From an uncultured Syntrophobacterales bacterium (GTDB lineage: Bacteria; Desulfobacterota; Syntrophia; Syntrophales; UBA5619): a stretch of DNA of 48,413 nt. The stretch covers positions 1 through 48,413 of the forward strand of contig CAIYSL010000052.1 of the NCBI GenBank assembly GCA_903928915.1. The letters are read 5' to 3'. The notes beneath the pieces are model-generated. The model was not told where the DNA came from, ran no database searches, and saw only the letters and a list, made by a program, of their open reading frames with translations. Position numbers and translations under genes: made by a program. Each line of letters begins with the position of its first letter. Position 1 is the stretch's first letter. Shown piece after piece: positions 1 through 48,413 of the stretch.

Positions 1-61
1 CGGCATCAGCCTCTTTGAGAATGCCAATGATCTGGGTTTCGGTAAAACGTGCCTTCTTCAT
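1..61 (-). CDS. IS3-family transposase OrfA, N-terminal 20 codons (cut by window edge)
   Basis: Read on the minus strand, the first 20 codons give MKKARFTETQIIGILKEADA, the typical opening of the helix-turn-helix OrfA protein of IS3-family elements (known family pattern). An AGGAGG ribosome binding site lies just upstream of the ATG at 59-61. The rest of OrfA and all of OrfB lie outside the window to the left, so completeness and activity cannot be judged. The protein would bind the element's ends and work with the OrfAB fusion transposase. Confidence 0.85.
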   Translation of the reverse strand, partial: MKKARFTETQIIGILKEADA

Positions 62-131
62 CAGAGCCTCCTGGACGTATTATGCCAGAAAACTCTACTT
101 TTGTATGGTCCGCTTTTAGGGGGAGCTTACG
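1..131 (-). mobile_element. Terminal end of an IS3-family insertion sequence
   Basis: The segment upstream of the OrfA start carries a C5-TAAAAGCGGACC-type run on the minus strand (about 106-127), which resembles the terminal inverted repeats of several IS3-family groups. The outer tip is judged to be near 129-131 because a protein-like reading frame on the other strand becomes open right after it. The exact tip, the target-site duplication and the far end cannot be seen. Confidence 0.6.
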
Positions 132-134
132 TAG

Positions 135-395
135 ACATATGGGCGAGAAAAGGGTCCAAGGATTGTTTCTGACCTGAGCATAGTAACTTCCAAAGACGGC
201 AAAGAATCTATTAGCTGGTTGGAGCCTGCCAGGTATGAGCTTATAGGAAATAGGGTTGAGATGGTTCAAGAGCCAATTCCTGGTGCATTTACGCGCAGGA
301 TTTCAGGTCCGGTTTCGCATAAAGAGATCTGGGATAGAGGCAATTCTAGGTTTAAGAAAGGATGGGGGCCAGGAGAGACTCCTGAGGAAGACTGA
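135..395 (+). pseudogene. Headless ORF remnant next to the IS end
   Basis: An open frame runs from just after a TAG at 132-134 to TGA at 393-395 and encodes about 86 residues of protein-like composition, containing WLEPARYELIGNR and GPVSHKEIWDRGN. There is no plausible start codon or ribosome binding site, and the frame begins where the IS end stops, so I read it as the 3' part of a gene truncated by the insertion. It ends 24 bp before an attC-like site, as expected for the gene of a cassette. I do not recognise the family. The overlapping frame at 256-498 looks like a shadow. Confidence 0.45.
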
Positions 396-418
396 CAAAA
401 TTCAATCGGATGAAGATT

Positions 419-492
419 TCATAACCAGTCATTTGAGAGGGACTGGTTTTCCGCTGGCCGCTCCAAACCAGCCCCTCAATTTTGCGTTATGC
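419..492 (+). repeat. Candidate integron attC site 1
   Basis: Outer boxes TCATAAC (419-425) and GTTATGC (486-492) pair over six bases. Inside, TTGAG-A-GGG-A-CTGGTTT (433-449) pairs with AAACCAGCCCCTCAA (465-479), leaving two unpaired adenines on one arm. Paired R boxes, unpaired spacers, paired L boxes with extrahelical bases and a variable loop are the known architecture of attC recombination sites; 74 bp is within their size range. It would close the cassette holding the headless ORF and open the mazEF cassette. Confidence 0.7.
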
Positions 493-506
493 TCATGAAA
501 GAAGAA

Positions 507-536
507 TTGATTGCCTTTCTTTTGGTATGATATAAT
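507..536 (+). promoter_or_regulatory. Sigma-70-type promoter of the toxin-antitoxin operon
   Basis: TTGATT at 507-512, an 18-bp spacer and a perfect TATAAT at 531-536, preceded by an extended -10 TG at 528-529. The predicted start is 18-20 bp before the antitoxin ATG, after AGGAGG at 551-556. A cassette with its own promoter is typical of toxin-antitoxin cassettes, whose genes must be expressed wherever they sit in the array. Confidence 0.75.
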
Positions 537-561
537 GTAATACCAGGATAAGGAGGCACCT

Positions 562-804
562 ATGGGCAAAGCCAAGATAGCGATTACAATGGACGAAGAG
601 TTTATCGGCGAACTGGATAAATTGGTGGATACACATTGCTTCCAAAATCGAAGCCAGGCAATACAAGCTGCCGTAAGCGAAAAGCTAGCACGGATGAAAC
701 GGAGCAGGCTTTCCAGGGAATGCGCCAAACTCGATCCCAAGTTTGAAAAGGCGATGGCTGAAGAAGGGATTATCGAGGACTTGAGCCGATGGCCGGAATA
801 TTGA
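562..804 (+). CDS. MazE/ribbon-helix-helix type antitoxin
   Basis: An 80-residue protein whose N-terminal part ([18 protein letters not shown], then [10 protein letters not shown] at about 32-41) has the strand plus two-helix pattern of ribbon-helix-helix DNA-binding antitoxins. The charged C-terminal tail, ending LSRWPEY, would wrap the toxin. An AGGAGG site sits 5 bp before the ATG and a strong promoter lies just upstream. The toxin gene overlaps its 3' end by 16 bp. The expected role, from the family, is to neutralise the toxin and autorepress the operon. Base composition is less GC-rich than the chromosome further right, which suggests transfer. The exact antitoxin subfamily is uncertain. 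Confidence 0.85.
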
Positions 805-1124
805 GAGGCGAGATTCGTTGGGCTGATTTGAATCCTGTGCGAGGTCGCGAACAAGCAGGTTTGCGTCCCGTATTGATCCTAAGCCATGATATATTCAACG
901 CGCGTTCGGGTACGGTAATAGCTGTGGCAATCACAAGTCAGCCACAAAAGGCTGGCTTTCCTCTTACCCTCGAAGTCAAGTCGGGAAACATGCCGAAGAG
1001 ATCGTGGTTTAAGATCAGTCAGGTTCGAACACTGTCTGTAGAGAGAATCGGGAAGGTTATTGGCAAGGCATCTCCGGACGAATTGATCCAAGTGACCGAT
1101 GGGCTGAATGAAATTATTGCATAA
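789..1124 (+). CDS. MazF/PemK-family mRNA interferase toxin
   Basis: A 111-residue protein matching the MazF/PemK fold: an N-terminal [19 protein letters not shown] loop followed by RPVLILSHD, then VIAVAITSQ and the later [18 protein letters not shown] stretch. The family are ribosome-independent or ribosome-linked endoribonucleases that cut mRNA at short motifs and arrest growth when the antitoxin is lost. The gene overlaps the antitoxin by 16 bp, so translation is probably coupled. Its stop codon lies inside the GCATAAC box of the next attC-like site, a compact layout typical of cassettes. The length is normal and no disabling change is visible. Confidence 0.9.
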
Positions 1125-1174
1125 CGAATCAATGCATCGGACGGCTAAACGCCCCGATGATTTTTCCGTTATGC
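1119..1174 (+). repeat. Candidate integron attC site 2
   Basis: GCATAAC at 1119-1125 and GTTATGC at 1168-1174 are perfect 7-bp complements. The inner arms CATCGG (1135-1140) and CCGATG (1154-1159) pair, with a further GGC/GCC stem beyond a small AC bulge. The 56-bp length is near the lower end known for attC. The opening box of the mazEF cassette (GTTATGC at 486-492) is the exact reverse complement of this site's left box, as expected if the cassette once circularised. A rho-independent terminator is an alternative reading, since a short T run follows the inner stem. Confidence 0.65.
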
Positions 1175-1186
1175 AAAGGGGAGAAA

Positions 1187-2500
1187 ATGAATAATTTAAA
1201 GGTGCTTCACGTTTCTCTCTGGCTGGCGGCCCTCGTACCGGCTCTCTGTTTCGTCTATGGATGCGGCGGTTCCTCGGACGACGGCTCGGACGCGCAGGCT
1301 TACCAGCACGCGTTCTACTCGGAAGACTATGAGAGCCCGCATTCCGAGGGCGCTCAGCAACTCTCCGATTTCCTGACGAGCCCGCACCTGGATTATCATC
1401 TCTTTGGCTACAACTTTGGCGTGAGCCTTGTGGACGCCGATGGCAATGTCGTGGCCTTCTTCCTCGGCGTAGAGCATAAGGAGGAGTATAAGGAAGGCGT
1501 AGGTTTTGAGAAGAAGTATGAGGGCGGCGCGGGCTTCCGCGGCGCGGCTTTCGGGTCATTCTACAAATGGGCGGGTTTCGACAACTCCGTCATTGAGACA
1601 CAGGTCAATCCGTGGGGTTTGAGACTGAACTCCCGTGAGCAGCCCGGGTCGTTCATCTCGATACAGCTCCTGTCAGGCCTCATGGGCTCGGCCGATGCGA
1701 CATACAGGCTCTCCGCCGATGTCATCGACACGCATGGAAAGAGGCTCAAGGCGGATGTGCGGCTGAGAGACCCGTTCGGAGCCGTCAACCAGGGATACGG
1801 GACGACCTCATTCTACCCGCATTATATTACCGAGAAGCAAAAGGCGATGATCATGAGCCTCCCCGAGAGCACCATCGACGCATATCTCGAGGCGACTCAC
1901 GACCGCATGGACTGTCAGGGGCCTTACTACTACGCTTTGCCGCTGATGAGCGTTGAGCAGTTCTCGATCGAATATGACGGCAAGACCTTGAGCGGTTCAA
2001 CCGGAAAGTGCTGGCTCGATTATTTCGTCCTGACCGCCGATGCCGCGTACATGATATACACCAACAATTCCAGGTGGACTTGGATTGCGATGCAGTTTCC
2101 GGAAATGGACTCCGCCATCAACGTGTTGAACATGAACAACGACTCCGGATCTCTTCCGCTGGTCCGGCTCTTCAACAAAGACGGGGGACGGACGAGGAAC
2201 GGCGCGCGCACCGCCGCACATTCGTGGGAAATAGACATAGACAAGGTCACCGTGAAGCCTCTGTCCAATGGAAAGAAATGGTACAGCGAAGCATCGGGAA
2301 TCACATATGACCTGCAGTATCGCGTTCTCCTGGAATCCTCAACCTTCCCCGGGGACCTTATTGTAACCCTGGAGGAAGACCAGGAACTCGACATGGGAAA
2401 TGGAGAAAAACCGGATTACCAGGGACTGGGGAAAGTGGAAGGAACTCTCGGGGGCCAGGCAGTTCACGGTCGATGCTGGTTCGAGGCGGAAGCGAAATAA
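1187..2500 (+). CDS. Lipoprotein with AttH/CrtC-like lipocalin domain
   Basis: The start is placed at 1187, after an AAAGGGGAG site; an in-frame ATG at 1157 lies inside the attC-like site. The 437-residue product begins with a short charged stretch, a hydrophobic segment and the lipobox VYGC (Cys at about 26), so it should be lipid-anchored on the periplasmic side. The second half carries GKCWLDYFVL, SRWTWIAMQF and a final YQGLGKVEGTLGGQAV-HGR stretch, which resemble the two-barrel AttH/hydroxyneurosporene-synthase-type lipocalins. In this family ligands are often hydrophobic, but the substrate here is unknown. It is the only gene of its cassette. The family call rests on motif resemblance only. 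Confidence 0.65.
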   Translation: MNNLKVLHVSLWLAALVPALCFVYGCGGSSDDGSDAQAYQHAFYSEDYESPHSEGAQQLSDFLTSPHLDYHLFGYNFGVSLVDADGNVVAFFLGVEHKEEYKEGVGFEKKYEGGAGFRGAAFGSFYKWAGFDNSVIETQVNPWGLRLNSREQPGSFISIQLLSGLMGSADATYRLSADVIDTHGKRLKADVRLRDPFGAVNQGYGTTSFYPHYITEKQKAMIMSLPESTIDAYLEATHDRMDCQGPYYYALPLMSVEQFSIEYDGKTLSGSTGKCWLDYFVLTADAAYMIYTNNSRWTWIAMQFPEMDSAINVLNMNNDSGSLPLVRLFNKDGGRTRNGARTAAHSWEIDIDKVTVKPLSNGKKWYSEASGITYDLQYRVLLESSTFPGDLIVTLEEDQELDMGNGEKPDYQGLGKVEGTLGGQAVHGRCWFEAEAK

Positions 2501-2522
2501 CCGGGTCGAGCATCGGCTTCCC

Positions 2523-2545
2523 CAGGGGCTGGCTTTTGGCCCCTG
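2523..2545 (+). terminator. Hairpin after the lipoprotein gene
   Basis: CAGGGGC (2523-2529) pairs with GCCCCTG (2539-2545) around a 9-nt loop, 22 bp after the stop codon. It lacks a clean T run, so its role in termination is uncertain; it may only stabilise the 3' end. Confidence 0.35.
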
Positions 2546-2574
2546 ACTATTTATGCAAGAAGTGCAAACGGGCC

Positions 2575-2640
2575 GCATAACCCATCGTTTCACCCCGCAC
2601 GGCAAAACAGACTGCCGTGCGGGTGAACTCCCTGTTGCCG
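2575..2640 (+). repeat. Candidate integron attC site 3
   Basis: The left box GCATAAC (2575-2581) is the exact complement of the box that opens the same cassette (GTTATGC at 1168-1174). The right box GTTGCCG (2634-2640) belongs to the next cassette. Between them, TTCACCCCGCACGGCA pairs with TGCCGTGCGGGTGAA (2613-2627) with a single unpaired C. This is an attC-like layout of 66 bp. Confidence 0.65.
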
Positions 2641-2667
2641 CCGCGCTGCGCGCGTCGGCAACAGCGA
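2634..2667 (+). repeat. 34-nt hairpin repeat, copy A
   Basis: GTTGCCG ... CGGCAAC inverted boxes with a GC-rich centre, followed by AGCGA. It is identical over all 34 nt to copy C at 4491-4524 and differs at three positions from copy B at 3309-3342. All copies point the same way and stand just upstream of a cassette gene. The function is unknown. Confidence 0.75.
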
Positions 2668-2709
2668 AAGTGAGAAAGACACCTGATCACTTCAGCGATT
2701 AAACTTGTA

Positions 2710-3231
2710 TTGTCGAATCCCTCCATCTCCCTCTTCGTGCTGGGGCTGATCGGTTCATCGGTTTCCCTCCTTTTCGAGAAAAGGCCGCGAACGAGGTCCC
2801 TGGTCGTCGAAGCCCTGGTCGCATACTTCTTCCTGTTCACCGTCGGGATCGGGTACCTGAACAACTTCTTGATGCACGTGGTGTTTGCCGAGTACACGGC
2901 GAAATTCATCGGCTGGGCGGACAGCCCCTTTCAACTGGAAGTGGGGTTTGCCAGCCTGGGCATGGGCGTGGCGGGCCTCATCGCGTTCAGACAAAACCTG
3001 ACTTTCCGATTCGCTGCCTTTATCCCTCCCGCCTTCTTCCTGTGGGGGGCCGCCGGAGGTCATATCTACCAAATCATCAAGACTCACAATCTGGCTCCGG
3101 GCAACGCAGGCGCCATTCTGTATACCGATATGCTGTTGCCTGTCATCGGCTTTGCACTGCTCTATGCGCAGTGGAAGAGTGCCCCGCTGAGCGAATCCTC
3201 CTTGCAGAGCCGAAAAGAAGAGCGTGTTTAG
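2710..3231 (+). CDS. Small polytopic membrane protein (DUF6790-like)
   Basis: About 173 residues with four or five hydrophobic segments: LFVLGLIGSSVSLLF near the N terminus, VAYFFLFTVGIGYL, a LGMGVAGLIAF stretch, FIPPAFFLWGAAGG and MLLPVIGFALLYA. Composition and layout resemble the uncharacterised DUF6790 inner-membrane family; I am moderately sure of that. No ATG start is available: the frame is open from a stop at 2671 and the first usual codon is TTG at 2710, with CTG 2683 or ATT 2698 as other options and no good ribosome binding site. The start is therefore uncertain. It is the single gene of a cassette between two palindromes. No function can be given. Confidence 0.6.
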   Translation: MSNPSISLFVLGLIGSSVSLLFEKRPRTRSLVVEALVAYFFLFTVGIGYLNNFLMHVVFAEYTAKFIGWADSPFQLEVGFASLGMGVAGLIAFRQNLTFRFAAFIPPAFFLWGAAGGHIYQIIKTHNLAPGNAGAILYTDMLLPVIGFALLYAQWKSAPLSESSLQSRKEERV

Positions 3232-3308
3232 ATGGATGTCGCAGAAAGAAGGGGAGTGAAGAGTCGAGCCGCTCAATCCAGCGGCCGCAACGGTACCGCT
3301 GATTTCAC

Positions 3309-3342
3309 GGTGCCGCCGCGATGCGCGCATCGGCAACAGCGA
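3309..3342 (+). repeat. 34-nt hairpin repeat, copy B
   Basis: It differs from copies A and C at three positions, and two of the changes make the central stem (GATGCG/CGCATC) pair better, which suggests selection for the hairpin. It precedes the rsgA-like gene. Confidence 0.7.
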
Positions 3343-3363
3343 AGCGCTGCTTCGCCGTTCGGT
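3331..3363 (+). repeat. Possible attC site 4 (very short)
   Basis: CGGCAAC (3331-3337) is the exact complement of the box opening the membrane-protein cassette (GTTGCCG at 2634). GTTCGGT (3357-3363) matches the ACCGAAC box that starts the next site at 4441. Between them GCGAAGC and GCTTCGC pair. At 33 bp it is shorter than known attC sites, and it shares its left half with the 34-nt repeat, so the boundary of this cassette is uncertain. Confidence 0.35.
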
Positions 3364-3374
3364 GTCACTTGAAT

Positions 3375-4430
3375 ATGAAACTGCATGCTCTGGGTTTTAA
3401 TGAATGGTTTGAAGCGCACGCCACGGAGTTCCGCCGGGATGCTGGCGGCATCGCCCGCGTATCGGCGGTCGATCGCGGCGCATACCTGATCAGAAACGAA
3501 TCGGGGGAGGTCCCTGCCGAATTGACGGGGAAGCTTTCCTACCTGATTGAAAGTCCCGTCGACCTGCCCTGTGTCGGAGACTGGGTGGCGGTGCAATACT
3601 ACGACAACGACACTGCGGCCGTCATCCACGGCGTGCTTCCGCGAAAAACGTTCTTGCGGCGCAAGACCGCAGGGGTGAACGTCGAGTTCCAAATGATAGC
3701 AGCCAATATCGATTCCGCCTTCATTGTGCAGTCCTGCCATTTTGACTTTAACCCCAATCGTCTGGATCGATATTTGGCCATGGCGGCAGATGGCGGCGTT
3801 GAACCGATAGTCATGCTGACGAAGACGGACTTGATTTCCCCGGGCGAGCTGGAGCGGAAGATTGCGGTCATCAACCCGGCCCATAGGAATAGGATCCTTA
3901 CCGTCAGCAGCCTCACGGGCAGCGGTTTTGACGAGTTCCGGCAAATACTCCGCCCGGGAAAGACATACTGCCTGCTCGGCTCATCCGGCGTCGGCAAGAC
4001 GACCATCATCAACCGCCTCATCGGTCGGGAGGCATTCGACACAAAGCCGGTCAGCGGTACGGGGGAAGGCACCCACACCACTTCACGTCGGCAGCTTATC
4101 GTTCTCGGTCAAGGGGCGATGCTGATCGATACGCCAGGCATGCGTGAGCTTGCCCTTGTCGGGGCTCGCGAAGGGGTGGATGCAGGTTTCGAAGACCTGG
4201 TCGGGTTGTCCGCAGAATGCCGCTATGCGGATTGCAGGCACGAGCACGAGCCGGGCTGCGCCGTGCGAGCCGCCGTGGAACGTGGTGAATTGAGCCACGA
4301 ACGGCATTCCAACTATCTGAAGCTCAGGCATGAGTCTGAATACTACGAAATGTCATACTTGGACAAACGCAAGAAGGATAAGGCATTCGGCCGATTCTTG
4401 AAATCGTACAAGAAGCAGATGCAGAAATGA
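3375..4430 (+). CDS. rsgA: RsgA-like circularly permuted GTPase (cassette-borne)
   Basis: A 351-residue protein of normal RsgA length. It has an N-terminal OB-like region, the permuted GTPase motif order with TKTDL (G4) before the P-loop GSSGVGKTT (G1) and DTPGMRE (G3), then the C-terminal zinc knuckle CRYADCRHEHEPGC. RsgA releases factors late in 30S ribosomal subunit maturation. The start is the ATG at 3375, the first that matches the family N terminus, although the ribosome binding site is weak. It sits alone between attC-like palindromes, so it is probably an extra copy beside a chromosomal rsgA (inference). A ribosome-linked stress or antibiotic role is possible but not shown. Confidence 0.85.
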   Translation: MKLHALGFNEWFEAHATEFRRDAGGIARVSAVDRGAYLIRNESGEVPAELTGKLSYLIESPVDLPCVGDWVAVQYYDNDTAAVIHGVLPRKTFLRRKTAGVNVEFQMIAANIDSAFIVQSCHFDFNPNRLDRYLAMAADGGVEPIVMLTKTDLISPGELERKIAVINPAHRNRILTVSSLTGSGFDEFRQILRPGKTYCLLGSSGVGKTTIINRLIGREAFDTKPVSGTGEGTHTTSRRQLIVLGQGAMLIDTPGMRELALVGAREGVDAGFEDLVGLSAECRYADCRHEHEPGCAVRAAVERGELSHERHSNYLKLRHESEYYEMSYLDKRKKDKAFGRFLKSYKKQMQK

Positions 4431-4440
4431 AGATTCGCAT

Positions 4441-4497
4441 ACCGAACAAGCTACTCCAGCCGACGGTCTGCGGCAGGCGCTGGTCGGCGCGTTGCCG
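4441..4497 (+). repeat. Candidate integron attC site 5
   Basis: The left box ACCGAAC (4441-4447) is the exact complement of GTTCGGT at 3357-3363, the box that opens the rsgA cassette. The right box is GTTGCCG (4491-4497). Inner stems CCAGC/GCTGG and GTCTG/CAGGC form with an unpaired CGACG on one side. The 57-bp layout fits attC, although the inner arms are less regular than in sites 1-3. Confidence 0.55.
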
Positions 4498-4524
4498 CCG
4501 CGCTGCGCGCGTCGGCAACAGCGA
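4491..4524 (+). repeat. 34-nt hairpin repeat, copy C
   Basis: Identical to copy A over 34 nt although 1.8 kb away. It lies 22 bp before the racemase start codon. Identity at this distance points to recent duplication or recombination of the element. Confidence 0.75.
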
Positions 4525-4545
4525 CTAAAAGATAGAGGTAACCAA

Positions 4546-5247
4546 ATGAAGAAAATAGGCATCATTGGCGGTATCGGGCCGGAATCAACCGTTGACTATT
4601 ACAAATGTATCATCGGCGCGTTCCACGATAAACGGGACGAGGTAGGCTATCCCGAAGTCATCATTTACAGCGCAGATTTATCCAGTCTCATGAAAATACT
4701 CGATGCAAAAGATTGGGAGGGCCTCACCGACTGGCTGGTTGAAAAGGTCGGTGCGCTACATAAGGCCGGCGCCGAATTTGCCGCTATTGGATCTAATACG
4801 CCTCATATCGTATTCGCACAGGTGCAATCGAGATCGCCCATCCCTATGCTGAGTATTATCGAAGAGACCCGCAAGAATGCGCAGAAGCATGGCTTCAAGA
4901 AACTTGGGTTGCTGGGCACGAGGTTCACCATGGAATCGGACTTCTTTAAGAAACCGTTTACGGAAAAGGGAATGATGGTTGTTGTCCCCGATAAGGCAGA
5001 CCAAGAGTTAATCCATCATAGACTTTTTTCCGAGATCGAATTGGGGATCATAAAAGATTCGACCAGGGAAGAGCTGCTGTCTATAGTGAAGAAAATGGTG
5101 GATGAGCATTCGATTGATGCACTGATCCTCGGTTGTACCGAGCTGCCGCTGATACTCACGAAGGGCGAGTTCGGTATTGCTTTCTTGAACACAACTGCCA
5201 TTCATGCGGAAAGTATTGTAAATTATTGTATGGGGAACGAGACTTAA
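4546..5247 (+). CDS. Aspartate/glutamate racemase family protein
   Basis: A 233-residue protein with the family opening MKKIGIIGGIGPESTVDYY and two half-site motifs: GSNTPH (Ser83) and LGCTELPL (Cys197). Cofactor-independent Asp/Glu racemases usually use two cysteines. Here the first is serine, as in relatives that pair Thr/Ser83 with Cys197 and act in one direction on L-substrates, such as the E. coli L-Asp/Glu-specific enzyme (from memory of the family). The start at 4546 has GAGGT upstream; a longer frame from 4492 would run through the hairpin repeat. It is the last gene of the cassette array. A D-amino acid role in the cell wall or in signalling is plausible, but the substrate is unknown. 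Confidence 0.85.
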   Translation: MKKIGIIGGIGPESTVDYYKCIIGAFHDKRDEVGYPEVIIYSADLSSLMKILDAKDWEGLTDWLVEKVGALHKAGAEFAAIGSNTPHIVFAQVQSRSPIPMLSIIEETRKNAQKHGFKKLGLLGTRFTMESDFFKKPFTEKGMMVVVPDKADQELIHHRLFSEIELGIIKDSTREELLSIVKKMVDEHSIDALILGCTELPLILTKGEFGIAFLNTTAIHAESIVNYCMGNET

Positions 5248-5526
5248 CAAGGGGCTTGGCACGGATGGACGGGAACGCGGCTGTGGTGCGGCACCGCGGC
5301 CAGGGTGCCGGGTCGTTCGAGGGCGCTGCCTTCACGGATGACCAGCCGTGCGTCATGGTCTGGGAGAGGCTGACCAGGGAATGGCGACTCGTGATGGAGC
5401 AATGCTCCGTCAGCGATCGCATCGACTTAGCAGGTGCCGCTTGTCAGGCAATGGGTATCGCGCCTGATGGGGACGTCCGTGATTGCCGGCAGGCCGGAGG
5501 TGCAGCTGATATCGGAGGCAATGTCC
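5248..5526. other. Boundary region between cassette array and chromosome
   Basis: No convincing gene. A hairpin CGGCACC/GGTGCCG at 5289-5310 may terminate or protect the racemase transcript; its arms differ by one base from the 34-nt repeat boxes. TTAACAAG directly at the racemase stop resembles the left end of attC sites, but no matching right box follows, so the last cassette has no clear attC. Frames here look like chance readings of GC-rich DNA. Confidence 0.4.
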
Positions 5527-6270
5527 ATGGTACGTCGTGAATCGATCGCACGCGGTATTGTCCTGGCGACCGCCGTCGTCGGCGTCGTCCCGCTCATTGC
5601 CTTCCTGTTGTTTCTGTACGATGGAGCGCTCGCCGCTGTGGACCTGGGGCTGAAGGAGGCGGGACGGCTAGCGCTCGATGCACTGCTGTCGGCGGCCTTC
5701 TTCCTCCAGCACAGCCTGATGATCCGCAAACCCTTCCGCCGGCGTCTGGAGGGGGTTATTCCAGCCCACTACCAGGGCGCCCTGTACACCCTGGTTTCCG
5801 GCCTGGCGCTGTCGGGATGCATGGTGTTCTGGCAGGGTTCGGGTATCCTGCTCCTGGAGACCCAGGGTCCGGCGCGGGGTCTGATGCGCGCCGCCGGCGT
5901 CCTGTCGATCCTGGGGTTTTTCTGGGGCGTCCGCGCACTGGGGAAGGTCGACATGCTCGGCCTTGCGCCGATCATACGGGATCTCCGGGGGAAGAAGCCC
6001 CCGCCGCCCAAGCCATTCATCGTCCGGGGCCCGTACCGGTGGGTTCGGCACCCGCTGTACCTGGGCATGATCGTGCTGTTCTGGTCGAACCCCGACCTGA
6101 CGGCGGACCGGCTGCTGTTCAACATCCTATGGACCGCCTGGGTCGTCATCGGGACGGTTTTCGAAGAGCGGGACCTCGTCGCCGATTTCGGGGACGCCTA
6201 TCGCGACTATCAGCGGAGGGTGCCCATGCTCATCCCGCGGAGCGCACGGCCGGCATACGAGGAGACATAA
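5527..6270 (+). CDS. Membrane methyltransferase, MddA/NnrU-like
   Basis: The start is set at ATG 5527, 8 bp after GGAGG; upstream in-frame ATGs (5434, 5521) have poor or too close sites. The 247-residue product has about five membrane segments and the C-terminal signature RGPYRWVRHPLYLGMI followed by FEERDLVADFGDAYRDY, characteristic of the isoprenylcysteine carboxyl methyltransferase superfamily. The FLQHSLM segment and the overall layout are closest, in my judgement, to MddA-type methanethiol S-methyltransferases, which make dimethylsulfide with SAM, and to NnrU-like proteins. The substrate is not proven. A second member of the superfamily follows 4 bp downstream, so the pair is probably co-transcribed. 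Confidence 0.75.
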   Translation: MVRRESIARGIVLATAVVGVVPLIAFLLFLYDGALAAVDLGLKEAGRLALDALLSAAFFLQHSLMIRKPFRRRLEGVIPAHYQGALYTLVSGLALSGCMVFWQGSGILLLETQGPARGLMRAAGVLSILGFFWGVRALGKVDMLGLAPIIRDLRGKKPPPPKPFIVRGPYRWVRHPLYLGMIVLFWSNPDLTADRLLFNILWTAWVVIGTVFEERDLVADFGDAYRDYQRRVPMLIPRSARPAYEET

Positions 6271-6274
6271 CCCG

Positions 6275-6781
6275 ATGGAACCGGATGCGGCAGCCGGCCG
6301 CACGCCCTGCTGGAAAGGGGCGCGCGGCGAATGGTACGTAGTGGTGCAGGTCGCGCTGATGGGGCTGTTGTTCTTCGGCCCACGCACAACGGCCGCCCTG
6401 GCGGCATGGCCCTTCCCGTTTCCGCGCGCCGGCACGCTCCTGGGCTGCCTGCTGATGGCCTTCGGCGGTGCCCTGTTTGCCGCCGGGCTCCTGCGCCTGG
6501 GGCGCGCGTTGACGCCGCTGCCCTATCCGAAAGAGGGGGCCGGCCTCATGCAGACGGGCCCTTACCGCCTGGTCCGCCATCCCATGTACGGGGGCGGTCT
6601 CCTGTTCGCTCTCGGCTGGGCGCTGCACCTCCAGGGATGGCTCACCCTCGGATACGCGGCTGCCCTGTTCGCCCTGCTGGAAGCGAAGTCGCGGCGCGAA
6701 GAGCGGTGGCTGGAGAAGAAGTTTCCCGAGTACGCGGCATACCGGCGGCGGGTGCGCAAGTTCATCCCCTTCATCTATTGA
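6275..6781 (+). CDS. Isoprenylcysteine carboxyl methyltransferase family protein
   Basis: A 168-residue integral membrane protein with three or four hydrophobic segments and the SAM-binding C-terminal signature TGPYRLVRHPMYGGGL, then EERWLEKKFPEYAAYRRRV. This matches the bacterial ICMT/phospholipid-methyltransferase-like family. The physiological acceptor is unknown; bacteria lack classical prenylated CAAX proteins, so small thiols, lipids or quinone-like compounds are possible. It starts 4 bp after the previous methyltransferase and shares its probable transcript. It is shorter than its neighbour, consistent with the compact version of the family. Confidence 0.75.
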   Translation: MEPDAAAGRTPCWKGARGEWYVVVQVALMGLLFFGPRTTAALAAWPFPFPRAGTLLGCLLMAFGGALFAAGLLRLGRALTPLPYPKEGAGLMQTGPYRLVRHPMYGGGLLFALGWALHLQGWLTLGYAAALFALLEAKSRREERWLEKKFPEYAAYRRRVRKFIPFIY

Positions 6782-6839
6782 CCGCGCGGCACGGCTGATC
6801 GTCGCCGCTGATCTATCATTCCGAGAAAGGAGCAGAGAG

Positions 6840-7940
6840 ATGAAGAGACTACTCACGATGGTTCTTGCCCTTGCGTTAGTATCGGCGGCGCTCCCGACGC
6901 CCGCGGAGGCCTGCACGGTGTTCCGGCTGAAGGCCGGCGATGGATCGCTCGTCGTCGGGCGGTCGATGGAGTTCGCCGTCGACCTGAAATACGATGCCGT
7001 CGTGGTTCCGCGGAACAAGGCCTACGTGAGCCCCGGCCCCGGCGGGAAAGCGGGACTTCCCTGGAAGACGCGGTACGGCTATGCGGGAATCGCCTCCTTC
7101 GGACTGGAGTACGGCCTGTCCGACGGGATGAACGAACAGGGGCTTGCCGCCGCGACGCTCTGGTTCGAAGCCGACATGAAATGGCAGGAGGTCGCCCCCG
7201 ACCAGGAGCCGCGCGCCCTCGCCCAAGCGATGGTCGTCGACTGGATACTCGGCAACTTCTCGAGCGTGGATGAGGTGAAGCGCGAAATCCTTAACGTGCG
7301 GGTGTTCGGCTACCGGGACCCTGACACCAAGATGGCCCCGACGGTCCATTACATCGTGTACGACGCGCAGGGCGGGTGCATCGTCATCGAATACGAAGAC
7401 GGCCTGTGCCACATCTACGACAACCCCCTGGGCATCATGACCAACGCCCCCCGGTTTCCCTGGCAGTTGACGAACCTGCGGCAGTACGTGGGTATGAGGA
7501 GCGAAATGCCGGAGCCCTACCGGCTGTCCGGGGTAACGTTCCGACCCACGGGCCACGGGTCCGGGATGTTCGGCCTGCCCGGCGACCTCACCCCGCCGAG
7601 CCGGTTCGTCCGCCTCGCCGCGCTGACCCGGTTTGCCGATCAGCAGCCCGATGCCCCGCGGACCCTCAACCTTGCCCAGCACATCATCAATACCTTCGAC
7701 ATCCCCCTGGGCCTGGTGACCGATACCCTGCCGGACAAGAAGACCGTGCTCAAGGAATCCACCCAGTGGGTCACCTTCCGGGACCTCACGAACCGCGTCC
7801 TCTATTTCCGGACCTACGACAACCTGACGCTCCGGAAGATCGACCTGAACAGGCTCGATTTCTCGGCGCCGGCGGTGAGCCGGATCCCGCTGTTCGGGAC
7901 GGCAGAGAGCATCGTGGACCTCACCGCCCGGGCGCGCTGA
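6840..7940 (+). CDS. Secreted choloylglycine hydrolase / linear amide C-N hydrolase
   Basis: A 366-residue precursor with a signal peptide ending AEA just before Cys25. In this Ntn-hydrolase family (bile-salt hydrolase, penicillin V acylase) the processed N-terminal Cys is the nucleophile, and here signal cleavage at A24-C25 would expose it directly. CTVFRLKAGDGSLVVGRSME, GYAGIASFGLEYGLSDGMNE and later IMTNAPRFPWQL match the family's conserved blocks. It should hydrolyse a linear amide bond, possibly an N-acyl amino acid or acyl-homoserine lactone, in the periplasm. A GGAG-type site precedes the ATG. It faces the phosphonoacetate hydrolase operon across a 177-bp convergent gap with a small hairpin (8093-8107). 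Confidence 0.8.
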   Translation: MKRLLTMVLALALVSAALPTPAEACTVFRLKAGDGSLVVGRSMEFAVDLKYDAVVVPRNKAYVSPGPGGKAGLPWKTRYGYAGIASFGLEYGLSDGMNEQGLAAATLWFEADMKWQEVAPDQEPRALAQAMVVDWILGNFSSVDEVKREILNVRVFGYRDPDTKMAPTVHYIVYDAQGGCIVIEYEDGLCHIYDNPLGIMTNAPRFPWQLTNLRQYVGMRSEMPEPYRLSGVTFRPTGHGSGMFGLPGDLTPPSRFVRLAALTRFADQQPDAPRTLNLAQHIINTFDIPLGLVTDTLPDKKTVLKESTQWVTFRDLTNRVLYFRTYDNLTLRKIDLNRLDFSAPAVSRIPLFGTAESIVDLTARAR

Positions 7941-8117
7941 ATCCTCTGAAAGCCGCCCACGGGGAAGGAGGCATCGGTGCGGGCATCGCGCGCGCCGTTT
8001 TCCTCGGGCTGCGATGCCCTCGCAGGGCGGCAGAGGCCGCCGTGCCTGCGGGGAGACGTTCGGACGCTGACCGCCAGCGCATCCCGCACGCCCCGTCCTT
8101 CGGACGGCAGCGGTGAA

Positions 8118-9221
8118 TCAAGCGGATGCGCCGCGGCCGAATACCCAGGCGGCCACCTCGGCGTTGGAACGCGCCCGGAGGGCCAGCGGCCCGGCCCCGA
8201 CGGCGTAGATCGGGATCGACCGCTCGTGGAGCGACCCGTGCGAGCGGACGGTGACTTCCTGCCGCGGGGCAATGAGGTTCCCGAACACGGTGGCGCGATC
8301 GGCCAGGACGAAGAGGTTGCCGATCCGGCCGGGATGAAGCCGGTAGTCGCGGGCAGCGGCCGCGCGGTCGAGGACCGCCTCGACCCCCCGCTCCTCCCGG
8401 AGCATTGCCGCGGCCTCCGCCTCGGTCGCGGGGTCGGCCAGATAGACGTAAGCGGCGCCGCCGAGGTTCCGGTGGTGCACCACGTGCCGGTCCTTGATGA
8501 TCGGGATCACCTGCGCCGCGATCCCTCGCGCCGTCAGGATCGCCTCCAGGTCGAGCCCCCAGGACTTGGCGTTCATCCCGTGGTCGGCGGTCACCACCAG
8601 CTCCAGGTCGTCCGCGGCGTTGACGATCTCGCCGATCAGCCGGTCGATCTCGCGGACGTTCGCCTGGGCGATCTCGGATTCGGGCGGGTGGGTGTGGGTC
8701 ACGTAGTCGGTGGTGGAGCAGTACAGAAAATCGGGCGGGTCCCTGCGGAGCGTCTCGAGCGCGGCCTTGAGCAGCCAGTGGTTCACCTCGACGGTGTAGA
8801 TCCCCGGCGGCGGCCCGATGCGCTCCGCAAGCTCGGGCGACGGCTTCTCCGCCGATTCGGCGATCGCGGCGCCGTCCCGGATCAGGCTCTTGAGCTTGTC
8901 CTTGGCGGTGAACAGGGCAGCCTTCCCGGCCCGGTCGCTGACGCGGCGGAAGGCGGTCTCTGCCAGGAGGTAGTCCGCCGACTCCATGTAGCGCTCCTCG
9001 CCGGTGGCCGGGTCGAGCAGGTAGTTGGTCGTGATCCCGTGGGTCTCGGGAAAGCTCGCCGTGATGATCGAGGTGTTGTTCACGTTGGTCACGGTGGGGA
9101 CCACGGCCTCGCCGATTACGTGGTACCCCCCGGCGGCCAGGGCGTCGAGGTTCGGCGTCGCGGTTGCCGCCAGGTAGTCCGGACCGGTGCCGTCCAGGCA
9201 GACGATCACGCGTGTGGTCAT
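8118..9221 (-). CDS. phnA: Phosphonoacetate hydrolase (alkaline phosphatase superfamily)
   Basis: A 367-residue protein with the alkaline-phosphatase fold metal motifs: DGTGPDYL near the N terminus, the nucleophile segment VTNVNNTSIITASFPETHG, the TTDYVTHTHPP block and VVTADHGMN. This pattern is that of PhnA-type phosphonoacetate hydrolase, which cleaves the C-P bond of phosphonoacetate to acetate and phosphate using two zinc ions. The frame stays open far upstream, but the start at 9221 overlaps the stop of the HAD gene (ATGA), so coupling is likely. It is the last gene of a three-gene operon. Related nucleotide pyrophosphatases or mutases are alternatives, but the motifs favour PhnA. Confidence 0.75.
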   Translation of the reverse strand: MTTRVIVCLDGTGPDYLAATATPNLDALAAGGYHVIGEAVVPTVTNVNNTSIITASFPETHGITTNYLLDPATGEERYMESADYLLAETAFRRVSDRAGKAALFTAKDKLKSLIRDGAAIAESAEKPSPELAERIGPPPGIYTVEVNHWLLKAALETLRRDPPDFLYCSTTDYVTHTHPPESEIAQANVREIDRLIGEIVNAADDLELVVTADHGMNAKSWGLDLEAILTARGIAAQVIPIIKDRHVVHHRNLGGAAYVYLADPATEAEAAAMLREERGVEAVLDRAAAARDYRLHPGRIGNLFVLADRATVFGNLIAPRQEVTVRSHGSLHERSIPIYAVGAGPLALRARSNAEVAAWVFGRGASA

Positions 9222-9937
9222 TGCTTCACCCCCTTGAGGATCGTTTCCATCTCGAGCAGCGCCTCCAGGCCGTCGATGACCGGGGCAGCCGTTTCCACCT
9301 CCGGCCAGTTCCGCCGCACCAGGCGGTGCTTCAGCCAGACCGGCCGCATGCCCACTGCCTCGGCCCCGCGGACATCGATCCGCCAGTCGTCGCCCACATA
9401 GACGGCCTCGCCGGGGGAAAGCCCCAGCAGCTCCAGGCAGAGCTGGAACGGGGCGGGGTCGGGCTTGGGCAGAACGCCCCCCTCCCCGGCTACGACGACC
9501 ACCTCGAAGCGGCGCTCCAACTCCGGGAAGTCGGCCAGGCGGTGCTGTCCCTCGGCCTCCTGCCCCTGGCTGTTGGTGATCAGGGCCAGGCGGTATGCCC
9601 GCTCCGCAAGCTGCCGCAGGACTTCCCCGGCCTCGGGAAAAGGGCGCGTCATCGCCCGGACCCGCTGCCAGTAGTCCGTTTCCCACTGCGTAAGCAGCGC
9701 AGGGTCCGCCTCCCGGCCGTGCCGGCGAAACAGCTCTGCCAGGATCGCCTTCCGGGAGAACCGCGACCGGCCGTGGAATTCGCTCCGGACGGCACGGTAG
9801 ACCGTAAGGAACGCCTCGCGGTCGGCGAGGCCCAGGGCTCCGAAGGCCTTCTGCTGGGCCTCCCGCTCTGCTGCCCGGAACCCCTCCGACGAGTCGACGA
9901 GGGTCTGGCCGAAGTCGAAGACGATCGCCCGGATCAT
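9218..9937 (-). CDS. HAD-family hydrolase
   Basis: A 239-residue HAD phosphatase. Motif I is FDFGQTLVDSS (nucleophile Asp near residue 8, with Gln where most relatives have Gly or Thr). The motif II Ser/Thr lies in RLALITNSQGQ, motif III is the Lys before PDPAPFQL, and motif IV is VGDDWRIDVRGAEAVG. An alpha-helical cap fits between motifs I and II. It overlaps both neighbours by ATGA, so all three genes are coupled. The substrate is unknown; the position beside phosphonoacetate hydrolase suggests a phosphonate or phosphoester intermediate, for example a phosphonoacetaldehyde-like compound, but the Lys Schiff-base motif of PhnX is not evident. Confidence 0.8.
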   Translation of the reverse strand: MIRAIVFDFGQTLVDSSEGFRAAEREAQQKAFGALGLADREAFLTVYRAVRSEFHGRSRFSRKAILAELFRRHGREADPALLTQWETDYWQRVRAMTRPFPEAGEVLRQLAERAYRLALITNSQGQEAEGQHRLADFPELERRFEVVVVAGEGGVLPKPDPAPFQLCLELLGLSPGEAVYVGDDWRIDVRGAEAVGMRPVWLKHRLVRRNWPEVETAAPVIDGLEALLEMETILKGVKQ

Positions 9938-10596
9938 CGTCCGGCCTCTGCGCCGCCCAGCCGCCGGACCTCGCCGGGTACCTCGCGGCAGGTCTCCAGC
10001 ACGCGCCAGGCGCCGGCAAAGGCATGGCCCCGGGTGAGTGCGTTGGGGACGACGAGGCAGCGGATGCCTGCAGCAACCGCCGACTCCAGCCCGCGCGGCG
10101 AATCCTCGACCACCAGGCACTCCTGCGGGGTCAGGCCGCAGCGGGCCATCGCCTTTCGGTAGGGCTCCGGATCGGGTTTCGACAGGGTGAAGTCTTCGCG
10201 GGTGAGGATGAAATCGAAGTGGGCCAGGAGCCCCGTGCTCCGGTGCATCACGTCGAAATGCTCCTTCCGGGAGCTGGTCACGACCCCCTGGACCACGCCC
10301 CCCCGGAGCTGCCTCAGGGCCTCCTCGACCCCCTCCATGATCCGGACCCCTCCGGTGAGCAGTTCGGTGTACCGCTGGTTGCGCAACCCGTGGAGCCGGT
10401 CGATCTCCTCCGGGCGCACGCCGCGCTCAGCGGCCAGGATGAAGGAGCTGCGCCCCTCCACGAGCGATATCCGCCGAAACAGCGCCTCGGTCAGCTCCAC
10501 GCCCGTGGTGAGCAGGAGTTCCCGCGTCGCCTGGTAGTACAGTTTTTCCGTGTCCACCAGGACACCGTCGTTGTCCCAGAATACCGCCTTGATCAT
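9934..10596 (-). CDS. HAD-family hydrolase, beta-phosphoglucomutase-like
   Basis: A 220-residue protein with WDNDGVLVDTE (motif I, nucleophile and acid Asp separated by one residue), VTSSRKEHF (motif II), SKPDPEPYRKAM (motif III Lys) and VVEDSPRGLESAVAAG (motif IV). This is the arrangement of beta-phosphoglucomutase/phosphoglycolate-phosphatase-like HADs. The start at 10596 has GAGGAGG 4-6 bp upstream; a longer frame to 10653 would enter the inverted repeat. It is the first gene of the operon with a second HAD and phosphonoacetate hydrolase. The substrate is unknown. No promoter is obvious because the 5' region is taken up by a long inverted repeat. Confidence 0.8.
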   Translation of the reverse strand: MIKAVFWDNDGVLVDTEKLYYQATRELLLTTGVELTEALFRRISLVEGRSSFILAAERGVRPEEIDRLHGLRNQRYTELLTGGVRIMEGVEEALRQLRGGVVQGVVTSSRKEHFDVMHRSTGLLAHFDFILTREDFTLSKPDPEPYRKAMARCGLTPQECLVVEDSPRGLESAVAAGIRCLVVPNALTRGHAFAGAWRVLETCREVPGEVRRLGGAEAGR

Positions 10597-10619
10597 CTGT
10601 CCTCCTCGATATTTCCCTG

Positions 10620-10807
10620 CGACGTTGAAGGTCGTAATCCCGGAAGCGCGCATCGGGAGATTTTTCGGGGACCCTGCCCCCGCAGCATAGCGCCTGCAAA
10701 GACGACTGTTTGAGCGCGAAGCGCGAGTTTCGTCTTTGCAGCAAAGCGAGGAGGAGCAGGGTCGAAAAAGATCCAGCCGCGCGGAGGGATTGCGATCTTC
10801 AACGTCG
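10620..10807. repeat. 188-bp long imperfect inverted repeat
   Basis: The outer arms 10620-10641 and 10786-10807 match at 20 of 22 positions as reverse complements. GACCCTGC/GCAGGGTC and TTTTTCG/CGAAAAA segments pair further in. The core arms CTGCAAAGACGA (10694-10705) and TCGTCTTTGCAG (10730-10741) are perfect, with a small GCGC-GAA-GCGC hairpin at the tip. The whole element could fold into one long stem. It lies between the HAD operon start and the aldehyde dehydrogenase stop. A MITE-like element, an untranslated regulatory RNA or a processing and termination site are all possible. Confidence 0.75.
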
Positions 10808-10824
10808 TTCCCGAAACGCAGGAC

Positions 10825-10845
10825 GGCCGCCGGTCACCGGCGGCC
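10825..10845 (-). terminator. GC-rich hairpin downstream of the aldehyde dehydrogenase gene
   Basis: GGCCGCCGG and CCGGCGGCC form a perfect 9-bp stem with a TCA loop, 47 bp after the aldehyde dehydrogenase stop codon in the direction of transcription. There is no U run, so it may be a Rho-assisted terminator or a 3'-end stabiliser. Confidence 0.5.
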
Positions 10846-10892
10846 GCCCCATAGCTACCCCATCCGCCTGCCGTACGCAAGCGGCAAGTGCA

Positions 10893-12287
10893 TCAATCCC
10901 TGCCCCACTTCTTCAGGTACGGCCCGAACAGCTCGTCGTCGGCAGGCTGGTAGTTCGCCACCGGCACGGCCACGCGGGTGTACATCAGAAACTGCTTCCA
11001 ATTGATGTTCTCGCAGCTGATGTTGCCCGCCCAGGTCCCGCAGCCCAGGGTGTCGGTGAACCCCAGGTGGCTCGTCCACCCGCCGCTGTTGGCCTCGGTA
11101 TGGCCCATGTTGCAGACCACCCGGCTGACGTTGGCCCTGAGCCCGATCTTGTCCATCCGCTCGTCGAGGCGCGTCTGGATGTTCACCGAGTGGCCCTCGC
11201 CGGAGAACTTCAGGATCGACTCCATCCGGTCGAGCATCTCGTCGAAGTCGGTCCACTTCCAGACGGTCAGGACCGGGGAGAGCTTCTCGCCGGAAAAGCG
11301 GTCCTCGGGGCCGACCTTCTCACCCATCACCATCAGCATCTTGGTTTCCGCGGGGACCTTGAGGCCCGCCAGCTCCGCGATGTACACGGCCGATTTCGCC
11401 ACCACGTCGCGGTTGAGGGTATGGCCGTCGGGCCACAGGGTCGTGCGGAGGATCTCCCGCTCCTCGGTGCTGCACAGATACCCGCCCTCGGCCTCGAGGG
11501 CCGCGATCATCTTCTCGAAGATCTTCTCCTCGATCGCGATGGCATTCTCCGACGAGCAGGAGGCGGCGTTGTTGGCGGTCTTCGACTTCCGGAGCCGCAG
11601 GGCAATGCCGGGAAGGTCGTCGGCGACGGTGGCATCGACGATCGAGACGACGTTTCCCGCCCCCACGGTCTGGGCGGGGACGCCGGCGGCATAGACCACC
11701 TTCACCAGGGCGGCGCCGCCCGTGGCCACGGCGTAGTCGCAGTTCGCCATCAGCTCCGAGGTCTTGGCGTTGCTCGTGTGGCGGATGCACTGGACCAGGT
11801 CCACCGGCGCCCCGACCTTCGCCAGGGCCTTCCGGATGTGCTCCACCGTCGCGTAGGTTGCCTCCTCCGTCCGGGGGTGCGGCGAGCAGATGATCGCATT
11901 GCGCGTCTTGAGCGTGGACAGGGCGATGCAGCAGACCGTGGACTCCGGGTTCGTGCAGGGGACCACGTTGGCGATCACGCCGATCGGCTTGGCGTACTTC
12001 CGGATCCCCTTCGCCTTGTCCTCCTCCACGAGGCCGCAGGTCTTCACCCCGATCTGGTCGTACAGGGTTCCGCGCACCTTCGTCCCGATCTTGTGGACCT
12101 TGTCCTCGTACACGCCGATGCCCGATCTTTCGACGGCCAGACGCGCCAGCTCCTCGGCCGTCTCCTTCTTCTGCAGCTCCCAGCCCACCGCCAGGACCAT
12201 CTCGTCGACCTTCTCCTGCGGCCAGTATTCCACGGTCTTGAAGGCCGCCCGCGCTTTTTGATACATCTCTTTTATATCGTCTTCCAT
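10893..12287 (-). CDS. CoA-acylating-type aldehyde dehydrogenase
   Basis: A 464-residue aldehyde dehydrogenase superfamily protein without the alcohol dehydrogenase half of AdhE. GVIANVVPCTNPES is the nucleotide-binding entry, GGAALVKVVYAAG follows, and the catalytic Cys lies in NNAASCSSENAIAI. Later it has GLRANVSRVVCNMGHTE. This set fits acylating enzymes such as sulfoacetaldehyde dehydrogenase (SauS), succinate-semialdehyde dehydrogenase (SucD) or EutE/PduP, which convert aldehyde, NAD(P)+ and CoA into acyl-CoA. Which aldehyde is used cannot be read from the sequence. The start at 12287 has AGGCAGGA upstream; a longer frame starts at 12308. It lies 22 bp after the DUF47/PiT pair and may share that transcript. 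Confidence 0.75.
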   Translation of the reverse strand: MEDDIKEMYQKARAAFKTVEYWPQEKVDEMVLAVGWELQKKETAEELARLAVERSGIGVYEDKVHKIGTKVRGTLYDQIGVKTCGLVEEDKAKGIRKYAKPIGVIANVVPCTNPESTVCCIALSTLKTRNAIICSPHPRTEEATYATVEHIRKALAKVGAPVDLVQCIRHTSNAKTSELMANCDYAVATGGAALVKVVYAAGVPAQTVGAGNVVSIVDATVADDLPGIALRLRKSKTANNAASCSSENAIAIEEKIFEKMIAALEAEGGYLCSTEEREILRTTLWPDGHTLNRDVVAKSAVYIAELAGLKVPAETKMLMVMGEKVGPEDRFSGEKLSPVLTVWKWTDFDEMLDRMESILKFSGEGHSVNIQTRLDERMDKIGLRANVSRVVCNMGHTEANSGGWTSHLGFTDTLGCGTWAGNISCENINWKQFLMYTRVAVPVANYQPADDELFGPYLKKWGRD

Positions 12288-12309
12288 GATTCCTGCCTTT
12301 CTGTGCACG

Positions 12310-12933
12310 TTACGAATGCTTCATCACGATACTCGAAATGATGTTGGCCGCCTCGTCGCCGCGGTCCGCGGCGTTGCTCAGATGGCGGTAGATCTCGCGC
12401 ATCTTGAGCATGAATACCGGATCGTCCCCGCGAAACAGGTGGGACAGGGCGAGGCGGTACGCCCCCTCCATCGTATTCTCATAGGCCTTCGCCTTGACGG
12501 CATGTACGGCGGCCACCTTCGGCTGCAACTCCAGGTGCTTGATGGCCTGGTTGATCTCCCGTCCGGCGCTGATCAGGATGTTGACCATCTCCTTGACGTG
12601 CCCGTCCGCGGGGACCTCGTAGATCTCCATCTCCAGCACGGTGGAGTTGGCGTAGTCCATCACGTCGTCGATCGCCCGGGAGAGGTTGAAGATGTCCTCC
12701 CGGTCGATCGGCGTGACAAAGGTCTTGTCCAGCTCCTGGATCAGGATCAGCCGGAGGTCGTCGGCCTCCACCTCGTCTTTCTTTACCTGCTTGGCCGTCT
12801 CGGGGCTGCGGTTGTCCATGTAGCTCGCCAGCGCCTCGAGCCCCTCCAGGGTCTTCTGGGACTGCTGGTACAGGAGGTCGTAGAAGATATTCTTCTGCTT
12901 CGCGAACAGCCCTTTTCGCATGTTGAACACCAC
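12310..12933 (-). CDS. DUF47 PhoU-like regulator of phosphate transport
   Basis: A 207-residue all-helical protein with the DUF47 pattern: RKGLFAKQKNIFYDLLYQQS at the start, then DEVEADDLRLILIQEL and TPIDREDIFNLSRAIDDVMD, acidic stretches that bind metal ions in PhoU-like proteins. DUF47 proteins are usually encoded next to PiT transporters, as here (24 bp downstream of it), and modulate phosphate uptake. A GTG start at 12933 is chosen because AGGAG stands 7 bp upstream; an upstream in-frame ATG at 12951 lacks a site, and an internal ATG at 12921 is possible. Confidence 0.85.
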   Translation of the reverse strand: MVFNMRKGLFAKQKNIFYDLLYQQSQKTLEGLEALASYMDNRSPETAKQVKKDEVEADDLRLILIQELDKTFVTPIDREDIFNLSRAIDDVMDYANSTVLEMEIYEVPADGHVKEMVNILISAGREINQAIKHLELQPKVAAVHAVKAKAYENTMEGAYRLALSHLFRGDDPVFMLKMREIYRHLSNAADRGDEAANIISSIVMKHS

Positions 12934-12957
12934 GGCAGAGCTCCTTTCCACCCGTTC

Positions 12958-13989
12958 TTAAAAGTGCGGATGCAGTGCTTTGATCCCGTAAAACGCCGCT
13001 CCAGCCACGACCGCCGAGGCCGGAATGGTGATGAACCACGCCATCACGATGTCCTTCGCCACGGTCCACCGCACGGCGGAGAGGCGCTCCCCCGCTCCGG
13101 CGCCGATGATGCTCGACGAGACCACATGGGTCGTCGAGACGGGGCCGCCGAACAGCGCCGCCGTCAGGATGACCGATGCGGACGCGGTCTGGGCGCAGAA
13201 GGCATGGACTGACCGGAGCCGGCAGATCTGCGTCCCCATCGTCCTGATGATCCGCCAGCCACCGGTGGCGCAGCCGAGCGCGATCGCGGCAGCACAACTG
13301 GCGACTACCCAGAAGGGTACGTCAAAGGAGGGGGAAACCCCCAAAATGACCAGGCTCATGGCGATGACCCCCATCGACTTCTGGGCGTCGTTCGCCCCGT
13401 GGCTCAGGGCGAGACAAATCGACGAAACGATCTGCATCCTGTTGAAGAACTCATTCGCACGGGGGGTGGCGCGCTGCTGCTCCGCGATGGAGCGCGTGAC
13501 CCGCAGGAACAGCCAGCCGAAAAACAGCCCGATCAGCGGGGAGAGGATCAGCGATCCGAATACGAACAGCACCCCGTTCCAGATGATCTTGTCCGGACCG
13601 TAGGCGATCAGCACCGGGCCGATCAACCCCCCGATCAGGGCATGGGACGAACTTGAGGGGAGGCCGAACCACCAGGTGATCAGGTTCCAGACGATGGCGC
13701 CGATCAGCGCGGCCACGATCAGACCGGCGGAGAGGGCCATGGCGTTCGGAGCGAAGGCGGAGGTATCGACGATATTCTTGCCGATCGTGTGGGCCACCGC
13801 AGTGCCGAACAGAAAGGGGCCGATGAACTCGCAGACCGCCGCCACGGTGAGCGCCATCGCCGGCGACATGGCGCAGGTGACGATGATCGTCGCCACGACA
13901 TTCGCCGCATCGTGGAACCCGTTGGAAAAATCAAAAAAGAGCGCCAGGGCGACCACGACAGCGGCGATGATGAAAATGGAAACTTCCAT
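12958..13989 (-). CDS. pit: PiT-family inorganic phosphate transporter
   Basis: A 343-residue polytopic membrane protein with two copies of the PiT signature: FSNGFHDAANVVATII in the N-terminal half and SHGANDAQKSMGVIAM in the C-terminal half, plus WWFGLPSSSSHALIGG and GGPVSTTHVVSSSIIGAG. About ten membrane helices are visible. PiT proteins import metal-phosphate with protons or sodium ions and have low affinity. The start at 13989 follows GGGGAGGG. It forms a pair with the DUF47 gene and stands near the phosphonoacetate hydrolase operon, which also yields phosphate. Confidence 0.9.
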   Translation of the reverse strand: MEVSIFIIAAVVVALALFFDFSNGFHDAANVVATIIVTCAMSPAMALTVAAVCEFIGPFLFGTAVAHTIGKNIVDTSAFAPNAMALSAGLIVAALIGAIVWNLITWWFGLPSSSSHALIGGLIGPVLIAYGPDKIIWNGVLFVFGSLILSPLIGLFFGWLFLRVTRSIAEQQRATPRANEFFNRMQIVSSICLALSHGANDAQKSMGVIAMSLVILGVSPSFDVPFWVVASCAAAIALGCATGGWRIIRTMGTQICRLRSVHAFCAQTASASVILTAALFGGPVSTTHVVSSSIIGAGAGERLSAVRWTVAKDIVMAWFITIPASAVVAGAAFYGIKALHPHF

Positions 13990-14130
13990 CGTACACCCTC
14001 CCCATCCTGCCCCGGCGCCCGGCAGCCGGCCCGGCGCCGGCGGATGCGAACTCCCTGCCGGCTGCTCCGCCGGAAGCCGTCCGCCCTCCCGGGTCACCTT
14101 TTCCGGTCGGAGCAGTTCCCCGCCCCGCGG

Positions 14131-15126
14131 TCAGATCTTCCGGCGGGGGTCGTCGATCTCCTCCACGATCGCCCAGCCGGAACCGCTGATCTTCTGCCGT
14201 TCCAGGAAGGTCTGCTTCCATTCTTCGGGGGTCTGCGCCTCCATACACTTGGCGACGGATTTCCGCTCCTCCAGGGTCGGCACCGGCCGGTCCTCCGGGC
14301 CGTCGTACCACTCCTTCGGCGTCAGCGTCTGGCCGAGTCGGACCGGGGCCTCGCGTTCCACCTCCTCGCAGTAGTGCGCCCCCGTGGCGAAGGCGCGCGT
14401 CACTGCCAGGATCCCCCAGGCGGCCTCGGGGGTGAACCCGAGGTCGAACATCACGGCACCGGTAGCGCCTAACAGGTCGATATCGACCGGCTCCTTGCTC
14501 AGCCTCTGCGCCGCCGTCACCATCTCCTTGACCAGGGCGACGTACTTCCCCGCCACCCCCAGCTTCTCGGCCCGGGCAATCATCCGCTTCGCCGCCGGGT
14601 CCTTCAGCATCAGCCCCGAGATCCCGAGCGCGGGGTCGTCCAGCTTCTCCTTGACGACCGCCTCCACCACCTCCGCGAGCGGCTTGCCCCCCTTTGCCTG
14701 CCGGCCGAGGATCCCGTCGAGGATTCTGCCGAAGGCCTGGTAGGCGCCGTAGGCGTGGCCGAAGGCGAGGATCGAAGAACCCGCCGCCTGGGTGAGGATG
14801 GTCTTGCCGCTGGCCACGGTCCGGGCGATGGCCGCCGGCGAGGACAGGCCGTCTTCGAGCATCACCACCATCACGTAGTTGAGCATCTGGTCTTCTTCGA
14901 TAAGCGGAATCCGCGACTGGAAGTCGATGAACAGCATGTCCGTCAGCCCGTACCCCTGCTCGACGAGTTCGGTCGTGTCGTAGCCGCGGGCGACGATGCG
15001 GTGCACGTTCTTGTACGCGACCTCGGACACCCACTGGAACCGGTCGCGCTTCTCATCGGGCGGGACCGTGCCGCGTTCCCGCGTGCGGTAGTTGTAGTTG
15101 AGCCGTGGATCGTCTAGATTGTCCAT
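14131..15126 (-). CDS. Citrate synthase superfamily protein (citryl-CoA lyase-like), second of pair
   Basis: A 331-residue protein of the citrate synthase/citryl-CoA lyase superfamily. It has an N-terminal RGYDTTELVEQGYGLTDMLF, a helical FAFGHAYGAYQAFG-type segment where citrate synthases carry an active-site His region, and a C-terminal LGATGAVMFDLGF block. It overlaps the upstream paralogue by 13 bp and starts after GGAGAG. The two proteins share architecture but not close sequence, so they may form a hetero-oligomer. The reaction could be citryl-CoA cleavage or formation, or condensation with another acyl-CoA; key residues are not certain enough to decide. Confidence 0.65.
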   Translation of the reverse strand: MDNLDDPRLNYNYRTRERGTVPPDEKRDRFQWVSEVAYKNVHRIVARGYDTTELVEQGYGLTDMLFIDFQSRIPLIEEDQMLNYVMVVMLEDGLSSPAAIARTVASGKTILTQAAGSSILAFGHAYGAYQAFGRILDGILGRQAKGGKPLAEVVEAVVKEKLDDPALGISGLMLKDPAAKRMIARAEKLGVAGKYVALVKEMVTAAQRLSKEPVDIDLLGATGAVMFDLGFTPEAAWGILAVTRAFATGAHYCEEVEREAPVRLGQTLTPKEWYDGPEDRPVPTLEERKSVAKCMEAQTPEEWKQTFLERQKISGSGWAIVEEIDDPRRKI

Positions 15127-16007
15127 TTCTTGTACTCTCCTTCCTCTTTCTGCTTCCGGGCGTACTCCTGCCGCTCGGCCTGGCCGGGCACTTCCCGGTC
15201 GGGGGGGCCGACGTACTTGATCATCGACAGGTCGAGCATCTGGACCATGGGTTCGCGCTTCGAGGCGGCCCAGGCCCGCCCCTTCTTCATCGTATACGTG
15301 GCGTGGGCCGCGCAGGAGAACCCGCGGCAGACGCAGCCGATGCACCAGGCGGCGTTGGGCGAGAACCCGAGCTCCGCCAGGGCGGTATTCCCGGCGCCGA
15401 TCATGTTCACCGACACGTAGGCCTTGCCCTCCTTCTTGCGGCGGGCGTTGAAGTGCTTCTCGATCGACCGCTGCAGGGCCAGGTAGACGCCGCTGCAGAG
15501 CTGTTCGTGCTTGATGTGGGTCGGTTCCGCCCGGGGATCGCCGTCGAGGTGCTGCGGCTGCCCCATCCCCATCACCGCCAGCCCCGCGTCCATGTACTCG
15601 TCGACGAGGATCTTGCCCATCTCCTCGAGGCTCTTCCCTTCGATGCGGGCGCGCTCGATGTACTTGTGCATCATGTAGCCGTGGGCCGCCCCGGGCCCGT
15701 GCGCCGACCCGAAGGTCATGACCGCCGCGGAGACCGCCGCGGGGAGGTTGGGCCTGCCGCCGATCACCGCGATCGCCGACGCCGCCGAAGGCGACATGGA
15801 GTGCTCCAGGAACTCCCCGGTCTCGTACCGCAGCATGTCCTTCTCGTTCTCCGCGGGAATACGATTCTGGAAGAGGATGAAGAGCATGTCATAGAAGGTG
15901 TAGCCCGCCTCCGCCAGGTCGCTCACGTCGTAGCCCCGCACGACGGTCTTCTCTTCCGTCTTGTACGAGATTGCCGTCTTACGTTTAACAAACGGTTGTC
16001 TGTCCAT
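15114..16007 (-). CDS. Citrate synthase superfamily protein (citryl-CoA lyase-like), first of pair
   Basis: A 297-residue protein with VVRGYDVSDLAEAGYTFYDM at its start, MTFGSAHGPGAAHGYMMH in the middle and SVNMIGAGNTALAELGFSPN further on, the usual blocks of the small citryl-CoA lyase/citrate-synthase-like family in anaerobes. It is shorter than full citrate synthases (about 420 residues). The ATG at 16007 follows GGGAGGGATGG; an upstream frame to 16151 lacks a site. A promoter at 16165-16194 heads the pair. Its C terminus overlaps the start of the second gene. Cys-rich stretches such as CIGCVCRGFSCAAH are unusual and could bind metal or be redox-sensitive. Confidence 0.7.
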   Translation of the reverse strand: MDRQPFVKRKTAISYKTEEKTVVRGYDVSDLAEAGYTFYDMLFILFQNRIPAENEKDMLRYETGEFLEHSMSPSAASAIAVIGGRPNLPAAVSAAVMTFGSAHGPGAAHGYMMHKYIERARIEGKSLEEMGKILVDEYMDAGLAVMGMGQPQHLDGDPRAEPTHIKHEQLCSGVYLALQRSIEKHFNARRKKEGKAYVSVNMIGAGNTALAELGFSPNAAWCIGCVCRGFSCAAHATYTMKKGRAWAASKREPMVQMLDLSMIKYVGPPDREVPGQAERQEYARKQKEEGEYKKWTI

Positions 16008-16164
16008 CTTTCCATCCCTCCCCAGTGTATTGGCTTGCGAACGACCGGCGCGCGCCCCTCCCGAACCGTCCGTTTCCGGTCCCGGAGGGTGCGGAAACCG
16101 CCGCTCGGGCGGCATCCGGGGCGCGTTCCGATTCGCCTTTTGCCGAGTCAATCTTAAGTTTTGC

Positions 16165-16194
16165 AGTATAGAAAAGCGACAAATTATAAGTCAA
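16165..16194 (-). promoter_or_regulatory. Sigma-70-type promoter for the citryl-CoA lyase-like pair
   Basis: On the minus strand TTGACT (16194-16189), an 18-bp spacer and TATACT (16170-16165) lie in an AT-rich island (about 16150-16240) in otherwise GC-rich DNA. Transcription would start near 16158, giving a leader of about 150 nt. Confidence 0.6.
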
Positions 16195-16257
16195 AATAAT
16201 AAATATTATATTTTCGATAACAAGAACACATACCTTCTTCCCTCTCCGGCAAATCGG

Positions 16258-17130
16258 TCACCGGCTCAACCCGATCACGATCACCCCCAGGGCGATCAAC
16301 ACCGCGCCGATCAGTTTCTGCCTGCCGTTCTTTTCCCCAAGCCAGACGATGCCGAACAGGGCCGACAGGACGATGCTCACCTCGCGCACTGCCGCCACAT
16401 AGCTGACCTTGCTCATCGTCAGGGCGAACAGGACCATCAGGTAGGTGAAGCCGCTCAGGAACCCCACGACGGCGATCGAACCCTTGCGGCTCTGCCACTC
16501 GGGCATCAACGAGCGGCGCTCCCGGAGCAGGACCCCGGGGGTGATCGTCAATAAGCTGATCACCAGCATCAGGTAGATGTACACGGGCGGGTAGACCAGC
16601 CCGACGCCCACCTTGTCGACGAGCGAATAGGAGGCAATGGCGAACCCCGTGAACAGCGCCCAGAGGGAAGCGCCGCGCCGGAGGGCGCGAAAGGGCTCCA
16701 GGAACGCGGCGCGCGTGAAGGAACAGAGGTGCGCGCAGTAGATGCCGACCACGATCAGGGCGATCCCCGCCATCCCCAGGGGGGAGACCTGTTCGCGGAG
16801 CAGAAGCACGGCGAAGATCGGGATGAACAGGGGGCCCGATCCGCGGGCCAGGGGGTAGACCAGGGAAAGGTCCCCCCGCTGGTAGGCGCCCCCCATGCAC
16901 CAGAAGTAGACCCCGTGGATCAGCCCCGTGGCGACGATGCAGTACCAGCCCTGCACGGGTATGACGACCTGGGGAAGGTAGTACAGGAACATCGGGAGGT
17001 AGAAGACCCCGGCCAGCAGGAGGAACCACCAGATGAACACGATTTTCCGTTCGCTCTTCTTGAGCAGAAAGTTCCAGCCCGCATGGAGGACCGCGGAGGC
17101 CAGAACGATGGTCATGGCTATGCCGCTCAT
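16258..17130 (-). CDS. EamA/DMT-family membrane transporter
   Basis: A 290-residue protein with ten predicted membrane helices in two repeats, starting SGIAMTIVLASAVLHAGWNF and containing YQRGDLSLVYPLARGSGPL in the first half and SYVAAVREVSIVLSALFG in the second. That is the typical EamA drug/metabolite transporter layout. Such exporters or importers act on amino acids, nucleosides or other small metabolites, and the substrate cannot be told. A GGTGGAG site precedes the ATG at 17130. It is divergent from the polyprenyl synthase gene, and its stop codon lies next to the AT-rich promoter island of the next operon. Confidence 0.85.
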   Translation of the reverse strand: MSGIAMTIVLASAVLHAGWNFLLKKSERKIVFIWWFLLLAGVFYLPMFLYYLPQVVIPVQGWYCIVATGLIHGVYFWCMGGAYQRGDLSLVYPLARGSGPLFIPIFAVLLLREQVSPLGMAGIALIVVGIYCAHLCSFTRAAFLEPFRALRRGASLWALFTGFAIASYSLVDKVGVGLVYPPVYIYLMLVISLLTITPGVLLRERRSLMPEWQSRKGSIAVVGFLSGFTYLMVLFALTMSKVSYVAAVREVSIVLSALFGIVWLGEKNGRQKLIGAVLIALGVIVIGLSR

Positions 17131-17487
17131 CGCGTCTCCACCCGGCTCACCTCCCCGCGCGAACCGCGCCGGGTACCCTCCGGGTCCTCCGGCAGCCTCC
17201 CGGACAAACCGGCCGCAGCCGCATCAGCGATCATCCCCGCCCCTCTGCACTCTGCGCCTTCCCCCGCCTCTTCTTCGCGCGAAGGGCGCCATCCCCTGGC
17301 TTGCCGTATCGGCGCCCACAGGGCAACCTCGCGGCCGCCGTCCCGCCGGAAAGCCGTTTCGGCAGGCACTATATAGTATGGGGATCGGCCGCCCGTCAAA
17401 CCCTATTACCCCGGGGAGCATTCGTTTGACATTGCCCGGCCCATCCGTTATAGTGATGCAAATCATCCGGAACCGGGAAGCGATGGC
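17131..17487. other. Divergent intergenic region, EamA / polyprenyl synthase
   Basis: 357 bp without a convincing gene. The right end holds the polyprenyl synthase promoter (17426-17454). A TATATAG stretch near 17369-17375 could be part of a promoter for the leftward EamA gene, but no clear -35 partner was seen. The remaining GC-rich DNA shows nothing I can name. Confidence 0.4.
17426..17454 (+). promoter_or_regulatory. Near-consensus sigma-70 promoter of the polyprenyl synthase gene
   Basis: TTGACA at 17426-17431, a 17-bp spacer and TATAGT at 17449-17454. The predicted start near 17461 leaves a leader of about 27 nt before the ATG at 17488. A strong promoter fits an essential housekeeping enzyme. 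Confidence 0.8.
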
Positions 17488-18456
17488 ATGCAGATCCAGG
17501 ACGTCTTTCGTTATTATGCCGATGACCTGAAGCGGGTCGAGGAGTACATGGAAACGTACCTCCGGTCGGAGGTACGGCTCATCCCGGAGATCATCCACCA
17601 CCTGATCGGCAGCGGCGGCAAACGGTTCCGCCCCCTCCTGCTGCTGGCCACTTCCGAACTCTGCGGCTACCGCGGGGAGCGCCGCTACCCCCTGTCGGCC
17701 ATGATCGAATTCATCCACAACGCATCCCTGCTCCACGACGACGTGATCGACCATGCGGAGACGCGGCGCGGCAGGACGTCCGCCAATCGCGTCTGGGGCA
17801 ACGCGGCAAGCGTCCTGGTCGGGGACTTCCTCTACTCGAAATCCTTCCGTCTGATGACCGAGGACGGAAACCTGGCCATCATCAAGCTGATCTCCACCAC
17901 GACGAACACCATGTCGGAGGGGGAGATCGTCCAGCTGGTAAAGACGGGCGATGTCAAGGTCACCGAGAAGGAATACCTGGCGATCGTCGAGAAGAAGACC
18001 TCGATCCTCATCTCGGCGGCCTGCGCCATCGGCGCGATCCTCGGCAACTCCCCCGACGACCGGGTCGAGGCGCTGACCCGTTTCGGGATGCGGCTGGGCA
18101 CCGCCTTCCAGATCACCGACGACACCCTCGACTACGTGGCGCGGGAGGAGGAATTCGGCAAGGCGATCGGTCAGGATCTCAGGGAGGGCAAACTGACCCT
18201 CCCGCTGATCCGGACGATGAAGAAGTGCACCGCCGACGAGCGGGCGTTCATCCGGAAGGGGATCGAGGAGAAGGACGAGTCGGTCATGGCCGAGATCATG
18301 GCCCTGATCCACCGGTACGACGGCATTTCCTACGCGCTGGCCAAGGCCAAGAACTGCATCGACGAGGCCAGGGGCTTCCTGGCCCCCTTTCCCGATTCGG
18401 AGGCCAAGACGGCGCTCCAGGCCATCGCCGATTATATCATCGAACGGCGGCTGTAG
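17488..18456 (+). CDS. Trans-polyprenyl diphosphate synthase
   Basis: A 322-residue isoprenoid chain-elongating enzyme. GSGGKRFRPLLLL, the first Asp-rich motif LLHDDVIDHAETRRG (D-D-x-x-D) with its Arg pair, and the second Asp-rich motif FQITDDTLDYV are all intact. These bind magnesium and the allylic and homoallylic diphosphates. Length and spacing match octaprenyl/heptaprenyl (IspB-like) synthases, which make quinone side chains; product length cannot be read with certainty. A strong promoter precedes it. Its stop codon is only 6 bp from the stop of the convergent RsbW-like gene and no terminator is visible between them. Confidence 0.9.
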   Translation: MQIQDVFRYYADDLKRVEEYMETYLRSEVRLIPEIIHHLIGSGGKRFRPLLLLATSELCGYRGERRYPLSAMIEFIHNASLLHDDVIDHAETRRGRTSANRVWGNAASVLVGDFLYSKSFRLMTEDGNLAIIKLISTTTNTMSEGEIVQLVKTGDVKVTEKEYLAIVEKKTSILISAACAIGAILGNSPDDRVEALTRFGMRLGTAFQITDDTLDYVAREEEFGKAIGQDLREGKLTLPLIRTMKKCTADERAFIRKGIEEKDESVMAEIMALIHRYDGISYALAKAKNCIDEARGFLAPFPDSEAKTALQAIADYIIERRL

Positions 18457-18462
18457 CCTTCC

Positions 18463-18891
18463 TCACGGCGACTGCGGTGCGGGAGCGATCGCGAGCGTCA
18501 GGATGTTTTTCCCCCCCTCCCGCCGGTAGCTGATCTCCTGCACCAATTGTCTCACGAAGAATATCCCCAGCCCGCCGATGCTCCGCTGTTCGATTGCGGC
18601 GTCGCGGTCGGGTTCGGCGCGGGTGAGGATGTCGAAGGGGACCCCGTCATCGGCAATCTCGACCAGGAGCCGGCCGGCGGCGCAGCCGCAGCGGATGGCC
18701 ACATCGCCCCGGCGGTCCGGATAGGCGTAGTTGAAGATGTTCACGAGAATCTCCTCCAGGGCCAGCTCGATCTCGGTGAGCCTCTCCCGGCCTGCCCCGC
18801 ATCGCTTCGCACAGGACGTGACGAAGTTCAGCAGCGGGTACAGATTCTCCAGCCTGGCGGGAACCCGGATTTCTTCGGAAGTCTCGTCCAT
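18463..18891 (-). CDS. RsbW/SpoIIAB-like anti-sigma (serine kinase) ATPase
   Basis: A 142-residue single-domain GHKL ATPase. The N-box is IELALEEILVNIFNYAYP, the G1 region IADDGVPFDI and the G2 region GGLGIFFVRQLV, as in RsbW/SpoIIAB-type switch kinases. Such proteins bind a target, often a sigma factor, or phosphorylate a STAS antagonist on Ser. It starts directly after the stop codon of the STAS gene (18892), so the two form an operon. No cognate sigma factor lies in the window. The target may therefore be elsewhere, or the switch may control a non-sigma output. Confidence 0.85.
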   Translation of the reverse strand: MDETSEEIRVPARLENLYPLLNFVTSCAKRCGAGRERLTEIELALEEILVNIFNYAYPDRRGDVAIRCGCAAGRLLVEIADDGVPFDILTRAEPDRDAAIEQRSIGGLGIFFVRQLVQEISYRREGGKNILTLAIAPAPQSP

Positions 18892-19224
18892 TCAGAGCTG
18901 ACGGAGCGCCTCTTCCTCCGTTTCGAAAATCTTGAAGATGGAGCCAAAACCGGAGATCTTGAACACATCCTTCACCGGTCCCTTCAGGCCGGAAAAGAGC
19001 ATCTTGCCCTCTTTCGCCTTGAGCTGTTTGGCCGTGGTCAGGATGCTCCGCAGCCCGGCGCTGCTGATGTACTCGAGGCCGTTCATGTCGAGCAACAGCA
19101 CCGTGTCGCCCGCGGCGATCACCGCCGACAGCCCTTTTTCGAATTCCGGCGCAGTCACCGCATCGATCCTGCCGGTTACCGACACGACCATGGCGCCACC
19201 CTGCTTCTTCGTTGCGATTTCCAT
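18892..19224 (-). CDS. RsbV-like STAS anti-anti-sigma factor
   Basis: A 110-residue STAS domain protein with LLLDMNGLEYISSAGLRSIL, in which Ser55 aligns with the phosphorylated serine of SpoIIAA/RsbV. It would be phosphorylated by the neighbouring RsbW-like kinase and dephosphorylated by the PP2C phosphatase encoded on the other side of the divergent gap (20409-22376). In the unphosphorylated state it sequesters the kinase. The AGGGGGAGAGGG region upstream of the ATG serves as the ribosome binding site. Confidence 0.85.
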   Translation of the reverse strand: MEIATKKQGGAMVVSVTGRIDAVTAPEFEKGLSAVIAAGDTVLLLDMNGLEYISSAGLRSILTTAKQLKAKEGKMLFSGLKGPVKDVFKISGFGSIFKIFETEEEALRQL

Positions 19225-19459
19225 CCCTCTCCCCCTTTCCGCTCGTCCGGCCTACGGCATGCCCACCGGATTTCGTCCGCCGCGCGGCACCCGCCCCCCG
19301 GTGGGGAATGACCAACTGCACGAGTTCATCGCACATTTCTCGGCGACTGTCAAAACCTAATCCACGGGGAGCCGTCTGCAGTCCCGCACTTTTCGATTGA
19401 GTTTTATCGGGGTCTGTGTAAAAAAGGCCCATCACCCCGCACAACGTCGGAGGTCCGGT

Positions 19460-20434
19460 TTGTCCGTTCGCGCGCTGCTCATCCTCGGGATCCTGGCAGG
19501 TCTGGCGCCCCACCCGGCCGGCGGCGCGGAGCTGCGGAACCTCTCCTTCCTCCCCCATTGGCTTCCCCAGGCCCAGTTCGCCGGCTACTACATGGCCCAG
19601 GCGAAGGGGTTCTACGCAAAACAGGGCATCGGCCTCACCATCCTGCGGGGCGGGCCGGAACGCCCCGCCGTGGAAGGCCTGGCCCGCGGCAAGGCCGATT
19701 TTGCCACAACGTTCCTCTCCGCAGCCGTCCAGCAGCGCGACCGGGGGGTCCTGTTGGTGAACATCGGCCAGGTCGTCCAACGCTCGGGCTTCATCCTCGT
19801 CACGAAGAAGACGAGCGGAATCGTCTCCCCGGCCGACCTGAACGGCAGGAAGGTCGGCCTCTGGCCCGATTTCCGCCTCCAGCCGCTGGCCTTCTTCCGG
19901 AAGTACGGCGTGGAGGTCCGGCCCGTCGACCAGGGGGCCACGATGACCCTCTTCCTCCGGAACGGCGTCGTTGCGGCCTCGGCGATGTGGTACAACGAGT
20001 ACCACGCGCTGCTCAACGCCGGCATCGACCCCGCCGAACTGAAGACCTTCTTCTTCGACCAGCACGGCCTCAACTTCCCCGAAGACGGCATCTACTGCCT
20101 CGAGGAGACACTCCGGCGGAACACCGATCTGTGCCGCGGGTTTGTCCGCGCCTCCTTCGCGGGATGGGAGTACGCCTTCGCACACCCGGAGGAGACCCTC
20201 GACGTGGTGATGCAACACGTACAGAGGGCGAACGTGGGCACGAACCGGACCCACCAGCGGTGGATGCTCGCCCGGATGAAGGACCTGATCTTCCCCCCCG
20301 GAACCGCCGCAGTCCCGGGGCTGCTCAAGCGCGAGGACTACCACCGCGTCGCCGCGGAACTGAAACGTAACGGCCTGATCAGGGAAATCCCCCCGTTCGG
20401 AGCGATCTATGCCGACAGCACCGCCTCCCGCTAA
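19460..20434 (+). CDS. NMT1/THI5-like periplasmic substrate-binding protein
   Basis: The start is placed at a TTG codon (19460) 6 bp after GGAGG; an upstream TTG at 19397 has no site. The 324-residue product begins with a signal peptide (LSVRALLILGILAGLAP, cleavage after GGA) and carries LPHWLPQAQFAGYYMAQAKGF, the hallmark of NMT1/THI5-like binding proteins for pyrimidine-type, nitrate/sulfonate or related ligands. No permease or ATPase gene follows. Instead its 3' end overlaps a membrane PP2C phosphatase gene by 26 bp, so I infer that it acts as a ligand sensor for that phosphatase. Confidence 0.8.
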   Translation: MSVRALLILGILAGLAPHPAGGAELRNLSFLPHWLPQAQFAGYYMAQAKGFYAKQGIGLTILRGGPERPAVEGLARGKADFATTFLSAAVQQRDRGVLLVNIGQVVQRSGFILVTKKTSGIVSPADLNGRKVGLWPDFRLQPLAFFRKYGVEVRPVDQGATMTLFLRNGVVAASAMWYNEYHALLNAGIDPAELKTFFFDQHGLNFPEDGIYCLEETLRRNTDLCRGFVRASFAGWEYAFAHPEETLDVVMQHVQRANVGTNRTHQRWMLARMKDLIFPPGTAAVPGLLKREDYHRVAAELKRNGLIREIPPFGAIYADSTASR

Positions 20435-22376
20435 GCGGCGCGGCCTCGCCTTCAAGCTCTCCGTCATGATCCTGACCGGCACGGCCGTCATCTTCACCGC
20501 CGCGTTCGGCTACAACTACATCTACTCGCGCAATCAGATCCTCCGGGATGTGGAAGCCAACGCCGAGAGCCTGACCCTCGCCGCGGTCGGGCGTATCGAA
20601 ACGGTGCTGCAGGGGGCGCAGAAGCATCCCGCCTCGCTCGCCCACACCCTGAGCGCGCAGCGACTCGACCGGGCAGCGATCCGGAGACGGCTCGACGCGG
20701 TCCTGGCCGACAACCCGGAGATCTTCGGCTCCACGGTTGCCTTCGAACCCTACGCCTTCGAACCGCGCTCCCGCACCTTCGCCCCCTACGTCTTTCGCGA
20801 CGGGCGGACGCTCAGGCACATCGACCTCGGCGGCCAGGACTACCGGTACGCCCTCTGGGATTGGTATCAGGTCCCGAAGGAGCTGGAGCGGGCGGTCTGG
20901 AGCGAACCCTATTTCGACGAGGGGGCCGGCAACATCATGATGTCCACCTACTCCGTTCCCTTCTCCCGGGAGCGCGGCGGACGGCGGGTGTTCACCGGCA
21001 TCGTCACGGCGGACATCTCCCTGGAGTGGCTGGTGGAGATCGTCTCGCGGCTCTCCCCTTACCAGTCGGGCTACGCCTTCCTCATCTCCCAGAGCGGCGT
21101 TTTCGTCACCCACCCCGACCGGGAATGGATCATGCGCGAGAGCATCTTCAGCGTGGCCGAAGCCGCCGCCGACCCGGCGCTCAGGGAGACGGGCAGGGCG
21201 ATGGTCCGGGGGGAAAAGGGGTTTGCCGCCCTGCGGGAGCACTTCGCCGGTCAGAAGGCCTGGCTGTACTATGCGCCGCTCCCCTCGGTCGGCTGGTCGA
21301 TCGGGGTGGTCTTCCCGGAAGAGGCGCTCTTCGCGGGGATCAGAGACCTCAACCGGGTGGTCCTGATCATCGGCACGGCAGGCTTCGCCATTCTTTTTCT
21401 GCTGATCGTCCTGATCTCCGGAACGATCACCCGGCCCCTGCGCACCCTCACCGCCAAGGCCGCGGAGATCGCCCGGGGGAACCTCGACGTGGAGGTGTCG
21501 GACGTGGCCGGCGGAGACGAGGTGGGAGAGCTCTCCCGCTCCTTCGCCGGCATGAAGGCGGCGCTGAAGGAATACATCGCGGACCTCGCGGAGACCACCG
21601 CCGCCAAGGAACGGTACGAGAGCGAGCTGAAGATCGCCCGGACGATCCAGATGAGCTTCCTGCCGAAGACCTTCCCCCCCTTCCCGGAGCACGCCGAATT
21701 CGACCTCTACGCGACCCTGGTCCCGGCAAAGGAGGTGGGCGGGGACCTGTACGATTTCTTCCTTCTCGACGGGGATCACCTCTTCTTCTCGATCGGCGAC
21801 GTCTCGGGGAAAGGGGTCCCGGCGGCCCTGTTCATGGCCGCTGCCAAGACGCTGATGAAGGGAACCGCGAGCCGCGACCTGGATCCGTCGGAGATCCTCG
21901 TCAAGGTCAACCGCGAACTGTGCCTGGAGAACGATTCGCTGATGTTCGTCACCGTTTTCTGCGGGGTCCTCGACTTCCGGACCGGCGAGGTGCGGTATTC
22001 CAACGCCGGCCACAACCCGCCGCTCGTCCTGCGGTCCGGGCGGCAGCCGGAATGGCTCGCCCTGCCCGAGGGCTTTCTCCTCGGGGCGATGGAGGATTCC
22101 CGGTATGAAACGCGCCAAATTCTCCTTGCGCCCGGCGACGGCCTCCTGCTATATACAGACGGCGTCACCGAGGCGATGAACGGCGACAGGCAGTTCTATG
22201 AGGAGCGGCGGCTGGTCCGGGTGGCGGAAGGCCACCTCACGGCGCCGCCGGCCGAGCTCGTCGGAGAAGTCCTCCGGTCGGTCCGTGCGTTCGCGGGCAG
22301 TGAACCGCAATCGGACGACATCACCCTGCTTGCGCTCGCGTTTCGGGGACGCACGGAGAGTCCGTCACTATCCTGA
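20409..22376 (+). CDS. Membrane sensor with Cache, HAMP and SpoIIE-type PP2C phosphatase
   Basis: A 655-residue protein. Layout: TM1 about 15-37, a large periplasmic region to about 310 with double-Cache features, TM2 about 315-338, HAMP about 339-392, a linker helix, then a PP2C/SpoIIE domain (about 420-650) with VPAKEVGGDLYDFF, GDVSGKGVPAALFM, NAGHNPP and the final SDDITLLAL metal-binding Asp pair. The enzyme should dephosphorylate a STAS Ser phosphate, very likely the RsbV-like protein at 18892. It overlaps the binding-protein gene, so the pair is co-expressed. Ligand binding outside would then set the phosphatase activity inside. Confidence 0.88.
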   Translation: MPTAPPPAKRRGLAFKLSVMILTGTAVIFTAAFGYNYIYSRNQILRDVEANAESLTLAAVGRIETVLQGAQKHPASLAHTLSAQRLDRAAIRRRLDAVLADNPEIFGSTVAFEPYAFEPRSRTFAPYVFRDGRTLRHIDLGGQDYRYALWDWYQVPKELERAVWSEPYFDEGAGNIMMSTYSVPFSRERGGRRVFTGIVTADISLEWLVEIVSRLSPYQSGYAFLISQSGVFVTHPDREWIMRESIFSVAEAAADPALRETGRAMVRGEKGFAALREHFAGQKAWLYYAPLPSVGWSIGVVFPEEALFAGIRDLNRVVLIIGTAGFAILFLLIVLISGTITRPLRTLTAKAAEIARGNLDVEVSDVAGGDEVGELSRSFAGMKAALKEYIADLAETTAAKERYESELKIARTIQMSFLPKTFPPFPEHAEFDLYATLVPAKEVGGDLYDFFLLDGDHLFFSIGDVSGKGVPAALFMAAAKTLMKGTASRDLDPSEILVKVNRELCLENDSLMFVTVFCGVLDFRTGEVRYSNAGHNPPLVLRSGRQPEWLALPEGFLLGAMEDSRYETRQILLAPGDGLLLYTDGVTEAMNGDRQFYEERRLVRVAEGHLTAPPAELVGEVLRSVRAFAGSEPQSDDITLLALAFRGRTESPSLS

Positions 22377-22401
22377 TGCACACAGAAATGGAGAACAGAT
22401 C

Positions 22402-23121
22402 ATGAAGAGCATCCGATATGCAGTCCTCACCCTCTGCGCCGCGGCGATCCTCGCGGCCGCCGCTCCGCTTGCGGCAGCCACCGTCGAGGAATCCCTCAAG
22501 AAGAGTTTTCCCGACATCCCGGTGGAGAGCGTCCATGCCACCGCGATCCCCGGCATCTACGAAGTCGTCGCCGGCGGCAGGATCGCCTACTACGCCCCGG
22601 CCCAGGAATACCTGATCGTCGGGAGCATCATCAGCAAGGACCGGAAGAACCTGACCGAGGAGCGCAACGGCGAGATCATGGGGCAGCGCATAAAGTCCCT
22701 TCCCCTCGACAAGGCCCTGAAGATCGGCAGCGGCCCCCACAAGGTGATCGAGCTCACCGACCCGGACTGCCCCTTCTGCCGGACGGCTTCGAAATTCTTC
22801 GCCGGCAGAAAGGACGTCACCCGGTACGTCTACCTCTACCCGCTCACGATCCATCCGAACGCCGAGGCGAAGATCAAGTACATCTTCTGCGCCAAGGACA
22901 AGGCCAAGGCCTATGAGGAAGCCATGTCGGGGAAACTCGACGACATGAAATTCAAGGTCTGCGAAGACGCCGCGGCGGCGGACATGGTGAAGCTGCACAA
23001 GGAGCTGGGCGACAAGGCAGGCATCCAGGGGCTCGGCACGCCGATGTTCACGGTCAACGGACAGGTTGTCAGGGGCGCCAACATCCCGGAGATCGAAAAG
23101 CTGCTCAACGCCAAGAAGTAA
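22402..23121 (+). CDS. DsbC-like thiol:disulfide interchange protein
   Basis: A 239-residue precursor with an Ala-rich signal peptide, an N-terminal dimerisation-type region (VEESLKKSFPDIPVESV, then IYEVVAGGRIAYYAP) and a thioredoxin domain with active site CPFC (Cys123-Cys126) and a cis-Pro loop at GLGTPMFTVNG. This is the DsbC/DsbG layout; DsbC isomerises wrong disulfides in the periplasm. The start at 22402 is chosen for the signal peptide and the GGAGAAC site; the longer frame has no support. It begins 25 bp after the phosphatase gene and may be co-transcribed. DsbD is not seen nearby. Confidence 0.85.
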   Translation: MKSIRYAVLTLCAAAILAAAAPLAAATVEESLKKSFPDIPVESVHATAIPGIYEVVAGGRIAYYAPAQEYLIVGSIISKDRKNLTEERNGEIMGQRIKSLPLDKALKIGSGPHKVIELTDPDCPFCRTASKFFAGRKDVTRYVYLYPLTIHPNAEAKIKYIFCAKDKAKAYEEAMSGKLDDMKFKVCEDAAAADMVKLHKELGDKAGIQGLGTPMFTVNGQVVRGANIPEIEKLLNAKK

Positions 23122-23168
23122 AGGACGACAGCCGGAGCGGACCGTTCGGGTGCCGGCGGACAGGAGTG

Positions 23169-23214
23169 CCGCCCGGCGCTGGGGCAGCACAAACGGCACC
23201 CCAGCGCCGGGCGG
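23169..23214 (+). terminator. Perfect 16-bp stem hairpin between DsbC and aminopeptidase genes
   Basis: CCGCCCGGCGCTGGGG (23169-23184) and its exact complement (23199-23214) enclose a 14-nt loop. There is no U run. It lies 47 bp after the DsbC stop and 35 bp before the next start codon, so it may end or stabilise the upstream message or limit read-through. Confidence 0.55.
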
Positions 23215-23249
23215 ATGCGGCCCTTGACGAAGAAGGGAGAGGAGCGGAG

Positions 23250-24449
23250 ATGTTGAACCAGCGGCACCTGGAGCGATACGCCGACGTCCTGATCTGGGGA
23301 CTCAAGACAGCCCGGCGGGAGCGGTTCCGCAAAGGGAACGTGATCCTCATCCAGTACGACCACGCGGCCCTTGCCCTGGCGGAGGTCCTGTACGACAAGC
23401 TCGTGGCCGCGGGGATGAGCCCCGTCCAGCGGATGGGGCTCACCGTCGCCATGGAGCGCTCCTTCTTCCAGCGGGCCGACGCCCGGCAGCTGGTGTTTCA
23501 GTCCCCCGGCGAGAAGGAACTCTGCGCGGGCATCAACGGCCGGATCTTCCTCCACGCCCCGGATTCCCTGACCCATCTGAAGGGGGTCGATCCCGCGCGG
23601 ATCGGTAAGGCAATCGTCGCCCGCAAGCCGCTGCGCGACATCCTCGAAACGCGCGAGCGGCAGGGGGCCTACGGCTGGACCCTCTGCACCCTGCCCACGC
23701 CGGAGCTGGCGTCGCAGGCGCGCACCACGCCGGAGCTGTACGGCGCGCAGATCGTCCGGGCCTGCTATCTCGACCGGCGGGACCCAGTCGGCGAGTGGGA
23801 GACGATCCGGAAGAGCGCCACGGCCATCAAACAGTGGCTGAGTTCGCTGAAGGTCGCCTTCCTCCACGTCGAGTCGCAGGGGTGCGACCTCAGGATCACC
23901 CCGGGGGCAAAGAGGAAATGGGCCGGGATCTCGGGGCACAACATCCCGAGCTTCGAACTGTTCCTCTCCCCGGACTGGCGCGGCACCGAGGGGACCTACA
24001 CGGCGAACCTCCCCTCCTTCCGGAGCGGCAACTACGTGGAGGGGGTGCGCCTGACCTTCGCCCGGGGGACCGCCGTCCACATCACCGCCGAGAGGGGCGA
24101 GGCGTTCACCGTGAAGCAGCTCCGGATGGACCGCGGCGCGGGCCGGATCGGCGAATTCTCGCTGACCGACCGCCGGTTCTCCCGGATCGACCGGTTCATG
24201 GCCGACACCCTGTTCGACGAGAACTTCGGCGGCAAGTTCGGGAACTGCCACATCGCCCTCGGATCGTCCTACGCCGACACCTACGCCGGCGATCCCGCCC
24301 GGCTGACCAAGGAGCTCAAGCGGGAGCTGGGGTTCAACGACTCCGCCAACCACTGGGACCTGGTGAACACCGAAGACAAGACCGTCACGGCACAGCTCAG
24401 CACGGGAAAGCGGATCGTCATCTACGAAAAGGGCTGTTTCCGCACCTGA
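23250..24449 (+). CDS. M29-family aminopeptidase
   Basis: A 399-residue protein. RHLERYADVLIWGL at the start, FLHVESQGCDLRITPG in the middle and the C-terminal ERGEAF, FGNCHIALGSSYADTY and NHWDLVNTEDKTV blocks fit the M29 thermophilic aminopeptidases (AmpS/PepS type), whose two metal ions are held by Glu, His and Asp residues in these blocks. It removes N-terminal residues from peptides in the cytoplasm; no signal peptide is present. The start at 23250 follows GGGAGAGGAG. A very GC-rich hairpin precedes it, so it may have its own promoter or be set by read-through. Confidence 0.8.
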   Translation: MLNQRHLERYADVLIWGLKTARRERFRKGNVILIQYDHAALALAEVLYDKLVAAGMSPVQRMGLTVAMERSFFQRADARQLVFQSPGEKELCAGINGRIFLHAPDSLTHLKGVDPARIGKAIVARKPLRDILETRERQGAYGWTLCTLPTPELASQARTTPELYGAQIVRACYLDRRDPVGEWETIRKSATAIKQWLSSLKVAFLHVESQGCDLRITPGAKRKWAGISGHNIPSFELFLSPDWRGTEGTYTANLPSFRSGNYVEGVRLTFARGTAVHITAERGEAFTVKQLRMDRGAGRIGEFSLTDRRFSRIDRFMADTLFDENFGGKFGNCHIALGSSYADTYAGDPARLTKELKRELGFNDSANHWDLVNTEDKTVTAQLSTGKRIVIYEKGCFRT

Positions 24450-24549
24450 TTGATACCACTGCCGACCGAGGAGCACTGCCCGGCCGCCCGCTGCGGGCCG
24501 GGGGAATCTTCGGTCGTTCTGTTCAGTCGACCGGAGGGTTCACCCTGCC

Positions 24550-25200
24550 ATGCGAAAGATGGTGCATACGATCGTGCGGCTGTTCGCAGCCGTCCCCATC
24601 CCCTGTTCCCGGGGAGCAAAGCGGACCGGACGCGCCGCTTGTGCAGCGGCGCTCGTGCTGGCCCTGCTCCTCGGCGCGCCGTCCGGGCCTGCCCCTGCCT
24701 CCGCTGCCGATTCCGCGCTGCCGATCTTCGGCGAGGGCAGCGTCGAGGTCCGCGTCTACACCGACTATTTCTGCGGCCCCTGCGCTGCCGAGGAGAAGGA
24801 GGTAATGGCGGCAATCGCCGAGCTCGTGGCGAAGAATCGCATCCGTGTCCTGCTGATCGACACGCCGCTGTTCCCGGAGACGGTCCTGTACGCGGAGTAT
24901 TTTCTCGCGGCGCTCAACGCCAAGCGGGAGTTCGGCCGGGCGGTCGCGGCGCGCGCCGCGCTGTTCGAGGCGGCACGGCTGAAGATCCAGAAGAAAGCCG
25001 AGCTGGAGGCGTTCCTCGCCAAGCAGGGCCTGGAGATCCGGCTGTCCGACCCCACCCCCGTCTTTACGGCCTTCAGCAGGTACATCAGGGAAGACCGGAT
25101 CAACTCGACCCCCACCATGGTGATCGCCGGTCCCCGGGGGAAGCAGGTCCTGGGGAGCAAGGAGCAGATCCTCAAGGCGCTCGCCGACCTCCGGAACTAG
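24550..25200 (+). CDS. DsbA-like periplasmic thioredoxin-fold protein
   Basis: A 216-residue precursor with a long N-terminal region and a hydrophobic signal segment (about 30-52, ending ASAAD), then a thioredoxin-like domain with CGPC (Cys75-Cys78) and the cis-Pro loop NSTPTMVI. A helical insert between them is as in DsbA-type proteins. The CGPC pair is the thioredoxin type rather than DsbA's CPHC, so a reductase or isomerase role is also possible. Being second to the DsbC-like protein within 3 kb suggests attention to secreted-protein disulfides. The start is uncertain: codons at 24550 and 24559 are both possible. Confidence 0.75.
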   Translation: MRKMVHTIVRLFAAVPIPCSRGAKRTGRAACAAALVLALLLGAPSGPAPASAADSALPIFGEGSVEVRVYTDYFCGPCAAEEKEVMAAIAELVAKNRIRVLLIDTPLFPETVLYAEYFLAALNAKREFGRAVAARAALFEAARLKIQKKAELEAFLAKQGLEIRLSDPTPVFTAFSRYIREDRINSTPTMVIAGPRGKQVLGSKEQILKALADLRN

Positions 25201-25266
25201 CGGGGAGCGGGGGGGCGGCAGCGACCGCGCGGGGCTGAGCGCACCGCGGCGGCAGCGGCGCAGGGC

Positions 25267-26253
25267 CTATCCCCGGGGGGAAGAGCCGGCCGGCTGTTCC
25301 GCCACCCGGCCGAACCGCTGCCTGGCCCAGGCGACCCGCGACGCGGCGGTGGCGAACAGGGCCGCCGGGGCGCGGTCGGTTTCCTCCAGCCGCCCCCGGA
25401 GACCGGCGCGGTTGGCGATCTGGATCGCCAATCCGGGCCGGGCGTTCAATTCCAAGAGGACCGGTCCTGCCTCCCGGTCGAGGACGAAATCGGCGCCGAG
25501 GTATCCCAGACCGGTCATCTCCGTGGCCCTGGCGGCCAGCAGGAGCATCTCTTCCCACGAGGGGACGCGGATCCCGGCGACGGGGTTTCCCGTGTCGGGG
25601 TGTTGCGCCACGATACGGGAGCGATGCACCGCGCTCAAGGTGACGCCTGCCCCGATATCGATCCCCGCCCCGATCGCCCCCCGATGGAGGTTCGCCTTCC
25701 CGTCCGAGGCCTCCGTGGGCAGCCGGACCATCGCCATCACCGGGAAGCCCCGGTAGACGATGATCCGGATGTCGGGCACCCCCTCCCGAACGGTGACGCC
25801 GGCAAACACCGGATCGGGGTGGACGAGCGCCTCGACGATCGCCCGGTCCTCCGTCCCCCCCAGCGAATGGACCCCCGACAGGAGCGTCGCGAGGTGGTAG
25901 GCGAAGTCGTCCGGCGTCAGCACCCTGCCGCTCTGGGTGACGAACCCCTGCTCGGTCCTGTCCCTGATCAGCACGATCCCGCTGCCGCCCGCCCCCCGGG
26001 CCGGCTTGACGACGAACTCGCGCAGCCCCCCCAGCAGGCCGGCAAGCCCCGCGATGCTGCCGTGGTTCTCCACGACCGCGTACAGCGCGGGGGTGGGGAT
26101 GCCGAACCGCCGGGCGAGCCGCTTGGTCAGCACCTTGTCGTCCACGATGGGATAGGCGGACCGCGGGTTGTGTCCCATGATGTACTCGGCGTTCCGCCGG
26201 TTCATGCCGAGCACCCCGGCCTCGCGGAGCCGGCGAACCCCCCGGCCGATCAT
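25267..26253 (-). CDS. ATP-grasp alpha-L-glutamate ligase-like protein (RimK-related)
   Basis: A 328-residue ATP-grasp enzyme. FVVKPARGAGGSGIVLI is the ATP lysine and glycine-rich loop, DIRIIVYRG and GYLGADFVLDREAGPVLLELNARPG hold the magnesium-binding acidic residues. It fits the RimK-related group described as alpha-L-glutamate ligase-like, found with inactive transglutaminase/7TM proteins. The family links an amino acid to a carboxylate with ATP. It is the last gene of a three-gene operon overlapping by ATGA with the 7TM protein; that neighbourhood is conserved in many proteobacteria. The substrate is unknown. Confidence 0.8.
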   Translation of the reverse strand: MIGRGVRRLREAGVLGMNRRNAEYIMGHNPRSAYPIVDDKVLTKRLARRFGIPTPALYAVVENHGSIAGLAGLLGGLREFVVKPARGAGGSGIVLIRDRTEQGFVTQSGRVLTPDDFAYHLATLLSGVHSLGGTEDRAIVEALVHPDPVFAGVTVREGVPDIRIIVYRGFPVMAMVRLPTEASDGKANLHRGAIGAGIDIGAGVTLSAVHRSRIVAQHPDTGNPVAGIRVPSWEEMLLLAARATEMTGLGYLGADFVLDREAGPVLLELNARPGLAIQIANRAGLRGRLEETDRAPAALFATAASRVAWARQRFGRVAEQPAGSSPRG

Positions 26254-27779
26254 GGCGTCTCCCCCAGGCTCCGGAAGCGGAACAGTTCGGACAGGCGGTA
26301 TCCCCGGTACCGGCCGAGCAGTATCTGGAGGCCCGCCACGGACAGGATCAGCTCGGGGTAGATGAAAAATGTCAGCTGCAGCGTCTCCCACCCGATGATC
26401 CCGTAGGTGCCGACCGCCACGGCGATGCTCCCGGCGGCCGTGATCAGCGCCTCGCGGCTGCCCGACTCCTCGACGAGGATGAAGAACCGCTCGATCGTCA
26501 TGGTGAGGATCACGAAGGGGATCAGGCCGACGGCCATGAATTCCCGCATTCCCCATTTGCTCCCCACGAGGGCGAGCACCGTGAAGCAGGCCACCACTAG
26601 GGTCAGGATGACCGCCAGCCGGGGAATCAACAGGAGATGGAGCCGGTCCAGGAACGTCCGCACGGCGAACCCGACCGCGAGCACGCCGCAGAAGATGGCG
26701 ATGCCGTACAGCCAGCCGGTGTTCCGAAAGGCCAGGGCGATCAGCATGGGCATGAAGATCCCGAAGGTCGGCAGTCCGACGACGTTGCGCATCAGGGAGA
26801 TGATCAGCGCCCCGATCGGCACCAGCAGCAGGACCCGGAAGGTGCCCTGAAATTCCGGCGGCAGTTGCAGGAGCGACCACCGGTCGAGGAAGTGGCCCGA
26901 ACGGGCGATCCGTTCGTACAGGAGCCTCCACTGGCTCACCGCCTGCCGGCTCAGCCCCCAGCGGATGTCCGCTATCTCCGCCCCTCGGGCGGCGACAGCG
27001 GGCAGACCGCCGACCGCCAGCGGGAGGAGCGGCGTTGTCTCCGGATAGACCTCCCCGGTTTCGGGGTTCAGGCCGGTCCATCGCCGGCCGGTCCACGCCT
27101 CGACCCAGCGCGCCGTCCGGGTGTGCACGTCCGCGGTCGGCAGGAGTCCCTCGACGGGTCGCGCCGGCAGGTCGGCGGCCCGGAGGAGGGCGAGCGCCGC
27201 ATCCATCCGGGAGAGCTTCGCCTGCGCCACCCGCCATCGCCCACGGGCGGCAGCCGCCGACGGTCCGCCCCCCTCCGATTCGTCCGCCAGAAAAGCGGCC
27301 ACTGCCCGGAGGCGGGGGCCCGGCGCCAGGCCGAGCCACGGCGCCGCAGTTTCTTCCGCCAGCCTGCGCTCCCCCTCGCCGACCGCCGGCGGGTAGGGGC
27401 CGAGCAGCGGGGACTGCGTCGGGGCGCGGCGGGGGCGGGCGTGGATCGTCGCCCGGTAGGTGATCTCCTCGGACTCCCCGATGCCGGTCCCCGTCCAGAC
27501 CCCCAGGCGGTTCGCCCCTTCCGTTCGGATGGCGAAGCCGTACGGGCCGGAAAAGATGCGCTCTTCCACGACCGCGTTCCCGGTGTGTTCGAGGGGGAGC
27601 GCCAGGGCGAGGACGCTCTCCTCGCCCTTCGGCGTCAGGTAGACGTTGACGATCAGCTGCCAGGTCTGTTCCCGGGCCGCCGGCAGCAGCGGATAGTCGA
27701 GCCGGAAGGTGCGGTAGAGGATCAGCACGGCCGTTGCACAAAACAGCGCGGCAACCAGGAGGAAGACGGGACGCCTCAC
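26250..27779 (-). CDS. Inactive transglutaminase fused to seven membrane helices
   Basis: A 509-residue membrane protein. An N-terminal membrane anchor (VFLLVAALFCATAVLIL) is followed by a periplasmic domain to about 270 with a transglutaminase-like region (LLRAADLPARPVEGLL, WVEAWTGRRWTGLNPETGE) that lacks the catalytic Cys, then seven membrane helices. This is the known inactive transglutaminase/7TM architecture linked to RimK-related ligases. A GTG start at 27779 overlaps the stop codon of the protease gene (GTGA). It probably presents a peptide or scaffolds the ligase at the membrane; the detailed role is unknown. Confidence 0.8.
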   Translation of the reverse strand: MRRPVFLLVAALFCATAVLILYRTFRLDYPLLPAAREQTWQLIVNVYLTPKGEESVLALALPLEHTGNAVVEERIFSGPYGFAIRTEGANRLGVWTGTGIGESEEITYRATIHARPRRAPTQSPLLGPYPPAVGEGERRLAEETAAPWLGLAPGPRLRAVAAFLADESEGGGPSAAAARGRWRVAQAKLSRMDAALALLRAADLPARPVEGLLPTADVHTRTARWVEAWTGRRWTGLNPETGEVYPETTPLLPLAVGGLPAVAARGAEIADIRWGLSRQAVSQWRLLYERIARSGHFLDRWSLLQLPPEFQGTFRVLLLVPIGALIISLMRNVVGLPTFGIFMPMLIALAFRNTGWLYGIAIFCGVLAVGFAVRTFLDRLHLLLIPRLAVILTLVVACFTVLALVGSKWGMREFMAVGLIPFVILTMTIERFFILVEESGSREALITAAGSIAVAVGTYGIIGWETLQLTFFIYPELILSVAGLQILLGRYRGYRLSELFRFRSLGETP

Positions 27780-28369
27780 TTCGTTTTCACCTCGGGGCAG
27801 GAAGGCTGGGTGCAGTAGGAGGTGCCGCAATCCACGACGAACCCGCGCGACAGGGTATTGCGCCCGATCAGCAGCGGATATTTGACGTTGGCGCGGTTGT
27901 TGAGGTTGACCCGCGTCCGGATGCGCTGCGCCCCGATGCAGAGCTCGACGACGACGACCGGCCGGCGTTCCTCCCCTTCGGACGTCCGGACGGTCCGCCA
28001 TTTCAGGATCGGCAGCTTCACGCGCCGCCCCCCGTATTCCGGCGGCAGGTTGAACTCGACCGTGTTCCCCTGCACGGCGAGGTTCCGGGCGTCGAGGGAG
28101 GAGGTGGCAGCCCCCGTATCGATCCGGGCGGGCATCCGCACCCCCCAGGGGAGGAGCACCACGTTTTCCACGGCGCCGAGCCGCAACTTGTCCTTCGCCC
28201 CGGCAGGCAGGGCCGCGAACGCAACGATGCAGACGATCGCCGCGCAGAGCGCCTTCCGCAGCAACCCGCCCCCGCAGGCGGGCAGGCGGCCGCAGAAGGC
28301 CGCACGGCCCATCCCCGGGCCGGATACCTCGGGCCGGCGTTCCGACGATGCGGGCAGATGAACGGGCAT
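27776..28369 (-). CDS. Retropepsin-like aspartic protease (RimK-linked family)
   Basis: A 197-residue precursor. A hydrophobic signal segment (LLRKALCAAIVCIVAFAALP) precedes a pepsin-like half-domain with MPARIDTGAATSSLDA, whose Asp-Thr-Gly is the catalytic triad of retropepsin-type proteases, and later YPLLIGRNTLSRGFVVDC. These proteins, once called ATP-dependent zinc proteases, occur with RimK-like ligases and probably cleave or trim the product. The chosen start (28369, with GGAGC upstream) gives a long N-terminal tail; an internal ATG at MGRAAF is possible. It heads the operon. Confidence 0.8.
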   Translation of the reverse strand: MPVHLPASSERRPEVSGPGMGRAAFCGRLPACGGGLLRKALCAAIVCIVAFAALPAGAKDKLRLGAVENVVLLPWGVRMPARIDTGAATSSLDARNLAVQGNTVEFNLPPEYGGRRVKLPILKWRTVRTSEGEERRPVVVVELCIGAQRIRTRVNLNNRANVKYPLLIGRNTLSRGFVVDCGTSYCTQPSCPEVKTK

Positions 28370-28424
28370 TGCAGTGCTCCCCGGGCCCGCTGCTGATACG
28401 CCTTCACCGGGCCTCGCCGCAACG

Positions 28425-28433
28425 AGTATAGCA
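28425..28433 (-). promoter_or_regulatory. Extended -10 promoter of the ligase/protease operon
   Basis: On the minus strand TGC-TATACT, an extended -10 element, lies about 55 bp before the protease start codon. A TTGCTA at 28449-28454 is 17 bp or so further up and may be a weak -35. Confidence 0.5.
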
Positions 28434-28467
28434 AATCCATCCGTGATTTTGATAGCAAAAATCCGCG

Positions 28468-28511
28468 GGGCAGCCGCGGGGCCCGCCCCCTGCGCCGCCC
28501 CGCGGCTGCCC
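28468..28511 (-). terminator. Strong hairpin with T run on the minus strand
   Basis: GGGCAGCCGCGGGG (28468-28481) and its perfect complement (28498-28511) form a 14-bp stem. Reading leftward, the stem is followed within 5-10 nt by ATTTTTGC, as in a rho-independent terminator. No gene to its right is transcribed leftward, so it may block antisense read-through from cheR DNA or act in a leader. Confidence 0.55.
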
Positions 28512-28792
28512 GTCGCCCTTCCGTGCCGGATAACCGAATCCACCGGGTGGACGACGGCGGCATGACGATCATTTCCCTTGTTTTTTCTGCTGAATTGGTG
28601 TACATGCCGGCCATCCGGCGTCGCACGCGCACCGATACCTGACTCGCGACAGCCCGCTCTCTCTGGCCGGAGCGCCGGCGGCAGTGACTTTTTGCTTCGG
28701 GAAACGGAAGGATCGGCGAGGCCGTCAGGAGAAAACTGCGCCCGGCCGGCGTACCGATCTACTGCACGCAAAACCGAGTTACGCGCGGTCTT

Positions 28793-29662
28793 ATGGGAGC
28801 AGGCAACAGGTTGAAAGAGACACCACCGGATGCGTTCGTCTCGCCGTTGAAGCCCATCCTCGACTACATTACCGAACAGCGGGGCGTCGATTTCTCGGGA
28901 TACCGGGCCTCCATGCTGCGGCGGCGCATCGACAGACGGATGGCCGTCACCGGTTCGCCCACGACCGAAGCCTACCTCGCCCATCTGCGGGATCATGCCC
29001 CGGAGATGGACGACCTTCTCGACGCGCTGACCATCAATGTCAGCAGATTCTTCCGCAATACCCTCACCTTCGAGTACCTCGCCGACCTGCTCCTGCCGGT
29101 CATCGTCCTCGGGAAGACCCGCTCCGGCAACGGCTCGCTGCGGGTCTGGTCGGCGGGCTGCGCGCAGGGAGAGGAGCCCTACTCCCTGGCGATCCTCCTG
29201 AAAGAACTCCTCTCCAAGGAGGGCATTGCCCTGGACCTCCATCTCTTCAGTACCGACATCAGCTTAACGGCCCTGAAACGGGCGCGGGAGGCGGTCTACA
29301 CCGCCGAAAGCGTAGCGGGCGTCAAGTACCGCCTGTTGCGGAAATACTTCGCGCCGGAGGGCAGCGCCTTCAAGCTCGCGAGCGAGATCAGGGAGATGGT
29401 CACGTTCTGCCGCCACAACCTGCTCGACAAACGGCACAGCGTCCCGCAGGAGAGCATCTACGGCGACTTCGACATCGTCCTGTGCCGGAACGTCCTGATC
29501 TACGTCGATGCCAGGCACCAGGAGACGATCTTCGCGCGGCTCCATCACGCCCTCGCCGCAGGCGGGTATCTCGTGCTGGGGGAAGCGGAAAGCCCGACCG
29601 GGGCATACGAGCGGCATTTCGCGCGGGTCACCGACTGCGGCCGCATCTACCAAAAACGGTAG
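28793..29662 (+). CDS. cheR: CheR-type chemoreceptor methyltransferase (full length)
   Basis: A 289-residue SAM-dependent methyltransferase. The N-terminal helical domain (GVDFSGYRASMLRRRIDRRM) is followed by TINVSRFFRN, the SAM-binding VWSAGCAQGEEPYSLAI, FSTDIS and FDIVLCRNVLIY blocks. It methylates Glu residues of chemoreceptors, which tunes receptor output. The ATG at 28793 has no clear site; a TTG at 28811 after GGGAGCAGG is possible. The hybrid kinase gene begins 16 bp after its stop, so both are likely co-transcribed. A second, truncated CheR-like protein is encoded at 46034. Confidence 0.9.
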   Translation: MGAGNRLKETPPDAFVSPLKPILDYITEQRGVDFSGYRASMLRRRIDRRMAVTGSPTTEAYLAHLRDHAPEMDDLLDALTINVSRFFRNTLTFEYLADLLLPVIVLGKTRSGNGSLRVWSAGCAQGEEPYSLAILLKELLSKEGIALDLHLFSTDISLTALKRAREAVYTAESVAGVKYRLLRKYFAPEGSAFKLASEIREMVTFCRHNLLDKRHSVPQESIYGDFDIVLCRNVLIYVDARHQETIFARLHHALAAGGYLVLGEAESPTGAYERHFARVTDCGRIYQKR

Positions 29663-29678
29663 GAACGGGGGAACGATC

Positions 29679-32600
29679 GTGAGACGGGTCGAGTTTACGC
29701 GCATGCAGCACCGGCTGATCGCCTGGTTCCTGGCGGTAGCATTGCTTCCCTTGCTCGCCGTGACCGTCGTCATCTACCAGCAGCGGGTCCGGTCGATCAA
29801 GCAGGAGACCTTCGACAAGCTCACGGCGATCCGCGACCTCAAGGTCGACCAGATCAACGGCTGGATCCGCGAGCGGTCCTGGGACATGGAGCACTTCGCG
29901 AAGATCGCGGAGCTGTTGGGGCTCGGCGCGGGACCGGCCGGAGGCGCGCGCGGTCCGGAGACGACCGGCGCCCGGGAGAAACAGTTTTCCCTGCTCGCCG
30001 AAATGTACAAGGGCGCCCGCGATTTCGCGGGTATCTATCTCATCTCCGCGGCATCCCGGAAGGTCGTCCTCGCCTCCAACCCGGCCTTTATCGGCCTGGA
30101 TCAGAGCGGTCAACGGCTTCTCACCGAACCCCTGCGGACCGGACAGCCGTACATCTCCGATGTCTTCTTCTCCGATATCCTGAAGAAGCCCACCCTGGCC
30201 GTTGCCGCTCCTGTCCGGGACACCCGGCAACCGGAAAGACCCACGACCGGGGTCCTGGTCTACCTGATCGACCTGGAGCGATCCGTCTACCCCCTGCTCC
30301 TGGACCGCTCGGGTCTGGGAGAAACGGGGGAGACCCTGATCGTCAACAGCGACAACGTCTTCCTGAGCGAGCTCCGATGGCACAACCGGGCGCCGCTGAG
30401 CCTGAAGACGCAGGCCGTCCCTGCGGTGCGGGCGGCGAAGGGCGAGACCGGCATCCTGGAGGGGACGGACTACCGGGGCGAGGCGATCCTCGGCGCCTTC
30501 ACCTACCTGCCGGCGACGCGCTGGGGGTTCGTCGCCAAGATGGACCAGCGGGAGCTGTACGCGCCCATCCGGATGCTGTTCGCCGGCATGGCGGCGCTGT
30601 TCTGCGCCGCGGCGGTCATCGTCTGCCTCCTTGCCATACTCCTGGGGCGATACCTGAGCCGCCCGGTCGTCGCGATGACGGAAACGGCGAAGCATATCCG
30701 CGCCGGAGACCTCGCCGCCAGAAACCCGATCATGACCTCGGACGAGCTCGGGGACCTGGCGCGCGCCTTCAACGCCATGGCGGACGGCCTCGCCGCCCGA
30801 GTGCGCGACGAGCGCGCCAACCGGGAGTTCGCCCAGCTCGTCGCGGCCCCGAACGAGGTCCGGGGGTTCGCCGAGGCCGTGGTGAAAAAGCTGGCGGAGC
30901 TGACCGAATCCCCGCTGGCGGCCTTCGCCGTGCGCAACCCGGCAACCGGCCGTTTCGAACCGATCGCTTCCCTCGGGATGAACCCGGCGCTGCTGGCGTC
31001 CTTCGACGCGGCCCTCCGGGAAGGGGAATTCGGGGCCTCCCTGGCGACCGGGGCGGTCGAACGCATCCGCGACATCCCCCCGGACACGGCCTTTACCTTC
31101 AAGACCTTTGCCGGGACGATCGTTCCCCGGGAGATCGTCACCATCCCCGTCACCGTCAGGGGCGAGGTGCGGGCGATGATCTCCCTGGCCAGCATCCACG
31201 GGTATGCGGAGGAGCAGATCGGCATCCTCCACCAACCGGCGATGCTGACCTTGCACACCGCCTTTGCCAACGTCCTGGCAAACGAAGCGACGCGGAGCCT
31301 TGCCGAAGAACTGCGGGAGAAGAATCAGGATCTGCAGGCCCAGTCAGAGGAGCTGACGGCGCAGTCCGAGGAGCTTCACCAGCAGTCGGACGAGATGAGA
31401 AAGCAGAACGAGGAGCTGCAGCATCAGACCCTGTACGTGGAAGAGGCAAGCCGCCTGAAGAGCCAATTCCTGTCGAACATGAGCCACGAGCTCAGGACGC
31501 CGCTCAACTCGGTCATGGCCCTCTCCCACGTGCTGATGCGGCAGGCCGCGGACAAACTGACCGCAGAGGAGCTCAACTATCTGGGGATCATCGAACGCAA
31601 CGGGAGACGGCTGCTTACCCTGATCAACGACATCCTCGACCTGGCGAAGATCGAGGCGGGGAAGATGGACGTCAACCCGAAACCCTTTTCGCTCAAGACG
31701 ACGGTGGAGAATATCCTGGAGAGCATGGCGCCGCTCGCCGCCGAAAAGGGGATCGCGCTCACCGGCGAGCTCCCCTCCCGTTTCCCGCTCCTGGAAAGCG
31801 ACGAAGCAAGGGTGCACCAGATACTGCAGAACATCATCGGCAACGCCGTCAAGTTCACCGATCAAGGGGGCGTCACGGTTTCCCTGTCGAGCGACGCGGA
31901 GGCGGTATGGGTCGAAGTCGCCGACACCGGCATCGGCATACCGGAAGCGGACCTGCCGTACATTTTCAACGAATTCATGCAGGTGGACGGAAGCGCATCG
32001 CGCCGGCACGAGGGAACGGGGCTGGGCCTGGCAATCTCCGCCAAGGCAACGCACCTGCTCGGCGGCAGCATCGCCGTGGAGAGCGCACCCGGTGCCGGGT
32101 CCCGGTTTACGGTGACGCTCCCGCTCCGCTGGCGGTACCCGAAAGCGCAGCGGAATCCCCCGCCGTCGGTTCCGCCGCATCTCATCGTCGCCGGGCCGAA
32201 AAAAGAGGCGTCCCGCCTCCTGCTCGTCGAGGACAACGAAGCGGCGATCCTGCAGGTGCGGTCGGTCCTCGAGAGCGACGGCCACCTCGTGGACGTGGCG
32301 CGGGGAGGACGAGAGGCGCTCGACTACGTCCGGACCACAATTCCCGACGGAATCGTCCTGGACCTGATGATGCCCGGGATCGACGGCTTCGCGGTGCTGG
32401 AGGAGGTGCGCGGCAGCGACTCCACCAGGCGCATCCCCGTCCTGATCCTCACCGCCCGGGACCTGACTCCCGACGATTTCAAGCGGTTGAGCGCCAACAA
32501 CGTCCAGCAGCTGGTCCAGAAAGGGGACATCGACCGGGACAACCTCCTCGGGAAGGTACGGGCGATGCTCGGGATCGGCCGCGACCGGAACCCCCGTTCC

Positions 32601-33011
32601 CCTGTCGGACATTCCGCACTGCCGGAGGCCGCCGGGAGCGACCGCATGGCCACGATCCTGATCGTCGAGGACAACCCCGACAACCTCACCACGGTCAGGG
32701 CGGTCCTGAAGGCCGGCGGCTACCGGATCGTCGAGGCGCGGGACGGCGAGGCCGGCATCGCGGCGGCGAAGCGGGAACGGCCCGACCTGATCCTCCTCGA
32801 CCTGGCGCTCCCGCTGCTGGACGGGCTCGCCGTGGCGCGAAGACTGAAAAGCGACGACGCCACGGCGCACATCCCCGTCGTCGCGCTGACCGCACGGGCG
32901 ATGAAAGGCGACCGGGAGGACGTTCTGAAGGCCGGCTGCGACGACTATGTGGCCAAGCCGATCGACATCGATGGCTTTACCGCAACGGTGAACCGATGGC
33001 TGGCGCGATGA
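29679..33011 (+). CDS. Hybrid sensor histidine kinase (Cache-HAMP-GAF-HK-REC-REC)
   Basis: 1110 residues, GTG start at 29679 after a GGGGGA site. TM1 is about 14-34, a periplasmic Cache-like domain runs to about 298, TM2 is 301-322 and HAMP 323-376. A GAF-like domain spans 385-535 and a Gln/Glu coiled coil 540-590. HisKA follows with NMSHELRTPLN (His603), then HATPase (NIIGNAVKFTDQG, DTGIGIPE, GTGLGLAIS). Two receivers follow: LLLVEDN with VLDLMMPG, and TILIVEDN with LLDLALPL. Both have the acceptor Asp; the second has the TARAMKGD switch and a KP pair. It senses an outside ligand and passes phosphate through two receivers, without an Hpt domain. Confidence 0.9.
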   Translation: MRRVEFTRMQHRLIAWFLAVALLPLLAVTVVIYQQRVRSIKQETFDKLTAIRDLKVDQINGWIRERSWDMEHFAKIAELLGLGAGPAGGARGPETTGAREKQFSLLAEMYKGARDFAGIYLISAASRKVVLASNPAFIGLDQSGQRLLTEPLRTGQPYISDVFFSDILKKPTLAVAAPVRDTRQPERPTTGVLVYLIDLERSVYPLLLDRSGLGETGETLIVNSDNVFLSELRWHNRAPLSLKTQAVPAVRAAKGETGILEGTDYRGEAILGAFTYLPATRWGFVAKMDQRELYAPIRMLFAGMAALFCAAAVIVCLLAILLGRYLSRPVVAMTETAKHIRAGDLAARNPIMTSDELGDLARAFNAMADGLAARVRDERANREFAQLVAAPNEVRGFAEAVVKKLAELTESPLAAFAVRNPATGRFEPIASLGMNPALLASFDAALREGEFGASLATGAVERIRDIPPDTAFTFKTFAGTIVPREIVTIPVTVRGEVRAMISLASIHGYAEEQIGILHQPAMLTLHTAFANVLANEATRSLAEELREKNQDLQAQSEELTAQSEELHQQSDEMRKQNEELQHQTLYVEEASRLKSQFLSNMSHELRTPLNSVMALSHVLMRQAADKLTAEELNYLGIIERNGRRLLTLINDILDLAKIEAGKMDVNPKPFSLKTTVENILESMAPLAAEKGIALTGELPSRFPLLESDEARVHQILQNIIGNAVKFTDQGGVTVSLSSDAEAVWVEVADTGIGIPEADLPYIFNEFMQVDGSASRRHEGTGLGLAISAKATHLLGGSIAVESAPGAGSRFTVTLPLRWRYPKAQRNPPPSVPPHLIVAGPKKEASRLLLVEDNEAAILQVRSVLESDGHLVDVARGGREALDYVRTTIPDGIVLDLMMPGIDGFAVLEEVRGSDSTRRIPVLILTARDLTPDDFKRLSANNVQQLVQKGDIDRDNLLGKVRAMLGIGRDRNPRSPVGHSALPEAAGSDRMATILIVEDNPDNLTTVRAVLKAGGYRIVEARDGEAGIAAAKRERPDLILLDLALPLLDGLAVARRLKSDDATAHIPVVALTARAMKGDREDVLKAGCDDYVAKPIDIDGFTATVNRWLAR

Positions 33012-33039
33012 CCGCGGGGCGGCAAACCGGGGGGGGACA

Positions 33040-36012
33040 ATGCCGAGCATACTAGCGATCGACGACAACCGGGACAATCTGACGACCATCGCGGCGCTGC
33101 TGAAGAATCTGCTGCCCGACTGCGCCCTGATTACCGCCTGCTCGGGGCAGGAGGGGATCGACCGGGCGCGGGCCGAGCAGCCGGACGCCATCCTCTTGGA
33201 CATCGTCATGCCGGGGATGGACGGGTTCGAGACCTGCCGGCGCCTCAAGGCGGACGACCGGAGCAGCCACATTCCGGTCATCATGCTCACGGCCATACGA
33301 ACGGAACCGCAGAGCCGGCTGCGGGCGCTGGAGACGGGCGCGGACGCCTTCCTGACCAAACCGATCGATCCCTATGAACTCGTCGCCCAGGTAAAGGTCG
33401 CTCTCCGGATCAAGGCAGCGGAGGACTGCCTGCGGGATGAAAATCGCAAGCTGGAGCGGCTGATCGACCAGAAAATCGGAGACCTGCGCATCTCCGAGGA
33501 GAAACTGTCCAAGATCTTTCAGGCCTCGCCCGATTCGCTGACCCTGTCGACGCTCGCGGAGCAGCGGTACATCGAGGTCAACGATGCCTTCCTCAGGCTG
33601 ATCGGCGCCGCACGGGAAACGGTCATCGGCCGCACCACCGCCGAGTTGGGGATCCTCGCCGACCCGGCCGCCTACGAACGGGCGCTGGAGATCATTCGCC
33701 GGACCGGCTCCCTCAAGGATCACGAGATCGAGCTCCGCATGCCGGACGGACAGACCCGGACCGTGCTCTGGTGCGCCGAGGCGATCGACTTCGCGGGGAA
33801 GGCCTGCACGATCAACGCGGTGAAGGACATCACCGACCGCAAACGGGCCGTGGAGGAGCGGGAGACGACGATCAAGCTGCTCAGCCTGCTCAACTCGGAA
33901 AACGGGCTGCGCGAGATCCTGCGGTTGATCTGCACGTTCCTCCACGACTGGTCGGGCTGCGAGGCGGTGGGCATCCGCCTGCGCGACGGCAACGATTTCC
34001 CCTACGCGGAGACCCGCGGGTTCCCCGGCGAGTTCGTGGAGGCGGAAAACCGCCTCTGCGTGGAATCCCACGACGACCGGCCGGCCGTCGAGGAGATCGG
34101 AAACCCTGCCCTGGAGTGCATGTGCGGCAACGTCCTGTGCGGCCGCTTCGACCCCGCCAAGCCCTTTTTCACCCCCCACGGCAGCTTCTGGTCCAACTGC
34201 ACCACGGAACTGCTGGCGACCACGACCGCGGAGGACCGCCAGGCCCGGACGCGCAACCGCTGCAACGGAGAGGGATACGAGTCGGTGGCTTTGATCCCGC
34301 TTCGGCTGGGCAAGACGACCTTCGGCCTGATCCAGCTGAACGACAAGCGGCGGGGACGCTTCACGCCGGGATTCATCGCCCAGATGGAGCGGATGGGCGA
34401 CAGCATCGCCGTCAGCCTTGCCCAACGCAAGACCCAGCAGGCGCTGCTCGCGAAGGAGCAGCAACTCTCCCGGGTGATGGAAACCAGCCCGGTCGGCATC
34501 GTCCAGATCGCCGTGGACGGACAGATCGTCTTCGCGAATCCCCAGGCGGAACGCATACTGGGCTTGACGAAGGACCGCCTCGCGGACATGACCTACAACG
34601 CCCCGGCATGGAGAATCACCGACTTCGCGGGCAACCCGTTTCCTGAGGATCAGCTCCCGTTCCGGCGCGTCATCGCCACCGGCGAGCCGGTGTACGACGT
34701 CCGGCACGCCATCGGCTGGCCGGACGGAACCCGGGTCCTGCTGTCGATCAACGCCGCGCCCCTCCTGAACGAAGCCGGTGGGGTCGAGGGAGTGGTGGCC
34801 GCGCTCAGCGACATCACCGAGCATTTTCGCGTCGCCGAGGAACACACGCTCCTCGAGGAGCGCCTGCACCGGGCCGAAAAGATGGAATCGCTCGGGCAGC
34901 TGGCCGGGGGCGTGGCCCACGACCTGAACAACATCCTCGGCGTTTCCACCGTGTACTCGGAGCTGCTCAAGGAAAAGATCCCGGACGAAAACCCCCTGCG
35001 GAGGTACGTGGACCATATCCTCTCCTCGCAGGAGAAGGCCGCGGCGATCATCCAGGACCTGCTCACGCTCGCCAGGAGAAGCGTGGTGGCGGCGGACGTC
35101 ATCAACCTCAACGACGTGATCGCCGGGTTCCTCAGGACCCCGGTGTTCGAGAAGATCCAGGGGTACTACCCCAACGTGACCTTCCGGACGCAGGCCGGCG
35201 CGCGCCTCCTGAACATCAGGGGCTCGGCCGTGCATATCGAAAAGACCCTGATGAACCTGGTCGCGAACGCGGCGGAGGCCATTGCCGGCAAGGGGGCCGT
35301 GACGATCACGACGGAGAACCGGTATCTCGACCGGCCGCTCAGCGGCTACGACGCGGTGCGGGAGGGAGATTACGCCGTATTGACCGTATCCGATACGGGC
35401 GCCGGGATACCCGCCGAGAGCATCGAGAAGATCTTCGAGCCCTTCTACACGAAAAAGACGATGGGCAGGAGCGGCACCGGTCTGGGGCTGGCCATCGTCT
35501 GGGGAACGGTGAAAGATCACGGCGGGTACATCGATGTCCAGACCGAGGTGGGCCGGGGAAGCGTCTTCACCCTCTTCTTCCCGGTCACGCGCGAGGAGCC
35601 CGCCGCGGCGCGGCAAAAGTCGCCGGTGGAACGGTATCTCGGCCGCGGGGAGTCGATCCTGGTGGTGGACGACAGCGCCGAGCAGCGCGACGTGGCCCAG
35701 CGGCTGCTCGGGCGGCTGGGGTACACGGTCCACCTGGCCGCGGGCGGGGAGGAGGCGGTGGAGTTCCTGAAGGGCCGCAGCGTCGACCTGGTGCTGCTGG
35801 ACATGATCATGGACCCCGGGATCGACGGCCTGGAGACCTACCGACGGATCGTGGCGCTGCGCCCGGGCCAGAAGGCGATCATCGTCAGCGGGTTCGCGGA
35901 GACGGACCGGGTGCGCACGGCCCAGGAGCTCGGGGCCGGGGCCTATGTGCGCAAGCCCTACCTGATGGAAACCATCGGCACCGCCATCCGGGACGAACTG
36001 CGCACGGGATAG
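33040..36012 (+). CDS. Cytoplasmic hybrid kinase (REC-PAS-GAF-PAS-HK-REC)
   Basis: 990 residues and no membrane segment. An N-terminal receiver (ILAIDDN, Asp54 in LLDIVMPGMDG) is followed by a PAS domain (about 155-270) and a GAF-like domain (about 280-460) with ECMCGNVLCGRF and further Cys, which may bind metal, haem or a thiol-reactive signal. A second PAS (about 470-590), HisKA (GGVAHDLNN, His627), HATPase with FEPFYTKK and GTGLGLAIVWG, and a C-terminal receiver (Asp921 in LLDMIMDPG) complete it. As the first receiver has no membrane partner of its own, phosphate may come from the upstream kinase. The C-terminal third is nearly repeated in the next gene. Confidence 0.9.
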   Translation: MPSILAIDDNRDNLTTIAALLKNLLPDCALITACSGQEGIDRARAEQPDAILLDIVMPGMDGFETCRRLKADDRSSHIPVIMLTAIRTEPQSRLRALETGADAFLTKPIDPYELVAQVKVALRIKAAEDCLRDENRKLERLIDQKIGDLRISEEKLSKIFQASPDSLTLSTLAEQRYIEVNDAFLRLIGAARETVIGRTTAELGILADPAAYERALEIIRRTGSLKDHEIELRMPDGQTRTVLWCAEAIDFAGKACTINAVKDITDRKRAVEERETTIKLLSLLNSENGLREILRLICTFLHDWSGCEAVGIRLRDGNDFPYAETRGFPGEFVEAENRLCVESHDDRPAVEEIGNPALECMCGNVLCGRFDPAKPFFTPHGSFWSNCTTELLATTTAEDRQARTRNRCNGEGYESVALIPLRLGKTTFGLIQLNDKRRGRFTPGFIAQMERMGDSIAVSLAQRKTQQALLAKEQQLSRVMETSPVGIVQIAVDGQIVFANPQAERILGLTKDRLADMTYNAPAWRITDFAGNPFPEDQLPFRRVIATGEPVYDVRHAIGWPDGTRVLLSINAAPLLNEAGGVEGVVAALSDITEHFRVAEEHTLLEERLHRAEKMESLGQLAGGVAHDLNNILGVSTVYSELLKEKIPDENPLRRYVDHILSSQEKAAAIIQDLLTLARRSVVAADVINLNDVIAGFLRTPVFEKIQGYYPNVTFRTQAGARLLNIRGSAVHIEKTLMNLVANAAEAIAGKGAVTITTENRYLDRPLSGYDAVREGDYAVLTVSDTGAGIPAESIEKIFEPFYTKKTMGRSGTGLGLAIVWGTVKDHGGYIDVQTEVGRGSVFTLFFPVTREEPAAARQKSPVERYLGRGESILVVDDSAEQRDVAQRLLGRLGYTVHLAAGGEEAVEFLKGRSVDLVLLDMIMDPGIDGLETYRRIVALRPGQKAIIVSGFAETDRVRTAQELGAGAYVRKPYLMETIGTAIRDELRTG

Positions 36013-36040
36013 GGACGATGACCTGCGGGGGGAAATCGGC

Positions 36041-39000
36041 ATGGACGATCGGAAGCGTGGAATGTGGATGAGCACCGGGGCCGCGCGGGAGCGGAAACAC
36101 CTCGAGTCCGCAGCGCCGGGGCAGCCCGGCCACGGGGCAGGGACGGGCGGAACGATGTCCCCGTCAGTGCGCCTGCTCCTGGCGGCCCCGGTTGTTTTCT
36201 TTCTCCTGCTGCTGATCGGTACCGTCATCCTCTCGAACGGCGGGTCCTACGAGCCCCCCTTCGTGCTGTTCCTGTTGAACCTCCTGTTTCTCACCGCCAT
36301 CCCCTTCGGCGTGGCGGCAGTCGTATCGCTGGCCTTTCTGAGGAGCGGCACGCTGACCTTGCTGCTGCTGGGCTGCGGAATGGTGTCGCTCGGAACGGGA
36401 AGCCTCCTGGGAGGCCTTGCCGTCCACAGGGACCCGAACGTTACGGTCACCCTGCACAACACGGGCAGTCTTCTGAGCGCCCTGTTTCTGTTTTCCTGTA
36501 CCCTCTTGTCGTTCACGCACACCGGTTCGGGCCTAGCTACCGCACGCAGGGGCGTCAAACTGACCGCCGCGTACCTGGCCATCGCGGCCGGTGGCGTCCT
36601 TCTCTATTGGGGATCCTCAGCCGCGCTTACCCCGCCGTTCTTCATCCAGGGGACCGGGCCCACGCCCCTCAGACAGACGATCCTCGGCGGGGCGCTGCTG
36701 TTCTTCACGCTGTCGACGATCCTTTCCGGTCTTCTGTATCTCCGTGAGCGGCATCTCTTTTTCCCGCTGTACGCGATCGGGCTCGCCCTGATGACCATCG
36801 GCCTGTATGCCGTCTTCATCCAGAAGGCGGTCGGCTCGCCGGTCGGGTGGGTAGGGAGGGGGGCGCAGTACGGTGCGATGCTGTACTTCCTGGCCGCGGC
36901 GGTCGTCGTCCTTAGGGAGCGGATCGCTACCGACCGCTCCTTTGCCTCGATCCTGGGGGGCTTCTTCAGCAACTACCTGAAGGAGCAGGTTCTAGTGCGG
37001 ACCGCCGCGCTGGAAGAGGTAACGGCCGCACTGGAAGCGCGCGAGACGCTGCTTGGGCTCCTGGCCGACAACGTGTCCGACGTGATCTGGGTGCTCGACC
37101 TGGAAACGATGCGCTTTCTGTACGTCAGCCCCTCGGTCGAGCGCCTGCGCGGCTACACCCCCGAGGAAGCGCTCGCCCAAGACGCCGCAGCGGCGCTGAC
37201 GGCGGAGTCGCTGCGGTATATCCGGCAGGTCATTCCCGAACGCGTGCGGGCCCTGGACCGAGAGCGGACAGGACCCTCGTACCGCGACGAAATCGGACAA
37301 CCCCACCGCGACGGCAGTACGGTCTGGACGGAAGTCACCACCCGCTACCGTCTCAACCCGAAGAACGGCCATGTCGAGGTGTACGGCGTGTCCCGCGACA
37401 TAAGCGAGCGCAGGCAGGCGGAGCAGGTCCTGATCGAGGCGGCGCGCGAGTGGTCGACCTCCTTCGATGCGATGTCCGACGGCGTGTCGATCCTCGGCGC
37501 CGATCGAACGATCCTCCGGGCCAACCGCGCCCTCTGCCGGATGCTGGGAAAGCGGGAAGAGGAAATCGTCGGCCAGAAATGCTTCCGGATCTTTCACGGC
37601 GGGGAGCATCCCGTCGACCGCTGCCCCGTTCAAACGACGCGGGAGACGCTCGCGGAAGGGCATGCGGAGTTCTTCGAACCTACGCTCGACCGGTGGTTGT
37701 CCGTCTCCACCGCGCCCGTTCTGGACGGAGCCGGCCGCCTGCAGCGGATTGTGCACGTGGCCCGGGACATCACCGATCGCATCCGAAGTCAGGAAGCCCT
37801 GGAAGAGAAGACGCGGCTGGTGCAGACCTTCATCGACGCCCTCCCCTGCACGGCCCTGCTGCTCGACCGCAACCGCGTCGTGGTGCTGCCCAACAAGTCC
37901 GCGCGGGAAGTCGGCGCGGCAGTGGGCACCCAGTGCTTCTACACCTGGGGGCAACGGCTGGAGCCCTGCCCCTGGTGCCTCGCCCCCGCCGCCCTGACGA
38001 CCGGAACGGAACAGCATCTCGTCGTGGAGGCCCTGGGCACGGTCTGGGACGCGCACTGGATACCGGTCGGCCCCGACCTGTACCTCCATTACGCCTTCGA
38101 CATCACCGACCGGAAACGGCTGGAGGAGCGGCTGCACCGGGCCGAAAAGATGGAGGCGCTGGGAATGCTGGCCGGGGGAGTGGCCCATGACCTCAACAAC
38201 GTCCTGGGGGTCCTGTTCGTCTACACGGAACTGCTCCGGGATATGGTCCCGGCGGGAGGCCCGCTGCAGACCTACGCCGATCAGATCCTGTCGTCGGGGG
38301 AAAAGGGGGCGGCGATCGTCCAGGACCTCCTGACCCTGGCCAGGAGGAGCGTGCCCGTGTACGGCGTACTCAACCTCAATGCCGTCATCGCCGATTTCCT
38401 CCGGACCCCGGTGTATGAGAAGCTGCAGGCCGGCCGCCCGGCGGTCTCCTTCCGGACGGAGCTCTCGCCGGAACTGCTCAACGTCAGGGGGTCCGCGCTC
38501 CACCTGGAAAAGACGGTGATGAACCTCATCGCCAATGCCGCGGAGTCGATCACGGACGGCGGCCGGGTGACCGTCCGGACGGAGAACCGGTACCTCGACC
38601 GGCCGGTGCACGGCTACGACGCCGTGCAGGAGGGAGACTACGCGGTCCTCGCCGTGTCGGACACGGGCGAAGGGATTTCGACCGAGGACATCGGCAAGAT
38701 CTTCGAGCCCTTCTACACGAAGAAGGTCATGGGCAGGAGCGGCACCGGCCTGGGGCTGGCCATCGTCTGGGGGACGGTGAAGGATCACAGCGGGTACATC
38801 GACGTGCAGAGCGAGGCGGGGACCGGCACGACCTTCACCCTCTACTTCCCGGTGACCCGCGAGGAGGCGCCGGAGGCGCCGCACAAAGTCCCGGTGGAGC
38901 AGTACCTGGGCCGGGGGGAGTCGATCCTCGTGGTGGACGACAGCCCCGAGCAGCGCGACGTGGCCGAGCGGCTGCTCGAGCGGCTGGGGTACACGGTCCA

Positions 39001-39286
39001 CCTGGCCGCGGGCGGGGAGGAGGCGGTGGAGTTCCTGAGGGGCCGCAGCGTCGACCTGGTGCTGCTGGACATGATCATGGACCCCGGGATCGACGGCCTG
39101 GAAACCTACCGGCGGATCGCGGCGCTGCACCCGGGGCAGCGGGCAATCATCGTCAGCGGGTTCGCCGAGACGGAGCAGGTCCGCACGGCCCAGGAGCTCG
39201 GGGCCGGGGCCTATGTGCGCAAGCCCTACCTGATGGAGAAGATCGGCACCGCCATCCGCGACGAACTGCGGAAGGGGCAATCGTAA
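36041..39286 (+). CDS. Membrane hybrid kinase (7TM sensor-PAS x3-HK-REC)
   Basis: 1081 residues. After a 38-residue tail, about eight hydrophobic segments (40-300) form a MASE-like integral sensor, then a linker helix. Three PAS domains follow: about 345-470, 475-600 and 605-700. The second and third carry Cys pairs (CFRIFHGGEHPVDRCPV; CFYTWGQRLEPCPWC), which may bind metal or a redox group. HisKA (GGVAHDLNN, His716), HATPase and a C-terminal receiver (Asp1010) complete it. The C-terminal part is close to the preceding gene at DNA level. The ATG at 36041 follows GGGGGG; an internal ATG at 36155 (MSPSV) would drop the tail. Confidence 0.88.
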   Translation: MDDRKRGMWMSTGAARERKHLESAAPGQPGHGAGTGGTMSPSVRLLLAAPVVFFLLLLIGTVILSNGGSYEPPFVLFLLNLLFLTAIPFGVAAVVSLAFLRSGTLTLLLLGCGMVSLGTGSLLGGLAVHRDPNVTVTLHNTGSLLSALFLFSCTLLSFTHTGSGLATARRGVKLTAAYLAIAAGGVLLYWGSSAALTPPFFIQGTGPTPLRQTILGGALLFFTLSTILSGLLYLRERHLFFPLYAIGLALMTIGLYAVFIQKAVGSPVGWVGRGAQYGAMLYFLAAAVVVLRERIATDRSFASILGGFFSNYLKEQVLVRTAALEEVTAALEARETLLGLLADNVSDVIWVLDLETMRFLYVSPSVERLRGYTPEEALAQDAAAALTAESLRYIRQVIPERVRALDRERTGPSYRDEIGQPHRDGSTVWTEVTTRYRLNPKNGHVEVYGVSRDISERRQAEQVLIEAAREWSTSFDAMSDGVSILGADRTILRANRALCRMLGKREEEIVGQKCFRIFHGGEHPVDRCPVQTTRETLAEGHAEFFEPTLDRWLSVSTAPVLDGAGRLQRIVHVARDITDRIRSQEALEEKTRLVQTFIDALPCTALLLDRNRVVVLPNKSAREVGAAVGTQCFYTWGQRLEPCPWCLAPAALTTGTEQHLVVEALGTVWDAHWIPVGPDLYLHYAFDITDRKRLEERLHRAEKMEALGMLAGGVAHDLNNVLGVLFVYTELLRDMVPAGGPLQTYADQILSSGEKGAAIVQDLLTLARRSVPVYGVLNLNAVIADFLRTPVYEKLQAGRPAVSFRTELSPELLNVRGSALHLEKTVMNLIANAAESITDGGRVTVRTENRYLDRPVHGYDAVQEGDYAVLAVSDTGEGISTEDIGKIFEPFYTKKVMGRSGTGLGLAIVWGTVKDHSGYIDVQSEAGTGTTFTLYFPVTREEAPEAPHKVPVEQYLGRGESILVVDDSPEQRDVAERLLERLGYTVHLAAGGEEAVEFLRGRSVDLVLLDMIMDPGIDGLETYRRIAALHPGQRAIIVSGFAETEQVRTAQELGAGAYVRKPYLMEKIGTAIRDELRKGQS

Positions 39287-39302
39287 TCGGAGGAGAGTTT
39301 AC

Positions 39303-40700
39303 GTGGCGAATATCCTGATCATCGACGACGACGAGGCCTTCTGCCGCGGATTGGCGGAGGCGATGCAGGCCGGAGGGAGCCAGGCGACCTGCGCCCATAC
39401 GCTCGAAGCGGGGCTGCGGCTTGCCGCGGCGGAGCCCTTCGATGTGGTTTTTCTCGACGTGATCCTGCCCGACGGTAACGGGCTGACGCGGCTTTCCGAC
39501 ATCCGGGCCGTCCCGTCCCGGCCGGAAATCATCATCCTTACGGGTGGCGGCACCCCCGACGGCGCCGAGATGGCGATCGCAAGCGGCGCCTGGGACTACA
39601 TCCAGAAACCCTTCCCGCTCAGCGTCATCCGGCTCCACCTGATGCGGGCCCTCCAGTACCGGGAAGAGCGGCAGATGCGCAAACCCCACAGCACGCTCAA
39701 GATCGGCGGCATCATCGGACGTAGCGCCCGGATGCGGGATTCCTACGACCTGCTCGCCGAGGCCGCGGCGGCGGACGTGACCGTGCTCATCACCGGGGAA
39801 ACGGGCACGGGCAAGGAATTGTTCGCCAAGGCGATTCACGACAACAGCCTTCGCGCCGGGGAGAGCTTCGTCGTCGTCGATTGCGCCGCGCTCCAGGGAA
39901 GCCTGATCGAGAGCATCCTGTTCGGGTACGAGAAAGGGGCCTTCACCGGCGCCGCGCAGAGCCGCGAGGGGCTGATCAAGCAGGCGGACCGGGGGACCTT
40001 GTTTCTGGACGAAATCGCCGAGCTTCCGCTGGCCGTGCAGAAGGTCTTTCTCCGGGTCCTCCAGGAGCGCCGTTTCCGACCGCTCGGTTGTCGCGGCGAG
40101 GTCGAGAGCAACTTCCGGCTGATCGCGGCCACCAACCGCAACCTGGCCGGGATGGTCCAGACGGGGCAGTTCCGGGAGGACCTCCTGTACCGGCTGCGGG
40201 CGCTGACGATCTCGCTGCCTCCGCTGAGGGAACACCGGGAGGATATCGTGCCGATCGCGCAGTACCACCAGGAGAAGATCTGCAAGCGCAGCGGTCTGGC
40301 CCCCAAGGTATTCTCGCCCGATTTCATCGAGGCGCTGCTCTCCTATGCCTGGCCGGGCAACGTCCGCGAACTGGTCAACGCGATCGACCGGGCCGTGGCC
40401 GCATCGGCGTCCGCCTCGACGCTGTTCAGCAGGCACCTGCCCCGGGAGATCCGCATCCAACTGGTGCGGGCCTCGACTGCAGCCGCGCCCGCCGATGAAG
40501 CGGCCGCCCCCCCGCCCCGCACCCTCCCCACCCTGAAGGAGCTGCGCGTCTCCGTGTACGAAAAGGCAGAGCGGGAGTATTTGCTCGACCTCCTCAAGCT
40601 TACCGCGGGCAGCATCGAGCAGGCCTGCGGAATCGCAGACCTCAGCCAGCCGCGACTGTATGAACTGCTGAGGAAACACCGGCTGTCGACAAAGGGATGA
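39303..40700 (+). CDS. NtrC-family sigma-54-dependent response regulator
   Basis: 465 residues. Receiver 1-120 (ILIIDDDEAF; Asp52 in FLDVILPDG), AAA+ domain from about 135 with GETGTGKELF (Walker A), the sigma-54 contact loop GAFTGA (212-217), GTLFLDEIAELP (Walker B) and a C-terminal Fis-type helix-turn-helix (about 425-462, ACGIADLSQPRLYELLRKH). A GTG start at 39303 has GGAGGAGAG upstream. It lies 16 bp after the third hybrid kinase, its likely partner. A palindrome at 40721-40777 and a sigma-54 promoter at 40854-40869 lie right downstream, so it probably drives the chemosensory operon. Confidence 0.93.
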   Translation: MANILIIDDDEAFCRGLAEAMQAGGSQATCAHTLEAGLRLAAAEPFDVVFLDVILPDGNGLTRLSDIRAVPSRPEIIILTGGGTPDGAEMAIASGAWDYIQKPFPLSVIRLHLMRALQYREERQMRKPHSTLKIGGIIGRSARMRDSYDLLAEAAAADVTVLITGETGTGKELFAKAIHDNSLRAGESFVVVDCAALQGSLIESILFGYEKGAFTGAAQSREGLIKQADRGTLFLDEIAELPLAVQKVFLRVLQERRFRPLGCRGEVESNFRLIAATNRNLAGMVQTGQFREDLLYRLRALTISLPPLREHREDIVPIAQYHQEKICKRSGLAPKVFSPDFIEALLSYAWPGNVRELVNAIDRAVAASASASTLFSRHLPREIRIQLVRASTAAAPADEAAAPPPRTLPTLKELRVSVYEKAEREYLLDLLKLTAGSIEQACGIADLSQPRLYELLRKHRLSTKG

Positions 40701-40720
40701 CGAGCGCTCCCGATTCCTCC

Positions 40721-40777
40721 GGTACGGGAAAACCATAGCATTATGGTATTTCCATAAAATTATGGTTTCCCCGTACC
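40721..40777. promoter_or_regulatory. 57-bp palindrome, probable upstream activating site
   Basis: Arms 40721-40737 and 40761-40777 are reverse complements with one mismatch in 17. Nested inside are two AT-rich dyads, ACCATA-GCAT-TATGGT (40732-40747) and CCATAA-AA-TTATGG (40752-40765). It is 21 bp after the regulator's stop codon and about 106 bp before the sigma-54 -24 element, the usual distance for an NtrC-type enhancer. A terminator of the kinase operon is the alternative, but no T run follows. Confidence 0.7.
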
Positions 40778-40853
40778 TTATCCCGCCATGACCGGAATGG
40801 CCTCTCTGCCGTAACACCCTGACTTTTTTAGATTATCAAAGACATCCCGCCCC

Positions 40854-40869
40854 TGGCCCCATTATTGCT
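40854..40869 (+). promoter_or_regulatory. Sigma-54 (-24/-12) promoter of the chemosensory operon
   Basis: TGGCCCCATTATTGCT carries GG at 40855-40856 and GC at 40867-40868, exactly 10 bp apart, with TTGC at the -12 site. This matches the RpoN consensus. Transcription would begin near 40880, about 44 nt before the first start codon (40924). Confidence 0.8.
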
Positions 40870-40923
40870 TTGCGAATAGGCCGTACCGAGCAGCATTTCC
40901 ACAACCGAATGGGGTCGTGAAAC

Positions 40924-41304
40924 ATGGCATCTATTCTGTACATACCGGCCGGAAACGGCCTGGAACAGTGCTTCCGGGCCCTTCTGCAGATCACCGTCCC
41001 GAACAAAGAATTCGAAACGTACCGCTCCATCGGGGAGCTCGCGGAGAGGCTCGGCAGGCCGCCTTCCAACGTAAAGGTGGCCGTGCTGTTCGCCGTCAAC
41101 CGGGAGGAGTTCATGGGGATCCTTGCGATCGGCGACCTGATGCGGGACGTGAAGACCATCCTGATCCTGGCGGACCAGGACAAGGACACGATCGCGAAGG
41201 CGCACTCGCTGCGGCCGCGGTACATGACCTGGCTGGACGCGGAATTCGGCAATGTTCCGACCGTGCTGAAACGCATGGTCGATCTGTACGACAACGTGGC
41301 GTGA
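40924..41304 (+). CDS. Small receiver-like protein of unknown function
   Basis: 126 residues with alternating strands and helices of a receiver-like fold: ASILYIPAGNG, VAVLFAVNREEF, KTILILADQD, RPRYMTWLDA and a final VLKRMVDLYDN helix. The acidic pocket and the phospho-accepting Asp expected after the third strand are not evident (FAVNREE takes that place), so it may be a phosphorylation-independent pseudo-receiver. First gene after the sigma-54 promoter. It is 56 bp before the MCP-like gene and co-transcribed with it. I do not know a characterised homologue. Confidence 0.6.
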   Translation: MASILYIPAGNGLEQCFRALLQITVPNKEFETYRSIGELAERLGRPPSNVKVAVLFAVNREEFMGILAIGDLMRDVKTILILADQDKDTIAKAHSLRPRYMTWLDAEFGNVPTVLKRMVDLYDNVA

Positions 41305-41360
41305 CCCCCGCCGCGCCGGCGGGACCGCGGGAAGCCCGGAGAGAGGACGACGGACACGGC

Positions 41361-43196
41361 ATGAGGAGAGGGAGTCTGAGCCTGACATCGCTGTTCTTCC
41401 ATCGCACCGTTCCCCGTACCTGGGAGAAGCGGCTGCGCTCCACGGCCGCCGGCCTCGGAGAGCTGTCGGCGTCGACGGAAGAGGAATTCCTCTCGCTCGG
41501 ACGGGGGCTTCAGGTCTTCAGCGGCCGCAGCAGGGATCTGTCCGCGCGCTCCTCCTCCATCGCGGCCCTGATGGCGGGAACGGGGATGAGCGGCGCGATG
41601 GCCGGGTTCCGGCAGATCCTGGAGGAGGCGCAGGACCTAGGCCGGGACTCCCGGCAGGGGGCGGATGTCCTGAAGGCCGTCCTGGAGAGGCTCGGCGAGC
41701 TGCAGCAGCCGCTCGCGGGGTTCGCCCGGATCGTCAGGAACCTTCGCATCCTTTGCACCTTCGTGAAGATCGAAAGCGCCCGTCTCGAATGCGGCGACAC
41801 CGGATTCGACACCCTGTCCGAGGACGTGGGCAGGCTGGCCGCCACGATCGCGGCCAAATCGTCCGATCTGTTCGAACAATCGGCCTCCCTGACGGCGGCG
41901 GTCGCCGGCAGCCTCCGCAAGATCGGCGACTTCGAACGGACCCGGCAATGCCAGGCCCGCTCCATCATCGACGGCGCCTCCGGTTGCCTGCGCGCCCTGA
42001 CCGACCGGCACGCCCTCTCGGTGGCGACGATGGAAGACGTCGCTGCCCGGTGGACCCGCATCACCGGGGATATCGGCGAGGTCGTGTCTTCCCTGCAGTT
42101 TCACGACATCACCCGGCAGCGGATCGAACACGTGGCCGAAGCGCTGGCGGAAATTACGGACCGAACCGCCGCCACGCCGTCCGGCGCTCCGCGCGGATCC
42201 GTCGGGGTCGCCGACGTGGTCGCGGTGTGCGAACTGCAGCGGGCCCAGCTCGACCATGCGCGGCAGGAGGTCCTCTCGGCAATCGCGCGGATCGCAGGCA
42301 GTCTTCGGGATATCGCAGGCCACGTCGGGGAAATGTGCCGGGAGACGCGGAGCCTGGTGGCGGCCGCGGACGGCGGAGGATCGCCGTCCTCGTTCCTGTC
42401 GTCCCTGGAGGAGAGCTTCTCCGCGGTGACCGATTCGATCGCCGAGTACGGCCGTCTCGGCGCCGAACTCGGCGCCACGATCGACCATGCGGTCCGCACG
42501 ATCGGGGCGATGTCGACGTTCGTCGGCGACATCGAAAAGATCGGCATCGAGATCCGGATGATCGGGCTCAACGCCTGCGTCCGGGCCGCCCATGTGGGAG
42601 AGCGGGGCGCTGCGCTGGGGGTGCTTGCCGACTCGATCCATCAACTCTCCAGCGATACAGCCGGCCTGACCGACGCGCTCGCCAGAAACCTGAAAGCAGT
42701 CATCCATTCGGCCGCGGAATTGAACGATCGGCAGACGGCCGCGGCCCAGGATCGGCAACATCTGCTGGCGCAGGAGGTTGCGCGGCTGATGGAACCGCTG
42801 AAGCGCCTCGACGGGGAGACCCTCACCCTCCTGCACGGAATCACCGCACAGGGGGACGCCCTCGCCGACGACATCACCGCCGCCTCGGCCGGGATTCGAG
42901 TGCACGAGCAAATCGATCGGGGGATCGAGGACGTAATCGCGGGGCTCGATTCGTTCATCACCGGGATGAAACCGATGCTCTCCCGGAGGAGGCGGCAAGA
43001 CGCGGGCGACGGGATCGGCGCGCTGGCAGGGCGGTACACGATGCACAGCGAGCGCCAGGTGCACCAGTCGGTGGCCGCGGGCGGGACCGCCGCCGCGCTG
43101 GCGCTCGCCGCGCCTGCTCTGGCCGGGGCGGACGCTGCCGCTCCGGCAGGCGGAGACGGCCGGGAAGATCTCGGCGACAATGTGGAACTGTTCTGA
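41361..43196 (+). CDS. Cytoplasmic MCP-like / CheZ-like helical protein
   Basis: A 611-residue, mostly alpha-helical protein without membrane segments. The region near 244-258 has SLQFHDITRQRIEHV, which resembles the CheZ-type QF-x-D motif and similar blocks in soluble chemotaxis adaptors. Near 395-425 DIEKIGIEIRMIGLNACVRA and a following HVGERGAALGVLADSIHQL echo the hairpin tip of methyl-accepting proteins, though altered: the usual ALNAAIEAARAGE is degenerate. It may be a soluble receptor-like partner for CheA, or a CheY phosphatase. The start at 41361 has a GGAC-rich leader; the frame extends farther upstream without a better start. It is the second gene of the operon. Confidence 0.65.
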   Translation: MRRGSLSLTSLFFHRTVPRTWEKRLRSTAAGLGELSASTEEEFLSLGRGLQVFSGRSRDLSARSSSIAALMAGTGMSGAMAGFRQILEEAQDLGRDSRQGADVLKAVLERLGELQQPLAGFARIVRNLRILCTFVKIESARLECGDTGFDTLSEDVGRLAATIAAKSSDLFEQSASLTAAVAGSLRKIGDFERTRQCQARSIIDGASGCLRALTDRHALSVATMEDVAARWTRITGDIGEVVSSLQFHDITRQRIEHVAEALAEITDRTAATPSGAPRGSVGVADVVAVCELQRAQLDHARQEVLSAIARIAGSLRDIAGHVGEMCRETRSLVAAADGGGSPSSFLSSLEESFSAVTDSIAEYGRLGAELGATIDHAVRTIGAMSTFVGDIEKIGIEIRMIGLNACVRAAHVGERGAALGVLADSIHQLSSDTAGLTDALARNLKAVIHSAAELNDRQTAAAQDRQHLLAQEVARLMEPLKRLDGETLTLLHGITAQGDALADDITAASAGIRVHEQIDRGIEDVIAGLDSFITGMKPMLSRRRRQDAGDGIGALAGRYTMHSERQVHQSVAAGGTAAALALAAPALAGADAAAPAGGDGREDLGDNVELF

Positions 43197-43209
43197 GCGG
43201 GGGATCGAT

Positions 43210-43551
43210 ATGGAGATACGGTATTCCGACAGGGGCGTCGTACGGCTGGAGGGAGAACTGAACATCCAGGAGGCGGGGCGGCTCAGGGAGCTGCTCCTAC
43301 AGGCCTTCGGCGAGGTGCAGGAACTGTCCCTCGACCTGGAGGGGGTGACCGAAGCCGACACCGCCTGCCTGCAGGTACTCTGCTCGGCGCACAAGTCCTT
43401 CCTGACGGCGAATAAGACGCTGACGACGACCGGCGTCCCGGCGGCGCCCTTCATCCGCACGGTGGACGACAGCGGCTACCGGCGCACGGTCGGATGCCAC
43501 TCCGACCCGCAGCGCGGTTGCCTCTGGGTCATAGGAGGGGGCCGTGGGTAA
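43210..43551 (+). CDS. STAS-domain protein
   Basis: 113 residues with a STAS-like pattern: VVRLEGELNIQEAGRLRELL, LSLDLEGVTEADTACLQVL and SAHKSFLTANKTL. At the place of the switch serine there is ADTACL, so the usual phosphorylated Ser is replaced by Thr or Ala. In chemosensory operons STAS proteins couple to MCP-like partners. It starts 13 bp after the previous stop; the downstream cheY start overlaps its 3' end by 8 bp. Confidence 0.7.
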   Translation: MEIRYSDRGVVRLEGELNIQEAGRLRELLLQAFGEVQELSLDLEGVTEADTACLQVLCSAHKSFLTANKTLTTTGVPAAPFIRTVDDSGYRRTVGCHSDPQRGCLWVIGGGRG

Positions 43552-43909
43552 GATCATCCTGACTGCCGACGACTCAGCGAGCGTACGCCAGATGGTGACC
43601 TTCACCCTGAAGGAGGCCGGCTACGAGGTTATCGAAGCGGTGGACGGGAAAGACGCCCTGGCGAAGGCGGGCGGCCGGACCCCGCACCTGCTCCTCACCG
43701 ACCTGAATATGCCCAATCTCGACGGTATCGGCCTGATCCGGGCGCTGAGGGCTACCCCTGCCTGCCGGTTCATCCCGATGATCCTGTTGACCACCGAGTC
43801 CCAGGCGGAGAAGAAACTGGAAGGCAAGGCTGCCGGGGCGACCGGATGGATCGTGAAACCCTTCAAGCCGGACCAGCTTCTGGCGGTAATCAAGAAGGTG
43901 CTCGGATGA
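43544..43909 (+). CDS. cheY: CheY-type single-domain response regulator
   Basis: 121 residues: ILTADDSASVRQM (Asp pair), LLLTDLNMPNLDG with the acceptor Asp near 53, ILLTTES (switch Thr) and WIVKPFKPDQL (conserved Lys). All key residues are present. A GTG start follows AGGAGGGGG. The STAS gene overlaps it by 8 bp and cheA overlaps its stop codon (ATGA), so the three are coupled. It is most likely phosphorylated by the CheA encoded next. Its output may be a flagellar motor, pili or something else, which the sequence does not show. Confidence 0.92.
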   Translation: MGKIILTADDSASVRQMVTFTLKEAGYEVIEAVDGKDALAKAGGRTPHLLLTDLNMPNLDGIGLIRALRATPACRFIPMILLTTESQAEKKLEGKAAGATGWIVKPFKPDQLLAVIKKVLG

Positions 43910-46032
43910 CCGACACGCATAGGGAAGCATTCAAGGAAGAGGCGCACGAACTGCTCGGCGAACTGGAAAACGCCCTGCTCGAACTGGAAAAGACGCCCGC
44001 CGACGAGGACCTGATCGGCCGCGTATTCCGGGCCATGCACACCATCAAGGGGTCGGGAGCGATGTTCGGGTTCGACGACATCGCCGCCTTCACCCACGAC
44101 GTGGAGACGGTGTACGACCGCGTCCGCGGCGGCAAGATCGCAGTGACAAAACCGCTGATCGACCTCACCCTGTCGGCCTGCGATGCCATCCGGCGGATGG
44201 TCGGCGCCCCGGAGGGGGCCGCGCTGCAGGACCCGCAGTCCGCCTCGCTCACCCAATCCTTCCGCGCCGTTCTGCACGAGCAGGAGCAGCCGGCGCCGGG
44301 CGCGGCCGAAGCGGGCGCACCCGCCCCGCCGCAACGGCCGCCGGAGAAGGCGCGGCGCGTAACCTACCGGATCCGTTTCCAGCCCGTGGCCGAACTGTTC
44401 GTCTCGGGCACCAATCCCATCCTGCTGCTGAACGAACTGCGCGGCCTGGGCGCCTGCACCGTCGTGGCCCACCGGGAGCGGGTCCCGCTGATCGCGGAGC
44501 TCAATCCCGAGCTCTGCTACACCTACTGGGACATCATCCTGACCACGGAACGGGACGTCGACGCCATCAGGGACGTCTTCATCTTCGTGGAGGACGCCTG
44601 CGAGCTGCGGATCGACGTGATCGACGACGAGGGCTGGACCGACGACGACGGGGGGTACAAGAAACTGGGCGAGATCCTGGTCGAACGCGGCGACCTGACG
44701 CTCGACGAGATCAAGAAGGCCCTCGGCTCCTGCAAGCGGATCGGCGACATCCTCGTCGAGTCCGGGCTGGTCGCCCCCGACAAGGTCGAGTCGGCGCTCG
44801 TCGAGCAGCAGCATATCCGCGAGGAGCGCCAGAAACGCCAGGCAGCGGAAGCGGCGGCCAGCGTCCGGGTTCCCGCGGCGAAGCTCGACAGCCTGGTAAA
44901 CATGGTGGGAGAGCTGGTGACGATCCAGTCGCGGCTGAGCCAGCTGGCAACCCGTTCCGGCGACCTGGCGATCATCCAGGTTGCCGAAGAGGTGGAGCGG
45001 CTGATCGCAGAGCTCAGGGACAACACGATGAGCGTCCGGATGCTCCCGATCGGCACCACCTTCAGCAAGTTCCAGCGCCTCGTCCGCGACCTCTCGACCG
45101 GACTGGGCAAGGAAATCGTCCTGGCCACCGAGGGGGGCGAAACGGAGCTGGACAAGACGGTGATCGAGAAGCTCAACGACCCGCTGATCCACCTGATCCG
45201 CAACAGCATCGACCATGGGATCGAGAAACCCGAGGCGCGCAGGCAGGCGGGGAAACCCGCCCAGGGGACCATCCGCCTGGCCGCCGAACACTCCGGGGCG
45301 CACGTCTTCATCCGGATCACCGACGACGGCGCGGGGCTCGACACCGAGGCGATCCGCGCGAAGGCCATCGAGCGGGGCATGATCGCAGCCGACGCAACGC
45401 TCTCCGAGCGGGAGTTGTACGCCCTGATCCTCGCCCCCGGATTTTCCACGGCCAAAGAGGTGACCAACGTCTCGGGCCGCGGCGTGGGGATGGACGTGGT
45501 GAAGCGGAGCATCGACGCCCTGCAGGGCACGATCGAAATCACCAGCCAGCGCGGGACGGGATCCACCGTCAGCCTCAAGCTGCCGCTGACGATGGCGATC
45601 ATCGACGGGCTTTTGGTGCGGATCGCCCAGGCCTATTTCGTGATGCCGCTGGCGGCCATCGAGGAGTGCGTCGAGCTCACCCGGGCCGACGCGGCCAAGG
45701 CCCACGGCAAGAACCTGACCAGCATCCGCGGGCAGATCGTCCCCTACATCCGCCTGCGGGAGCGATTCTCCATCGACGGCCAGGCGCCGGCGATCGAGCA
45801 GATCGTCACCACCAGCATCGACGGCCTCACGGTCGGGTTCGTGGTCGACCAGGTGGTGGGCGAACATCAGACGGTGATCAAGACGATGGGCAGGGTCTAC
45901 CGGGACGTGGAAGCGGTCTCCGGGGCCACGATCCTCGGCGACGGCACCGTGGCCCTGATCCTGGACCTGCCGAAGCTCCTGCAGGGCGCCGAGGCGGAGA
46001 TCCGGGCGCAGCAGCAGACAGGGAGGGGATAG
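43906..46032 (+). CDS. cheA: CheA histidine kinase with extra MshEN-like segment
   Basis: 708 residues. Hpt domain with AMHTIKGSG (His45); linker; a P2-like domain (about 151-240, YRIRFQP ... GTNPILLLNEL). An unusual stretch of about 60 residues (253-302: LGEILVERGDLTLDEIKKAL then IGDILVESGLVAPDKVESAL) resembles the two-part MshEN/GspE-N fold. Dimerisation (323-350, VRVPAAKLDSLVNMVGELV), HATPase (LIRNSIDHGIE, DDGAGLDTEAI, GRGVGMDVVK) and a CheW-like regulatory domain (560-708) follow. It receives signals from chemoreceptors and phosphorylates CheY. MshEN domains in other proteins can bind c-di-GMP; here the binding residues are not confirmed. Confidence 0.92.
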   Translation: MTDTHREAFKEEAHELLGELENALLELEKTPADEDLIGRVFRAMHTIKGSGAMFGFDDIAAFTHDVETVYDRVRGGKIAVTKPLIDLTLSACDAIRRMVGAPEGAALQDPQSASLTQSFRAVLHEQEQPAPGAAEAGAPAPPQRPPEKARRVTYRIRFQPVAELFVSGTNPILLLNELRGLGACTVVAHRERVPLIAELNPELCYTYWDIILTTERDVDAIRDVFIFVEDACELRIDVIDDEGWTDDDGGYKKLGEILVERGDLTLDEIKKALGSCKRIGDILVESGLVAPDKVESALVEQQHIREERQKRQAAEAAASVRVPAAKLDSLVNMVGELVTIQSRLSQLATRSGDLAIIQVAEEVERLIAELRDNTMSVRMLPIGTTFSKFQRLVRDLSTGLGKEIVLATEGGETELDKTVIEKLNDPLIHLIRNSIDHGIEKPEARRQAGKPAQGTIRLAAEHSGAHVFIRITDDGAGLDTEAIRAKAIERGMIAADATLSERELYALILAPGFSTAKEVTNVSGRGVGMDVVKRSIDALQGTIEITSQRGTGSTVSLKLPLTMAIIDGLLVRIAQAYFVMPLAAIEECVELTRADAAKAHGKNLTSIRGQIVPYIRLRERFSIDGQAPAIEQIVTTSIDGLTVGFVVDQVVGEHQTVIKTMGRVYRDVEAVSGATILGDGTVALILDLPKLLQGAEAEIRAQQQTGRG

Positions 46033-46033
46033 G

Positions 46034-46642
46034 ATGGCCTTCACCTTCTTCTTCCGGGACCTGACGCCGCTGGAGCACGCCGTGCGGTTCCTGATCGTCG
46101 CGGCAAGCGGCCGGAGCAGGGTGCGGATCTGGGACGCCGGCTGCGCCATGGGCCAGGAACCCTATACCCTGGGGATCCTCCTGGCCGAGCAGATGAACCA
46201 GTTCGCCTTCCGCAACGTCACCATTTCCGCCACCGATTACGACGAGCCGCTCCTGAAGGTCCTGCGCGAGGGGGTCTACCCCCGGGACGAGCTCCAACGG
46301 ATCCCGACGGAGCTGTTCGCGAAGTATTTCCAGCCGAACGGCAAAGAGGGACACTACCAGGTCGTCGATGCCATCCGCGAGCGCATCCAGGCGCAGCACC
46401 ACGACCTTCTTTCGCTGCAGCCCTGCGGGAGCGGCTTCAGCCTGGTGGTCTGCAAGAACGTGCTGCTCCATTTCCAGCCGGACCAGCGCTGCGACGTGAT
46501 CCGGATGTTTCACGGCGCAATGGAGCCGGGCGCCATCTTCGTGACCGAGCACACCCAGAAGATGCCCGACGAGGTCGGCCACCTGTTCGAGCAGCTCGTG
46601 TCGGACAGCCAGGTGTTCCGCAAGCGGGAGGTGCCGGCGTGA
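46034..46642 (+). CDS. Truncated CheR-like methyltransferase (catalytic domain only)
   Basis: 202 residues starting right at TFFFRDLTPLEHAV, without the N-terminal helical domain seen in CheR at 28793. The SAM site (IWDAGCAMGQEPYTLGIL), TDYDEPLLKVLREGVY and VVCKNVLLHF blocks are kept, with GQEPYT in place of GEEPYS. It starts 1 bp after the cheA stop and overlaps the next gene (GTGA). It may be a divergent CheR that acts on the cytoplasmic MCP-like protein, or an adaptor. A frameshifted N terminus was looked for but cheA occupies the upstream DNA. Confidence 0.8.
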   Translation: MAFTFFFRDLTPLEHAVRFLIVAASGRSRVRIWDAGCAMGQEPYTLGILLAEQMNQFAFRNVTISATDYDEPLLKVLREGVYPRDELQRIPTELFAKYFQPNGKEGHYQVVDAIRERIQAQHHDLLSLQPCGSGFSLVVCKNVLLHFQPDQRCDVIRMFHGAMEPGAIFVTEHTQKMPDEVGHLFEQLVSDSQVFRKREVPA

Positions 46643-47268
46643 AGGTGATCGCCATTCCCGGATCGGACAGGGTCTACTCGTCCAACGTCTACCTCTGCCT
46701 GGGCGACTGGAACCGGATCGAGGACGCAAACACCCTGATCGACGTGGGCAACGACCCGGGGCGGGTCCCCCTGATCGAGGAATGGCCCTCGGGGATCGGC
46801 AAGAAGCGGGTGGAGCGGGTGATTCTCACCCACTGCCATTCGGACCACACGGGCATCCTGCCGCAGGTCCGCACTGCCTTCGAGCCCGAGGTGTGCGCCT
46901 TCTCCCCTTTCTTCGCCGGCGCAGCCCGGGTCCTCAAGGACGGCGACACGCTCCGGATCGCCGACCGGGAATGCGAGATCATCCATATGCCGGGCCACAG
47001 CGACGATTCGATCTGCATCCACTGCCGGGAGGAGGGGATCCTCTTCGTCGGGGACGCGCCGGTGATCTGCCAGACCGGCAGCGGCACCTACGCGCAGCGG
47101 TTCGTCGACACGCTCCAGGCCCTCTGCCGGAAGAATATCCAAACGATCTATTTCGGCCACGGCGCGCCGCTCGTGGCGAACGCCAAACAACAACTGATCG
47201 CCTCGCTCCACCGGATCAGGGAAGGAGGTGCGCACGCTGAACTGCGAATGGCTGCACACGGAACGTAG
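46639..47268 (+). CDS. MBL-fold metallo-hydrolase in chemosensory operon
   Basis: 209 residues with the full set of metallo-beta-lactamase-fold metal ligands: THCHSDHTG (HxHxDH), the second His in MPGHSDDS, the bridging Asp in FVGDAPV and the last His in YFGHGAPL. It may bind zinc or iron. The substrate is unknown; members include glyoxalase-II-like thioesterases, lactonases and di-iron sensors. A GTG start overlaps the truncated CheR stop codon. Its presence inside a che operon is unusual and suggests a signal-processing role or a redox/oxygen sensor. Confidence 0.85.
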   Translation: MKVIAIPGSDRVYSSNVYLCLGDWNRIEDANTLIDVGNDPGRVPLIEEWPSGIGKKRVERVILTHCHSDHTGILPQVRTAFEPEVCAFSPFFAGAARVLKDGDTLRIADRECEIIHMPGHSDDSICIHCREEGILFVGDAPVICQTGSGTYAQRFVDTLQALCRKNIQTIYFGHGAPLVANAKQQLIASLHRIREGGAHAELRMAAHGT

Positions 47269-47316
47269 ACAAGAACCGCTGGGTTACACACCAATAATCG
47301 TAAAGGAGGAGGAAGC

Positions 47317-48413
47317 ATGTTTGCGAAAATGAAGTTGGCCACAAAGATCTTTACCGGATTCATCGTGGTCGCGGTGATCGCCGGGATGATCGGGGTGTTC
47401 GGGATTTATCAGATAAAAAAAATCGATGCTGCCGACACGATGATGTATGAGAACGTAGTGGTGCCGCTGGAGGAGGTAGCGATGATCTCGGAAGGCTTCC
47501 AGCGGATGCGGAACAACGCCCGGGATTTGATCCTTTCCGACTCGAAGGCGGAGTCGGCGGACATCGAAAAGCGCGCCAAGGCGCGCATGACCCAAGCGGC
47601 GGAACTGATACCGAAGTACGAGAAGAAGATCCTCACCGACGAAGGGCGCAAGCAATTCGACGATTTCAAGAAATACTGGGCGGCCTACCTGACGGACTGG
47701 GATAAGATGCTTGCCCTCACGGCGCAGGGGAAGAACAAGGAGGCCATCGCCTTCCTGAAAGGCGACATGGCCCAATCGTCCCGGCAAGTGCAGGACCTCC
47801 TGGCAAAAATGATGGACCAGAAGGCCGAGATCGGGAAGAAGACATCAGACGACAACTCGAAGCTCGCCAGCACCGCCACCTACGTGATGATCGGCTTCAC
47901 CGTCGCCGGCCTCATCCTGGCGATTATCTTCGGTTTCTTCGCGGGCCGGATCATCCGGGGCATCATTAGCTCGCTCCTGGCCGAGACCAAGTCGCTGGTC
48001 GACGCCGCAGTCGGGGGCAAGCTCGCCACCCGGGGCGACGTGCAGAAGGTGAACTTCGAATTCCAGGGGATCGTCCAGGGGGTGAACGACACCCTCGACG
48101 CGGTGATCGGTCCCTTGAACGTAGCGGCCGAGTACGTGGATAGGATCTCCAAGGGCGACATCCCGCCCCGGATCACCGACAGCTACAACGGCGACTTCAA
48201 CGAGATCAAAAACAACCTCAACCAGTGCATCGACGCGGTCAACGTCCTCGTCGCCGACGCGGCCGTCCTCGCCAAGGCGGCGGTGGAGGGGAAGCTGGCC
48301 ACCCGGGCCGACGCGGCCAAGCACCAGGGCGACTTCCGCAAGATCGTCCAGGGGGTGAACGACACCCTGGATTCGGTGATCGGCCCCTTGAACGTGGCGG
48401 CCGAGTACGTGGA
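47317..48413 (+). CDS. Methyl-accepting chemoreceptor with repeated HAMP units (3' end outside window)
   Basis: Open from ATG 47317, after AAGGAGGAGGA, to the window edge (365 codons seen). An N-terminal TM segment (IFTGFIVVAVIAGMIGVFGI) is followed by a four-helix-bundle periplasmic region of about 160 residues, TM2 (YVMIGFTVAGLILAIIFGFF), then a HAMP domain and two near-identical cytoplasmic repeats around GKLATR, GDF and IVQGVNDTLD. The window ends inside the second. The methylation and signalling hairpin must lie to the right. It is 48 bp from the MBL gene and may belong to the same operon; a strong ribosome binding site suggests high expression. Confidence 0.85.
   Translation, partial: MFAKMKLATKIFTGFIVVAVIAGMIGVFGIYQIKKIDAADTMMYENVVVPLEEVAMISEGFQRMRNNARDLILSDSKAESADIEKRAKARMTQAAELIPKYEKKILTDEGRKQFDDFKKYWAAYLTDWDKMLALTAQGKNKEAIAFLKGDMAQSSRQVQDLLAKMMDQKAEIGKKTSDDNSKLASTATYVMIGFTVAGLILAIIFGFFAGRIIRGIISSLLAETKSLVDAAVGGKLATRGDVQKVNFEFQGIVQGVNDTLDAVIGPLNVAAEYVDRISKGDIPPRITDSYNGDFNEIKNNLNQCIDAVNVLVADAAVLAKAAVEGKLATRADAAKHQGDFRKIVQGVNDTLDSVIGPLNVAAEYV
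48070..48413 (+). repeat. 273-bp period coding repeat in the poly-HAMP receptor
   Basis: The stretch from 48070 recurs from 48343 with few differences (ATCGTCCAGGGGGTGAACGA is shared), a spacing of 273 bp or 91 codons. This is the unit of a poly-HAMP array, visible at DNA level. The array continues beyond the right edge. Confidence 0.85.

Follow-up and report, generated by a model that had tools for sequence, protein, structure and literature searches.

A nested inverted repeat in an uncultured Syntrophales bacterium as a probable member of a dispersed, REP-like hairpin family

What is the 188-nt nested inverted repeat that lies between two genes of an uncultured Syntrophobacterales bacterium, and what keeps its arms complementary? 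The window, i.e., the whole stretch of DNA analysed here (contig CAIYSL010000052.1, 48,413 nt), carries this near-perfect repeat at positions 10620-10807 of the plus strand. The initial annotation had described outer 22-bp arms matching at 20 positions and a perfect 12-bp core, and both descriptions are exact: the outer arms (10620-10641 and 10786-10807, plus strand) are 22 nt long, pair at 20 of 22 positions (91% complementarity), and are separated by a spacer of 144 nt, while the inner arms (10694-10705 and 10730-10741) are 12 nt long and 100% complementary. The plus strand of the 188 nt folds at -104.6 kcal/mol, compared with a mean of -66.5 (sd 4.5) for dinucleotide shuffles (z -8.53), and none of the 200 shuffles reaches this energy; the minus strand folds at -95.4 kcal/mol (z -8.36).

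The structure was initially said to be more than a terminator needs, and rightly so: a search of region 10400-11000 detects no intrinsic terminator (a GC-rich hairpin with a T run behind it) on either strand, nor is there a sigma-70 promoter-like site near the element in the same region. An Rfam scan of region 10000-11500 gives no match over the element at E <= 1; two hits in this region, far under their gathering scores, both lie on a neighbouring small hairpin and were rejected. The element sits in the gap between genes 9934-10596 and 10893-12308 (own gene caller); with both genes on the minus strand, the suggestion that it separates two operons need not hold. The downstream gene in the sense of transcription (9934-10596) starts 23 nt from the element, and its product is presumably HAD-hydrolase-like, judged by eye; the product of the upstream gene (10893-12308) we take, again by eye, to be aldehyde-dehydrogenase-like. 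Between the stop codon of the latter gene and the element there is a separate GC-rich small hairpin (10821-10849, no strand assigned), which is kept in several relatives lacking the element and is outside the family described below; it stands behind the minus-strand gene, with no T run after it.

A BLAST search of the same genome with the element gives many partial matches. The genome-wide search for copies, proposed as a check in the initial annotation, was made with R1, a covariance model of 28 aligned copies from this genome and its relatives (mean column identity 78%; the odd copies L054 and L120 excluded). At E <= 0.01 it yields 26 copies, of which 12 are long (156-160 nt), nine are 99-102 nt, and five are 87-139 nt. 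The window copy matches R1 at 10635-10791 with 161 bits and is of the long form. By the same model, copies are present in 35 of 61 relatives' genomes (own genome counted), in 84 of 155 genomes of the class, and in at least 33 of 395 genomes of a phylum sample, the latter being a low estimate given the strict filters and the seven candidates scored per genome. Those relatives of the window region that carry names are metagenome bins of Syntrophales and Syntrophaceae. Plasmid and phage collections show no match to the element at blastn sensitivity, and no description of the family was found in the literature searched.

Compared side by side, the copies have a nested, modular build. The conserved outer hairpin (GCGCGCATTGGAGATTTTTCGG ... 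TCGAAAAATGTCCAGCGCGCGG) is module A, and its loop holds module B (ACCCTGCCCCCGCAGCG ... GCGAGGAGGNGCAGGG); module C, in the loop of B, has a stem of 10-12 bp, which occurs in two sequence types, and an apical GAGCGC..GCGCGAG hairpin. Minimal copies consist of A only (L163, L166, and L167, with L168 similar), short copies of A+B, and long copies of A+B+C. In the window, where all modules are given on the plus strand, the left side of module A (..GCGCGCATCGGGAGATTTTTCGG) is at 10642-10668 and its right side (TCGAAAAAGATCCAGCCGCGCGGA) is at 10762-10785; module B occupies 10669-10693 (..ACCCTGCCCCCGCAGC..) and 10742-10761 (..AGCGAGGAGGAGCAGGG), being present in the short and long forms and missing in the minimal ones; module C spans 10694-10741, with the inner stem (10694-10705 paired with 10730-10741) and the apical hairpin GAGCGCGAAGCGCGAG (10712-10727), and is not found in short copies. 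The two sequence types of the inner stem differ by two-sided changes (helix 7 of the alignment). One locus occurs in two forms in the close genomes G017 and G020: between the same outer arms, the former (L151) has A+B and the latter (L166) only A. Both G020:C82 and G017:C188 have an extra module within the left side of A.

In most of the eight copies L102-L109, from another family of the order (G023, G042), the element forms the right-hand portion of a composite repeat some 320 bp long, which has a second conserved region left of the element. In L054 (1445-1623) and L240 a GGGGACA...TGTCCCC palindrome, which we take to be of REP-like kind, lies within the left arm of the element.

The placement of copies was analysed for 124 of them, the best matches of 19 genomes and not a census. 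Genes around them were called by a simple method based on codon usage, with seven ORFs of the window as its training set. No copy lies inside a called ORF. For the 112 copies with both neighbours called, the directions of the neighbours relative to the element are '--' in 70 cases, '++' in 26, '+-' in nine, and '-+' in seven. Gaps between genes of the same direction hold 96 of the 112 classed copies, against 48 of 61 background gaps (60-350 nt, ten stretches of these genomes); hence, same-direction placement is only slightly in excess, whereas the 70:26 polarity is clear. In the '--' class, the distance from the upstream stop codon to the model edge has a median of 23.5 nt (quartiles 19-36), and the next start is at a median of 54.5 nt; since the arms extend up to about 20 nt past the model edge, the base of the stem is close behind the upstream stop codon. 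The window copy is farther from the upstream stop because the small hairpin at 10821-10849 intervenes.

Comparison of flanks assigns 42 of the 124 copies to 15 clusters and leaves 82 single. Part of the spread is old, because some loci, among these 15 clusters, are common to several genera. The gap between guaA and carB (names read by eye from translations) has copies in G027, G020, G001, G013, G012, and G015, and in the genome of the window (G000), matched on one side only; the arms of these copies differ in sequence, with complementarity kept. The gap is occupied in many genomes (L152/L162 in G020, L215/L217 in G001, L243, L235, L257, L055), and G020 and G001 each have two copies there, close to each other and in opposite orientation. 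In the genome of the window, L145 and L146 (G000:C128 and C55, near contig ends) have a carB-side flank 93% identical, with an element in each, which is either a duplication or strain mixture in the assembly.

Covariation in relatives, also raised in the initial annotation, is present. In the sequence alignment of copies, 95.0% of cells are paired in the consensus structure, compared to 86.1% after shuffling, and two-sided changes are seen in 30 of 48 pairs, compared to 14.9 in shuffles, with none of 500 shuffles as high, although kinship inflates shuffle tests of this type and the structure was taken from the same alignment. If the partner is slid by 1-3 columns, the paired cells fall to 36-51%; chance is unlikely because of this control and the size of the effect. 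The covariation shows constraint on pairing, whichever molecule folds; a constrained single-stranded DNA hairpin would give the same covariation as a structured RNA.

Mismatches in the arms bear on the choice of the strand. On the plus strand of the element, i.e., the antisense strand for most host operons, the arms have 119 G-T and 45 A-C mismatches; outside the core these are 63 and 36, respectively, and in copies with unique arms, 29 and 16 (p 0.07). The lean is alike in the '--' (79:29) and '++' (20:8) contexts, while the inner stem leans in the opposite direction (15 G-T vs. 27 A-C). The G-T excess in the arms, if real, would point to folding of the plus strand whatever the direction of host transcription, and would therefore make it less likely that the element serves the host message as a hairpin.

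A functional structured RNA in many copies, i.e., a UTR element or small RNA whose core binds something and is closed by the variable outer stem, would fit the strong covariation, the conserved positions on the unpaired AGCG / AGCGAAGCGAGG sides, and the recurrence at guaA-carB in the six genomes named above (and, on one side, in G000). However, the orientation to neighbours is mixed (70 vs. 26), 82 of the 124 copies have no shared locus, modules B and C are missing from some copies, neither an Rfam match nor a promoter-like site is present at the window copy in the regions scanned, and the mismatch bias of the arms is on the antisense strand in most contexts. We consider this explanation rather unlikely. 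As for the initial choice between a MITE-like element and a structured RNA, a dispersed, structure-constrained element is supported, whereas a MITE in the strict sense, with conserved ends, target duplication, and a parent transposon, is not.

The outer arms are specific to their loci. When the left arm is compared with the complement of the right arm in anchored alignment (123 of the 124 copies have enough flank), the mean score is 8.35 within copies and 1.56 between copies, and 78% of copies score above the 95th percentile of between-copy scores. For the 58 of 123 copies with arms like no other, considering only the sequence outside the model, the scores are 5.23 (self) and 0.76 (non-self), and 66% of these copies exceed the 95th percentile of non-self scores. 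An unanchored local-alignment test of 47 copies yields 10.6 (self) and 6.4 (non-self), being weak for want of anchoring. Most places thus own a self-matching outer stem, and the remaining arms are short or decayed. Many arms agree with the family consensus in their inner part; in the left outer arm of the window copy, compared by eye with other copies, the innermost 15 nt or so are like the consensus and the outermost 7 nt or so are unlike it.

Changes in the arms were counted in 52 aligned pairs of copies from 14 clusters, pairs inside one cluster being non-independent; the count excludes L168 (a minimal form) and the pair L148/L241, and it treats L146, which clusters on one side only, as part of the guaA cluster. 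In these pairs 488 paired positions are unchanged, 135 have one-sided changes, 69 have two-sided changes with Watson-Crick pairing kept, and 21 have two-sided changes without it; 12 of the 69 have a two-sided neighbour. Seven of the least divergent pairs (L151/L166, L153/L158, L155/L161, L235/L243, L234/L242, L234/L250, and L242/L250) have 132 unchanged positions, 21 one-sided changes, and no two-sided ones. An unaligned count (158 two-sided, 80 one-sided) was discarded as inflated by register shifts between orthologs.

These arm comparisons favour stepwise compensation over the copying of one arm onto the other, because one-sided changes alone (21 vs. 0) are seen in the seven pairs and, of the 69 two-sided changes, only 12 lie next to another. 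The converse reading is that the repeats are neutral palindromes with functionless stems, kept perfect by template switching in replication that writes arm over arm. Template switching is reported to be able to create and maintain hairpins (PMC8794818), and these hairpins resemble the family in that long perfect stems are made and kept; arms that are locus-specific and often near perfect would also agree with it, and L164 and G017:C188 differ, by eye, by two adjacent two-sided changes, which may fit template switching better. Still, the process predicts sudden, clustered two-sided changes, whereas those in the family are mostly unclustered and the seven pairs named above have one-sided changes alone, so that we hold this reading to be distinctly improbable.

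At the site of the window copy, the relatives analysed lack the element. R1 gives no match in 15 fetched loci with the upstream gene; in G017, G020, and G019 (all of a sister genus) and in G003 (same genus) both neighbours are present and the gap, read directly, is without the element, and G010, G012, G013, G014, and G016 share the upstream gene but have a different gene next to it, again with no element. Gain in the lineage of the window would be the simplest account of this distribution. An apparent empty site at L159 in G020 was rejected, as it looks like a deletion with part of the right arm remaining. If an element were inserted into a pre-existing palindrome, e.g., a terminator, the outer arms would be the hairpin of the target, and they are indeed locus-specific and start close behind stop codons; but the element-free gaps of G017, G020, G019, and G003, although too diverged for a decision, show no palindrome beside the small hairpin, and the inner part of the arm follows the family consensus in many copies, which makes such an origin very improbable.

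Searches for a mobiliser were confined to Y1 transposases. No Y1_Tnp (RAYT/IS200) domain is found in the genome of the window, with its 26 copies, by a search whose control works. Y1 is present in 24 of 35 genomes with copies and in 20 of 26 without them (61 genomes), and none of the 40 Y1 places fetched from copy-bearing genomes, a part of those found, has an R1 match in flanks of up to about 1.5 kb. In G014 a copy (L258, about 780-980) is about 200 nt from a RAYT-like Y1 gene (L258, 2-682), the one adjacency of this kind seen, which we take as no more than a lead. Exact direct repeats of at least 3 nt touching the arm ends occur in 4 of 123 copies, against 2.4 expected, so that the target duplications looked for as a sign of a MITE are not detectable. 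Neither is a GTAG or CGTC tag conserved at either base of the 28-copy alignment, examined by eye, CGTC occurring only in one type of the inner stem. Y1/RAYT was rejected as the mobiliser, being absent from the own genome and not associated with copies in relatives, and an ordinary RAYT-mobilised REP/REPIN, with the placement near 3' ends known for REPs (PMC3733652) and the single adjacent gene in G014 on its side, is hardly credible given these negative results and the lack of a conserved tag.

By the features tested, the family is outside REP, MITE, and any Rfam family. It shares with the REP/REPIN elements of the RAYT-associated GTAG and CGTC super-families a palindromic structure, extragenic location, many copies per genome, a position near the 3' end of the upstream gene, and a single-strand hairpin. 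REPs are, however, elements of 20-40 bp with a GTAG or CGTC tag that prefer the 3' end of the upstream gene (PMC3733652), whereas the members of the family are about 60-190 bp long and made of modules nested in one another; they have no such tag, their outer arms are specific to each locus, and they show no Y1 association. Like MITEs, the copies are short, non-coding, multi-copy, and dispersed, but in place of conserved terminal inverted repeats they have outermost arms that vary between copies. Chunjie, a non-coding MITE of 178-235 bp from Geobacter uraniireducens, is similarly dispersed in intergenic regions and once found within an operon; its description (PMC10969869) reports conserved terminal inverted repeats and direct repeats, whereas the ends of the family are unconserved and no target duplication is detectable. 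Multicopy palindromic intergenic repeats have also been described in genomes of related bacteria of the genus Geobacter (PMC2996986; PMC2700814), the likeness being one of general description.

The element probably belongs to a REP-like family of nested hairpins, dispersed and non-autonomous, which is distributed in Syntrophales and parts of the wider phylum and in which pairing is kept by stepwise compensation. Under this preferred reading, a putative enzyme would copy the core, probably in the form of a single-stranded hairpin, to other sites, and insertions would be tolerated where they fall behind a stop codon and ahead of the following ribosome-binding site. Counting against this reading are the negative search for a Y1 mobiliser, the lack of detectable target duplications, the loci common to several genera, the small excess of same-direction placement, the two adjacent two-sided changes between L164 and G017:C188, and the strand signal of the arms, which does not suit a role in the message. 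After insertion, an element would have its pairing maintained by stepwise compensatory substitution, with the folded strand under constraint, while the loop end may gain or lose modules. By analogy with intergenic REPs, the likeliest effect of a resident copy might be that of a very stable hairpin behind a gene, distinct from a terminator, that slows decay from the 3' end of the message. A wider proposal, which we consider unlikely as a whole, is that nested hairpins may spread without a classical transposase and grow loop-in-loop, with new modules entering at the loops of older ones and the outer stem of each copy co-evolving as a lineage of its own, with one strand (single-stranded DNA or antisense RNA) constrained whatever the direction of the operon.

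The usual account of palindromic repeats in bacteria invokes a single enzyme family (RAYT) and conserved ends. The family described here shows neither a RAYT link nor conserved ends, yet it is widespread in the class and occurs at guaA-carB across genera. In practice, it is a source of false calls of RNA genes and terminators in these genomes; at the same time, it provides a natural series for testing how stems are kept up, by selection or by template switching.

Follow-up and report, generated by a model that had tools for sequence, protein, structure and literature searches.

A shortened CheR (hereafter CheRs) and an MBL-fold protein, encoded as a conserved pair beside chemoreceptors with arrays of HAMP_2 repeats, look like a second, undescribed receptor-control module. 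Receptor adaptation is generally attributed to a single enzyme pair, CheR and CheB. The new pair was identified in a window of 48,413 nucleotides from an uncultured Syntrophobacterales bacterium (contig CAIYSL010000052.1 of assembly GCA_903928915.1), and the genes listed below from position 39303 onwards lie on its forward (+) strand. If the module is true, the existence of another conserved pair linked to poly-HAMP receptors would mean that HAMP arrays have a control of their own, or that receptor signalling takes direct input from SAM and a metal centre. With either outcome multi-HAMP receptors would gain a concrete and testable role, for which cultured Geomonas strains are one place to look.

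Layout and conservation of the gene pair

The CheRs gene (46034–46642) encodes a protein of 202 aa that consists of the SAM-binding CheR domain only. AGGGAGGGG lies upstream of its start, which is placed 1 base after the stop codon of the CheA gene (43906–46032, start approximate; Hpt, dimerisation, HATPase and CheW domains). The TGA stop codon of CheRs overlaps the GTG start codon of the MBL gene (46639–47268, 209 aa), as a previous sequence-only reading of this DNA had stated, in a 4-nt GTGA at 46639–46642, and a purine-rich GGGAGG precedes the GTG by about 6 nt, a gene layout from which translational coupling of the two genes is plausible. Further upstream, the locus encodes an NtrC-type sigma-54 response regulator as a possible output (39303–40700), a 126-aa protein with no Pfam match that is conserved in the L090, L091 and L099 clusters (40924–41304), a protein of about 629 aa with a weak MCP-signal match (41307–43196, start approximate), a STAS-domain protein (43180–43551), and a CheY-like response regulator (43544–43909). 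The protein of about 629 aa is conserved between the 126-aa and STAS proteins in many related clusters. Downstream of the pair, a chemoreceptor (MCP) gene with a 4HB_MCP_1 sensor and HAMP_2 repeats (47317–48413) is cut by the contig end. Elsewhere in the window, a second CheR with a full CheR_N (28793–29662) lies beside consecutive genes for large hybrid histidine kinases (29508–39286), and the GC content is 53–57% in positions 1–6000 and 63–69% in the remainder.

The pair was searched for in the genome contigs, in the class, and in 395 evenly drawn genomes of the phylum, the last with thresholds of E ≤ 1e-20 for MBL and E ≤ 1e-40 for CheRs. A total of 29 CheRs loci were found, 24 of them with an MBL orthologue. 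Among the 395 phylum genomes, CheRs was present in 17 and MBL in 13, all of the latter within the former (hypergeometric P ~3e-21, kinship ignored); no MBL without CheRs was seen in these genomes, and CheRs occurred without MBL in G185, G437, G445 and G490. The two genes were on the same strand and adjacent or close in every locus that contains both. In 18 of these 24 loci the spacing was within 8 nt in either order, in three more within 70 nt, in two 437–475 nt, and in one 2.0 kb with intervening genes; an identical 4-nt overlap was found in eight. The reversed gene order in L095 and L100 speaks in favour of a functional link and against a single frozen layout. Co-occurrence in 13/13 genomes and the same strand in 24/24 loci rule out chance adjacency. 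A functional pairing of CheRs and MBL is strongly supported by these genomic distributions, which are also what shows MBL to depend genetically on CheRs. The sequence-only reading had suggested a genome survey for adjacent or fused forms and held that an MBL gene rarely beside CheR would count against the pair. Adjacency proved to be the rule, and no fusion was seen among the loci surveyed; a 404-aa ORF in L098, considered as a fusion, proved to be the MBL frame prolonged at its upstream side, which is out of frame with CheRs.

Several loci carry additional genes near the pair. A gene for a 23S-IVP/bAvd-like protein lies between CheRs and MBL in L094 (3181–3537; G431), a small ORF takes the same position in L093, and FapA with a response regulator is found there in L101. 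In L091 (4922–5698; G149), the MBL gene is followed by that of a ParA-like ATPase, which possibly positions the array.

The pair is real, conserved, built from known folds and apparently undescribed, with no description found in a literature search outside which most subscription journals lay. The Geobacter alpha and beta clusters (Tran et al. 2008, PMC2577667) are Geobacteraceae che clusters without assigned function; the accessible part of that paper says that they lack mcp genes and mentions neither an MBL gene nor a short CheR.

Residues and folds of the two proteins

The sole Pfam match of the CheRs ORF is PF01739 (E 1e-39, 136 bits against a cut-off of 27). CheR_N (PF03705) was absent by Pfam from the protein and from its relatives; in CheR, this all-alpha N-terminal domain helps to enclose SAM. 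No in-frame start codon exists upstream of the ORF, and the opening MAFT[FY]F[FM]RD stands at the same alignment column in 27 of 29 CheRs sequences, with lengths of about 199–204 aa. Of the two exceptions, L092 is a diverged sequence, and for L107 the start had been called at a shifted position. A longer CheR with a misannotated start codon is thereby ruled out, as is an N-terminal domain encoded as a separate nearby gene, since the genome search found no separate CheR_N stretch near CheRs. Judged from the alignment, the truncation is real and old, and the previous description of a CheR-like protein without its N-terminal domain was correct. The uniform start places the R98-containing motif at the extreme N-terminus.

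For residue comparison, 21 CheRs sequences were aligned and mapped onto the numbering of Salmonella CheR, whose sequence was checked against 1af7. The equivalents of R98, E129, D154 and N231 were retained in 21/21 sequences, and with E129, D154 and N231 the SAM site appears to be kept, as had been proposed. The Y235 equivalent was His in 21/21 (His146 in the window protein), the R230 equivalent was Lys in 21/21, and the N212 equivalent was Asp or Asn. The pentapeptide-binding residues were mostly lost in the alignment: R187, G188 and G190 of the beta-subdomain, a list taken from PMC2577667, were not retained. R79 and Y218 of Treponema CheR were reported to be essential for methylation (PMC7666581); by our own mapping these would correspond to R98 and Y235 of Salmonella CheR, so that CheRs would keep one essential residue and uniformly replace the other.

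The AF2 model of CheRs (pLDDT 91.3) matched solved CheR structures with Z 24–25, including the P. aeruginosa CheR1 C-domain with SAH (5xlx, Z 24.9). Since this C-domain was crystallised with SAH, at least one homologue shows that the CheR domain can bind cofactor when the N-terminal domain is missing. Canonical CheR proteins (PF01739; Salmonella 1af7/1bc5, P. aeruginosa CheR1 5xlx) have this fold, the SAM motif and the four retained residues in common with CheRs, and differ from it in the CheR_N domain, the Tyr and Arg replaced by His and Lys, and the three pentapeptide-binding residues. The short proteins also form one clade apart from full-length CheR proteins with 99/99 support. The branch is long, and the tree program cautions about long-branch joins. 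A further comparison is offered by Treponema CheWS (CheW-CheR-like), which likewise has a non-canonical CheR fold with an altered Tyr position in a system that also contains a canonical CheR. In contrast to CheWS, CheRs is not fused to CheW, keeps R98, and is without the N-terminal subdomain still present in CheWS. The Treponema CheR-like domain has lost the Arg equivalent and is thought to be non-catalytic (PMC7666581), and it senses SAM (PMC10653840).

In the MBL protein, Pfam found only Lactamase_B (E 4e-17), and the CheB_methylest domain was absent. The ligand set H65, H67, D69, H70, H120, D139 and H174 is complete, in agreement with the sequence-only reading; six of the residues were invariant in 23 MBL sequences and H67 was at least 90% conserved. 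The MBL fold and its metal ligands are common to hydrolases, oxygenases and diiron sensors. The best fold match of the AF2 model (pLDDT 93.0) was YcbL (Z 19.1), followed by LACTB2 (18.8) and the flavodiiron ROO (18.5), and ODP reached 17.1 (6qwo) and 16.9 (6r9n), so that hydrolase, flavodiiron and ODP folds are nearly tied, with differences too small to point to one function. The profile search of solved sequences gave LACTB2 (1e-19), glyoxalase II (3e-17) and FprA (8e-6) among the matches listed, and PqsE-type thioesterases were also among the best PDB sequence matches; ODP was not among the best 60 matches listed, where hydrolases scored higher, an absence that is still compatible with kinship. 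The best NCBIfam match was glyoxalase II (TIGR03413) with 56.8 bits, under the equivalog cut-off of 200.8. Glyoxalase II, YcbL and LACTB2 have the HxHxDH...H...D...H ligands and the fold (Z 18–19) in common with the MBL protein, which differs from glyoxalase II in falling far under the family cut-off, in leaving no room for a glutathione-binding C-terminal domain, and in its chemosensory context. ODP of Treponema and Thermotoga is an MBL-fold protein that senses oxygen and is genetically coupled to an MCP (PMC7666581). It resembles the MBL protein of the pair in its di-metal ligand set, its chemoreceptor gene coupling and its fold (Z ~17), whereas the latter is also coupled to a short CheR and appears by profile to be nearer to glyoxalase II and LACTB2.

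Neighbouring receptors and canonical adaptation enzymes

A HAMP_2 receptor on the same strand was found within 2.7 kb of CheRs in 24 of the 29 loci. Among the five loci without one nearby, L088, L098, L105 and L107 are situated at the ends of contigs, and the fifth is the diverged L092. The sensors of these receptors vary (4HB, PAS, Cache or none), and HAMP_2 (PF18947) repeats were present in all CheRs-neighbouring receptors examined. By hand count, about 17 of the 25 HAMP_2 proteins among the matches listed for 14 CheRs genomes were near CheRs, and 14 control genomes gave none at the same threshold among the matches listed. As a correlation within related bacteria, the HAMP_2-array chemoreceptor thus appears to be a constant neighbour of CheRs, which is a new finding; the linkage may also reflect the inheritance of a single operon type.

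The contig ends at position 48413 inside the HAMP-repeat array of the receptor gene. Beyond the window, only contig C107 closely matches this end (90% over 163 bases). The first bases of C107 already lie, in frame, within a HAMP array, and the receptor ends there with KDAEFEKY (G000:C107, about 2–1444), followed by a CheW-like sequence and then by a full-length CheR, with CheR_N, and CheB. In the tree, this CheR sits among the operonic CheR proteins of the relatives. The sole close end match, the in-frame opening and the CheR placement make it very probable that the operon continues to the right on C107.

Full-length CheR and CheB were also encoded in the same cluster in L091, L097, L099, L102, L104, L106 and L108, that is, in most relatives with enough flank, and CheB was encoded in 28/28 genomes searched, with up to nine matches. 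In Geomonas, Citrifermentans and L043, the contig of the pair carries no CheB, no canonical CheR is nearby, and CheB is encoded elsewhere in the genome. The receptors beside the pair keep C-terminal pentapeptides of the CheR/CheB type. The pair looks to exist in addition to the normal adaptation enzymes CheR and CheB. In the CheRs tree, the L043 contig, labelled Peptococcaceae (Bacillota), is placed among same-order genomes (100% support); it may belong to a MAG with a wrong assignment or reflect a transfer.

Candidate roles of the pair

The foremost candidate, which we put forward tentatively, is that CheRs and MBL form an accessory module of the chemosensory pathway with the HAMP_2-array receptor, in which CheRs would modify, and MBL would restore, something that canonical CheR and CheB leave alone, so that the pair works beside these enzymes rather than instead of them. 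CheRs would still bind SAM and methylate a carboxylate within the receptor complex. This carboxylate would be beyond the reach of canonical CheR and most likely in or near the HAMP array; the missing receptor-recognition domain and pentapeptide pocket suggest that the targets of the two differ. The di-metal MBL protein may then hydrolyse the CheRs mark or otherwise reverse the step. An eraser needs a writer, and the occurrence of CheRs without MBL, and never of MBL without CheRs, fits this role. The eraser is the weakest link. We know of no MBL-fold protein methylesterase, and the fold and ligands serve several functions.

The enzymatic module is favoured by the residues retained in all 21 sequences and the invariant His, unlike the Treponema CheR-like domain with its lost Arg, by the conserved MBL ligands, and by hydrolases being the closest solved sequences among the matches listed. 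The conservation of the pair and its linkage to HAMP_2 receptors also argue for a module, and the canonical CheR and CheB in the same clusters, together with the C107 CheR in the operonic clade, place it beside the normal enzymes. Counted against catalysis are the loss of the SAM-enclosing N-terminal domain, the replacement of Y235, reported as essential (PMC7666581), and the precipitation of the Treponema CheR-like domain without its N-terminal domain (PMC10653840). The specific form of this proposal, a second control loop of the methylation type in which a minimal CheR marks the HAMP array or its vicinity and an MBL-fold metalloenzyme other than CheB removes the mark, in parallel to CheR/CheB on the same receptor, is rather unlikely.

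Nearly as likely as the enzymatic module, in our analysis, is a SAM sensor paired with a metal sensor: CheRs would be a SAM/SAH-binding regulator or scaffold of the array instead of a methyltransferase, and MBL would sense iron, oxygen or redox state through the neighbouring receptor. Precedents are the Treponema CheR-like domain, a SAM-binding sensor of SAM/SAH that also stabilises arrays, and the MCP-coupled oxygen sensor ODP; the replaced Y235 and the flavodiiron and ODP fold scores near the best Z point in the same direction. However, R98 is invariant in CheRs and lost in CheWS, the MBL profile is nearer to hydrolases than to flavoproteins such as FprA, with ODP outside the best 60 matches listed, and a free-standing sensor would be expected to occur sometimes without CheRs, which was not seen.

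A small-molecule role for MBL, which would hydrolyse a thioester, a lactone or a conjugate of the glutathione type whose level is read by the receptor, with CheRs as simply an alternative receptor methyltransferase, is improbable. The glyoxalase II match in NCBIfam and the LACTB2, glyoxalase II and PqsE-type matches in the PDB are consistent with such an activity, but the matches are far under the family cut-offs, and this reading would leave unexplained why MBL depends strictly on CheRs and not on the receptor.

The replacement of CheB by MBL as the methylesterase for receptors methylated by CheRs, as the sequence-only reading proposed together with a check for missing CheB, would suit the Geomonas, Citrifermentans and L043 clusters but is very improbable, given canonical CheR and CheB in most relatives' clusters, CheB in all genomes searched, and the pentapeptides kept by the receptors; a normal CheB to the right of the pair, which that reading had named as counter-evidence, is very probably present here through C107, although these three clusters have none nearby.

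With no recognised che genes around it, the diverged pair in L092 (3283–4435; G053) combines a 159-aa CheR carrying the canonical Arg and Tyr with an MBL protein in which the second ligand His is changed to Asp (HGDYDH).
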